Positions 1-64,000 of a stretch of DNA of 64,000 nucleotides are shown one piece after another (within the stretch, counting starts at the first letter, position 1; each line of letters begins with the position of its first letter). Position numbers and translations under genes: made by a program. Source of the stretch: Paramacrobiotus metropolitanus (lineage: Eukaryota; Tardigrada; Eutardigrada; Parachela; Macrobiotidae). The notes beneath the pieces were generated by a model, which saw nothing but the letters and a program-made list of their open reading frames with translations, did not search any database and had not been told where the DNA came from. The stretch spans positions 124,001 through 188,000 of the forward strand of contig NW_026570383.1 in NCBI RefSeq assembly GCF_019649055.1. Direction: 5' to 3'.

Positions 1-3000
1 TCCGCCCAGTGCCGGGTGGTGGTACGCGGCCGTTAACGACTTTCGCCCAGTGCCGGGTGGTGGTACGCGGCCGTCAACGACTTCCGTCCAGTTCCGGGTG
101 GTGGTGCGCGGCCGTCAACGACTTCCGCTTAGTGCCGGGTGGTGGTACGCGGCCGTCAACGACTTCAGCCCAGTGCCGGGTGGTGGTACGCAACCGTTAA
201 CGACTTCCGCCCAGTGCCGGGTGGTGGTACGCGGCCGTCAACGACTTCCGCCCAGTGCCGGGTGGTGGTGCGCGGCCGTCAACGACTTCCGCCCAGTGCC
301 GGGTGGTGGTACGCGGCCGTCAACGACTTCCGCCCAGTGCCGGGTGGTGGTACGCAACCGTTAACGACTTCCGCCCAGTGCCGGGTGGTGGTACGCGGCC
401 GTCAACGACTTCCGCCCAGTGCCGGGTGGTGGTACGCGGCCGTCAACGACTTCCGCCCAGTGCCGGGTGGTGGTGCGCGGCCGTTAACTACTTCCGCCCA
501 GTGCCGGGTGGTGGTACGCAACCGTTAACGACTTCCGCCCAGTGCCGGGTGGTGGTACGCGGCCGTCAACGACTTCCGCCCAGTGCCGGGTGGTGGTACG
601 CAACCGTCAACGACTTCCGCCCAGTGCCGGGTGGTGGTGCGCGGCCGTCAACGACTTCCGCCCAGTGCCGGGTGGTGGTACGCGGCCGTCAACGACTTCC
701 GCCCAGTGCCGGGTGGTGGTACGCGGCCGTCAACGACTTCCGCCCAGTGCCGGGTGGTGGTACGCGGCCGTCAACGACTTCCGCCCAGTGCCGGGTGGTG
801 GTACGCGGCCGTCAACGACTTCCGCCCAGTGCCGGGTGGTGGTACGTGGCCGTCAACGACTTCCGCCCAGTGCCGGGTGGTGGTACGCAACCGTTAACGA
901 CTTCCGCCCAGTGCCGGGTGGTGGTGCGCGGCCGTCAACGACTTCCGCCCAGTGCCGGGTGGTGGTACGCGGCCGTTAACGACTTCCGCCCAGTGCCGGG
1001 TGGTGGTACGCGGCCGTTAACGACTTCCGCCCAGTGCCGGGTGGTGGTACGCGGCCGTCAACGACTTCCGCCCAGTGCCGGGTGGTGGTACGCGGCCGTT
1101 AACGACTTCCGCCCAGTGCCGGGTGGTGGTACGCGGCCGTCAACGACTTCCGCCCAGTGCCGGGTGGTGGTACGCGGCCGTCAACGACTTCCGCCCAGTG
1201 CCGGGTGGTGGTACGCGGCCGTCAACGACTTCCGCCCAGTGCCGGGTGGTGGTACGCGGCCGTCAACGACTTCCGCCCAGTGCCGGGTGGTGGTACGCGG
1301 CCGTCAACGACTTCCGCCCAGTGCCGGGTGGTGGTACGCAACCGTTAACGACTTCCGCCCAGTGCCGGGTGGTGGTACGCGGCCGTCAACGACTTCCGCC
1401 CAGTGCCGGGTGGTGGTACGCGGCCGTCAACGACTTCCGCCCAGTGCCGGTGGTGGTACGCGGCCGTCAACGACTTCCGCCCAGTGCCGGGTGGTGGTAC
1501 GCGGCCGTCAACGACTTCCGCCCAGTGCCGGGTGGTGGTACGCGGCCGTTAACTACTTCCGCCCAGTGCCGGGTGGTGGTACGCAACCGTTAACGACTTC
1601 CGCCCAGTGCCGGGTGGTGGTACGCGGCCGTCAACGACTTCCGCCCAGTGCCGGGTGGTGGTACGCAACCGTTAACGACTTCCGCCCAGTGCCGGGTGGT
1701 GGTGCGCGGCCGTTAACTACTTCCGCCCAGTGCCGGGTGGTGGTACGCGGCCGTCAACGACTTCCGCCCAGTGCCGGGTGGTGGTACGCGGCCGTCAACG
1801 ACTTCCGCCCAGTGCCGGGTGGTGGTACGCGGCCGTCAACGACTTCCGCCCAGTGCCGTGTGGTGGTACGCGGCCGTCAACGACTTCCGCCCAGTGCCGG
1901 GTGGTGGTACGCGGCCGTCAACGACTTCCGCCCAGTGCCGGGTGGTGGTACGCGGCCGTTAACTACTTCCGCCCAGTGCCGGGTGGTGGTACGCGGCCGT
2001 CAACGACTTCCGCCCAGTGCCGGGTGGTGGTACGCGGCCGTCAACGACTTCCGCCCAGTGCCGGGTGGTGGTACGCGGCCGTCAACGACTTCCGCCCAGT
2101 GCCGGGTGGTGGTACGTGGCCGTCAACGACTTCCGCCCAGTGCCTGGTGGTGGTACGCAACCGTTTACGACTTCCGCCCAGTGCCGGGTGGTGGTGCGCG
2201 GCCGTCAACGACTTCCGCCCAGTGCCGGGTGGTGGTACGCGGCCGTTAACTACTTCCGCCCAGTGCCGGGTGGTTGTGCGCGGCCGTCAACGACTTCCGC
2301 CCAGTGCCGGGTGGTGGTACGCGGCCGTCAACGACTTCCGCCCAGTGCCGGGTGGTGGTACGCGGCCGTCAACGACTTCCGCCCAGTGCCGGGTGGTGGT
2401 ACGCGGCCGTCAACGACTTCCGCCCAGTGCCGGGTGGTGGTACGCAACCGTTAACGACTTCCGCCCAGTGCCGGGTGGTGGTGCGCGGCCGTCAACGACT
2501 TCCGCCCAGTGCCGGGTGGTGGTACGCGGCCGTTAACGACTTCCGCCCAGTGCCGGGTGGTGGTGCGCGGCCGTCAACGACTTCCGCCCAGTGCCGGGTG
2601 GTGGTACGCGGCCGTCAACGACTTCCGCCCAGTGCCGGGTGGTGGTACGCGGCCGTTAACGACTTCCGCCCAGTGCCGGGTGGTGGTACGCGGCCGTCAA
2701 CGACTTCCGCCCAGTGCCGGGTGGTGGTACGCGGCCGTCAACGACTTCCGCCCAGTGCCGGGTGGTGGTACGCGGCCGTCAACGACTTCCGCCCAGTGCC
2801 GGGTGGTGGTACGCGGCCGTCAACGACTTCCGCCCAGTGCCGGGTGGTGGTACGTGGCCGTCAACGACTTCCGCCCAGTGCCGGGTGGTGGTACGCAACC
2901 GTTAACGACTTCCGCCCAGTGCCGGGTGGTGGTACGCGGCCGTCAACGACTTCCGCCCAGTGCCGGGTGGTGGTACGTGGCCGTCAACCACTTCCGCCCA

Positions 3001-6000
3001 GTGCCGTGTGGTGGTACGCGGCCGTCAACGACTTCCGCCCAGTGCCGGGTGGTGGTACGCGGCCGTCAACGACTTCCGTCCAGTTCCGGGTGGTTTTACG
3101 CGGCCGTTAACTACTTCCGCCCAGTGCCGGGTGGTGGTACGCAACCGTTAACGACTTCCGCCCAGTGCCGGGTGGTGGTACGCGGCCGTCAACGACTTCC
3201 GCCCAGTGCCGGGTGGTGGTACGCGGCCGTTAACGACTTCCGCCCAGTGCCGGGTGGTGGTACGCGGCCGTCAACGACTTCCGCCCAGTGCCGGGTGGTG
3301 GTACGCGGCCGTCAACGACTTCCGCCCAGTGCCGGGTGGTGGTACGCGGCCGTCAACGACTTCCGCCCAGTGCCGGGTGGTGGTACGCGGCCGTCAACGA
3401 CTTCCGCCCAGTGCCGGGTGGTGGTACGCGGCCGTCAACGACTTCCGCCCAGTGCCGGTGTGGTGGTACGCGGCCGTCAACGACTTCCGCCCAGTGCCGG
3501 GTGGTGGTACGCGGCCGTCAACGACTTCCGCCCAGTGCCGGGTGGTGGTACGCGGCCGTCAACGACTTCCGCCCAGTGCCGGGTGGTGGTACGCAACCGT
3601 TAACGACTTCCGCCCAGTGCCGGGTGGTGGTGCGCGGCCGTCAACGACTTCCGCCCAGTGCCGGGTGGTGGTACGCAACCGTTAACGACTTCCGCCCAGT
3701 GCCGGGTGGTGGTGCGCGGCCGTCAACGACTTCCGCCCAGTGCCGGGTGGTGGTACGCGGCCGTCAACGACTTCCGCCCAGTGCCGGGTGGTGGTACGCG
3801 GCCGTCAACGACTTCCGCCCAGTGCCGGGTGGTGGTACGTGGCCGTCAACGACTTCCGCCCAGTGCCGTGTGGTGGTACGCGGCCGTCAACGACTTCCGC
3901 CCAGTGCCGGGTGGTGGTACGCGGCCGTCAACGACTTCCGCCCAGTGCCGGGTGGTGGTACGCGGCCGTTAACGACTTCCGCCCAGTGCCGGGTGGTGGT
4001 ACGCGGCCGTCAACGACTTCCGCCCAGTGCCGGGTGGTGGTACGCGGCCGTCAACGACTTCCGCCCAGTGCCGGGTGGTGGTACGCGGCCGTCAACGACT
4101 TCCGCCCAGTGCCGGGTGGTGGTACGCGGCCGTCAACGACTTCCGCCCAGTGCCGGGTGGTGGTACGCAACCGTCAACGACTTCCGCCCAGTGCCGGGTG
4201 GTGGTGCGCGGCCGTCAACGACTTCCGCCCAGTGCCGGGTGGTGGTACGCGGCCGTCAACGACTTCCGCCCAGTGCCGGGTGGTGGTGCGCGGCCGTCAA
4301 CGACTTCCGCCCAGTGCCGGGTGGTGGTACGCGGCCGTCAACGACTTCCGCCCAGTGCCGGGTGGTGGTACGCGGCCGTCAACGACTTCCGCCCAGTGCC
4401 GGGTGGTGGTACGCGGCCGTCAACGACTTCCGCCCAGTGCCGGGTGGTGGTACGCAACCGTTAACGACTTCCGCCCAGTGCCGGGTGGTGGTGCGCGGCC
4501 GTCAACGACTTCCGCCCAGTGCCGGGTGGTGGTACGCGGCCGTTAACTACTTCCGCCCAGTGCCGGGTGGTGGTGCGCGGCCTTCAACGACTTCCGCCCA
4601 GTGCCGGGTGGTGGTACGCGGCCGTCAACGACTTCCGCCCAGTGCCGGGTGGTGGTACGCGGCCGTTAACGACTTCCGCCCAGTGCCGGGTGGTGGTACG
4701 TGGCCGTCAACGACTTCCGCCCAGTGCCGGTGGTGGTACGCGGCCGTCAACGACTTCCGCCCAGTGCCGGGTGGTGGTACGCGGCCGTCAACGACTTCCG
4801 CCCAGTGCCGGGTGGTGGTACGCGGCCGTCAACGACTTCCGCCCAGTGCCGGGTGGTGGTACGCGGCCGTCAACGACTTCCGCCCAGTGCCGGGTGGTGG
4901 TACGCAACCGTTAACGACTTCCGCCCAGTGCCGGGTGGTGGTACGCGGCCGTCAACGACTTCCGCCCAGTGCCGGGTGGTGGTACGGCCGTCAACCACTT
5001 CCGCCCAGTGCCGTGTGGTGGTACGCGGCCGTCAACGACTTCCGCCCAGTGTCGGGTGGTGGTACGCGGCCGTCAACGACTTCCGTCAGTGCCGGGTGGT
5101 GTACGCGGCCGTTAACTACTTCCGCCCAGTGCCGGGTGGTGGTACAACCGTTAACGACTTCCGCCCAGTGCCGGGTGGTGGTACGCGGCCGTCAACGACT
5201 TCCGGCCCAGTGCCGGTGGTGGTGCGCGGCCGTCAACGACTTCCGCCCAGTGCCGGGTGGTGGTAACCGTTAACGACTTCCGCCCAGTGCCGGGTGGTGG
5301 TACGGCCGTCAACGACTTCCGCCCAGTGCCGGGTGGTGGTACGCGGCTGTCAACGACTTCCGCCCAGTGCCGGGTGGTGGTACGCGGCCGTCAAACTTCC
5401 GCCCAGTGCCGGGTGGTGGTACGCGGCCGTCAACGACTTCCGCCCAGTGCCGGGTGGTGGTGCGCGGCCGTCAACGACTTCGCCCAGTGCCGGGTGGTGG
5501 TACGCAACCGTTAACGACTTCCGCCCAGTGCCGGGTGGTGGTGCGCGGCCGTCAACGACTTCCGCCCAGTGCCGGTGGTAGTGCGGCCGTTAACGACTTC
5601 CGCCCAGTGCCGGTGGTGGTACGCGGCCGTCAACGACTCCGCCCAGTGCCGGGTGGTGGTACGGCCGTTAACGACTTCGCCCAGTGCTGTGGTGGTGGTA
5701 CGCGGCCGTCAACGACTCCGTGGTCCGGGTGGTGGTGCGCGGCCGTTACGACTCCGCTTAGTGCCGGGTGGTGGTACGCGGCCGTCAACGACTTCAGCCC
5801 AGTGCCGGGTGGTGGTACGCAACCGTTAACGACTTCCGCCCAGTGCCGGGTGGTGGCACGCGGCCGTCAACGACTTCCGCCCAGTGCCGGGTGGTGGTAC
5901 GCGGCCGTCAACGACTTCCGCCCAGTGCCGGTGGTGGTACGTGGCCGTCAACGACTTCCGCCCAGTGCCGGGTGGTGGTACGCAACCGTTAACGACTTCC

Positions 6001-9000
6001 GCCCAGTGCCGGGTGGTGGTACGCGGCCGTCAACGACTTCCGCCCAGTGCCGGTGGTGGTACGTGGCCGTCAACGACTTCCGCCCAGTGCCCGGTGGTGG
6101 TACGCGGCCGTCAACGACTTCCGCCCAGTGCCGGGTGGTGGTACGCGGCCGTCAACGACTTCCGCCCAGTGCCGGGTGGTGGTACGCGGCCGTCAACGAC
6201 TTCCGCCCAGTGCCGGGTGGTGGTACGCAACCGTTAACGACTTCCGCCCAGTGCCGGGTGGTGGTACGCGGCCGTCAACGACTTCCGCCCAGTGCCGGGT
6301 GGTGGTACGCGACCGTCAACGACTTCCGCCCAGTGCCGGTGGTGGTACGTGGCCGTCAACGACTTCCGCCCAGTGCCGGGTGGTGGTACGCAGCCGTTAA
6401 CGACTTCCGCCCAGTGCCGGGTGGTGGTACGCGGCCGTCAACGACTTCCGCCCAGTGCCGGGTGGTGGTACGCGGCCGTTAACGACTTCCGCCCAGTGCC
6501 GGGTGGTGGTACGCGGCCGTCAACGACTTCCGCCCAGTGCCGGGTGGTGGTACGCGGCCGTCAACGACTTCCGCCCAGTGCCGGTGTGGTGGTACGCGGC
6601 CGTTAACGACTTCCGCCCAGTGCCGGTGGTGGTACGCGGCCGTCAACGACTTCCGCCCAGTGCCGGTGGTGGTACGCGGCCGTCAACGACTTCCGCCCAG
6701 TGCCGGTGGTGGTACGCGGCCGTCAACGACTTCCGCCCAGTGCCGGTGGTGGTACGCGGCCGTCAACGACTTCCGCCCAGTGCCGGGTGGTGGTACGCGG
6801 CCGTCAACGACTTCCGCCCAGTGCCGGGTGGTGGTACGCGGCCGTCAACGACTTCCGCCCAGTGCCGGGTGGTGGTACGCGACCGTCAACGACTTCCGCC
6901 CAGTGCCGGGTGGTGGTACGCGGCCGTCAACGACTTCCGCCCAGTGCCGGGTGGTGGTACGCGGCCGTTAACCACTTCCGCCCAGTGCCGGGTGGTGGTA
7001 CGCAACCGTCAACGACTTCCGCCCAGTGCCGGTGGTGGTACGCGGCCGTCAACGACTTCCGCCCAGTGCCGGGTGGTGGTACGCGGCCGTCAACGACTTC
7101 CGCCCAGTGCCGTGGTGGTACGCGGCCGTCAACGACTTCCGCCCAGTGCCGGTGGTGGTACGCGGCCGTCAACGACTTCCGCCCAGTGCCGGGTGGTGGT
7201 ACGCGGCCGTCAACGACTTCCGCCCAGTGCCGGGTGGTGGTACGCGGCCGTTAACGACTTCCGCCCAGTGCCGGGTGGTGGTACGCGGCCGTCAACGACT
7301 TCCGCCCAGTGCCGGGTGGTGGTACGCGGCCGTCAACGACTTCCGCCCAGTGCCGGGTGGTGGTACGCGGCCGTCAACGACTTCCGCCCAGTGCCGGTGG
7401 TGGTACGCGGCCGTCAACGACTTCCGCCCAGTGCCGGGTGGTGGTACGCGGCCGTCAACGACTTCCGCCCAGTGCCGGGTGGTGGTACGCGGCCGTCAAC
7501 GACTTCCGCCCAGTGCCGGGTGGTGGTACGCGGCCGTCAACGACTTCCGCCCAGTGCCGGGTGGTGGTACGCGGCCGTCAACGACTTCCGCCCAGTGCCG
7601 GGTGGTGGTACGCGGCCGTCAACGACTTCCGCCCAGTGCCGGGTGGTGGTACGCGGCCGTCAACGACTTCCGCCCAGTGCCGGTGGTGGTACGCGGCCGT
7701 CAACGACTTCCGCCCAGTGCCGGGTGGTGGTACGCGGCCGTCAACGACTTCCGCCCAGTGCCGGGTGGTGGTACGCGGCCGTCAACGACTTCCGCCCAGT
7801 GCCGGTGGTGGTACGCGGCCGTCAACGACTTCCGCCCAGTGCCGGGTGGTGGTACGCGGCCGTTAACTACTTCCGCCCAGTGCCGGGTGGTGGTACGCAA
7901 CCGTTAACGACTTCCGCCCAGTGCCGGGTGGTGGTGCGCGGCCGTCAACGACTTCCGCCCAGTGCCGGGTGGTGGTGCGCGGCCGTTAACGACTTCCGCC
8001 CAGTGCCGGGTGGTGGTACGCGGCCGTCAACGACTTCCGCCCAGTGCCGGGTGGTGGTACGCGGCCGTCAACGACTTCCGCCCAGTGCCGGGTGGTGGTA
8101 CGCGGCCGTCAACGACTTCCGCCCAGTGCCGGTGGTGGTACGCGGCCGTTAACGACTTCCGCCCAGTGCCGGGTGGTGGTACGCGGCCGTTAACGACTTC
8201 CGCCCAGTGCCGGTGGTGGTACGCGGCCGTCAACGACTTCCGCCCAGTGCCGGTGGTGGTACGCGGCCGTCAACGACTTCCGCCCAGTGCCGGGTGGTGG
8301 TACGCGGCCGTCAACGACTTCCGCCCAGTGCCGGGTGGTGGTACGCGGCCGTCATGACTTCCGCCCAGTGCCGGTGTGGTGGTACGCGGCCGTCAACGAC
8401 TTCCGCCCAGTGCCGGTGGTGGTACGCGGCCGTCAACGACTTCCGCCCAGTGCCGGGTGGTGGTACGCGGCCGTCAACGACTTCCGCCCAGTGCCGGGTG
8501 GTGGTACGCGGCCGTTAACGACTTCCGCCCAGTGCCGGGTGGTGGTACGCGGCCGTCAACGACTTCCGCCCAGTGCCGGGTGGTGGTACGCGGCCGTCAA
8601 CGACTTCCGCCCAGTGCCGGGTGGTGGTACGCGGCCGTTAACGACTTCCGCCCAGTGCCGGTGGTGGTACGCAACCGTCAACGACTTCCGCCCAGTGCCG
8701 GGTGGTGGTACGCGGCCAACGACTTCCGCCCAGTGCCGGGTGGTGGTACGCGGCCGTTAACGACTTCCGCCCAGTGCCGGTGGTGGTGCGCGGCCGTCAA
8801 CGACTTCCGCCCAGTGCCGGGTGGTGGTACGCGGCCGTCAACGACTTCCGCCCAGTGCCGGTGGTGGTACGCGGCCGTCAACGACTTCCGCCCAGTGCCG
8901 GTGGTGGTACGCGGCCGTCAACGACTTCCGCCCAGTGCCGGGTGGTGGTACGCAAGCCGTCAACGACTTCCGCCCAGTGCCGGGTGGTGGTACGCGGCCG

Positions 9001-10972
9001 TCAACGACTTCCGCCCAGTGCCGGGTGGTGGTACGCGGCCGTTAACGACTTCCGCCCAGTGCCGGGTGGTGGTACGCGGCCGTCAACGACTTCCGCCCAG
9101 TGCCGGGTGGTGGTACGCGGCCGTCAACGACTTCCGCCCAGTGCCGGGTGGTACGCGGCCGTCAACGACTTCCGCCCAGTGCCGGGTGGTGGTACGCGGC
9201 CGTCAACGACTTCCGCCCAGTGCCGGGTGGTGGTACGCGGCCGTCAACGACTTCCGCCCAGTGCCGGGTGGTGGTACGCGGCCGTCAACGACTTCCGCCC
9301 AGTGCCGGGTGGTGGTACGCGGCCGTCAACGACTTCCGCCCAGTGCCGGGTGGTGGTACGCGGCCGTCAACGACTTCCGCCCAGTGCCGGGTGGTGGTAC
9401 GCGGCCGTCAACGACTTCCGCCCAGTGCCGAGTGGTGGTACGCGGCCGTTAACGACTTCCGCCCAGTGCCGGGTGGTGGTACGCGGCCGTCAACGACTTC
9501 CGCCCAGTGCCGGGTGGTGGTACGCGGCCGTCAACGACTTCCGCCCAGTGCCGGGTGGTGGTACGCGGCTGTTAACGACTTCCGCCCAGTGCCGGGTGGT
9601 GGTACGCGGCCGTCAACGACTTCCGCCCAGTGCCGGGTGGTGGTACGCGGCCGTCAACGACTTCCGCCCGGTGCCGGGTGGTGGTACGCGGCCGTCAACG
9701 ACTTACGCCCAGTGCCGGGTGGAGGTACGCGGCCGTCAACGACTTCCGCCCAGTGCCGGGGTGGTGGTACGCGGCCGTCAACGACTTCCGCCCAGTGCCG
9801 GTGGTGGTACGCGGCCGTCAACGACTTCCGCCCAGTGCCGGGTGGAGGTACGCGGCCGTCAACGACTTACGCCCAGTGCCGGGGTGGTGGTGCGCGGCCG
9901 TCAACGACTGCCGCCCAGTGCCGGGTGGAGGTACGCGGCCGTTAACGACTTCCGCCCAATGCCGGGGTGGTGGTGCGCGGCCGTCAACGACTTCCGCCCG
10001 GTGCCGGGTGGTGTTACGCGGCCGTTAACGACTTACGCCCAGTGCTGGGTGGAGGTACGCGGCCGTTAACGACTTCCGCCCAGTGCCGGGTGGTGGTGCG
10101 CGGCCGTCAACGACTTACGCCCAGTGCTGGGTGGAGGTACGCGGCCGTTAACGACTTCCGCCCAGTGCCGGGTTGGTGGTGCGCGGCCGTCAACGACTTC
10201 CGCCCAGTGCCGGGTGGTGGTGCGCGGCCGTCAACGACTTCCGCCCAGTGCCGGGTGGTGGTGCGCGGCCGTCAACGACTTCCGCCCAGTGCCGGTGGTG
10301 GTACGCGGCCGTCAACGACTTCCGCCCAGTGCCGGGTGGTGGTACGCGGCCGTCAACGACTTCCGCCCAGTGCCGGTGGTGGTACGCGGCCGTCAACGAC
10401 TTCCGCCCAGTGCCGGGTGGTGGTACGCGGCCGTCAACGACTTCCGCCCAGTGCCGGGTGGTGGTACGCGGCCGTCAACGACTTCCGCCCAGTGCCGGGT
10501 GGAGGTACGCGGCCGTTAACGACTTCCGCCCAGTGCCGGGTGGTGGTACGCGGCCGTCAACGACTTACGCCCAGTGCCGGGTGGAGGTACGCGGCCGTTA
10601 ACGACTTCCGCCCAGTGCCGGGGTGGTGGTGCGCGGCCGTCAACGACTTCCGCCCAGTGCCGGGTGGAGGTACGCGGCCGTTAACGACTTCCGCCCAGTG
10701 CCGGGGTGGTGGTGCGCGGCCGTCAACGACTTCCGCCCGGTGCCGGGTGGTGGTACGCGGCCGTCAACGACTTACGCCCAGTGCCGGGTGGAGGTACGCG
10801 GCCGTTAACGACTTCCGCCCAGTGCCGGGTGGTGGTGCGCGGCCGTCAACGACTTCCGCCCAGTGCCGGGTGGTGGTACGCGGCCGTCAACGACTTCCGC
10901 CCAGTGCCGGGTGGTGGTACGCGGCCGTCAACGACTTCCGCCCAGTGCCGGGTGGTGGTACGCGGCCGTCAA
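1..10972. repeat. 41-bp GC-rich tandem satellite array
   Basis: About 265 head-to-tail copies of a 41-bp unit that starts GCGGCCGTCAACGACTTCCG and continues through CCCAGTGCCGGGTGGTGGTAC. The array is cut by the left edge of the window, so its full length is unknown. It ends abruptly at about 10972 in unrelated AT-rich DNA. Common variants are CAACCGTTAAC for CGGCCGTCAAC, GTGCGCGG for GTACGCGG, and 40-bp units with GCCGGTGG in place of GCCGGGTGG. Because 41 is not a multiple of 3 and the unit has no stop in most frames, open frames of up to 664 codons arise by chance in all three forward frames. All carry the same 41-residue periodic translation, so I do not treat them as genes. Satellite DNA of this kind is usually heterochromatic; its place on the chromosome cannot be told from here. 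Confidence 0.97.
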
Positions 10973-13410
10973 TGGCCCCCCATAATGCCTGTTCTTGACT
11001 TATTGACCTTTATCGTAGGTCAATAAATCAAGCTATGCACGTAAAGACAAACTTCGTAGTCTTCGTAGTATTTTTACTTAATTAGTTGCAGTTGCCTTAA
11101 TTAAGATGTCATATCCGTACAGTGCTATGCATAGTGGGGGATATTCTCTTACACCATTTTGAAGTCCAGTGTGATCTCGACGTTTCCGGCTGCATTCGAA
11201 AACATCGTGTACAACTATATGCAATTAATCCATAAAGTTTCTCAAATTATGTGAAGTAGATTGCACCTCGTGCCTCGTATGCAGCGGATGCTTTGTGTTT
11301 ACAGACAAACGGGATCCTTGTAACTGGATGGAGTGTACTGGATGAAAATTGCGCAAAACAGAGATGTACATCTATTGTATCTCTAAGTTACTACAATGTC
11401 ATCTTGTTGTTGCTACAATGTTCGTCACTGAGGACCAGAATCATCGGCTGGAGCCCGCAACAGCATTATCCTTCGGCAAGTCAGTGTCACACACTTCCCC
11501 GGAAAACGGACACCGATAACGGCTATCCTGAACGCGCATGTTGGGACGATCGTTGGGACCATCGCCGGCCTCATTAATGTGATGGATTTGAGTGCCTACA
11601 ATTTAAGCAGCATACGGCAATCATTTTTAAGGTAAACGGCTCTGGCATTGCAACGTCAGTTGAAAAGCAGCATATACTCAAAATGTTTGAAAAGGAGTGG
11701 CAAATATAAAGCCCTGCTACGCCAAGTTGGGACAGTTTTTCTCAGACATTCCCATGAATCAGCCGATACCAAATAAAAACGTATTAAATGTTCACATGAT
11801 CCCTATGTTTGTCCAACATTTTGTGCATTTGAGGTTTCGATGCTTTCAGCTTGTTTCGAAATATAATGAGATTAAAACTAGAGCAGACTAGTTGGAAAAT
11901 ATGATTCGACCCATCGATCTTATTGGACACTTTCCTATTTAGAATTTGTATAAAAATTCTTTTGGTGTGATAGTCTAAAATTTGTAACTTCAGATTGTTT
12001 GCGATGCAGTACTCTTGCGAACTCTTCTGTATGCTAGGTGATTTCAGCCAGGTGTGAGTGACCTTTGCAATCTGACTGCAGGTGCCCGAAAACTGGGGGA
12101 TGACTTCGTCTGCATGATCGCCTTACAGTCGCAGAGTACCGAATGTAAATTGTTTTGGTAAAACCTCGTTCAGGAAGTTTATCACATTGAAAAAAAAATC
12201 AATTAAATAAATTGCAAAGGAAAAAATACCTAGAAAAAAAAATAAAAAAATTACCCAGAAAAAAAAATCAAGTCCTTACATAAATTACAATGTATTACCG
12301 CTGTAGTACATCGACTCAAAGGAAAGTTTAGAAAAATAAAAATTCTTCATAATTACCAACAATAATTCCTAAGAAAACGGGTATTAATTTGGAGACAACG
12401 GTCACAGGGGTTCGCATCAACGAATTACCGAACTATTACTACTATTTAGTGTAGCAATTGAGTGATCAAATTACTAGTTCGATAGATGGGTGAGTAACCG
12501 CATTACCGCTACTTTCCAGTGCACAGAGTTCGCTAGGTGAGTAAGCAACCAAACGAGTGGTAACGAACGAATAACTGAGGTACCGCTACACGAACTGCGA
12601 GTGACTGGTGAGTGATCGAAGTACCACTATTCTCGTGTGCAGAGGCCGGTAGGCGAGCGAGTGACCGACCTAATGAAATTATTCATTGCGCATCGCTCGC
12701 TAGGTGGGTACGTAACGAAACGAGTGGTGGTGAGTTACTGAAGTACCACTACTGTTCACTGCACATAGTGAGTGACCAATTTCCATTACTGTCCCATGCG
12801 CAAAGCCGACTGAGAGTTCGAGTAACCAAATTGTCGTTATTTTTTTAGCGCAAATCGTGATAGGAGGTGAAGAACTGAAGTACATAACAACCCTGCTTGG
12901 TGCATATAGTGATCACTGATCGCAAATAGCGCACGCGGCAATACTAAATTAATCAAAGTCATTTGAGAAACAGACCGCAGACCACAAGAAACGCGGAGGC
13001 AAAGTCGAAGCCGTTTCTTGTACATAATAAAGCCTTTCCTCACTATCGCGAGCCCTGTACGTGGTCTGTTACAAGCTATGAAATAAAATCTTAACTACAA
13101 AAACCGATTTATTGCGACGTTCTCTATCAAAAGACAAAACCATTAACCACTGAAACTTCATATTATATAGTGTATATTAAAATATGGTAGACGATTTCGG
13201 TTCTTTAATTCTCAAAAACAGATAGCATTGATGAGAAAATGTTGCATCAAGCGCGTCAGATATCCCGGCTGCAAATCTTTCACTCCGTCGACGCACCACT
13301 TCTTCCCGCGATAATGCGATGTGAGGCGAGGATCAGCCGTCTGCAGAGCGCACAGCATCTGGAAATGCCAACATCAGGCTATAGCACAGCTGTATCAAGG
13401 CACTTAGGCA
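10973..13410. other. AT-rich intergenic spacer
   Basis: No gene is supported here. The stretch includes A-rich runs at about 12188-12275 and the degenerate repeat at 12420-12930 listed separately. Short open frames (for example 11293-11577) have no recognisable similarity and no convincing splice context. Confidence 0.6.
12420..12930. repeat. Degenerate tandem repeat, about 180-bp period
   Basis: Phrases such as TCGCTAGGTGAGTAA, AAACGAGTGGT, GTACCACTAC and GTGAGTGACC recur several times. The pair TCGCTAGGTGAGTAAGCAAC (about 12530) and TCGCTAGGTGGGTACGTAAC (about 12709), each followed by AAACGAGTGGT, gives a spacing near 178 bp. Shorter sub-repeats lie within. The copies are strongly diverged, so this is an old array. 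It is unrelated to the 41-bp satellite. Confidence 0.6.
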
Positions 13411-15156
13411 CTAGGTTTCTCGCGTTACCTCAGGGAGCAACTTAAGAGCATGACAGGAATCCTGATTTTCGCTTAGGAGAGCCAGCGATTTGGTTAACTG
13501 ATGCAGCTGCGCTTCGCTCGGTGCCGGCAATGTCGCCTCCAGAGCATCAAACAGTGCGCATCCGTGATGATCCGACATCGTCACTCGAACTGACGGGATC
13601 TTGAACAACAATTGGCTTTTCATACCGACGAAATCCAACCTGCGATGGCAAAACAACCCGCGGCTGCAATACTGCAGCTGGATGTCACAGCCGACAAAGT
13701 GGATACCACTACAGGGACGGTGGCTCCACGATGCGGCGAAGCCTTCAAAACGAGTCCAGCATTTTAACAGCTGATCCGGCTCGCTGTCTGGCACATGACA
13801 GGTACCAGCGGTGTCACGCGTACTGCACTGATCGCTGCCGACCGTTAGCTCAAACTTTGCACCCACCAAATAGATGACGGCCGGTTTCACTGCTGTATCG
13901 CGTTGCGCAATAAACTCGATCACATCAAACACTTCCGGGTAATGTTGCCCGCGAACTCCACTGACGACAATGATACGTTTTGTGGTGGAACGCAGGCATT
14001 TAAAAATCGGCGCTGTCAGCGAGTAAACCACAAAGTCGAGCCAGGCTTTATCCAGGCAGTCCCGTCCAAAGCTTTTCACGGTAATATTCTGCATCAACGG
14101 CGCGGATTGTAAAAGAGCGTTCCACAAAGTGCACACGCCGCGCTGTTGCGTTTGTTCGACAGTGTCCAAGTAGGAAAACACCTCCAGCAGCAACTCTGTC
14201 GGGAGCACATGGAGATTATCCGCGGTCAGGAGACCGTCGGGCGCTGTGCCTATCTCCGCAAGAATCTTTAGAAGACGTTGAGCCAGCATTTCGTCCAAGC
14301 GGTCACAGAACTCCTGTGCAATAACAAAACAGCTGGTTCGTTGTGAGAAGCTCGCGTAAAGCCTGACATCTAAATTCTTACGGAAGACCACAATTTCTTT
14401 GGCTCCAGGTGCTGACGGTACAAAAACCACACACGCTCATTCTCCATATCCAGATGAAGCATTCCCTTAGTAGTTCCCGGTATTTCCTGGTATCTGCTGA
14501 TGGGTTCAGACAGTTTTCCAGCTGCCGCCGCGTTGAACGTTTCCGGGAGTGGCACATCGCGCTTCACATATTCCCACTTTCTAACGGCTACAGGAGACAT
14601 CTGTCCTGCGACTCCACCTACAATTTGCGATATCTCATTTATTTGCAGCTTGCAGGTATCGCACGATTCAGCGCGCAAATTGTCTGGCGAATTTACCTGT
14701 ATCGGTAGGCGCATATCCAGCGGGAGGCAAGTGACCAATGCTGTCCCACCATGTGCTCTGCCTTCTCCCTCGAATTCGATTCGGCAGGAGAATGTCTGTG
14801 AAGCGAGATCCGTTCCTCCACCATGTCACCACTGCAGTGTCCTGGGAAGGAATAAAAAACCACGCCCCAAAAGTGAACGCTTCACCCGGGAACCATAACC
14901 ACGGGCCTGCCGGAGTCTCTCGCAGCAGTACTTCTACGGGGACAGTAGAACCACCATAATGGCTAGGCCGTAAAATGTGCCCCTCCGACAGGTCACGGAA
15001 TATTTGGTTAAACGGCGTTAATTCGCGTCGTCGGTTGGGACATAAAAAATCGATGAAAAACCCGGTATCAGCCACATCCACGACACGCCCGCGGCGGAAC
15101 CAACCATCGTCTCCCAGTATATCCACATCCATCAAATCGCGCGCGATGTCGGACAT
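13411..15156 (-). CDS. F-box protein, three exons, 532 aa
   Basis: Exons at 15156-14697, 14617-14382 and 14313-13411 join in frame. Introns of 79 and 68 bp start ACAG/GTAAAT and TCC/GTAAGA and end TTGTAG and TTGCACAG. The predicted protein has 532 residues. The F-box lies at about residues 269-305 (LPTELLLEVFSYLD then CTLWNALL). F-box proteins usually dock substrates onto SCF ubiquitin ligases through Skp1. The N-terminal part (about residues 15-55) reads GWFRRGRVVDVADTGFFIDF followed by RRELTPFNQIF, which resembles a Tudor/Agenet-like chromatin-reader fold; that assignment is tentative. The C-terminal ~220 residues have no leucine-rich or kelch repeats that I can see, so the substrate is unknown. 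The start at 15156 is preceded by a TATA box about 75 bp upstream. The three exons fall in two different reading frames, so the introns are needed to connect them. Confidence 0.85.
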
Positions 15157-15227
15157 GACTGGATGAGAAATCAGTTGGAGTTGCTGATTGAAACGAAAGG
15201 AAGTCTCGCTCAGGCCGGCTCGGCTAA

Positions 15228-15233
15228 TTTATA
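15228..15233 (-). promoter_or_regulatory. TATA box of the F-box gene
   Basis: TATAAA followed by TTAG on the minus strand, 72-77 bp upstream of the ATG at 15156. The spacing suits a short 5' leader. Confidence 0.5.
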
Positions 15234-16204
15234 AGTTCCACGTCAATCTACAATTACCCATCCTTCAGACTTCACAGTGGAAGACTGCAAGACGCCGAAC
15301 TATATCGTTCATTTTATTCCGTGCGATTTTTCTCTTACCAGAGTTAGTCGTACTCCACCAGATGACAAAATTAGGGGAATCCGAGGTGCATTAATCAAGC
15401 AGTCGGTGAAAGGCGGAAAGTACTGTACCTCTTCGTAAAATTTTGTTCGTCCGTCTATGGTGTAAAATGAGTTTCGGTGACTTTGAAGGCAAACAGAAAC
15501 CTGCGATTGCGGTGCATCCGTTTAGGCGGCTATACGGATAAGATCTTCAAACCAATTTACTACGTCAGCGTTGCATTCATGAAAAGATGGCGAGTAGGTA
15601 TATTCGTAAACATCCTGCATGGACTAAGTAGAACAGACCTTTTAGCACTGATTGAATCTTTAGTACCATAAAATTAGTCTTTATAATTCATTGCCGACGG
15701 GGATGCCGTTTATAATTAAGGAGGGAATATACGTACATCGTCCAATCTAAGCACTTCAGTCGGTTTGGTATTTCTGATCTGAAAAAAACTAATTTGTTCT
15801 GTGTTACGTGGTATTTCTAAGGTGGAATACGCGGATGTAAAATAGCTTTATTGATAGAAGTAAGCCAGATGTTATTAGCTAAAGAAAGATGCTGTAGCAA
15901 GCCGGTTATATACCGAGCTGCTGGTAAGATTCTATATAAATAGAGCATTGTAGGAGAAACTAAAGTACTGTAAGTGTCAATTTAAGTCGCGCCATCCGCA
16001 CAATAAGCCCGGGGTATTCCGTCCCAGAGAGTTCAAACAGCAACTATAACGTTTTCTATCTGCAACTTTGTTGATATTTTGTTCCACTTGTTCGGACCAA
16101 CCACCTTCACCTCTGTGCAACAGATGTACATTATTTGCATGATGTTATCTCAAAAATACAGTTTTTAACAGCAAATGCTTTTAGGGCGTTTGCCGCAGTC
16201 AGGG
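15234..16204. other. Intergenic, no gene seen
   Basis: AT-rich sequence with only short open frames lacking splice support. No repeat or RNA gene was recognised. Confidence 0.5.
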
Positions 16205-16575
16205 GGAAAGCCCTCGAAAATATGTTGTTGCATGTCTGACCGCCCCTGGTAGTCGGATTTGGGAAGAATCGAATTTTGAAGTTCGGTTCCAATCATTTTG
16301 TTCAGAATTTTACGCTGAGTTCATTGGTGTATTCAGAAAAAATATTGGATGAAAACTGTGGGAGGAGTAAATTTTTGAAAATTGCGAGGGGAAATACCCC
16401 GAAAGGGGGTGTCGCATTGGAGACCGCCCGTTGATGAAACCTTAGTGGCGAAACGAATTTCTAAAATCGGCCTCAATCATTTTGTTCAGAATTTTACGCT
16501 GAGTTCAATGGTATATTCAGGAAAATTATCGGATAGAAACTGTAGGAGGAGTAGTGTTTCGAAAACTGGATAGGG
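16205..16575. repeat. Two-copy tandem duplication, ~185-bp unit
   Basis: The block around CAATCATTTTGTTCAGAATT at 16290 recurs at 16474. Similarity runs on through TTACGCTGAGTTCA and GGAGGAGTA, and upstream through GACCGCCC and CGAATTT. The two units (about 16205-16389 and 16390-16575) differ at scattered bases and small indels. No coding role is apparent. Confidence 0.75.
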
Positions 16576-17147
16576 GTCTAACGACGGGCCTGTGTCCTGG
16601 TAACACATATTCTTATTATCTTTGGATATGAAAATTTTATACGTACGCAGCTGAAATATCGTTTTGTCTTTTCGGTGAGAACGCAATGATATAGCCCATC
16701 AATTGGACTGGCATCGCCCTTCTTGCTATACGTACCTGCGAGACTGTATACACAAGTGGAAAAGATGAGATATCTGAGCGTTCGGCTTGTTCACGGTTCA
16801 AGGTCAACGAGTTTCCGGCAGAAGCGTTTTGGCTTCGAATTGTGAAGCTGCCTCGCATTAGCTTCCGCGCACTTATTACCGGAATTATGGAAATTACATA
16901 ACTGCTTGGTGGTTTTGCAACTCTGATTGATAAGCTGGTTGCAGCCGTAATTAGGGTAACTCGTATCATGTCTTTCTAAGATCATATTCCGGTAATATAG
17001 ATATATTCATATATATCTATATAATTCCTCATAGGTATACGACTACTACACGTATTATCATTTCTAAACGGCATAGAAAGGGCTAGTTTGCCAAGTTTTT
17101 TGCCGTCCGCATTAACGAGCACGCTCATTTATGGGATATCGCGGTAT
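16576..17147. other. Intergenic; one unrecognised minus-strand open frame
   Basis: A minus-strand open frame of 110 codons (16969-16637) has no family resemblance and no splice context. A short ATATAT-rich stretch lies at 16995-17025. Confidence 0.4.
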
Positions 17148-17715
17148 CAATAACCAACAGGCTGCCGACCACTACCGTGGCCAAAAGGTACCTCCCGAAC
17201 CGACCTGGCCGACATGGGAAGGGCTCCAAGGTGGCCTGGACCGCGCAGTACGAGAACCAGAAGTACAGTGCAAAAAAGCGTTATAAACAGCGTACTTTTA
17301 TTACTGGTTTGTACGTCCTAGAAGGACTGCTAGGTGGTGTCAGCTCTCCACAAGCAAGCCGACCACCACCGTGGACCATGGTCCGTGGTCCCTATTACCT
17401 CGCCAACCGGCCTGGCCGAAAGGGGAAGGGCACCACCGTGACTTTAACTGCGCAGCTCAACGAAGGCGTACAGTGCAGAACAGAGTAACAGCGAGTTTGT
17501 GTGTTATGTTTTTCTGATTTTTGCATTAATAATTTATACGCTAATTACCGAGACTTTCAGCTGTTTATATTAGAACGAGTGCGGTATTAATAACCAACAG
17601 GCTGTCAATCACTACCGTGACCAGTAGGTACCTCCAGTACGGACCTGGTCGAGGGAAGGGCACCGCCGTGACCTTGACCGCACAGCACAAGAACCTGAAG
17701 TACAGTGCAAAAATG
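17148..17715 (+). repeat. Three tandem copies of a GKG-x-VTLTAQ-coding repeat
   Basis: Copies lie at about 17148-17277, 17338-17480 and 17582-17715. Read on the plus strand they give related peptides: RYLPNRPGRHGKGSKVAWTA, YYLANRPGRKGKGTTVTLTA and RYLQYGPGRGKGTAVTLTAQ. Copies 1 and 2 share one open frame (17177-17488). Copies 1 and 3 also share the lead-in ITNRL followed by TTV. The shared frame suggests the repeat was or is coding, but I do not recognise the family and see no complete gene. The minus strand of copy 3 is also open (17846-17565) and hydrophobic, so the coding strand is not certain. Related sequence is found at 31.48-31.73 kb and 36.1 kb. Confidence 0.6.
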
Positions 17716-20700
17716 CCTAACTGATAAAATGGACTTGATAACATTATACTGTCCGGCCAGCGTGAATCACCATGCCGCTCCCAGATACAGACGCCGAAAA
17801 ACATTAACACTGGAGAGTGGCAAGATAAGACTGACTGATTCACCACTCACCAGCCGGACATGCTGCTGGTGATGTGCAGGCGCATATCAAAGCGTTCTTT
17901 CCTAATCTTGCAGAATTCAGTGCCATTTTCATCCAGTCTCGCTTACAAAAGCCGTAAACACTTTTTCCGAGTACTTTCCTGAGCTAACTTCGAACTTCGT
18001 GTATCGCCAGCTTGTAAGAAACAATCGAAGTGCATGCAACAAATTTGTCTGTTTCCGCCGTTTTTAATTTATTTGGCATTATTACAGTTTAACGGGTGAC
18101 GGATTTACGCATTACGGTCATTACCAAATCTTCTGTTTCGGATTTTGGTGGATACATTTCTTATATTACATTTTATGGATTTGTTGCTTTTATAATATTT
18201 TTTATTGTATTAATATTTTGTTTAATATGCTGCCGCACGTTGCGGGATTGTGTTGCGACGATGTTACAAAAATTATACTAGTCTTGTACATCTACGAAGT
18301 ATCTGTACAAGACAACTGTTGGATTATCATTCTCTCTGGCGCATGGTGCATCTGCCCGAATTGCAAAACTGCTTGTACGTATAATTAATATGAAATTTTG
18401 ATTATAATTTATTTACCTGGATGTAATTTGAACATAGGCAATTTGCTAGTGTGTCAGATGGAAAAAGCAGTTGCATGTTCACTGATGAGCTGTATCCCTT
18501 GGAAAAATTCTAAATTAACATTCGAAAAGAAGAAAACTTACGCACTAAGTTTAAGAAGAAAACTAAATTAGAAATACTAATGCTGTAACGACTGTAATTA
18601 AAGCTTGTAATTACGCTTTCGTATATGTATATAAACTGAATTATATCGTATGTACGTTGTGTTTTCAAGCTTGTATTTATGTGTTTACATATGTGTATGC
18701 ATGTCTTTGTGTGTACGCAGCCAAAACTATGCATTTTGTAAGTATTTGTTAATTTCTATGTATTTTGATCCAATAACCTAACTGGCATCAAAATGAAAGG
18801 TTTACTTAACCGCAAAATCAAAGAAGAATACATACGGCACCTCATGGTGCAAATATAAGGAGTTATTCATACGTATTAATTTGTAAGAAATTATTCGTAA
18901 TTATTTATAAGCAATTACATACTCATAAAATTTTGTAAAAATCTATTCATAATTATCTACTTAATCTTTACCGATTTTAGTCTTGATTAAAAGTACCAAT
19001 AAAGTTTCCTAGCTAATAATTTTTTATACGGTGTACCGAATAGCTTTTTGCAGCAGCGTTTCTGTCAGAAGAAGTTCACTGCAGTCAATTTGTGTGCTGC
19101 CGCATCACTAGGAAAGAAGGTGAGATAGGGATTTTTGGCAGCCTTTGATGTCCAGTCGAAAATCAAAACAAGACGTTCGTCCATAATCGTAGAGCATAAT
19201 ACGCGTTTTTTGTACAACTTGTGGCTGCTGGCCAGTGATAGACTATTACTTCAAGACAAACGCGTTTCTGTCTAGCTAAAATGAAAACTGACGATAAACC
19301 GCATTTCACTGCTAAACAAAAGTTCCTTAAAATAATTTTGGAACGCAGTAGCAAAATTGTTTTTTCTTCGTTTGGTTGTCTGGTTTTGCTTCGGATGTCT
19401 GGTTTTGCTTTCTATATGTCTGGTTTTTATTTCGTAGACAAATTATTTGCGCACAATAATTCATGATTTCCACGAAGTGTCAGGAAATTTTAGGAAGGAA
19501 TTCGCGACGGGAAGGAAAGTCTACGTCATGGAATGTGGGCGGTCGGAAACGCCGTGACGTGTCCATGGAGGCTGGCACAGTTTCGATTTCTGCCAACGCG
19601 ATTTGACTGCTGCAATTACGAACGCCTACGAGTCTTTCCGATTGCTCCTTTTCCTGCGTTCAGGGAGCGGACATCTCGTACCAGCTCAGGCAACAGGTAG
19701 TCAGCCTAAGTCAGGTACACCCGTAAAACGTACAAATTGGCATGTCGTCATTTCTCGTTCCGTCAGTTTCCCTAACGATCAAAATTCAACCTTCTCCATT
19801 CTCCTGCCAGTTCTAAGCGTTGTTTCCACCTTTAATACCGTTTTCCAGCGATTAAAATTAAGGTAATCAGGAAAGCTATGATTTTGTAAACAGTTCCCTT
19901 ATTAATATCACAGCTGCCGTACAGTAATACCGATTTTACAGTGAAGTGGGCGCCTATTCGATCGTAATCCGCCGTTGCTCGTTCCCAGGACCACAAGCGT
20001 GACAAGCCTGAGAAGTCCACGTCCCCCATCTTTTTCTCGAAGATCTTTCTACAGTCGGTGAGTGTTTTATTTTTTTCTGTGAAGATTTTTATAGTTTCTG
20101 CAGTTGCTGATAGCAGGTTCGTACCAGTTTGTGAAAATGCGTGAAGAACTTTGTACGGTACGTGGTTTGCTCAATAGTTAATATTGATTTCTCGTTCACG
20201 TTTTTCACGTTTTTCGCCGTCGTGCCAGTAAAATTTTCAAGCATTTTCTTTTCTCCCATCGTACACTTTCGCTTATTATCGTTTTAACCTTTCACAAACA
20301 TAATCTCTGTCCTGCTCGCTACGGTTCAGGCGTACTTACTTAAATTTATTCGTTCAGCGAGCATTTTCTTCTTCCCATTTTGTAACTTTTAACCGTGTCG
20401 ATTTAATTAGAAGATCGTTTTACGAGTACAATAGCAGGAAGGTTGTATTCATGAATCTTGGTACTACTGTATAAAAGCCGAAGGTTTTTTCATTGAAAAT
20501 TGTCCTTTTTTTTGACTGGAAAACCGGAGAACCTCGGCGGCGTTAGACTTAGGATGATGCAAGCGTAACGTGCGGTTTCTAATGTCTGGCAGTGGCGTAG
20601 TTGCAACGGTTGGCAACTCGTCGGGAAAACGGCGGGCTACTTTGCGCACGTCGCGTGCCCGTGTGCGGGCGCGTGGCGTTAGCGTTGCGCAAATCTTGGC

Positions 20701-21728
20701 ACCGCCATCGGGAATTGCAGTACATGTACAGTACTGGAATGATGCTGCAGTAATTAACGCTGGTATTGTACATTCCGTGCGCAGTATTGCTTATTGGTAC
20801 TGGCGCAGTCTTGTTCAGGAGAAGTATAGCTTATCAACTTACCGTGTGCATTATTAAATAGTTATGTAATTTGTACTAACCTGTTGGAATCGATCTATGC
20901 AGATAAGCGAGAACGTGCAAAAACTATCCATTGTGAGATTGTGTCTTTTTTTGTGAACTGGTAATGTAATTGTGATAAACCTTACGTGTTAAGTTTGCTA
21001 TTACCAGTTCTTTATGTTTCGAGTTTCGACGCATACGCCACGCATTGCAGTAACTTTCACCAGAAAACAATACGATTAAGATTACGAAAATGCGTAACAG
21101 CTTTGCGTAAATTGGGAAAAGCGATGGAGAGTAGTTTCGTGCGCATTGCGTAGAGGTAAACGCAGCTACGTTAAACATTGCACTTGAATATGCAGTACTT
21201 CAGTATAAGTAGTCACACTGAGTACTTACTTAAATAAAAAAAAACATTTTAATTAAGTAATATGCATAATACGTAGCAATATCGTCTTTAGATAATTACT
21301 GTGTGCAAATATACATGTACATTTGAAATGATTGACCTTCAAAAGTGCGCAGCAATTTAAAAAAAGCACGGTACGAAATTGCACTGCAATGCCGAAGTCG
21401 CGTAGAGCTATTGATTTTCATTCTCTGGATCTGCGCTTCTCACAGTCACAGAAATCTATGTGCTGATAGTACGCACTGGTGCAGTTACAATTTTTTTTGT
21501 TTCGCTTTTTTTTAATTCTCATTACTTAATGGATAATGCTGGTTGCTTGAGTATCACAGAAAATCATATTCGTACGTTCGTTTCTTCGAAACTTTAATTC
21601 ATTTAGCTGTAAGTACAGTATTTCAGATAAACGTGAATGGACCATGCACTTTTTTGGTTGTCAAATTAGTGTGTGCGGCGTGCCGATTTTTGCAACGGAT
21701 GTTTTTGTTTTTTATCTCTGCAGATAAG
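17716..21728. other. Long intergenic or leader region
   Basis: AT-rich, with no gene I can support. Weak items: a 61-codon plus-strand frame at 18096-18281 with one strong hydrophobic segment; a GC/CpG-richer patch at 20530-20720 with a 91-codon open frame from ATG 20581 that I cannot assign; and imperfect ATTCATAATTA-type repeats at 18860-18960. The end of this stretch probably holds a 5' untranslated exon for the gene at 21729, because TATCTCTGCAG at 21713-21723 is a good splice acceptor just before its ATG. Confidence 0.45.
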
Positions 21729-23074
21729 ATGAAGCTGCAAGCCTGTGCAACGTTGGCCAGCGCCATCGTCATCTTCGCGGTCATCATCGGCCCGGTAACA
21801 CATGCTGGTGTAATCGGCGGCGGCGGCGTGATCGACAGACTCTCCGAGGCGCATTCTACGGAACAGCACGCATCATCTGTGGTAGGACTGATCAGCATGA
21901 TCGTGATGACGGCGTTTTTTGCTGGCCTTATCGGTATGCTGTCGGTAAGTATTTAGTTTAAAAATTTTGACAGCAATCGGTATTCCAGGTCAGCGCTGTC
22001 AGCCGCTCGGTCACTGCAGCGCGAGTTAAGGTGCAGTGTATTAAAAATATTTACGAAAATTGTGGAAGCAGTTTGCGAACGAGGACGGTAATGGTTTCCA
22101 CGCGAAGTAAAAAATATTACAGAGATTACGAGTGGGAGCAGCGGAGTACGCTGTTTGATTACTTCGAAACTTGCTAAAGCTGAACAAGCGGTTAGTACTC
22201 GTATTAATAAATACAATTAAACCAACTGAAAATGATTGATTTTGGAAAGAAAAAGAAGAAAAACATAGCTGCGTACAGTAATGTACCGTATACAAATCGT
22301 ACAATACTGGTTTTATCATTATTCGAATTTAGAATGAGTACGTGTAGAATAAGTATAAAAGATACTGCACTCGTATTGACAAATAATTATTTTCAAAAAT
22401 GTCAAGAATCATCGAAATAACACCGTTGTCACGTAGTTGTATCATGTATGTCATTACTAATTTCCGAATTTCACTTGTGGGTTCTATTTCCATGGTGACC
22501 AGTTGCACAATGTATTTTATTGTAGTTCTCAAAAGCTGGACCAACTGCTGGCAGCTCCTCGTCTAAAACCGCACCTCCACCGCCCAAATCCACGGTATAT
22601 TTACATTTCTGTAACAATTTATGCTTGACTATGCGAACCTTGCAGTTTGCAGTCACTTTGCACCATCTGACTAGCATTGGTTATTTTCTCTAGAAGTACT
22701 ATTTCGATCAAGGGAAGACGTGGACGGCCTCTCCACAAGAACTGGAAGCACGCGTTACAAAAGCCCGGGCGACCATGGCCGCCCGCGTGCAAGCCTGGTC
22801 CCTGAAAACGCCTCACCCGAACGATCAGTACGATTACATCATGGCGGTGGCTGACTTTTGTGAAGCACAGACGGAGCAGCTGGAGCAGCATACGGAGACG
22901 TGTACCGGGAAAGCCAAGGCGGAGCTGAAGACGGACATCCAGCGAGTGGAAGCCAACATCCAGCGGGTGGAAGCCAACATCCAGAGGGTGGAAGCCAAAG
23001 TGGACCACATCGATCTGCTGCTGGTTGGCTTATATCGCCATTTCGACGTTCCGCTGGCGGTGGCGCAACAGTAA
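21729..23074 (+). CDS. Signal-peptide / membrane / coiled-coil protein, two exons, 198 aa
   Basis: Exon 1 (21729-21944) encodes MKLQACATLASAIVIFAVII and a second hydrophobic stretch at residues ~50-71. It ends at CTGTCG/GTAAGT. The next good acceptor that continues in phase is TTTTCTCTAG at 22693, giving exon 2 (22694-23074). Exon 2 begins KYYFDQGKTW and ends in a charged helical region with three copies of an 8-residue repeat (IQRVEAN, IQRVEAN, IQRVEAK at about residues 153-177). The total is 198 residues. The layout is a signal peptide, a Gly-rich stretch (VIGGGGVIDRL), a likely transmembrane helix, then a coiled coil. The intron is about 750 bp, and a further small exon inside it cannot be excluded. 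I do not recognise the family. The start is supported by the splice acceptor 6 bp upstream. Confidence 0.65.
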
Positions 23075-26000
23075 ATCACTTTGCTGATTATTTTTTGCCC
23101 GCTTATCATTTCATGTTTTTTTTTCGGGCTTGATCGTTGCGTAATGACGCCAGTTCTTTTTTCCTTGTTGTTTACGCATCTTTCTGGATGCTTGAGACCT
23201 TTTCAGTTCTCAATTTCGTTGTTTGATGATTAACGGAGCCAATCCCTGGTACTTCCTGAACGCGCGGAGTTTTAGTGGCTCTTCCGTCTGAATTTGTTGT
23301 TCAGCGAACCAATTTTTAAATGAAAATATTCGGCAGTACTTGCTAATAACGAATGTTTAGTAGTCTACCATAGATAGCAAAAGGTTATTCTTGTAATCTT
23401 GTACGGCAATGGGCAATTAGAAGGGCAACGGATCACAGATTAGGAACTGCATAATCATGAGAGATCAACGAGCATGCACACTTTTATCGACGGCAGTGCG
23501 ACAGAACCAGGGAATAACTTCACTATAATACAGATGTGGTCAAAATAAAATTAACAACAGGAGTAGCGTTAATCGCACTATATATCTAATGCTGCAGCGG
23601 TTATCGACCGAAGCGAAGCGAAGGTCCTCTATGTTCAAGATCACACGAGTTTTGTCGGTCATGTCGGTCACGCAATAATCTGTCCGTCGGTCACGCTGCT
23701 CACGCACTACTAATAGCAGATGAGAAAGAGCAGATGAGATAGAGCACAAGATGAGAAAGATTATCAAGTTGTGTTAGTTTAAAAACAATAATTACTGTAT
23801 TTCTTCATAAGGAGTATACAGAAAAGCATACGAATTACTTAACTAAGGAGTACACCGAGCACTTTTTTCAATCATAAATCTTATTCCGCCCGTAAAAATA
23901 CATGGTGACCCTTTTGAGGGAAGTATGTCGGTCCCTGGTACCAAGTTTTGTACACCAAACACTTCGTTTAACTTACAGTGCTCCCAAACACTTTTCTGGT
24001 ACCAAAATTCTCTCCTTCCAACTTCCCAGCCGACATTCATTCATTATTGCTGACCCACGTTTTCTTCAGATTTCGTCGCTAAACTAACTGATTCAAAATC
24101 TGACTGCTAACTTCGGCAACGTGTGATTACAGGCAAAGAATTTGTAAATTTGTTGGCCTATACATGGCCCATGTATAGGCCAACAGCACCTGGCCAAGCC
24201 AAACAAAAATTCTGCTCGTTAAGGTACATTAGTAGCCTACTGCGGGCCCTAATAAACACGTTGCTGCTGCAATTATTAAGTAAAAAATTTGCTCATTGAC
24301 TCATTTCGCATAAAAGGCACTAAATAAAATCACTAAAGCAAATAATCAATAAGCAAAATCAATAAATAACTACGATTTTCATAAAAAAAACACGAAGAAC
24401 TGGAATCGGACCGCATGAAATGTAGAAGAAACCGGTTTTCCACGTTCGTAATGCAATAATGTCCCCCATGCCGGACACCAGTAATTTGGTTTCGGCAATA
24501 ATATCCAGTCCGTGATTGCTGTCGTTCACTGGTTTTTGACTCTGAAGAACGCTGGTGGCGGTTCTTCAAAGGTCACCGAGTGACCTGATTTTCGATCAGC
24601 TTTTCGTTGTAAGTCCCCCGTGTCAACATTCTGGCCAAAGGGTTACCGTTTTGGCGATGGTGGAAGGGGGGACACGGAGGTTATATAGGGGAGAAACCGT
24701 CTTAGTAGAGCGTGGTGGTGGTAGAGCAAACCACTGCAGCGGTTTGCGTGGGCATTTGCTTGTCCACGCAAACACTGGTCGAATTAGATCACGGTCGAAT
24801 CGTTTCACGGTGTAAACTTTCATTCTGAGGCTGTTGACAAACCATTCCAACTGCATAATACGGGCAGCAGATAAATTATCTGCTGCAGATTTTAATGTTG
24901 ACTAGAGATATGTGAATTTAAAATAGGACGAAAATTCGTAATACAGGATAAGATTTTGTCAGAATGGACAATCTTACGGAAATTTGTGGCTTCGCTTCGG
25001 TCTTTTAGTGCTAGCCTGCAGCGGTGCACTTCCTAGTATCGCTACTTAGCCGACAAATTATCGGTCGCTTATCGTATCTATTTTGGCGACGATCATGGGC
25101 ACCTGTACGTGACTGACTACGGGCTATCTGCAGTCCTGCATATGCCAGTCTGTAGAAAAGTTTTTGTTGTGCTCGCATATAGATGAAATTCAGTTGCGTC
25201 GCTTTGGATTACGCTGCATCGTTTTGTGAAGAAGTGCGGCTGCAGAGTGATCTCAACACTATCTGTTGTTCAAACGAAAATTCAATATGTTACTTGCATT
25301 TTCCGCGCCAATGTGAAACGGAAAACTTCCTAAGCCGTTACTCTAAGGAGAAAATATACTTGTATTAGTCAGCGTGTCACTGGTCAATGGTCAGTAACAA
25401 TTCCCTCTATGAAATAAATGTACTGCCAGTATTACTGTTTGTGAAAAGGAAAGACAACCAGGCAGAGCTTTGCGAAAAATTGTCCCGCCTGTTACTTTGT
25501 CTGTGCATGCAAAGTAACATTTGACGTTGAACGCCTTCGAAAACATAACTGCAGACCGATACTGACCATTACCGATAACGTTTTCATTTCTTAGTGCACA
25601 GCACGTAGTGCAAACAATATTCTGCCAGCTTCTGGATTGCCCTCGTAGCTCTCGTAATCACTCGCTTCCCTGCTTCTAGAAACGGTTAGTTTAATGCGTT
25701 TAACTGAAGGCTGTGTTTTTCGCCTCGCGTGATATTTCGTGTTATGTACGACTATTGTACGTACATGAAATGTACTTACGCGATACTGTCCCTGTTTCTC
25801 CTGTTCTACGTTTCGGCTCATCCTAGCCACTTCCGGTTCCTTTTTCTCTTCGCCTAGATACGATTCCTGTTTTCCTAAGTTTTAAATACTGTTTTAACAA
25901 TACTGTTTTGCAATGTGACCGGCTTGTGCTAAAAAAAGAGACAGAGAGTTTTAGTTACGATTCAGACGAGCTACAGATACAACAACACACGAGTAGCGAT

Positions 26001-26484
26001 TCTACCGTTCTGTACTACCTATACGTTCTCCGTTCTACATCAGTAAATACATTATGTTTCGGAAAGCTCAACGAATTTACAATCATCGGTCATTATCGTT
26101 GCCAACTTGCCGGTTGCTGATGAGCAACATTGCCTAATTTCCCAGCAGCGTAACGACAAAACAGAAGTGACTTTGTACCAAATACGGGTATCTTTTACAA
26201 TCGGTGAGCGCTCCTGTGACAAGTTATTTACTGACAGAGAGCGTGAAGCATAACATATTAAACAGGGCTAGATCGTTCTTGTCCAAGCAATACCGTTCTT
26301 GTCCAAGCGTCATCCGTGAATAGAAATGCCCATCCAGCGCGACTGTCGATGGAAACGGATCTGCTCCTCGATAGTCGATACTGTACACTTGTCACGTCTT
26401 TAGCTAAACGGCATAATATTTTATTATGTCCGCTGAGCACGCCACGGTCTTTTGTTCCGTGTCCGTGGAGTGGTCCTTTTGAAG
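23075..26484. other. Intergenic, no gene seen
   Basis: AT-rich. It contains a perfect 35-bp palindrome at 24151-24185, a small inverted repeat at about 24742-24774 (GTTTGCGTGG / CCACGCAAAC), and at 23603-23632 a copy of the dispersed motif CGACCGGAGCGCAGCGAAGG described in the findings. Open frames on both strands at 24555-24856 overlap and have no recognisable similarity. Confidence 0.5.
24151..24185. repeat. Perfect 35-bp palindrome
   Basis: TGTTGGCCTATACATGG and its exact reverse complement are separated by a single C. The 17-bp arms are perfect, so the site could extrude as a cruciform or form a hairpin in RNA. Confidence 0.85.
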
Positions 26485-26862
26485 ATGTCAAACTCAACAA
26501 CAGCTATAGTGACCTTTATTGCCGATGTCTCCAGCGATTCGCCCCTGAATGTTGTCTTATTTGAAATCGGTTCGGGAGGCAACCGTACACAATGCAGCAC
26601 CAGGATCGAGAAAACACCGTATTACGGGCTCAGCATTTCGAAGTATTTTAGACTAGCGCTTCCACACGTTAGAAAAAACGAACTAGAAATCGTGATGCAC
26701 TGATGGCAGCGTTACTGGGATAAGCAAAACGCAGATGTATTTTTGAGCGCGCGTACGCTGCGTGAATTCCCGGCGGCGACGTTGCCGTGGATGCATTTAG
26801 CGCGTTTCAGGTTCTACGTCAAACCAGAAGTCGGTTTTTATCAGCAGCCAACTTGTTTTTAA
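26485..26862 (+). pseudogene. Relic of a receptor guanylate cyclase N-terminus
   Basis: From ATG 26485 the plus strand reads MSNSTTAIVTFIADVSSDSP then LNVVLFEIG and GGNRT. This closely parallels the N-terminus of the cyclase at 62109 ([30 protein letters not shown]), signal peptide included. Similarity fades after about 40 residues. The frame meets TGA at 26701-26703 and then stays open as WQRYWDKQNADVFLSARTL to a second stop near 26862. No downstream ligand-binding, transmembrane or catalytic exons were found nearby. I read it as a decayed partial duplicate. A short functional gene encoding a secreted ligand-binding fragment is possible but less likely. Confidence 0.6.
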
Positions 26863-27029
26863 CTGTTTGGATATACAACCGAATGTACCATGTGACTGTG
26901 GACGGCCTGGCGGTTGGTGGTTCTTAACATGTTATAACGCCTTACTGAGTGCATCGGAGCCACTGGACTGCGCCTTTAACCAGACAATTTCCGTTGCACA
27001 TCGGGTGAATTTATCCAGTGATGCATCAC

Positions 27030-29375
27030 TTCTTTGTACCGTGTTTCTGCTGCAACTCTGCACATCTTTCACCGAAGGAAAATGGCAAAGTTGCGTAATA
27101 CCCTGGTTGGTCGGTCTCTCTTGCATATCACGGGTGATTGCGGTAAGTAGACGATGCTACCTAGAATCAACAAAAAAGTGCACACGGATGCCGACATCAT
27201 CAAGAAATAGACTTAGGACCGGCCGGCCGGAGTTTCAGTGCGCCGCACCCAAGGCTTGCCCACCTGCTGGCTGTTGGCTACGACCTTAAGTTCAAGCAAA
27301 TTAACATCAAAAATGAAGTCGTACTCCGCAAGTTGAAGTCGTACGGCTTCCTCTTTCACAGTGCCTTGCTAATTAAGCATATGATATACTTCAAGTTTAG
27401 AGAACAGCGTCATAAAAACAACATCAACAAATCAAATGAAAAAGCGATCCGAGTTCGAGCGTGAGGGGACGGTGGCCAACTAACCAACTAACCTTACGCA
27501 GAAACAAAAACGAAGTAGATCGGGACTCGTCATTTCGAATAAACAACGTTTTCCCGATTTCTTTAAACACAACAATGGTACCGTCACACTATGTACCAAA
27601 AGAAATTCACACGCCAAAGGAACGAAAAATGATATCTGTCCAAAATGGTGCGGTACTTGTTCTTCTTTTTCGTGAAGGCCTGTTCGGCGGCTGCTTCTGC
27701 TAATAGGGACGTAGCATCTACGTACGTGTCGCACCTCGTATCGCGGCAGGTAATGCCCCACACAATCGGTAGTCCTCGGAACCATTTTGGAACCATTTGA
27801 TATACTTGATTCTTCAGCTTTTATATGCTTGTGTTAAGATGGTATGCTTTAAGGTGGTATGCGATGCGACATGTAAAATACTAGAGACCAAACTTAATGG
27901 CAGAATGAAAAGATACATTTTAGGTCTCGAAAAAGAACATCTGGGTAGATTTTAAGCAAGTGACTTGCTGAAAATGCTGTTCTAGAATTGTTACGCTTCT
28001 TCAGCTGTTACTCCGGCTACCATACCTATGCACAAACTGCCGCTCTACAGGCATTAGAAGCACAGTAGTACAGACATTCAGTGTGTTTGTTACATCAGAT
28101 AATTTTGTACATACACAAATATACTGAAGTACACATATTTTTTGAAAATTTATTAAATTATTTATTTAAATATCTATATGACTATCTAAATAATGTATTT
28201 TATATCCACCCGAAGTGTTCAGCTGATCGAATATTTGAACTTTTCGTAATTTAACCTTACAATTTTAAAAGGTACCGGTATCATCCGTTTTTAAAATTAT
28301 CTCGGGCACCCCCTAAATTCTCTCCTGCGTAGCCACTACATAGTGGTTTATAATATCCTACCCAAGAAAAGCAGCGAAAGCTTATTGTATAGCTAATAAA
28401 GTTTGAGGAGTGAAAATCGTAGGGAACATCAGTTTCGGGTCTTGGCCATGTACTGTCAGAGCGACTGCTGTGGTAACTACAATCAGAAGTTATTACTTGA
28501 CAAGTTGATAGTGTTCTACACCTCACAGAGTCCACTTTCCAGATGACAAATTGAGTCACATTATTAGCTGTCGTTGTGGGGTACGCCGTGCATCCGATTT
28601 TCGTCGCGCTGACACATCGCGACGAAAACAGGATACCCCGGCCGTCCCCAACCGGATAACAGGACCACAAACTGCCTGCACCGAACTGGACATGTGTCGA
28701 AAGCCGGATTTAACTTCAAGCCCGCTCTGGATACATGTCCAGTACACTTGCTGACGAAAGCAATTTCCGCTGTTGCAACCACAAAACTTTCGGTCACCGC
28801 TAAACGCTTTAGTGCTGGTTGCTAATAGAGTAAAAGATGGCGTTGCAGATTGCAACAGCACAGAGGATGATAAGATGAGATTGTCGGGAATGCCGAACCT
28901 TCCGGTTGGCAACAATACAGGATTAACAGCGGCATGGCAAGTCCACATCAAATGAGCAGAAGACCGCAGCGTAGAATGAGAACCACCATTGTTTACTGTG
29001 CCTGGCTTACTTAAGAACCGCAGTAGCAGAAGCCACTGTGTTTATTAAGTAAGCCTGGTAGGTCGTTCGGCAAAATCTGATGCGTTAAACAACGGCAACT
29101 TGAATTTTCGTAGCCATGTTTCTGTTGTCTCGATAGAGAGCTGATGCACTGCTTTTGCGATGGCTAGAAGCGATTGATGCGAGCAGACTAACAGATCAGT
29201 TTAAAATAACCTGTTTCGCGTTTTACTATTGCTCATACAATATGTACGAGTGCTAGGTGTAAATGTATTCTGTACATTTTGAGCTATTTTAGAGATATTT
29301 TCGATACGAGCAATCAAAGCCAGTTGGAGTTTCGGCAAAGAAACCTGCTTGACAACATTTTCTCTGCTCTCCTAT
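27030..29375. repeat. Segmental duplication, copy 1
   Basis: Matches 39055-41345 in the same orientation and order, with many substitutions and small indels. Anchor pairs include GCCGACATCATCAAGAAATA (27190 / 39210), ACCCAAGGCTTG (27249 / 39268), GAAAATCGTAGGGAACATCA (28412 / 40442), CGATTTTCGTCGCGCTGAC (28593 / 40635), the hairpin (29004 / 40960) and CCTGCTTGACAACATTTTCT (29343 / 41310). No intact gene lies inside. Conserved minus-strand peptides such as CVSATKIGCTA followed by NVTQFV exist in both copies, but frameshifts differ between them, so the segment may be a dead gene or an old mobile element. Confidence 0.85.
29004..29055. repeat. Long hairpin in duplication copy 1
   Basis: Arms 29004-29023 and 29036-29055 pair at 18 of 20 positions with a 12-nt loop (GGCTTACTTAA... 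/ ...TTAAGTAAGCC). The counterpart at 40960-41011 is a perfect 19-bp stem. Confidence 0.75.
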
Positions 29376-31479
29376 CCGGCATACTGAGACGGCCACTGAG
29401 ACAGTTTGGACTTTGGACTTCTCGATTTTACTGTCGCGCTAGAACATATTCAACACAGGTCCGTGCTGCAATTTTTTACGGATTCTAGACTCGTGCTGCC
29501 CGGTACGGAGTGGCCGTTGGTTTCTCCTTAGCTTGGCGATCCCCTGGTCCAAGCAGAGAGCCATAGATAAAAACTGCTGAGTAATTCAGCAGGCACATTT
29601 CATATGCTCGAACGAATTACGTATCCTGCACATTACGCTCTTGCTCTTCATATTGTGACCTTTCTTTGGGTACTGTAAATATCTGAAATTGGGATCGCCG
29701 AAACGTTCCGACCATCTTGTTGGACTCCGCTTTGATCCGATTAGGGAAGCCTGGTTCTGTCTGCTCGTTTTCGTTTTTGTTAAAACTTTAAAGCAAGGAT
29801 TTGTTTCTTTTGCTGCGTCATCGTATTCGTATAGTATACAAAGTGACTGTACATGCACCGTACGTTGTACGTACGATATTGTACGATGCAGGCAGCGCAA
29901 TTAGACTGGGGAAATGCAAGCTTATTACTCACGGGATTCACGGCGCAGCCACAGATGTAACCGCATCAATATTGCAATAATTGTTATTGCTCATGCGCAT
30001 GCGCATAATCACGGTCTCCTTATTTGATTTGCCATGTAGTTAAAACGCTGCTTTGATAAAGCGAAAAAATGTACATCAAGCTTCCCTAACGATAGTTTTG
30101 AAAAAAACGATAGATAGATAAAAAAACGATAAAACGATCCCTAACGATAGTTTTGAAAACTGCCGACTTTTACTACAAGCAGCTGATAGTGAAAGCGTAA
30201 CTAGGGAAATGCACCGATTGGTTCATTGGCAAACCGGAGCGCAGCTCCGGCCAATGAACAAATGAACCTTTAAATTTTGGAATAATCTAAATCAGTTTAT
30301 ACCAGCGCAGGCTTATTGTTCGAAATGAGCTTTTGCCGAATTAAATACAATACACCTTGGACAATACAATCTGGAAAGGCTTTGCTACCACAGTATGAAA
30401 TTAAATACAAAATGAAGGAGCGTTCCGAAAGATTTGTCCCTATTATTCATCTTCCTTCATTGTTATAGTAATGCCAAGGTGCCGGCTTACTCTCGTGGTT
30501 TTGTACTCCAGAAAGGGCACATTGCTGACATTTGCTGTGTAGTGTGTACTGCATTGGTAGTATAATTTTTAAATGTATTGACATGCTAAGCGGAAGTCGC
30601 ACCGCGACAACCGCACTAGATGACCAAACCTACTCAATCGGTAGAGTGGGAATATGCTCTGGACTCCGTAAGTGGTACTACTGCCTACTTCCGCTAGGTA
30701 CGAGCGGATTGCTATGCCTAACGAAAGTTACCGAAACCGAAACACTCAGGAACTTCCCAAATGTTTAATCACCAAACTGAACGAACAAACAAACAGAACA
30801 GAACAAGATATGAACTTCCTTCTAACCTAGAGTCACACGACCTTTCAGCTAGAAACAAGCTCACAGATTTATGTGAAGTTAGAAATTTCAGACTCATTCG
30901 TTAAACCAGAATCATGGATGAAATTAGCGATCAAAATGCGTTAGATAAGAACAGCAAGTCATACGTAACGGAACAGACAACACGTACGTCATAACACATA
31001 CGTAATACGCGCAAGCCACGCATAGCGCGTTAGTATTCTTATCGTTTTCGATACGTAAGCTACGGAGGTATATCTGTAGTCCTGCAATCCGGACTGGCAC
31101 CGTTACACCTTATGGTTGTCCCTTTACTTTATCAGCCATCCTAGCCTTCTTGTCGCTTTAACGTTACTGTAATCAGGTCAAGGTGTTGACCGTATTTTGC
31201 GCTCTGCGGACATTCCTGCCGACTTTCCATGGCTGCATATACCGCGTTTCCTTAATACCGCTTTGCAAGTTTCAAGTTCAACCGGAAGTCGTTTCCGGTC
31301 GGCGGTAAGTCCACTTACACCATACTTACAGTTAGATGTTCTAGAAGTCAGATATCCTGACATACCGCCACGCTAGGCCGTTTCACTGTAGATGGTCTCT
31401 CGGTATTTTATCCTGTACATGTACAGGAACTGGACAGTCACGGGTGGCATCAGCGGAAAACAGACAACTCATAACTGCC

Positions 31480-31735
31480 TTTTAAACTCACCTGGCCAAA
31501 GTTTGGAACACCAACACCGTGCCCTTGACCCGGCAAATCTGTTTCTGCTCAAAATGAGCACTAAGAGTGCAGCCGTGCAAAGCAGATTAGCTGATACAAC
31601 CAACATCACTTGATATCGCAGTCCGCCGAGCATAAACGACTATGCCACTTCCCGATGCACATGCCGGAAACACATCAACATTAAAGTATGGCGACGCCAG
31701 TGGGCCGGAGTGACTGATTCATCACTAAGGAATTC
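31480..31735. repeat. Relative of the 17.6-kb GKG repeat
   Basis: GGCCAAAGTTTGGAACACCA then CCGTGCCCTTGACCCGGCA resembles the core of the 17-kb copies. The following 200 bases (CTATGCCACTTCCCGATGCA, AACATTAAAGTATGG, GACTGATTCATCACT) parallel 17760-17850, the sequence just after copy 3. It therefore derives from the third copy plus its 3' flank. It is too diverged to be coding. Confidence 0.5.
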
Positions 31736-32834
31736 AGAAATAATAAAGCGCCCACTCAACTTAAGCGCATGCCAAAGTGTTCTGTGCAGTGTACTCCATA
31801 TATACATACCTGCAAAAAAGTGCAAACCTGTTATTCATAACGCTTTGTTAGACGTGTGTTACGTTCCAATAGCCAGCACAACCTCCGTGCACGTTTCCTG
31901 AACATTTTCATTACTGCTGCAGTGGTACTTAAAACTTCAGAATTGGTTGTCGCATGCCGGATCTGAACCATTTCCGCTCCCTTCGACATCGCCTCAACAA
32001 CAATACCAACAACAGCGACAGCGGTTCCGTGAAAGAAGCTGTCTGCATGGATGCGCATCTACAGATGCGTGTCATCCAGTAAAAGCTGCCAGTTCAGTAC
32101 CGGTTGATGTCGCTATCTGGATTTGTCGCTTTCTCAAAATGAAACGAAAAAGCGATGAACGCAAACGGTCAAAACTGTCTCTATATACGATTAGATTCCC
32201 ATAGTATTAATCATAAAATAAATAATACAAATACCCCACGCCGGCCCACGGAACCTCTTCTTAGGGTAACTTTTCTCTCATAAAATCAAACCAAAAAAAG
32301 TACTAAGAAAATGCACCGAACTGTGCATTGGTAGACCGGAGCGCAGCTCTTATTAGGGTTGAATACTGAAAGTGTCTGTAACGGCTAATTTTGGAAAAGT
32401 TTGTTTTTGAATGTGCAGAACAGAAAATAACATAGCAGATGCAGTGTGGTAGCATATCCGAATATGCATGTGTTACCGACCAAAACTTTCGGACGTCAAA
32501 GACATCCAGTGGACGTTTTAGTCGGTAAATCGACAAAAACTTATGTGGTCAAAAGCACGTCACCCAAAGTGGTCCGTAACTGGCAGAGGGGTATAGAATT
32601 TTTGCTCCGTGCACCCGCATGCCAAACAAAGCTGGAACCCGTTAGCCAAAATACCTACCAGGTTAAAGCATGAAAAAGCACGATTTCTGGGCAATCTTTG
32701 ACCTTTTAAAAACCACAGCAACCATGGCTAGCGTTGCACCTAAAATTCAGCACAAAGGCAGAAAGAAATATTTAGAGTGGGAGTGTTGAAATTTTTGGCT
32801 GGTAAGGGAGGCGTGATCTCGAGTGTTAGAGTAT

Positions 32835-32890
32835 CAGGCGTCCGGTATGAGGCGTCATCGTCATCGTCATCGTCAGGCGTCCGGTATGAG
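32835..32890. repeat. 17-bp direct repeat around a TCATCG microsatellite
   Basis: CAGGCGTCCGGTATGAG occurs at 32835-32851 and 32874-32890, separated by GCG(TCATCG)n-type repeats. Confidence 0.85.
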
Positions 32891-34034
32891 GGCGGTTGTG
32901 CACCCCAATATTTCGACGTACTGTACATATATGTTTTCTATACAGACTGCCGTTCAATTTACTAATACAGTGAGGTCACCATTGTCGAAGAGGTAGTTAC
33001 CATTACACTTCGACAATTATGTGGCTCGGATACCCTTCGACAGCAGTGCCAGACAACTGACCACTAAAGAATGCTATTCCCCATTCCGTACGCTGAATGG
33101 CACATCCCGGTAATAAATTCCCTCATATCAAAGCTTAAGCTGAGTCGGCCAAACCTTTTCTTGTAAATTTAGCAGTTTACCGTCTCGATAACACCATAAT
33201 ACACTGGCGGCATGTAGAAGGCCGCAGATTAACCTGAAAAATCAGCTTATCTGAAATGTGCCGGACCTGGGTATCACCATTAGGGCCAAGGGTTGCCAGT
33301 GCCACTTCGGTGTTGTTGGCATGGGGTATACGGCAGCAAAACATTTTTCCGAGACGGGGAATCGGAGTGCGATTGTTGCCGGTCACATGCGTACACACGG
33401 GCATGCCGCGAAGCAAATGCTTGCAGCGAGGCGCAGAGGCCATTGCGCGGTTGTTCACTTTTTCAGCGGGCCGCATTTTGGGGAAAAATTGCAGAATTTT
33501 GACTGTATGCAAAAATCAGATACTGGTGTTACGAATGCCTTGGCAAGCTGGCGGCAGTCTTTGGTAGTTTTAGAAAACAGTGGCCTGTGGTTGCAGTAGC
33601 TAAAATATGCTGTGATGGATTGCCAGTAGCCACTCGATCATCACAACAGACATGTCCGCTTTTGGGTTTAAAAAAGCTTTATTTTTATGTATTTGGGATG
33701 TCGATGCATGTCGTCGCATTCATGACCTATGGCGTAGTTCGATGCTTCTCAATACAGCAGTGTATATTTGCAAACAGCGTACATCCACTCCTAATCCGTA
33801 CTCGCCAGGGACGTCATCGAGCAAAACTATTTCGTCATTTTTTACTTCCGCGTATGACGTCATCGTTACTTCCGTAACAAACAGACAGACAGACACTTTT
33901 TCATTTCGCCTTAGAGGACCTTCGCTGCGCTCCGGTCGATAAAATTTTCAAAATTAACAAAAAAAATTTTCCAATAGCCTGGTTTGCCCAACGGTTTTCA
34001 CCTGAGGGTAATGAGTCTCCGTAATGGAGTCTGG

Positions 34035-34373
34035 CTACTGTAGTACGATAATACTAATAATAATAATAATAATAATAATAGGGGTTACCAAAGCGCGTCC
34101 ACTTTCCACCATCCCACTATTGCACTGGCGGTGACGTGAGGCTACTCCACCGTTTAAGACCAGTAAGTTTCCACCGGAAACTCGCCGACCTTGAACCGAG
34201 AACTGGCCAAACGCACACGCAGATACATCCAGGAAGATAACGCCGCAGTCCAGATCGCTGGTCATTAATTGCATCTTCCACTCTAAAGCAAAAACGTTGC
34301 GCTGCATGCGTAACTGCCGTAATACTTGTTTATAAGGAAGCGAAAATCCACCATACAGTGCAGCAGCAAGCAT
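34035..34373 (-). CDS. Possible exon of a membrane receptor (uncertain)
   Basis: A minus-strand open frame begins at a plausible acceptor (TCTTCTAG near 34390). It includes FALEWKMQLMTSDLDCGVIF and LDVSACAFGQFSVQ, ending at a possible donor AAG/GTCGGC near 34190. The pattern of a short helix, a Met-rich segment and a hydrophobic stretch with Asp recalls the penultimate exon of the gustatory-like genes at 37.7 and 44.5 kb, but identity is low. No matching last exon lies downstream; the frame instead runs into (ATT)n. Treat it as a candidate fragment only. Confidence 0.2.
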   Translation of the reverse strand: MLAAALYGGFSLPYKQVLRQLRMQRNVFALEWKMQLMTSDLDCGVIFLDVSACAFGQFSVQGRRVSGGNLLVLNGGVASRHRQCNSGMVESGRALVTPIIIIIIIISIIVLQ

Positions 34374-34497
34374 CGTATTAAATCGGCTAGAAGATTACAT
34401 ACTTCTATAGAAGTATCTGCAGTAAAATTCAGCTGAGTTATGATCATAAATCAACACACGTAATTATTTCGGACCAAATTCAACAGGTTTCTTAGCA

Positions 34498-34702
34498 GTA
34501 TATAGGGGGCAAAAGTAAACGTGTTCCACCGTTCCCCTTTACTGTTGCCGTCACCCTGCTGGAGTGACGTTATGGCTGAACATGGCGCTTATGTACCGCG
34601 CCAGATTTAGCCATATGTATTGCCGTAACGTCACACTCCAGGCGGGTGACAGCAGCAGTACAGGGGAACGGTGGAACACGTTTACTTTCGCCCCTTATAT
34701 AC
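34498..34702. mobile_element. Foldback MITE-like DNA element
   Basis: Inverted arms of about 78 bp surround a ~45-bp centre. The left arm begins TATAGGGGGCAAAAGTAAAC and continues GTGTTCCACCGTTCCCC. The right arm ends with its near-exact reverse complement, then GCCCCTTATATA. TATA occurs on both sides and may be the target duplication. It has no coding capacity. A relative lies at 43876-43962. Confidence 0.8.
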
Positions 34703-34787
34703 GCACATGTGTATAGCAGTTGATTACCTGTCGCAATAGCGCACAATAGCCTATGTACAACAGTAATCTACCTAGGCAGGAGACTAG

Positions 34788-35129
34788 GGCGACATCTACG
34801 CCAGCCCCAACACCTTGCTCCCGCCGCGGAAACCCCTGCCCAAACGCAGCTACTCGTGCCGATCCACTGCACCGACCCCGGACACCCCCCGAAACCAGGC
34901 AGGTCCTGAGCGGCACCAGCAGCGACTGCATGAACATCCACCCCTGTCTCCGCGCCCTCCGCCTGCCCCTCCCGGAACAGCAGCGCCTGGTCGTCGTCTT
35001 GCGCCATCCGGAGCCATACTCCCCCCTGGGGAGCTCCACCGGCGGTGCTTCCTGGAGGACCCTCCCGCCGGCGACTACGACCGCGACCAGCTGCACGAGA
35101 CCATCCAGCGCCTTCGCTCGCATTCCTAA
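34788..35129 (+). CDS. Possible proline-rich last exon
   Basis: This 340-bp block is markedly more GC-rich than its neighbours. From a possible acceptor AGGAGACTAG at 34787 one frame is open for 113 codons: GDIYASPNTLLPPRKP, a Pro/Arg-rich middle, then a hydrophilic tail LEDPPAGDYDRDQLHETIQR ending at 35129. The tail looks coding. The upstream part may not be, because the other two forward frames and the minus strand are also open. No first exon was found, and the foldback element lies immediately upstream. Family unknown. Confidence 0.3.
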   Translation, partial: GDIYASPNTLLPPRKPLPKRSYSCRSTAPTPDTPRNQAGPERHQQRLHEHPPLSPRPPPAPPGTAAPGRRLAPSGAILPPGELHRRCFLEDPPAGDYDRDQLHETIQRLRSHS

Positions 35130-35353
35130 GAGCACCAGGACGAGGGTATCTGCGCGGAATAGATATTACTGGAAAAATAAAACGGGTCAAATTTTTCTCA
35201 GCGGTTACGGCGTGGGAAAATATGCCGCTGGGCAAACGAAGATAGATGCATTTACAATTTTACGTCACTGGCCATTGCTTAGCTGCTCGTCGATTTGTAC
35301 AGTTAAGGGAAAACGAAGAATAACCTACGTAGTACGCACATATTGCAATTATT

Positions 35354-35914
35354 TAGGGATGGCAAGACTTCACCAGACTTCACTTCACTAAACTAAAACT
35401 TCGTCAAAACTTTTAGTCACTAAAATTCACTTCACTAAAAGTCCAAGTGACCAAAATTCACTTAACTAAAAGTTTTAGTCGTTAACCGTCGTTAACATTG
35501 ACTAAATATTAAATATTTGTTTTTACAAAAATCATTGTGTGGTAGAAAGTTTCATGAGGAATCAAACAGTTTTTATATAGAAACAAGAAACTGCATTGTA
35601 AAATCCGTCCGGAAAACTGAATATACCACGCGGTTTTGGTACAGCCGGGCTAAAATCAGCGACTTTTGGACCGGTTAGACCAATCTTTCGATGGCAAGCG
35701 CCTCAAAATTCTACTTTTTTCCCGTTTTAGAGCTTCTGATGAGTCAGCTTCAGGAAATCGGTTAACCATCACTTCACCAAAACTTTTAGTGACTAAATTC
35801 GACTTCACCAAAGTTTTTAGTCACCAAAATTCACTAAACTAAAATCTTTAGTTTCGCAAATTTTAGTGACGGTTAACCACTAATTAGTTTACTAAAAAAA
35901 TTTTGCCATCCCTA
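35354..35914. mobile_element. Non-autonomous hAT-like transposon, 561 bp
   Basis: Both ends carry the 12-bp terminal inverted repeat TAGGGATGGCAA (35354-35365 and its complement at 35903-35914). They are flanked by a perfect 8-bp direct repeat CAATTATT (35346-35353 and 35915-35922). An 8-bp target duplication with short TIRs is characteristic of hAT transposons. The ends are filled with subterminal repeats of ACTAAAA / TTTTAGT and GTTAACC in both orientations, as expected of transposase-binding arrays. No transposase frame is present, so it would need one in trans. The intact target duplication suggests a fairly young insertion. Confidence 0.88.
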
Positions 35915-36108
35915 CAATTATTATGTACCTCAAGTCATTTTCAGTTATGACTGAGGGGCTTGTCGTTGATGCGAGAATGCTTCGCAATCTGAAGGCAAAA
36001 CGGTCCCCCCCGAAATTCGTTAACATCGGACTGTGCATCGACCAATCTCTCGATCATGCGTTCAATCGAGATCCTGTACGTAAATAGCTTACCCATTTTC
36101 TCCGAGCA

Positions 36109-36230
36109 CAACGCCACGGCGCTGGAGGGTTAAGGTCAAGGTTACGGCGCTGCCCTTCCCAACTTTGGCAGTCAGGTGGTTGTCGACCACATGTTGGCTG
36201 TGGTCTGTGGATAACATGTGGTTTTGAGGA
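36109..36230 (-). repeat. Diverged relative of the GKG repeat, inverted
   Basis: On the minus strand the sequence includes GGGAAGGGCAGCGCCGTAAC CTTGACC, matching the core of the 17.6-kb copy. Its frame reads KVGKGSAVTLTLTLQ. The rest is diverged. Confidence 0.45.
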
Positions 36231-36358
36231 ACACTTGAGAAAGAAACGTTGGCAAAACGGCAGACGTGCCTATATTAAGGCTGGCTTTTTCATCCGCTGT
36301 CAACAGAGGCAAACTAAGAAAACAACTCTTCCGAACCGGGACCGTTTCCACTTCCCAT

Positions 36359-36631
36359 TTATATTTTATGAAGCGTTTCTGCTGTCAAACGACTCATAAT
36401 CAGTGGAACAGTAGCGACAGCTACAGTCAGGGTTTTGATGGTTGTCAGTGCAGCAATCCAGGAATATGCTACGATGACCTTCCAGTAATATTTGCCTGGT
36501 TCTCTCGGATTAATGGCCCACAACGGACTTATTCCCCAGATTTTGAGGATCACTTCCCAGCAGTTAATGGCGATATTGAGAAACTTGCTGATAACCTTCG
36601 GTGGAGGCATCTTATCGTCTTCCGAAGCCAT
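36359..36631 (-). pseudogene. Gustatory-receptor-like relic A (N-terminus only)
   Basis: Minus-strand frame from ATG 36631 reads MASEDDKMPPPKVISKFLNI, then NCWEVILKIWGISPLWAI, PGKYYWKVIVAYSW and KTLTVAVATVPLIM. This matches the first ~85 residues of the two intact receptors (NFWELSLKISGLCPLWAV, PGKWRWNAIAAHSW, AAVTVPL). It then ends RLTAETLHKI and stop, where the intact genes continue for 230 more codons in the same exon. The rest of the gene is absent downstream, so this is a truncated copy at the edge of the cluster. Confidence 0.75.
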
Positions 36632-36639
36632 GTTTAACC

Positions 36640-37451
36640 AGTCTTCCTAACTGCGACCGCTGCACTATCCCAAGCTGTTTCCACGAAACTGACGTGTAGC
36701 CGCGTTTTTGCTGTGATAATAGTACTGCTTGTCTAAACATGGAGACGCTATGTAATTCACAGTCTGCGCCTTGTCAAGGAAGGACAACCTTTGTTGGTTA
36801 GTCAGCGTGCTAAAGTAAATGTATATTTAAGCTTTTACTTTTAGTCATGACAGTAAAAATGATTAGGGAATTCGGCGCCGGTTGAATTTACCGGGTACCT
36901 GCTCAGTGAATTTAAAACTCTATAGCGGTATACTCTAGAGATTTTCAGTTACCGGAAGGTTCCATACTAACAAAATTAGCTCAAGGTCATTAAAAGTACG
37001 TATGCTAAGCCATGTTGGTTATGATAACCGTAACGCGCTGAGACGGATCCAGATAGCGACATACTTTGATATGAGTAAGAAGCTGATGACTTAAAAAGGT
37101 AATGTACTCGAAACAACCGTAGCTTTTACTTAATAACAGCCGATTGATTAATCTTCTGATCTCGTAGAGTTAATACAAAAGTCTCGGCTTCGTAACTCAG
37201 CCGATAGCAGCAAAATACAGTTTTTTTTTGTATAAATTGATTGATTTCTGAAACGAAACAATTTTGAAGATGATATTGCAAGCTTAAAATGATATTACAT
37301 GTATGTTTCTTTTCTGAGCACGTCGAACGTCGCACAATTTCTTGATAGTTTACTCCTTTATTGAAGAGGTTCGTGTTTGCAGGTGCTTTGATTGCCGCAT
37401 TTACGGTACCCACATGTCAAGACCATAAATACAATTTCATTTAAGCAAAGG
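36640..37451. other. Gap between receptor genes
   Basis: AT-rich spacer. I see no gene, and no remains of the missing part of relic A. Confidence 0.5.
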
Positions 37452-38898
37452 TCACTGCCCGCTGGTAGTGGTAATATTTGTTGCGCTTCGGCAGCCGGAA
37501 GATCCTTCATAGTTCGCTTCTTTCAGTTGAAGGACGAAGGTGCCGTAAGAAAACAGAACACCCAGTATCTGCAGGTCAGGTACATAATGAAGTTATTAAA
37601 TATGCAGATGATATTGCCTTTACGATGGAAATAAAAAATAATCATTCAGTGTCACCACTACACTCGTACGTACCAGGAATGTACTTGTAAGCATTACGCA
37701 ACATGCATGTTTACCGTTGCGAGAAACGACCGATCAACGAGGACAACGCCTGCCAGGGAAAACCCGGCAGGATTTGCTATGGTCCAGTACAAGTTTGTAA
37801 ACATTTTCATGGATCGTTCCGCGTTGGCTTCCCGATTGGTTAACACTCGGAGTTCCTTTGCAAGATTAGCCTATAATAAATACGTCACCGCAACTGTACA
37901 TTACTGTACAATTGACGTAGAAAGTAAGAACTTACGTTTTCCTGAACATGAATCATAGCAAAAGCAATGACAAGCGTAAACACGATCAAAATCAATGTGT
38001 TGTAAATCTGAATTCCCCTTGCGATTTGAATGGATGCCGCTGTCGTATTGGCAAAATTATTGATGGTCCACACAAGGAATACGACCGACTGGAGGAACAG
38101 CAAGAGCAAAAATGTGCCCATGTGTTCAGATAAACGTTTGATTAGCTCGCACATCTCGAAGTAGTCAGCTAGGGTCTTCTTTTCCCCAGGTTTATTTTGA
38201 TCCAATGCAAGACGCTGTCGCATTCGTGACAGTAAACGACCGATGATGAAACATACGGTGAGGAACAAGGCTTCGACAAACAGCCATAAAGACATGCGAA
38301 GGACAATGAAAGCGCCATGAATATCCTGAATTACATGGTTTTTAAAAAAGCTGACTCCGTACTGATACGCTATAAATTCTGTTTCACTAATGCTGAGATA
38401 GAGGAATGTGCTGTTATACCAGACGATATATTGCAGCGACCAAATACTCAATGCTGAAAGCGTCACCGCGGACGCAAGTAGCATTAAGTGCAGTTCCCGT
38501 TGGGTAAAGTATTCCGCTTCAAACTGGCGGATGCGCTGGATTGTATTGCGTATTTCTTTCCATTCAACCGCAACAATCACGCTTCCCAGTAGAGATGCAA
38601 CATCGCGCTGCTTTATACTCAGCAAATAAAAGAAGTTGTCCATCGTTCCTGTCAAATCGTGGAGGAAAAGCGGCACGGTCACGGCAGCTACGTGAAGGAG
38701 TTTGATCAACGTGAAGATGAAAATCCAGGAATGAGCTGCGATGGCATTCCAGCGCCATTTGCCGGGTGCTTGGTGGTCCACAGCCCATAACGGACAGAGA
38801 CCGCTGATTTTCAGGGACAGCTCCCAAAAGTTAATCAGATGATCGAGAAACCGGCTAGTTGTCTTTTTACGAAGTCCTTTATTCCTTGTTATGTCCAT
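37452..38898 (-). CDS. Gustatory-receptor-like 7TM protein B, three exons, 411 aa
   Basis: Exons 38898-37936 (321 codons), 37870-37715 (52 codons) and 37568-37452 (38 codons plus stop) join at two phase-0 introns of 65 and 146 bp (AAC/GTAAGT...TTATTATAG; ACG/GTAAAC...GACCTGCAG). The protein has 411 residues, the usual length for the insect Gr family, with repeated hydrophobic segments. The last short exon carries GVLFSYGTFVLQLKE, which fits the TM7 signature of arthropod Gr proteins (Tyr-x5-Gln with hydrophobics between). Phase-0 introns near the 3' end and a short final exon are also ancestral Gr traits. In arthropods such proteins are ligand-gated cation channels for taste and internal chemosensing; the ligand here is unknown. 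The gene belongs to a same-strand cluster with paralogues at 42.1-43.6 and 44.2-45.7 kb. Assignment to Gr-like rather than another 7TM family rests on these traits and not on a search. Confidence 0.8.
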
Positions 38899-39054
38899 CG
38901 TGCATCAATTAAATGCCCGAATAGTGAGAACGTAGGGATGGTGTTAACTGTCAGGATATGGGTGGTCTATGATACTGTTGCTCAAAGCTCCACCCGAATT
39001 TTAAACACTGGGCGAGCTAGGCATTCATGGATTCCCAAGAGGCCAAAACTTTCA

Positions 39055-41345
39055 TTACGGAGTTGATTTTGCAGCGTGTTTCTGCGGCTACTCAGTACCT
39101 CTTTCACCGGTGGCAAAGCGACAAGGTTGTTCCATCTCTCTTGCACATCAGGATTGATTGCGGGAGGCAGACGAGGCTACCTAGAGTCAACAAAAGAGCG
39201 CCCACAGATGCCGACATCATCAAGAAATAGACTCAGGTCCGGCCGGCCTGGGTTTCTGCGAGCCGCACCCAAGGCTTGTCCACCTGCTGGGTGCTGGCTA
39301 AGACATTAAACTCAAGCAAATTAACATTAAGGACGAAGTCGTACTTCATGTTTTATGTTAATCTGCTTTCATGTCAAGATAATTTGCTTTAATGTAACTC
39401 TCTATTTATTAAGCTTGAATATAATGTACAGCGTCATGAAAACAATATCAACAAATCAAATAAAAAAAATGATTCCAGTTCGAGCGTGAGAGGACGGTGG
39501 CCAAAACCAACTGATCACTGCCACGCCAAATTTCTAAACTTGAACGCTGAAACAAAAAAAAAAGAGGTAGATCGGAACACGCCAGTTCGAATAAACAACT
39601 TTTTATCGGTTTCTTTACTTTTCTTTTTCCCGATCACACGCCAAAGGAACAAACAATCTATGTATTATCAAATGGTGCAGGTACTTGTTCTTCTTGTGGC
39701 TGCGCTGCTCCTGCTAATCGAGACGTAGCTTCTACGTACGTGTCGCACATAGTATCACGGCAGATAACGTCCCACGCAAGCGGTAGTCCTCGGAACCATT
39801 TCGGAACCATTTGATATACTTGATTCTTCTACTTGCGGTTTACTAATCGGGTAGTAAGTTGTGTTAAGGTGGTATGCTTTAAGGTGGTATGCGATGCGGC
39901 ATATAAAACTAAACACTAGTGAATAAACTTAATGGCTAGAATGAAAAGATACATTTTAGGCTCTGAAATGGAACACCTGATTACATTTTAAGCAAGTGAC
40001 TTGCTGAAAATGTTGTTCTACAAAAATGTTACGCTTCCCTAAGCTGTTACTCCGATTACCATACCTATGTACAAACTGCCGCTCTACGATCAGCATATGT
40101 ATAGTAGTACAGACATTCAGTCTGTTTGTTACATCAGATATTATACTTCTACAAATGCTACAGATACTGCAGATATTTGTTTAAAAATTTAATAAATTAC
40201 GTATTTTTTATCTATATGACTTTATCTAAATAATGCATTTCATATCCCCTCGATGTGTTCTGCTGATCGAATATTTAAATTTTTCGTAATTTAACCTTAC
40301 AATTTTAAAGGATACCGGTATCATCGGTTTTTAAAATTGTCTTCGGTACCCCCTAAATTCTCTCCTGCGTAGCCGCTCCATAATGGTTAATCCTACTTAA
40401 GAAAAGCGAAAGCTCAGTGCAACTAACAAGGTGTGAGGAGTGAAAATCGTAGGGAACATCAGTTTCGGGCCTTGGCCATTTACTCTTAGAGAGACCGCTG
40501 TGGTAACGAAAATCAGAAGTTATTACTTATTAAGTTGACAGTGTTCTCCACCTCACAGAGTCCACTTTCCATATGACGTCTTAGGACAAATTGAGTCACA
40601 TTATCTGCTGTCGTCGGGGGGTGCGCCGTGCATCCGATTTTCGTCGCGCTGACGCAACACGACGGAAACGGAATGCTCGCCGTACCCCACCGGATAACAC
40701 AGGACCGCAAACTCCCTGCACCGCACTGGTCATGTATCGAAAGCCGGTTTTAACTTAAAGCCCGCTCTGGATACATGGCCACTGCACTTGCTGACGAAAG
40801 CAATTTCCGCTGTTGCAACGGCACAGAGGATAATAATTGCTGGAAATGCCGAAGCTTCCGATTGACAACAATACAGGATAAGCAGCGGCACAGCAAGTCC
40901 ATGTCAGATGAACAGAAGACCACAGCGCATAACGGGAACCCAGATTGTTTACTGTACCCGGCTTACTTAAGAAACGCAGTGGCAGAAACCAGTGCGTTTC
41001 TTAAGTAAGCCTGGTATGGCGTTCGGCAAAATCTGATGCGTTAAACAACGGCATTACGGCAACTAGAATTTTCGTGGCCATGTTTCTGTGGTCTCGATAG
41101 AGAGCTGCTGCACTGCCTTTGCGATGGCCTGAAGCGATTGATGCGAGCAGACTAACAGTATGATAAGTTCAACAGTATGAGTAATCTGTTTCGCGTTTTA
41201 ATATTATTTAATACTCATACAACATGTACGAGTACTAGGTGTATGTGTACATTTTGTGCTGTTCTATCGATGCGAACTAGTAAGGCCAGTTGGAGTTTCG
41301 GCAACGAAACCTGCTTGACAACATTTTCTCTGCTCTCTGATAATT
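39055..41345. repeat. Segmental duplication, copy 2
   Basis: Direct copy of 27030-29375. It has inserted itself, or been left, between receptor genes B and C. It shows its own indels, for example loss of ~100 bp relative to 27310-27420 and extra bases near 41160. See copy 1 for anchors. I see no intact gene inside. Confidence 0.85.
40960..41011. repeat. Perfect 19-bp hairpin in duplication copy 2
   Basis: GGCTTACTTAAGAAACGCA at 40960-40978 and its exact reverse complement at 40993-41011 with a 14-nt loop. It could fold as a stable RNA stem on either strand. Confidence 0.85.
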
Positions 41346-41432
41346 TTCTTTGATTTTGAACAAGCACACTGTCTGTCTACTCTGCTCTCTGAGTAATTTT
41401 CTTTGATTTTGAACAAGTACACTGTCTAGCTA
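41328..41432. repeat. 52-bp tandem duplication
   Basis: Two near-identical units beginning CTCTGCTCTCTGA and including TTTTCTTTGATTTTGAACAA and ACACTGTCT. It lies exactly at the 3' end of segmental duplication copy 2 and is absent from copy 1. Confidence 0.85.
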
Positions 41433-41489
41433 TAGTGTCTACATAAAGGATTACCCGATCGGCCTTATATTACAAATCGGCGGAGACTT

Positions 41490-41571
41490 GTAGACGTTAC
41501 TCTTTTGAGGTTTGGTTTTACGTTAGATATGGCATCCATATTGAACGCCGGAATGGCGCAAGTCAAGGTTA
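41490..41571 (+). pseudogene. Relic of exon 1 of the UNC93-like gene
   Basis: GAGGTTTGGTTTTACGTTAG then GCATCCATATTGAACGCCGG AATGGCGCAAGTCAAGG parallels 51726-51812 (GGGTTTGGTTTTATGCTTAA, ATCCATACTGACCGCTGG, AATGGCGCAGGTAAAGG). It translates as RFGFTLDMASILNAGMAQ against GFGFMLNMGSILTAGMAQ. The splice donor is damaged (CAA/GTCAAG) and no other exon is nearby. Confidence 0.75.
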
Positions 41572-42106
41572 AATTGATATACAGTATTACATGTAATTTC
41601 CCCAAATAAAAACTGCGCTGGTGTCGTGGAACTCGAACAGCCACTGTAGGCCTTTGAAATGAACTAGATTGAACTATCTGAAGTGCTGAGCAGACGGTTG
41701 CGGTCCTGCTTTCACGATAGGGTATCCGAGCACAGCGAAAGTATTAACTCGTATTTTCATGGATATTTCGCTTTATCATGCTGTTATCAGCTCTGCTTTT
41801 CTACCTACTACCGTAGTACCGGCTTTGACTGCCTTGAAGCGCTCTACGGTAAAACACGCGCAACATTCTGTCTAGCCAAGCCAGTTCTCGATTTTCCGCC
41901 CTCTCAGCGGCTCGGTGTACACTTTACCGCCGTCTGGTACATGATTTTCGACGAACATCTTTGTGAAAAATGCCTGCGCCAGTTACATGTTTGATAGAAA
42001 AGAAAAGGATGAAAATTACGAAATCAGACAAACCACCTCTTCAAAATGCTCTTCACTTGAATCTACAAATGAAACTAACAATCGTGAACTGGATCGGCTA
42101 AAAGTG

Positions 42107-43613
42107 TTAACTTATTGTGGTAGCATTCATCGCAGTCCGTTCGCAGTTTGGAGTAAGTAGTAAGCCTGTAAACCTGCCTCCATGTATTAACTGGACAGAC
42201 CGCAGGGACCATTGGACTACAGAATGTAAACGCACCAGCATCGGTAACTCGGTTTATTGCAGATGGTTGGCGTTCTGTTCTCCTTTGGCACCTTTGTTCT
42301 ACAGCTAAAGGAAACTCGCTTACTGTTGCAATAAATGTCCGATCCACCACGACAATGCCAGCCAGGGAAAACCCAGTGGGATTGGAAGAAATCCAATACA
42401 ATTTGGTAAACATTTTCATAGATCCTTCAGCGCAAGTCTCGTGAGGGGCTAGAATATGGACTTCTCTAGTAACATCCGCCTAGAAATGCGAAAGTTCATA
42501 ACGGTTGCTGGAAGAATTATAAATGCAGTTACACAAAATAAATTCGCGGTAAACGTCTGCACTGTATCAGGCCTATATACAAATGTCTTAAATTACTATG
42601 TAAGCGACAAATCGAAACTGGAGGAATAATACTTATTTATAACGCGGCCATGTACCCGTTCATGAACATAGATCATAGTAAAGGTGACAATCAGGGTCCA
42701 AACGATGATCTCCATGGTGTTATAAGCTTGGATTCCCAATAGCAACATAGTGATGACGACCGTTTTATTCGCGTAATTATTTATTGTCCACACGAGCCAG
42801 ATAACCGACTGAAGGTAGAATAAAAGTACAAATCCACCAGTATGCTGCGATAAGATTTCCACAAGCTTACACACGTCAAAATAATTACGCAGATGTTGTC
42901 TCATAACTGCCTTATTTGTGTCCAGATTAAGGTTTTCCTTTATCCGAAACAGCAAGCGACCGATAAAACATGCAAAGATAGCGAGTAACGATGGCAGAAA
43001 ATAGACCAAGCACGTACGCATGATGGTAAAGGCAGAGTAGATATACCGTACAAACTGCCGTTTAAAAATGGCCAATCCGTATGCGTTTTCCAGAAAAGCT
43101 GTTTCCCGTCCGGTGACATACATAAAGTGGAAATTAAACCACACGATATATTGTTGACAAAATGACACCGCCGCTAACAGGATGACGGCCGTCACCGCGC
43201 ACATCAGACGCCATTCGCGCTGGGTAAAATATTTGGCTTCGTAGTGCCGGATGGATCGCATGGTGGCCTGTGTGGCCATTCTGTCGTCACAAGCAGCGTG
43301 GAAAGCAGAGATATCACTTCTCGCTCACGCGCGCAAACCTCGTAGACGAATTCGTCCATGCTTCCGGTTAATCGCTTCGTAAGCGACGGAATAGTGACGG
43401 CCGCCACATTCAGAATTTTGATTACTGTAAGTGTAACAATCCAGGAATACGCCAGGATGACCTTCCAGCGATATTTGCCAAGGGCTCGCGGATCGGAATC
43501 CACAATGGACATATTCTACAGATTTTAAGAAGTGCTTGCCAAAAGTTCAGGGTAACACTGAGAAACATACTGGTGACCTTTACTGAATGTACCTTATCGT
43601 TGTTAAGATGCAT
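42107..43613 (-). pseudogene. Gustatory-receptor-like C, broken by frameshifts and an inversion
   Basis: A close paralogue of gene D. Exon 1 starts at 43613 (MHLNNDKVHSVKV). It is interrupted by a 1-base loss after CPLW (near 43503) and a 4-base loss after LLVTTEWPH (near 43267), both judged against gene D. The remainder is intact to the donor at about 42645. Exon 2 (42479-42324, 52 codons) is clean and ends FIAT. Intron 2 and most of exon 3 are inverted: the last-exon sequence, including acceptor TTTATTGCAG and the code for MVGVLFSFGTFVLQLKETR, lies on the plus strand at about 42160-42320. The final codons (42107-42155, NCERTAMNATT-like, then stop) keep the original orientation. Short inverted repeats AGTAAGC / GCTTACT mark the breakpoints. 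This version cannot make a full receptor. Confidence 0.85.
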
Positions 43614-43875
43614 GCTTAGCTAGTCTGTGAAATTACGAAAGCTACATATTCATTAAGCTATCGGCGCATACAAGTCACAAGCGTTCAACCGCTATACGCT
43701 GTAATCACACCTGTTTGATCAATTGACAAGAAGCCTGATGATTTCTTATTTATTGGGTCAGTTTCTCCCCCTGTCCGGAAAGAATTTTACGGAAATGGGG
43801 ATCAATACGCTACAGCGTAAAATACAATGGGGAAAACTATTTTAGTCTAACCAGTTCACGGCACTCCTGCCGTCA

Positions 43876-43962
43876 CCCGGCTGGAGTGTGACGTTGCGGC
43901 AGTACATACGGTTGAATCCGGCGCGGTACATATGAGCGCCATGCTTAGCCACAACGTCCGCG
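43876..43962. mobile_element. Fragment related to the 34.5-kb foldback element
   Basis: GTCACCCGGCTGGAGTGTGA CGTTGCGGCAGTACATACGG and GGCGCGGTACATATGAGCGC match the reverse complement of the centre and inner right arm of the element at 34498-34702. The outer arms are missing, so this is a partial, older copy. It lies between receptor genes C and D. Confidence 0.7.
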
Positions 43963-44177
43963 GCTTCCTGTCTAGTCAGTCCATTTCCCGCCTTTTCAGC
44001 GGCTCACTCACTGTACACTACACCGCCGTCTGGTACATGATTTTGGACAATCATCTTTGCTAAAAATTCCTAGGTCAGTTACATCTTTGAGAGAAAAAAA
44101 ACGATGAAATGAACTCAGACAAACTAACTCGCCATCGACGATTTACAAAATAATGATACTCGTCATCGTGATCTAGA

Positions 44178-45712
44178 TTAACTAATTTTGGTGGTATTTA
44201 TCGCACTGCGATCACAGTTCGGAGCCGTTTCATAGCGAGTTTCTTTTAGCTGTAGAACAAAGGTCCCATAGGAGAACAGAACGCCAACCATCTGCAATAA
44301 CATTATCGTAGGTAAGCCGAATTATCGATGCTGGTGCGTTTGTGTCCTGTAGACCAATAGTCTCTGCGGTATATCGAGCTAATACACGGAGACAACTGCT
44401 TACTGTTGCAAGAAATGTCCAATCTACCACGACAATGCCAGCCAGGGAAAATCCAGTGGGATTGGATGGGATCCAGTACAATTTGGTAAACATTTTCACA
44501 GATCCTTCTGAGCAAGTCTCGGAAGCGGCTAGAATACGGACTTCTTTAGTTACGTTCGCCTAAAACAAAACAGCAAAAATTAACTAGGGTTTGCTGGAAA
44601 TAATCAGATATGGATAGACGCCAAACAAATTCACAGCAAATGCTAACCGTCTGCCCTCTGCACTGTATCGGGCCGGTCTAAAATGTATTACTGAGTAGAC
44701 GACATTCAAAACTGGAGATACAGGACTAATTTATTATGCGGCAATGTACCTGTTCATGGACGTTGATCATAGCAAAGGTGACAATCAAGGTCCAAACGAT
44801 GATCTCCATCGTGTTATAAGCCTGGATTCCCATTGGCAACATAGTGATGATAACTGTATTGTTCGCGTAATTATTTATCGTCCACACGAGCAAGATAACC
44901 GAGTGGAGGTAGAATACGAGAACAAATCCACCCATACGTTGCGATAAGGTTTCAACTAGCTCACACACGCAAAAATAATTACGCAGATGTTGGCTCATAA
45001 CCGCCTGATTCGTGTCCAGGCTAAGGTTTTCCTTCATCCGAAACAGTAAGCGACCGATAAGACAGCAGAAGGTAACCAGTAACGATGTCAGAAAATTCAC
45101 CAAGCAAGTACGGATTAAGGTAAAAGCGGAGTAGATGTACCGGATGAACTGCCGTTTGAAAATGGCCAATCCGTATGCATTGGCCAGAAATTCCGTTTCC
45201 CTTCCGCTGACATACATGAAGTGGAAGCTGAACCACGCGATGTATTGTTGACAAAATGACACCGCCGTTAACAGGATAACGACTGTCACCGCGCACATCA
45301 GACGCCATTCGCGTGGGGCAAAATATTCGGCTTCATAGTGTCGGATGGATCGCAGGGTGGCATGGATGTGTGGCCATTCTGCCGTCACAATCAGCGTGGA
45401 TAACAGAGATATCAGTTCTCTCTGATGTGCGCACACCACGTAGAAAAATTCTTCCATGCTGCCGGTTAATCGCTTCGTAACCGACGGAATAGTAACAGCC
45501 GCGAAATCCAGGATTTTTATTACGGTGAGAGTGATAATCCAGGAATGCGCAATGATGACATTCCAGCGATATTTGCCATGGGCTCGTGGATCGGTGGTCC
45601 ACAATGGACATATTCCACAGATTTTAAGAAGTGCTTGCCAAAAGTTTAGGGAAACACTGAGAAACTTACTGGCGACCTTTGCGGGATGTACCTTACCGTC
45701 ATTAAGATCCAT
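44178..45712 (-). CDS. Gustatory-receptor-like 7TM protein D, three exons, 410 aa
   Basis: Exons 45712-44750 (321 codons), 44559-44404 (52) and 44291-44178 (37 plus stop) have exactly the same codon counts in exons 1 and 2 as gene B. Introns are 190 and 112 bp, both phase 0 (CAG/GTACAT...TTGTTTTAG; ACA/GTAAGC...TTATTGCAG). The protein starts MDLNDGKVHPAKVASKFLSV and ends with the TM7 exon GVLFSYGTFVLQLKE followed by CDRSAINTT, parallel to CRSATNITT in gene B. Conserved points shared with B and C include CPLW, KMFTKLYW, GFSLAGIVVVD and YIAWF/YIVWF. It is intact and probably functional as a chemoreceptor subunit. Together with C it forms a tandem duplication with a ~2.1-kb unit. Confidence 0.82.
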
Positions 45713-46516
45713 GCTTAACTAGCCTGTATAAATACGAAAGCGACACAGCTGTTGGCACAGACAGACGTCCAACCGCGTTTCACTGTAACCGTTAGTCCGT
45801 CACCTGCTTGACTATACACGGGGCCTTGTGTGATTCCCAGTTTGTGCAGCACTATTGTAAGGGGAATGAAAGTGTTCGGTGGCAAGTCTCCTTTACCTTG
45901 GTTTCTGAAAATGACAAAATGTGTATTGATAGTTTTGGCTTTGGAGAACACAACTGAATTCATTAGGGAAACAACTGTAAAGCTTAGTCAGCTGATCAGT
46001 TTCAAAATTCCATAGAAGTATTCTCAGAATGTTCGAACAGACAACTACTCTGTACAGGTGCCTTTAGCTTATGGCAGCGAAGCTTATGAAAACTTAGGGT
46101 ACCCTTAGCTTATGGCGTAATCCTTGCCAAATCAGGAGCTTGTTTAATCGTAGTAACCCGTAACTCACATTTTGACAAATTAAAATATCCGAGCAAGTGG
46201 CAGCGCCCAAATACTGCTGCCGTTTTGTACGTTAATTTGTTGACGCAGCTTGGAGGAGAATAACTTTATATACGGTAATGCAGGCTCATATTAAGGAAAA
46301 TATTCTGTGTGGTATGTACTAGCACGCCTTTCTGATAATCCTGCATTTGAGGTATGTAAAAGTACGAGGTAATTCATAGTTTTCTTATGTGCAGAATTAT
46401 ATACTATATGAAGAGTTTTGCGATATTGAAAACACCATCAGCGAGCGCTGCGAACTTGACAACTCCGATTGGAACTTGCAGTGTTTGTTTCAGCTCGGCA
46501 CCTTGGAGATCTTTTT
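45713..46516. other. Spacer within receptor cluster
   Basis: AT-rich DNA upstream of gene D, presumably holding its promoter; I could not pick out a clear TATA box. A short direct repeat (GCTTATGGC...) occurs near 46065-46115. Confidence 0.4.
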
Positions 46517-46770
46517 CTAATTAGCCTCTTTCAGTTGCAGGACGAAGTTTCCATGGGAAAACAGAGACCCCAGCATCCGCAGACACATAAATTTTTCGGC
46601 ACTGCTGTGCTCGCACACTCGCAATTGAAACCGTGAAGCGTAGTTAGCGTCGAATATTGTGCAAAATTACGTTTACCGTTACGAGAAACGATCGGCCCAC
46701 GAGAACAACGCCATACAGCCACCGAAAACAGCTCGGCCATGATGCGTTCCACTAAAGTATCTGCCAACAA
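46517..46770 (-). pseudogene. Gustatory-receptor-like relic E (last two exons)
   Basis: On the minus strand 46576-46517 reads MLGSLFSHGNFVLQLKEAN and stop, matching the last exon of genes B and D. The acceptor is mutated (CTGCGG instead of CTGCAG). At about 46770-46680 a decayed penultimate exon can be followed across frames: ending GVVLVGRSFLVT then GTAAAC, against GVVLVDRSFLAT in gene B. The large first exon is missing upstream. This is the far remnant of a fifth receptor. Confidence 0.7.
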
Positions 46771-47170
46771 ATAAATTAAAATATGTGCGATTTAAAGGTA
46801 CGCAGCAGGCGTCTTCGGACGCCTACATAACTTTTAATGTGTACTTGTACTCTTTATGTCTAATCCCTTCCGGTTACGTCGTCAACTATTTCCGTGGCGC
46901 CACCGTTAACGTTTTATCGACGCATTCCCGGCTGAAATGCCGGTAATTTGTCAAATTAAGCACCATAAGACGGGCACGGGAATGCAATAGGATCAGCACA
47001 CAGCAAAGGTCTGGAAAAATAGCGCCAGTTACTTTCGATTTAAGAACTCGATGGCACTTGGCATTGTTTGCTGCAAACATGAAGTACGGAATGCAGTCGC
47101 AAAGGCGATGTCTGAGTGCACGTTCGTAAAGCCGCAAATAAGAAATGTGTAAATAAAGCATCTGGAGCGG
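46771..47170. other. Intergenic, upstream of the secreted-protein gene
   Basis: No gene seen; probably the promoter region of the gene starting at 47271. Confidence 0.4.
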
Positions 47171-47174
47171 CAGT

Positions 47175-47183
47175 TATATAAAA
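47175..47183 (+). promoter_or_regulatory. TATA box of the secreted-protein gene
   Basis: TATATAAAA, 88-96 bp upstream of the ATG at 47271, inside a small inverted repeat (GGCAGTT / AACTGCC). Confidence 0.6.
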
Positions 47184-47270
47184 AGCTGTTCCAACTGCCA
47201 TTTGATCGGTATCTGCCCATTCCTTGTGTCATATTGTATGTAATTTGGCAATATAGAATATCTATCAACA

Positions 47271-50200
47271 ATGAATCTAGCTACAGTGACCTTTGTCTGC
47301 AGCCTTGTGTGCTGCAGCATTAACTGCCAGGATCCATGGGGAGGCAGCGGCGTCTTTCCCGGATTTCCGGGAAATGGAGCGGGTTTTCCCAGTAGCGGAG
47401 GATGTAATGGGTTTGCCGGGCTGCTATCCACCCTGCTAGGCGGAAGCCGCTGTTGCAGTGGCGGGTGCGGAGGCGGCTCGCAGGTTGTTTATTATCCTAT
47501 CCCATTCCCGCCGGGACCCGATCCCCCCACTCCGGCACCCGTGACCACGACTACCGCGCCTGTCCCTAGTTGCACCGGTGGGCAGTTACTTAATACACAA
47601 GTAACAAACACTTCGAAACTAACATTAAAGATATCACTGCTTATAATATTTTTGCAAGGGAATTGAAATTTATTGAGCATCTTTCGTTTCGTTATTGTTC
47701 TGCAGTGAGTATTAGCCCAGGTCCGTTCAGCCCCTGGATGTGCGACCAAACCATTAACCCAGCCATGATAACAGTAAGAAATTAAGAGTATCTTTCATAA
47801 AAGATCACGCAGCTGGGTTTTTTTATCATGCCGCTTTGTATTGTTCAGGGCTGTCCGGCTTCCCGCGTGACCTTTCAGGTCTCGGGAATACCGTGTGCTT
47901 ATACTGAAAGCGGTGGCGCGATACGTTTCAGTCCCCTTAGCGGCGGCTGCGCTGTGGGATCCGGATTTGTCTATGTTGGTACCCTGACAGCAACGGACAT
48001 CGTCACTAATGTGATTTTATCTGTCGGTCAAATCCAGGTTAGGCTTATACAAAATATTAAGGAACAAATTCTATGCGTCCATTTACAAGGGATCCCTTAA
48101 ATTCCAATGAATCCCGGGCCATATATTCTCCTTTGCGAAAATATACAGCACTGCTGCGTAATAGTAATAATAATAATAATTATTATTCAGATAAACACCG
48201 CATCGTTGAGCTATTGCACTGCAACAACCGCTGCGATGACAACCTCGACCGCAGCGACATCTACCGAAATACCGCCTGATTGCAAAGGTATGCAGGGCAG
48301 TAACACTTGGATTACACTGTTGTCTAGATGCATACGCACATACAGCAGGAGTATTTATATACTGTAACGTAAGACATTTTTATTTATAGCAACTTCTACT
48401 GTTTATATAATAAGCACGCACGCATTCACAATTTCATACGGGTACTCGTACTCTATCAATGAGATCACTGTTTTATATGATAAATGTTGCAGTCTCTTAC
48501 AACCTTTCAACTTCGCCAACTAGCGGCGCCTCAGATTTCTTTCTGACCGACTGTCAGCAACAGTTTACTACTCCCACTTATATGGTAAGCAGTTTTTTTG
48601 CTTATGCACTGGCATCTACCGTAAATGTGCAGTTATATAATTCCATAGTTAATAAAAATCAATAAGTGGAAAAACGAGCAGAATTATATTGCTACAGCAG
48701 TGTGCGCATTTCCAGTTTGCCAAAAATAAAACCATACAGTTAAAAAACGAAAAGCAATCCCGCTATCCGAAAAAGTAACGTGAGCTGCATTAATGCTATC
48801 AGTTCAATAGCAGCCAGTTAAAATATAGAAATTTTCGCTTCTGGGACATCTTCTAAACTCACCCAGTTTTTCAAAGCAATTCATAAAAAATGTCAGCTTT
48901 AGGTTAATCTTGGGTTGACTTAATTTTTTTTGCTAAGAAGATTGCTCTTTCGAATGAAACTAAGTTGACGTCAATCAAGTGGTGGTCGGATCCCGCGCAC
49001 CATGGTAAATCAGACTGCCATTTTGTTCAGCCATCCGGTACTTTTTAGTGCACTTTCTAGAAACGAAATCAAGTCGGGTCGGGGCACGAAAAATTCTGAG
49101 TTATCCGGAACATTTTCAATTGCAAGGTAGTAACATTTCCGAGCCAGAGTACAGTAGTCTGGCCCGGAAATGTCACTGGACCATATCGCCGGCAGTACTC
49201 TGAGTACTGCAGGCCAGATATGGCCCAGAAGCGTGGGAAGATCATGCCCAGATTGGTGATAGAATAGTCTGGCCAGAAAAACCCTAATTCTGGTCCACGA
49301 TTAACTTCGTATTCCGTTAAGGTAAAAAATGTAGCCGTTTTCCGGCGCCAAAAACGCCGGAGTATTTCGGCGTTTGAAATGTTCGTCCGCATGGGCGATG
49401 CCTCCAAAAATTTTCGAGCTTCTATGGACATGATAACGACTGTGCAACGGCTCCTCTAATCCCAGATTATGGACCAGTTCTTTACAGGAATGGGTGTCAT
49501 GCCATCTGGTTCTATAGTGTTGTCGTGTACCGAACCGTGGCATGAGAGCGCTCCACAGTCATACTCGCGATACTGATCAATACAGTGTATTTCCTCGCAT
49601 GAGTGTGGTGTAAGTGACCGGAGACAAAAACTTTAATATGAAAATGTTTACGGAAAGTAAACGAAGCATGAGAAAAATCAAAGTATACTTTTATATATAC
49701 CGAAAACGAAACCGTATTCGTTAGTGTGGTTAAATATATACGTATTTCCTTATGACTTTGCCATTTTCTTGATTTATTACGATAGACCATGGAGACCGCT
49801 TCCTTTGGCTGGCTAGGCAAATGCGCTACCCTCATGTGCCAACAAAGCCACTTTCAGTTAAAATCCCATCAGCAACTAGGTCCCTACTTTAATCTACCTA
49901 CCGTTAGTAATTCAACTTAGTATCGGCAGAATTTTGCTGTTGGGCCTAACAGCCAGGCATACCTTTCTGCAGAATTAGAAGATGCGGACTAGAAGACGAA
50001 TTTGCTGCGCTCCGGTCGCTTCTCTATGCGGCGAGACTTGTGTTACCCGGTCTAATAATAATTACAGAACTGCCCCTTTTCGCGATATACCTACACACTG
50101 GTTAACTTCCCATGTGCGGACCTGCACTCCGACGGCGCGCTAGTAGTGGACGTTAACAATCCGGGGTGTATCGTCTACCCTTATTCATACTACGGATCCA

Positions 50201-50504
50201 TGACCATCAAAGACAGCGACAGCGGTGAACAGCTGGGGGTCTATTATATAGCGGTATGTAGATTTAGAAATTATCCGGTCTGTAAAACCGACTGGGCTTG
50301 CCTCACAATGGTGAACAAACGCACGGTTTCTGCGAACGCGTAGGATGTTATTAACCATGATCTAATAACTATCAAATAAGAAACAAAGATATAAAACTAA
50401 CTTCTCTTACTTTATAAGTTACAACATGCGTTTATTGTATGAGTATTTATTACGTTGTATTTCAGATGCACATGTTTGGCCTGGCATACTGCGTGACGCC
50501 ATGA
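47271..50504 (+). CDS. Secreted two-module protein, seven exons, ~325 aa
   Basis: Exons 47271-47577, 47706-47773, 47849-48037, 48191-48287, 48493-48584, 50068-50253 and 50466-50504 join in phase throughout. Most donors are GTAAGN/GTATGN; the first (ACCG/GTGGGC) is weaker. The N-terminus MNLATVTFVCSLVCCSINC is a signal peptide. A Gly/Pro/Cys-rich segment (FPGFPGNGAGFPSSGGC, CCSGGCGGG) and a Pro/Thr linker follow. Two related modules come next, each split by a phase-0 intron at the same place: CDQTINPAMIT / GCPASRVTFQV...GIPCAYTESGGA and DCQQQFTTPTYM / NCPFSRYTYTL...NFPCADLHSDGA. They are separated by a Thr/Ala mucin-like linker. Conserved cysteines and aromatic residues suggest a disulfide-bonded beta fold of CUB-like size, but I do not recognise the family. 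The sixth exon follows a 1.48-kb intron that contains an unassigned minus-strand open frame (49431-49069). A TATA box lies upstream. Confidence 0.75.
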
Positions 50505-51592
50505 TTCAGCAGAATTATCGCAAGGTATCGAAGAGGAAGTGACCTGCACTGTTATTTTCTTCTGATACCCAAAATTTTTATGACTGTGGCCTAGGGGAAC
50601 TAAAATTTCTCGGTTACACTATCATACTGCATTTCGTGCGACGTAACGACTGCTGCGTAATACATAGAAACTGCATAGAAACCTATGCAAATTTTTTTAG
50701 AAGGTTGATAACAGAATTTTAATTGAACCGAGCATAAGAGTATGGTCCATGCAAATGATAGCACTACAACGCATGCGCAAAGAATTAATAAAATCCAACA
50801 TTTCTAATATTGTTTGTTCAAAATTATGGTCCCTTCTACAGAATCCGATTTCGGTACTCGTATTCACGCTTTAAGAAATTCAGCTAAGCCGAAAACAACG
50901 GATTTCGTTGCTATAAATGTGTATTATTTGTATGTACTAATTTACTTTGCAAGGCACACTGCAAGCCAAACTTACAGTTGTAGAAAAAGAGGATTTTTCA
51001 TACTTTAAGGATCCGACTGCTCGTTATAATGGCAATTGGCAACTATTTAGGAGACACGGAAGCAAGCAGTCACGTCTTACAAACCTTCATATTTATTAAA
51101 TGGTGCGGTACTGACCATTAGTTGTGCGGTAATCCTACTGATACGCTAAAAACGGCAGAGCCATAGATTTTGCAGTATACGAAAACGTCGCCAGGCCGGA
51201 AGTTTCTCGGAAGTTTGTTAACGGGCACGGTAACAAACTTCCAAACAAAAGTAAACTATAAAAACTTCTGAAAATACAGGCACGGTTCCGTCAGTTTCGT
51301 ATGTTATACCGGAAAAGATTTAATAAAGAAGTGTATGTAACTAGAGGTTTTACTGTAGTTCTAAAAGAGCCAGAATTTAAAAAACTGTGCCAAGAGGTTT
51401 ATGTTCTAGAAGTTATGCTTATAAATGAGTGAATGCTCTATAGAGAACTGTCCCTGAGTTATAATTCGCCGGACAGTTCGGTTATTAGCCGCATGTGTAC
51501 TGTATAGGCAAGCCGTGAATGTCGTAATACCAGAGTGCGATAAGTTTAGAGAATTTCGTCGTTCAGGCTATTTACAAAGACAACGTTGGAAG
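50505..51592. other. Intergenic with a hairpin
   Basis: AT-rich. It contains a perfect 12-bp inverted repeat GGAAGTTTGTTA / TAACAAACTTCC with a 10-nt loop at 51209-51242. The 5' leader of the next gene probably lies near 51480-51592, with a possible acceptor GTCGTTCAG at about 51559-51567. Confidence 0.5.
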
Positions 51593-54500
51593 ATGGAGAA
51601 GAACGACGTTAGCGGGCCAGCTCTTTGCCAAGAGCCAGATTACGCACACTATGTGCTGACTGATAGTGTCCCTGCAACGCCCAGTTTAAGAAGTTTACCA
51701 GATCAGCCTTGTAGTACGAAGCGGCGGAGTCTTATGAACGTCATTCTTCTGGGGTTTGGTTTTATGCTTAATATGGGATCCATACTGACCGCTGGAATGG
51801 CGCAGGTAAAGGCTAATTCTGTGCAAGTGCTCGCAGAACGGCAGATGCTTCGGTATTAAAGAAGCGAATACTTCAGTGAAGCTAAAACCTTAGTCTAACA
51901 GTTTACCCGTTTATTGTTTATACAGTACATCGGCAACCTCTGAAATAAGCTTAGGTGTGTAATGTAAACGAACTTCCCAGACCCTCTTTTTATTGATAGT
52001 CTCTGTTATTTAAAGGTTGTCTTGATCTTGGGTTTACTAATCCAACTTTCGCTTTTTCCAGACCGTGGTGTTGCACAGTGTGTTTGACGATGCAACCTTG
52101 GGATACCTTTGTTTGGCTGTAAATTGCGGTGGGTTGTCCAGCATTTTGGTCGTCATCTTGTTCCTTTCCTTGGTCTTGATGATAGCTAAAATGCCCATGG
52201 AAGATTTTCCTAAAATAAGGTTTTCCTTGTTTACAGGGTCTCAGGCCATCGCCTATTTGGTTGGTCCCTCTGTTGTAAGTGACCCCAGATCGCAAAATAT
52301 GCAATAAACCTCCGCTTATCTTATCTTGTACAGTATTACGACCTTGTGCGAATGACAGATTGACTTTTGCAGTGCTTTTCATGGGACCAAAATTTGCTTT
52401 GGTGCTGGGATCCAGTATGTGCGAGCTATTCTTAATTAACGTGTGCGAGTAATTAACGCATTACATATACTTACAGATAGATTCTGGAGCGCTACTGCAG
52501 TGTGCACAGATAGTTATTACAAAACCATTCAAATTTTAGCAATTTGGATAAAATATATGAGAAAGTTTTTCATATTGTAGTTGCCGTCATCGCCAACATT
52601 GCCGGTTTAATAAAACCGGTGTACTGGGTGATTTTTGTGTGTGCTGCCATTTCTGGTTTCGGCGTTGGTATCGTCTGGGCCGTTCAAGGATACTTCTTAA
52701 CAAGCCATTCTACGCCAAATTAAACACGATAGAAAGGTTGGGTAACTGTTGATGATAGATTGTTCTGTTTTCTGATTTACGCCAATTTTTTTGCAGGAAT
52801 ACTGGGATATTTTGGGGATTTCCCAGATGTGGTACAGTACATCACGGCTGCTTGTGGAAGCTTGAAACCGTTTATGGGAGTTTTATAGTTTACCAGCCGG
52901 AAGTACGTTTTGCGATCTCATGCTGCGAGGTGCGACAACAATCGAGGATCACACTCGGATAGCCGTCTTTGGTACACTGACGGTGACTGCGACAATAGGA
53001 ACGCTGGTGTTCATCCTGATAAAACATCCATGGAATGCCAAGCAGTACAGACACACGCAAAGTAAGCCTTCAAAGTTAAACTGCTGCTACGCCTTTTCAG
53101 CTCTTTTCGGTTTTGCCTCAATTGTCTCTTGCGATGGCAGTCGAAACTGCTCATATTGATAGTGTCAAAGCACATTTTTTCTTATGACAAATACCCGTCT
53201 GAACCGGGAAACAAATGTCTTCAATGTTTTGTTGAACAGGATGGGAGCGAAAACTCGTACTTTGGGTATGGGCCTGTCAGTTCACTGGATATGTCAGAAG
53301 ATGGTTTTCGTCAGCGAGCTCTTGAATTATTTGCAGAATTTGCAGCTGCGACTCGTTTAGGTTGTAAAAGGGATGCAGTGCTCATATTTCTTCTACATTG
53401 GTAAGTGATTTTTCTCGAAATGGGTCGTACAGTTTGTCACGCTTCGAAATCTTGATAGGTTTTACGTCGACTTTTTGGTCCAGTGTCAACGGCACACCGC
53501 GCTCTCGGGAACGTACGAGCTTCTCGTTGGATGGAGTGTTCCAGGATTCCAGAAAAACAGGTGTGGCTTGCGCTGCGAACATTGTAAGAAAAAATAGTGT
53601 CAGTAAAGGTCGTTGTTGCAGGTGGTGTGTTCCTGGGAATATTCGGTGCCTGGTCCCATAGGATGGGACGAGATGTGTTTCTTGTTGCTGGATTCGTTGT
53701 GCATTTGACAGCGTTCTATTTGATTTTCTTAAATATGCCTCCGTTGTCGCCCCTGCAGATGACCAGCGACTTATCTTATATTGGGCCAAAGTAAGTCAAA
53801 TTTAACAACGTTCTTGACGTTTAAGTTGCAACCGAGATGATGCCTACCCTTGTGAAGTTTCATTTGCTTTTCTTATGTCTTTTTTATGTTCTTAGGTATT
53901 TCTTTCTTATTTCATTAAACAGCACCGTATTTTTCATCTATTGCAGTCCGTACGTCGCCATGCTTTGCACAGCTTTAATAGGATTTGGTGAGACATAAGA
54001 CGCCATATTACTAGTTGAAACTGTTGTATACATGCAGTTTTCTTTGTAGGCGATGCAATTTGGAACAATCAGGTGATTAATAATTGTTCAAGGCTGAATC
54101 GATTTACCGATTTCCATACGATGCAATGGATGTCGAGATAGAAAATTAAAACTAGTGACCCGATACATGGTACCAGATTTGAGTATCAGGGAAATCGAGC
54201 GCACTTCAGAATACTCTTCGAGTTGCTTATTGCACTATGTATCCAGTTTATTAGACTTTTTGGAATCTCAGTTGAGTCCTCACATTACTTCGATAAATTT
54301 CGTCCAAAAACAGCTTGTGCTACTGTGGACAAATCACATAGCCACATTTGCCATACAGCAATGCGAAAAAGTGTTTACGAGTACGCGAAATTTAAACAAA
54401 AGTTCCCGTACATGTATTCGGTGCCCTGTACCGCGTCACTTCCCTTAATTATCTAGCAAATTGTTTCCATATAGCTTGCAAAACGTATGTCAGATGTAAT

Positions 54501-54891
54501 ACCGGTTTTGCTCTGTACTTCGTAGTTAATGGCGTATTTGGGAAGCGCTTAATTTATCCTTTTCAAACGGTTGCTGCTTTCGGAGTCTATCAATTTATGA
54601 CGGTATGTTATTATGAACACCAAAGTTTTTCTGTAATTTGCAGCCACATATCTGCAGTTTAGTAAATTGTTTTTTGGATTGTAGGCTATTGGCAATGTTA
54701 TCGCAGCCGGATACTCTACCGTATTAGCTTTGCCTTTTCAACTTTTGATTATGGTGGTGACCGGCATTCCGGCCTTGGCGGGATACTGTTGGTTAGAATG
54801 GAAAACATTTCTGAAAAAGGGATTCTCCAGTAGTGGAGGACAAAAAGGAGTGGAAATGAGCCACTCGCTCCATCGTTCAAAGACTGGATAA
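51593..54891 (+). CDS. UNC93-like multi-pass membrane protein (frame-disrupted here)
   Basis: A chain of about 11 short exons spells the UNC93 family in order. Landmarks: GFGFMLNMGSILTAGMAQ (exon 1, 51593-51805); GYLCLAVNCGSQAIAYLVGP across 52062-52128/52237-52274; LFMGPKFALVLGSSMCELFL (52375-52440); YWVIFVCAAISGFGVGIVWA then VQGYFLT (about 52600-52710); TRIAVFGTLTVTATIGTLVF (about 52950); FFYIGFTSTFWSSVNGT across an intron near 53401/53458; MGRDVFLVAG and HLTAFYLIFLNMPPLSPLQ (53623-53790); PYVAMLCTALIGFGDAIWNN (53947-54070); then a last exon ending at 54891. UNC93 proteins are MFS-like; some regulate two-pore K+ channels (C. elegans UNC-93), and UNC93B1 traffics Toll-like receptors. Several joins need one extra base, and one in-frame TGA occurs near 52850, so the gene is either decaying or affected by base-calling errors. 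Confidence 0.72.
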
Positions 54892-55799
54892 TTGAATCAA
54901 CAAACCACGTGCAACAGGAACGCCTCTGTAATTACACACTTCTAGTGCAATAAACCGGAAACGATGTGGTGGAAAGGCCTTAAATCAGTGCAATTAAATC
55001 AGTTATGCCTTAAATCAGTGCACTTCTTTTTCTTCGTACTACGAGTACGTGCATTGTAGGAATTTATCGGCCCAGAAAAAGCCTAATTTTGAAATAAAAT
55101 CTCTTTGCTCAGAACAGTGTAGATTTCATTGAGTACAAGTACTATGATTAATAAAAGCGATCGTTTCGCGAGTTCTTAAATCCTCGCAATATTCTTTTAA
55201 ATAAAGGTAGTAAGCAATTATCTGTTAACCGTATTGCCGTTTTGGAAAGCAGTTGCTGTTTGTGGCGCTTTTGTCAAAATTACATCCGATTGAAAATCAG
55301 CCACTGGTATAGTTAGTTTTTCGTTATTATACGAACCAGCTGCAAAGTGCGCTGTATTAACAGCTTCTGGTATATATCTGTACGATCGTTTACGGGTAAA
55401 ATTGTTCCAATAATTGCCGTATTTGAAACGGCTATCATACTTCCATGCACTGCGAACAAAATTAATGTTGTGTTCTTGTGGGAAAAATACCGTGCGTAAA
55501 AGGAACAAAGTACACATATGCATAACTGAAGATGCGGTAACTCTAATTAGTCCTCAACCAGTGCGAGTCAAATAGTTCTGTACTTGTTACATAGTTAACT
55601 GTTCCGAACGGCTAGCCATACGCGCAAATGACCGTCCAATAGACAAGCAGCATGCTTGACAGGTGCAAAAGCGTGGTTTCGAAGGACAAAAAACCCACAA
55701 GGAGTTACGAAAAGGAGAGTAGCAAAACGGAATTATATTCAGCAATGAGATCCATTAAAATGTACAATGTCCCGTTAGTTTCTACTGTGGTGTCTGTTT
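54892..55799 (-). other. Space between convergent genes; one possible minus-strand exon
   Basis: Between the UNC93-like gene and the cyclase. On the minus strand an open frame of 101 codons (55523-55218) contains polar, coding-looking sequence (AWKYDSRFKYGNYWNNF, EAVNTAHFAAGSYNNEKLTI) and could begin at an acceptor TTTGTTCGCAG near 55462. It has no recognisable domain and would lie downstream of the cyclase stop on the same strand. Possible small gene or last exon; weak support. Confidence 0.3.
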
Positions 55800-58700
55800 T
55801 TATTCCGGGTGCTCCAAAGTGGCCTCCACAGTGGTCTGCGAGCCAGATGGCGGGACTTCATCCAGAGGTGGCGGTTCTTCCACATTCTCCGAGTTAAGCC
55901 ACCAGGTCACCATTGGACCAATTCCCTGTAAAGACAAACTAATAAATAGCCAAGAAAACCTATAAGTATGCCGGATTGGATGCATGCAAGTGATCTATCA
56001 TACAGATACGGAATACAAACTGTATACTACTGCCCGTTCAGCAAGAGGGAATTTACCTTGACATCGAGTTCACCGCGCAACGTAACGTCGAAGGTGCCGA
56101 AACCATCCAGGATGACTTTATTGTCGTCGCTAATGTGGATTTTTAATGCTGTGCTCAACAACAACGCTCCCGTTAACATTTTTTATCACGTTTACGCTAA
56201 TGCTTCACTGATTTGTAATATTATTATTATTATTATTACGGCACAAGAGCAGACAACCCCGAAGGGACTTCAAGTCTGGTCGAACAAAAACAATTTTCTG
56301 CTAACAAAATATTTAGGACAGATTGACAGATCTGAGTACAAATTTGAAAGAAGGTACAGAACTGGCTTCGATAATTTTAGGATTGACAGCAAGAATTTTT
56401 AGTTTCGCTGATTTGTGATAGTTTATGTGTACCTTCACCCATGCTTTCCATTTTGTTGGCAATCGTCACCGTTACTCCAAATCTAAAGAAACAACACGTA
56501 TGTGATCTTCCGCACGCAATAGAATAGAGTCGACGAGCAATTAGTAATAATATTATTCAACGTTTACAATATGCAAGTCTCGCCTATTTGTCATTATCTA
56601 TTTTCGTCCACTCTGTGCTCGGGATCGACGCCACGATGCAACTGCACTGTTTTACGATTAGATAATTTTGGTAATATGCTTACAAGCAGTAGCGTGGCAT
56701 CTTCAGTCCCACTACCCCAGCGACAGCCGGTCCGGAGTGATTGCCAATACGCAGTCGCAGTTGCTCCGTGGGACGATGGCGGATTCTGAAGCGTTTGATC
56801 CCCTCCAACAGCATCAGGGAGGTGCGAGCGATCTCGCGAGCGTGCAGGTTACCGTTGCGGATGGGCAGTCCACTGACAACCTGTTAAATCAGACCGATGA
56901 TCAGCGGAGCACACAAATTATATCACCGGTAGCGTAAATCCGTGCAGTTTACCATGTATGCATCCCCAATCGTTTCCACTTTATACACATCGAATCCATC
57001 CAGAATGCCGTCGAACAGTGCTGAAAAATTGAAAGCGTAATTTGTATTAATGAAGCCAGCTGGTGCGCTTTGGTTAAGTAGCGACTCAGGTTCATGCGCT
57101 GAAAGCGTTTACTTACTGTAAAGGTCATTCAGCAGATCGACCACTTGCAGCGGTGTGCTAGACGCCGACAGCGTGGTGAACCCGACAATATCGCTGAAAT
57201 AAATGGAGCACTCATCGTAAGCTTCCGGTTCCACGGTTTCTCCTTGCTTCAAGCGGTTGGCCACCGATCTAGTTCAGAAAACGTTTTTGTTTTCCAGTAC
57301 TGCCGTTAATAATATCACTTTCGGCGTTTTTACCATACCGTGGTAAGACCTCGAACAGGAGGTTCTCCGACTTCTGCTTTTCCTGGTAAACTTGCTCGGT
57401 ACGCAGCATCACCAGACCCTCCAGATCCGTGGCATAGGCTTCCATACGCTTCATTAGATTGTCCATAAGATTGCCTTGTTCCGCCCCAGGAATTTTCTTC
57501 AGCTGGCCTTTGATGTCTTTCAAAGTGGGACGCGCTTCCGGTGCCTCGCTCCATGAGTGCTCCATGATGCTGCGCAGTTCCGGGGGACAAGCGTCACCCG
57601 AAACATGTGGACGCAGCGGCGGGTCGGTGCCTTTCGCCACTTGTGCCACAATGGCTACAATACACATACTATCACTGCTTTAGATTTTATTTAGGTGTAT
57701 AATACAACCCGTGCGGAGTACGTAGATTAATATAAACCTGGGAGCGCTGGGACATTAGTAGAAACATGAAAGTTTACTGGTAACTTGTGGTAAGGAAGAA
57801 ATATACTGCCGTATAACCGTACTTTCAACGGTATTTTATTATCGTGATTCGAGCCCATTTTTGAAACTTAAAAGCGTACCGTATGGTTCCATAGGTAAGC
57901 GAGCGGGATCCGGCGAACCGTATGGATGGCATCGTAGCACTATTTCTTGCAGGATGATCGCAAAACTGTAAACATCGCCTGTAAAACAAAAAGGAAACAT
58001 CATATATTCAGCGCATACACCACCTACAGATACGGTTTAATAAGAATTTTCGTCCAATTGACCTTCTGGAGTTCCTTGCGGCGGCATCTGCGCTCGCAAG
58101 TGCTCCGGAGCACGCCATAACAGCCGTCCTTCATCCGTTTTCGCCAGCTCCACATTCTTATTCAGGAACGGTTGCAGGAAACCCAACCCGTAATCCGTAA
58201 TCTTTAGTACGAACCGGTTGTCGATCACACAGTTGGAGCTGGTCAAGTTGCCGTGTGATTTAATGGGTGAATCATGGAGGTATGCCAGGCCCTAGAGTAC
58301 CCAACATACAGCACAATATCTACCGAAGTGTACAGTAAGTAAGAATTAAATTATTAGGAAACAACTTTTTACCGATACAATGTCACCGATCAGGGAATAC
58401 CGGAACGACCAATCCAGCTTGATTGCCTCATTCTCCAGGACATCGGCCAAACTACCTTTCTGGCAGTATTCGAACAGCACCTGCACCTGGGCGTCTTCGA
58501 CGGCGATACCCACCAACGGGTTCATGTTGTCATTGTTGATGTCATGTAACTGCAATCAAAAGCCATAAAATATCATTTAGCATTGAGTATCTGTAAAGTG
58601 TCTGGCATTACCTTTTTGATTTCTTTCAGTTCTTTGCGCGTTGCATGGAAGCGTCGCGATGTCTGCAGTTTCTTGACACACACCACTTTGTTCTTGTACT

Positions 58701-61700
58701 GTGCGGTTTTGGCAAACACTTGCGAATGCCCACCAGCGGAACTTGCCCCGTCTGCGACGCTCTGCGGAGTAACAGAAAAACCAGTGAAACGGAATCGATC
58801 GATTTGTGGGTGACCTTTGTAAACAGAGAAAATCGTTCACATGGCGCTTACCATATTGCCTAGGCTTAATCGGCTGATAGACACGGAAAGACCATGTCGG
58901 TCTGATTTGGCGCTGATTTCCTCGGGAGGCACTCTCCACCATGGATCATTAATGGCTGCTTCCAGTTTACGCTTTCTAAAATATACAACAACATCGCACA
59001 ACAAGTTTATTTCGTAAAAAAAGTAGTCAAGTTCTCACCGGTAAACGAGTAACGCAATAACCGAGACAATCCCCACGAAAATTACTGCGGAGACGACGGA
59101 CGCGGCCAAGATAATGTTTTGCTCTGATGCGATTAACAATGTCATGAAGAAGTCACGGTATGCGAAGAAAGAATCCTACAAGTACCCCGAATGCAGACTG
59201 CATCGTTGTCGAGGTATCCACAGCGCGGTCGGTTAGGTGGCGGCGAATCGCGGTTGTACCACTTGATTTCGCGTTCTTTTCCCTCACTGGTCAGCACCGG
59301 GTGGATGCGCCGAGTGTCTGCACGGTACTCCAGCACCGGCTGCAGCACAATATACAGACAAAATTACTGGTTGGCGTACTGTTTCACTGTTTGGAAGCAT
59401 TTGCTCATATAATACTAAGAAGCATTCTCTGGAATTCTCTTTAAGCGGAAGATGAAGTTACATCGGGAACCTTGTTGTGACCGCCTGCTCTGACAATCTT
59501 GTCAAGAGCGTACAATGACTGCAGATTTAATGGAGAGTGATTATGCTTCCTCTGAATCTAGTTTTTAGTTCGTTCCTTCTAACGTACAGAATGGCCTAGC
59601 GTCTAATAAGCGTAGTCTGTGATCCGTTTTCTCAGTTCTGTTAACTGCAGTTACAGCTGCACTGGTGACCTGTGACCTTTGTGAATCTGCGCAATTGGCA
59701 CCTTAGTCGAATCGCAAAATAAGCAAATCGAGTGAAGATGCTTAAGTGTCTACAGCCTCTAGAGCGTTACTGGACAATCGGCTTAACACAATGTGACCAA
59801 CCTGAAATTGACCGCTGTTGTAATCCATCTGCGCGATCGAGTAGTCCGATTCTCGGTCACCGTTGGCATTCATCACGATGCGTTTCCCCTCCAGATTAAA
59901 GGTTCTGTTCCACATTTTATGAGATATCTCTTCGCCGGCCGATAAGTTGCCACCGCCGGCGTATGTTTCATTCAACACCTGCACACTTCTTCATTTAAAA
60001 CTTGTTCAACATGATCAAGCATAAATGCAGATGCATACTTGTCCGTAGATCAGAAGTGCTTCGTAGAATCCCAGCGCAAAAGGGTTAGCCTAAACGCAAA
60101 AACATCATGCAAAGCAGTAGCCTTAACAAAAAAACAGGTGTTTAACCGCCACTAACGATTTCCCGCTGGTTTGGCCGCGAGCCGTTCACTGTGTAACGCT
60201 CGCTGTTGGAGACATTGAGGAGAAGCTGCTGGGTAGTTTTCTCGCTGGCATCTTCACGTAAGGACATGATGAACATGGACTTGTAGGCTTCTTTGGCCTC
60301 CTGTTTCCCATTTAAATGTCAATTAACGTAGAAATACGAGCAGATCTTTACAAATTACCTTCAAATATCTACGTCCATATTTTATCAATAATTTCCTATC
60401 TTTTTATTTTTGTTGTTAATTAATTTCTGCATCGCATTGTCATTTTTATTTATTTATTTTTGTTACTCTTGCCTGCTCTACATCACGTGGATTACCTCGT
60501 CTCTTCCATCTATGTTGCCGGTATTCCATGAGCTATTCCCGAAGAACGTGGGGCTACGGTACACTTCGAGGGCAAAATAAACCTGCAAATCAAAGCATGG
60601 AACGATACAGCCCGTACAACGAATGCGTGGTCTCTAGCAAAGTCTTACATATTCGCCATTTGTCATGTTCTTTTCGGATGCCATTAACTGTAAAAAAAGC
60701 AACAGTGCTTGTAGCTAAAATTTTTGTAAATTGTAGATCTTGTACAGCTCCAACAAAATCTAAAGTTTTTCCGAGAATGCTTGGTGTTCATATAAACTAT
60801 CAACGCACCATAATTTGCCGGAAACGTCTACTTTCAGCAACAATGAAAATCACTGCAAGCAAAAACACACGAGCCGTTTGTAATCAAGTCAAATTCCCGG
60901 TAGAGCGCATGTATAAATACCTCTCGTTACCAAACGAAGCTGTCCCAGGTAATCGGACAGATTCCTCCTGTCGTCTGAGTTAACCAAGTAATGCGACGCG
61001 TTTATGTTGTTCTTGGGCAGTGTTGTCTTATCTTTTAGATCATAGCACAGTGGCAGAAACAGAGAAAGGTTGTCATTGGACGCGTCACACAGTACGCCGA
61101 TGGAATTATACTGATACTTCCCCAGTAGTTTCAGGAGAAAGCTGGCGAAATTCTCCGGTGTATAGGGCGACAAACGCGTCAGGGTCGGGTACCGGGTTTT
61201 ATTGAAAGCCAGCGCACTGCCCGGGACCCTGCAGTTAAGCGTACATACGCGTAACGTTAATTGAGGTTATTTTCGTATTTAACTCTACCCAAAAACATCA
61301 GTTACCCAAAGATCAGAGGCTTGTCCCAAGCTGCAAAAGATTGCCAAGTTATTTTCCAGATAGTTGTAGCACATTTTCAACTAAGGATTACAAAATGCGC
61401 TGACCTTTGGCTAAGCTAGCTACGGAATTTCCTGAAATGCTGCAGCCTATAAACAGATGAATTCAATCCCTATGAATTTAGTATCTCTTGTTGCAGTTTA
61501 TGAAATAAATATGAAATCTGGTACGTTAAAGCCAACAAAATTAAAACTTGTTTGTTTTTTAAAGGTCATGTCATGATTGCATATAAGTAACGTTAATTAG
61601 ATCTGTCTGGTTAGTTAGGCAGGTCAGTTTCTTGTTACTTTGAACAGTAAGGGTCTACCACTTATATAATATTATGGTGACGGCTAAATTTCGATTCACT

Positions 61701-62109
61701 AAAACCATGCAGACCAAAAGGCCCCAAGAAAAGACTTCGCAAGCAAAAACGAACGCCACTTACCGGGTCCGAAGATGGCCATAACGGAATCGTTAGACGA
61801 GCGTTCCCGGTAATAAAACTTGGTTGTCCAGAACGTGGCTTTAGTGTCCAGACCCATAACCCCTTTTTTCTCGTCCAGAACACACACAGAGATATTCTTA
61901 TCATATTTATGCACGTGCATGAACTTCAGATTCTCTCCATAGCGGGCATTTAACTGCTGTTCAGCGAGACTGAACGCGGGAGCTACGTTCAGGTACGACG
62001 TGGCGGTACGGTTGCCACCCAAACCGATTTCAAATAAGATAACGTTCACCGGTGAGCCACAGACGACAGCAGCAATAAAGGTCACAACAGCGATTGCTGT
62101 ATACGGCAT
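55800..62109 (-). CDS. Receptor guanylate cyclase, ~20 exons, altered catalytic motif
   Basis: Exon 1 (62109-61764) has a signal peptide ([20 protein letters not shown]) and starts an ANF-receptor-like ligand-binding region running to about 59186 (61228-60931, 60582-60496, 60300-60157, 60089-60039, 59978-59802, 59339-59186). A transmembrane helix ([20 protein letters not shown]) ends at 59039. Next come the juxtamembrane DPWWRVP, a kinase-homology domain with degenerate HGNL and TDYG (58765-57580), a dimerisation helix (about 57560-57350) and the cyclase domain. Cyclase landmarks are [46 protein letters not shown] and MPRYCLFG. Both metal aspartates and the guanine-selecting Glu and Cys are present. 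However, the normal GDTVNTASRMES reads [12 protein letters not shown] (56478-56448), so catalytic Asn and Arg are replaced. The last exons (56148-56057, 55925-55800) join in phase. The exon 1/2 and exon 7/8 joins need one extra base. Confidence 0.85.
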
Positions 62110-62229
62110 TTCTGCAAGAGGCACTAAAAGGTCACGCTGGGCATTACGAGAACGCCGCATACTTGGTCAAGAAATACTAATATTAACTGTAAATGATGGC
62201 AGCGACATGTAACACTTGAATAACGCGTG

Positions 62230-62325
62230 GTAAGCAGTCAAATCGATTTTGTTGCGCATCCAATTTGGTTACACCGATGCCGATGGAATTGTACTGATAT
62301 TTCAGTGATGACATAAATCTTGATT
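62230..62325 (-). pseudogene. Fragment similar to cyclase exon 2
   Basis: Just upstream of the cyclase, the minus strand reads [11 protein letters not shown] where exon 2 of the cyclase (61110-61090) has [11 protein letters not shown]. The nucleotide match (AATATCAGTACAATTCCATC against AGTATCAGTATAATTCCATC) is short but clear. It suggests a further, mostly lost tandem copy of the receptor. Confidence 0.5.
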
Positions 62326-62330
62326 TGGTT

Positions 62331-64000
62331 ACATAAATCGTACAGCACACAGACAAGTGACTGGCTAAAAGAGAGATCACTCTGTCCGGCCCTGCATCGC
62401 GATCCCGCTTGGCCATTGGCTGCAGCAATTAAGGAAATCAGTAAATGAGACGCAAGAGAGTTGTTTTGGGTAACTGACTACTGTACACTGGCGTTGTCCC
62501 TACTAGGATTTCTATGTGTGTTGTTCTGAACTACATCATTACGATTATATTCTGAACGCATAAGAAAGGAGGCGTTTAACGATAACTCGCCGCGCTGTCT
62601 GCTCAAAGCTCTGACACAGGAAGGTGTCCTTTTCCATCAACAATTGCACTGGTTTCGCATTTCCATTCAGGTGTCGCGCTTTCGGAACTACTGGAACAAA
62701 TGGGGCATGTCCATTTATGTAATGCCACGCAGCAGAATAACAGGTCACAGGAGCGCTCAGCGATTGTCAATGGTAATTGGTATAAAGTTACCTTGGCCCG
62801 TCGTAGCGCTACTGCTAAATAAGACACCTTTGTGTATCAACTACCGTTAGCGATGGTGCCTGATGAGTCGCTGAGTACTCAGAAATAACAGGGCATGAGA
62901 CACATCGTTTAAATAACTGCTTCCGGAAACAGGGAAGTTACTGATCACGAGAAATATAAGGGCCGTCAATCGGCTGGTAGATTACTGCATACATTACGTA
63001 TCTGTACTTCATGCAAAAAGATTTACATATCGGCAATTTTAGATTTATTGCAGAACATTAAAACGCGAAAAATTCACTGCCAAATAAGTCATACCCCTTT
63101 TTATGTAGGTAACTGCAAATCTTCCTTTTCATAATAGCTCAAATCTTGGGAAAATTAAAATTTTTGATAGAATCTAGGAACTTTCGAAATCACATTACAC
63201 ACGCACTTTTCATAACGATGGGGCCATACGTACCCAAAAAGAAGGAGATGTTCTGTCGCTTATGCAGCGAAAGATCTATGTACAGACTGGAGAATTTTGT
63301 GAGACTGCTGTCACTTTACTTTTAGATGGCAATATGAAATTGGTAAAAGTAATCCAGTTAACCAAGTCTGCTGCGTATATCGGAAGCTCCGGCAGTCGTA
63401 GAGCAGTACCAGTCATGCTCAGTGCTGCAGCTGGTGGATATTACTTCGAACGTATGTACTGTACTGTATATCTCGTTAAAATTAGTCTTTATAATAGAAT
63501 TTCGTGCCGGACTAAGTATGTGCATGCTTGGTGTTCACTCATGATTCCCAAATGCCTAATCCAACACATTTTATGCGCTAATTCGCATTACGAACGCGAA
63601 ACCTTTCGACTAGCTAAGTTTAACTGTTAAAATTATGATTAATGTTACTGTCAATTGCTTGCGCTCTTGTGGAAACTGGTATGCGACAACAGAACACAAC
63701 AGAATGGAAGATCATTCCGACTTTTGACATTTGACCACTGCTGTACAACAAATTTATTGTGAACCAAATTTGTTATAATAATTATGGAATTTGTTCATAA
63801 TCTGCATAATGGGAAGGAGGATTATAACTCCTACGAGTAGTTAATAACTTATCGGGAAAATGAGTCACAAAATACTTGCTATTGTCCTGGTAGTACTCAA
63901 GTCATTGTACGGCAACAGAAACCGAATGGCGAAACCGCGTTTTTTTACGCTTTCCAACATTCCCATTTCAACAGCGAGCAGCACAGAGCTGCTGGCTCAC
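62331..64000. other. Right-edge region; possible start of a zinc-binding protein
   Basis: Mostly AT-rich spacer. At 63219 (+) a frame MGPYVPKKKEMFCRLCSERS then MYRLENF ends at a possible donor (TTTT/GTGAGA). A Cys-x-x-Cys after a basic stretch recalls the start of a zinc-finger-associated domain. A later open stretch RISEAPAVVEQYQSCSVLQL then VDITSN/GTATGT (about 63374-63450) could be its next exon. The connection is speculative and the gene, if real, is not completed in the window. Confidence 0.25.

Follow-up and report, generated by a model that had tools for sequence, protein, structure and literature searches.

A tardigrade receptor guanylate cyclase lacking the helix-4 Asn and Arg is a candidate heterodimer subunit

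We describe a receptor guanylate cyclase gene of the tardigrade Paramacrobiotus metropolitanus whose catalytic domain lacks the Asn and Arg of helix 4, as a sequence-only reading of the same DNA had observed and as our splice model and alignments confirm. We favour, with a probability of about one half, the interpretation that this intact gene specifies a natriuretic-peptide-receptor-like guanylate cyclase whose catalytic domain is an alpha-type (C1-type) half and which would work as one subunit of a heterodimer. This interpretation is preferred because the replaced motif resembles that of soluble guanylate cyclase (GC) alpha and of adenylyl cyclase (AC) C1 halves, and because no metal-side residue is missing. 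Together with a non-catalytic ligand sensor and an early pseudogene, a heterodimer subunit was among three readings that had been put forward for the altered motif, and it is the one that gains from this comparison; a plain pseudogene loses ground since the gene is intact.

RESULTS

The gene encodes a complete receptor guanylate cyclase

The window, by which we mean the whole 64-kb stretch of DNA analysed, contains a complete receptor guanylate cyclase gene at 62160-55800 on the minus strand, the strand to which all coordinates within the gene refer. The splice model resolves it into 23 exons encoding 1106 aa, with GT-AG borders at 22/22 introns, consistent phases and no internal stop in the 1106 codons. 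The start codon was taken as the first Met, at 62160, and an in-frame Met 17 residues downstream is a possible alternative. The short exon 2 (61446-61392, 55 nt) matches exons 1 and 3 in phase and frame, and supplies the rest of the GPGCS stretch in the ligand-binding domain.

The protein has four Pfam matches: ANF_receptor, two kinase models and Guanylate_cyc. The ANF_receptor match (E 1.1e-27) defines an extracellular ligand-binding domain spread over several exons (residues 60-428, 59820-61983). It is followed by a putative transmembrane segment, a hydrophobic stretch at residues ~489-514 that runs across intron 11 (58975-59115) and aligns opposite the transmembrane region of GC-A; by eye, we judged it to be the single such segment between the extracellular and kinase-homology domains. 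The kinase homology domain (residues 565-825, 57500-58734) is the union of overlapping Pkinase (565-822) and PK_Tyr_Ser-Thr (571-825) matches, agrees with the GC-A alignment and carries HGNL and DYG, the same as GC-A. The Guanylate_cyc catalytic domain occupies residues 892-1076 (55893-57231, E 1.9e-59). This order, from ANF-type extracellular domain through kinase homology to cyclase, is that of a receptor (membrane) guanylate cyclase; the Pfam matches do not include the heme-NO-binding-like N-terminus of the soluble GC alpha subunit. Further supporting the model, human NPR1 (GC-A) has the same domain order and is colinear with the tardigrade protein over residues 128-1078 (E 9.8e-222). Within a wider, 207-aa cyclase domain, identity is 138/207 to human GC-A and 113/207 to GC-C.

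Exon 21 carries an altered helix-4 motif

The altered motif lies in exon 21 (56433-56482), at the place of GDTVNTASRM in GC-A. This exon is only 50 nt long and was joined by inspection. It is bounded by the acceptor TTCTTTAG and the donor GTACACAT, is entered in phase 2 and lies in frame with exons 20 and 22, in agreement with the borders and matching phases that had been proposed for it. GC-A and GC-C both have GDTVNTASRMES where exon 21 differs, with VTIANK at helix 4. Aligned to these two enzymes, NTASR is replaced by TIANK (T1024, I1025, A1026, N1027 and K1028; 56452-56466), through the substitutions Asn to Thr (T1024, codon 56466-56464), Thr to Ile (I1025, 56463-56461), Ser to Asn (N1027, 56457-56455) and Arg to Lys (K1028, 56454-56452). 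Upstream, the Asp of GDTVN is Val (V1021, 56475-56473). The sequence-only reading had reported both TIANKM in place of NTASRM and the change to Val, and both hold; the loss of the helix Ser and the likeness to alpha and C1 halves described below had gone unmentioned there. A catalytically complete homodimeric guanylate cyclase has Asn and Arg at the positions held here by T1024 and K1028.

The five changes are confined to eight residues, 1021-1028. Among the columns of the 207-aa domain at which GC-A and GC-C agree (n=113), 5/12 are changed in the motif versus 9/101 outside it, a clustering with a one-sided Fisher p of 0.0068 for a motif window that was picked post hoc. The cyclase domain is thus conserved at 92/101 of the agreeing columns outside the motif.

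An unaltered copy of the motif in another exon would have undone this picture. A pattern search found the contiguous canonical motif in none of the six frames of the 64-kb window; an intron within the motif would hide it from such a search, but since the splice phases are consistent, a further intron there need not be invoked. Comparison of introns 20 and 21, in any frame, with an 18-residue canonical peptide gave a best score of 21, whereas exon 21 itself scored 48. No other exon supplying NTASRM was therefore found in the interval, and the window pattern search and the flanking introns speak against an alternative or mutually exclusive exon with the canonical motif. A soluble alpha gene might also have donated the motif by gene conversion. 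On either side of it the sequence (MPRYCLFG before, MESMGEALKIHIS after) is of receptor type, which makes point change the simpler explanation.

The metal-side residues are kept

Class III cyclases build each active site from two chains. In the Chlamydomonas enzyme, as described in the available text of PMC2576301, one chain provides two metal-binding Asp and a triphosphate-binding Arg, and the other provides two helix-4 residues, the Asn that orients the ribose and the transition-state Arg, and a triphosphate-binding Lys; the same division of chains and residue roles appears in the portion of PMC6592433 available to us. The catalytic residues that the former text lists for the Chlamydomonas enzyme do not include the Asp of GDTVN (PMC2576301).

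Alignment places both metal Asp in the tardigrade protein (D905, 57190-57192; D949, 56962-56964), together with the guanine-selecting Glu (E945, 56974-56976) and the guanine-pocket Cys (C1017, 56686-56688), just as had been read from the sequence. Also kept are the triphosphate-binding Arg (R996, 56749-56751) and Lys (K1065, 56057-56059), whose roles follow the available text of PMC2576301 and whose positions we matched ourselves. Apart from helix 4, then, the protein has the residues of a complete homodimeric cyclase: two metal Asp, the Glu/Cys guanine pair, and the phosphate Arg and Lys. The chain-A set (D905, D949, R996) is complete, and the missing chain-B Asn and Arg could come from a partner chain. 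In the loop that begins with K1065, the KGKG of GC-A is KGIG (residues 1065-1068), its second Lys being replaced by Ile at residue 1067 (55920-55922).

The replaced motif resembles alpha and C1 halves

We compared the motif with other class III cyclases, drawing on 16 of 55 distinct PDB sequences matched. VTIANK resembles the motifs of halves that lack the Asn and Arg, namely VTLANK in soluble GC alpha, a soluble subunit that pairs with beta, VTLANH in AC5 C1 and VDIANK in AC8 C1. In full, the motif reads GNNVTLANKFES in human soluble GC alpha, GHNVTLANKFES in a second alpha-1 chain that we take to be from an insect, SNDVTLANHMEA in AC5 C1 and SWDVDIANKLES in AC8 C1. Both metal Asp are kept in soluble GC alpha and AC8 C1, though their helix-4 Asn and Arg are absent. 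The Asn and Arg are present in GC-A, GC-C, AC5 C2, AC8 C2 and soluble GC beta; of these, AC8 C2 has Ser at both metal Asp positions, and soluble GC beta keeps the second Asp and has Thr at the phosphate Arg position.

Over the five NTASR positions, the tardigrade residues score 22 (GC alpha), 18 (AC8 C1) and 16 (AC5 C1) in BLOSUM62, versus 6 for the catalytic motif of receptor cyclases and 9 and 10 for those of C2 halves. Across a 12-residue window only GC alpha (38) outscores the canonical motifs (32-33), and the AC C1 motifs score lower (27, 29). With the positions given as changed, the chance of drawing Asn to Thr, Thr to Ile or Leu, Ser to Asn and Arg to Lys or His is ~1.5e-4 under BLOSUM62, rising to 3.4e-4 when Asp counts as a further replacement of Asn; both figures are post hoc and omit the Asp to Val change. 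Each of the five replacements is conservative or needs a single base change, so the likeness to alpha and C1 halves could reflect chance or mutation bias.

Soluble GC alpha shares with the tardigrade protein both metal Asp, the phosphate Arg, the Glu and the Cys, along with its VTLANK; it differs in that here the rest of the cyclase domain is receptor-type and stands behind extracellular and kinase-homology domains. The C1 halves of AC5 and AC8 are alike in their helix-4 motifs and, as seen for AC8, in keeping the metal Asp, but their C2 partner lies within the same polypeptide and their product is cAMP.

Relatives in other genomes and in the surrounding window

As a control, we turned to a bacterial and archaeal genome collection, in which 87 stretches matched a pattern and 43 loci encoded a relative. 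The Asn and Arg were kept with both Asp in 42/43 of these relatives, and the 43rd (L042) ends before the site. This control is narrow, being mostly Bacteroidetes at 35-41% identity, and some of its members were retrieved with patterns covering the ETIGD region, which in part builds in the retention of the second Asp. The position of the guanine Cys holds Asp in 41 of the 42 and Asn in 1, which suggests that these relatives are probably adenylyl cyclases and not receptor guanylate cyclases. Viral contigs yielded no relative; one query of that search was a poor, unspliced stretch running into intron 17.

No partner cyclase was found in the 64-kb window, where tblastn of the protein returned only fragments besides the gene itself. 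The longest of these relatives, at 26470-26598 on the plus strand, corresponds to residues 13-55 of the receptor's first exon (58% identical; 79% at the DNA level over 94 bp, 26495-26588). Over its 129 nt, differences number 15, 10 and 18 at codon positions 1, 2 and 3 (43 each). By tblastn within the window no further receptor exons lie beside it, and it is probably a decayed partial copy. The other fragment is a 25-bp copy (62303-62279, minus strand; 92%) of part of exon 3 (61120-61096), located just upstream of the gene start.

Elsewhere in the window, positions 1-10972 are a minisatellite with a 41-bp unit in ~269 copies (94% matches). It yields many long repetitive ORFs, which are not evidence of genes. 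An F-box protein is encoded at 13411-14436 on the minus strand (Pfam F-box-like, E 3.8e-07). Three related proteins, multi-pass membrane proteins by eye, are encoded at 37885-38904, 42596-43515 and 44726-45718, also on the minus strand. The protein at 44726-45718 is 46% identical (150/323) to that at 37885-38904, and 80% (170/212) and 78% (59/76) identical to two pieces of that at 42596-43515. The latter locus is split between two ORFs that overlap in different frames (43204-43515 and 42596-43324) and is frameshifted as it stands. Pfam gave no match for the three ORFs of this trio that were scanned; they are perhaps a tandem chemoreceptor family.

DISCUSSION

How might a receptor with this active site work? 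In the two-chain site of class III cyclases, chain A contributes the two metal Asp and the phosphate Arg. Chain B contributes the pair that selects the base, the Asn and Arg of helix 4, and the phosphate Lys. The tardigrade protein keeps every chain-A residue, but the Asn, Ser and Arg of the chain-B helix 4 are gone, so that both sites of a homodimer would be crippled. Paired with an ordinary receptor cyclase, the protein could form one good site, from its own metal-binding residues and the partner's Asn and Arg, and one degenerate site, which is the arrangement of soluble GC alpha/beta and of AC C1/C2. With its extracellular domain, such a pair might respond to one ligand, or two. We infer that homodimer activity has been lost, that a partner exists and that the protein functions in a heterodimer. 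The Glu, Cys and Lys of the chain-B side are also kept. A pure alpha half would have no use for the Lys, which may mean that the change is recent or that the heterodimer reading is wrong.

Receptor cyclases of this kind are not new, as nematode receptor cyclases without key residues are in print (PMC8045692). In the available parts of two reviews, receptor cyclases that lack key residues are said to act as heterodimers, and the Caenorhabditis elegans receptors ODR-1 and DAF-11, each reported to make good the catalytic residues that the other lacks, are backed by experiments with fusion proteins (PMC8045692, PMC5225109); the likeness to this pair is drawn from the descriptions in these reviews. 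One of the two adds that native cells have yet to provide formal proof and names clues that point to homodimers. Mammalian receptor cyclases are given as homodimers in PMC5225109. In Toxoplasma, the GC2 domain of TgATPaseP-GC likewise retains the two metal Asp along with the phosphate Arg and has its Asn and Arg replaced, for which a pseudo-heterodimer was proposed, but the replacements there are Leu and Met and a single chain holds both halves (PMC6592433, in the part available). The chytrid rhodopsin cyclases RGC1 and RGC2 of R. globosum are described as obligate heterodimers despite having the known relevant residues (PMC8815786, available text), so missing residues are not the sole route to a heterodimer. 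The accessible text of PMC1435932 gives background on the guanylyl cyclase family and nothing on Asn/Arg loss, and that of PMC2447327 yielded no natural Asn/Arg variants. In the open-access literature we found no title on a tardigrade guanylyl or guanylate cyclase gene of this kind, and no paper on pseudoenzyme receptor cyclases.

A different possibility is that the protein is a catalytically dead signalling receptor, which would make no cGMP in any dimer and would serve as a ligand sink, dominant-negative subunit or scaffold. The loss of helix-4 Asn, Ser and Arg together, behind intact receptor and kinase-homology domains, is what would be expected of such a protein. A purely structural cyclase domain, however, would not need the metal-side residues or the Glu, Cys and Lys, nor would it need to keep the conserved columns outside the motif (92/101), and we regard this possibility as less likely than the heterodimer. 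More doubtful still is an active homodimer of low turnover, in which Lys1028 and Thr1024 would partly stand in for Arg and Asn. The Arg to Lys change is conservative and keeps the charge, and in the RhGC-GTP complex no hydrogen bond joins the conserved Asn to the sugar, but the ribose there is contacted by the helix-4 Ser (PMC7384201, available text), the residue that is also gone here (Asn1027). Both Asn and Arg are moreover present in 42/42 bacterial relatives that reach the site. The title of a 1997 paper by Yan et al. calls them essential in adenylyl cyclase.

We assign a low probability to an early pseudogene or a copy under relaxed selection. Five motif residues are changed, and the two receptor fragments in the window make it seem that copies arise and decay nearby; the changes are, however, gathered in one helix and not spread. 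A plain pseudogene is unlikely because the introns are GT-AG in 22/22 cases, the 1106 codons are free of stops and frameshifts, no splice site is broken and the agreeing columns are largely kept. An assembly error or wrong exon choice that masks a normal motif is hardly credible: exon 21 is short and was joined by inspection, but it matches its neighbours in splice sites and phase at either end, the flanking introns do not yield the motif in any other frame, and five separate codon changes without a frameshift would be an atypical error.

If the heterodimer interpretation is right, an animal receptor cyclase may have independently evolved an alpha- or C1-type half-site, with receptor, soluble and adenylyl cyclases each reaching a one-site heterodimer through nearly the same VTxANK/H. 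We offer this convergence tentatively and consider it somewhat less probable than the heterodimer itself. Were it true, it would point to a selected structural role of the motif in the degenerate site and not to mere decay. An alpha-type half-site in a receptor subunit predicts a partner and, with it, combinatorial ligand sensing, and would open the origin of one-site asymmetry to testing. It would also provide a sequence rule, both metal Asp together with VTxANK/H at helix 4, by which such subunits may be found in other genomes.
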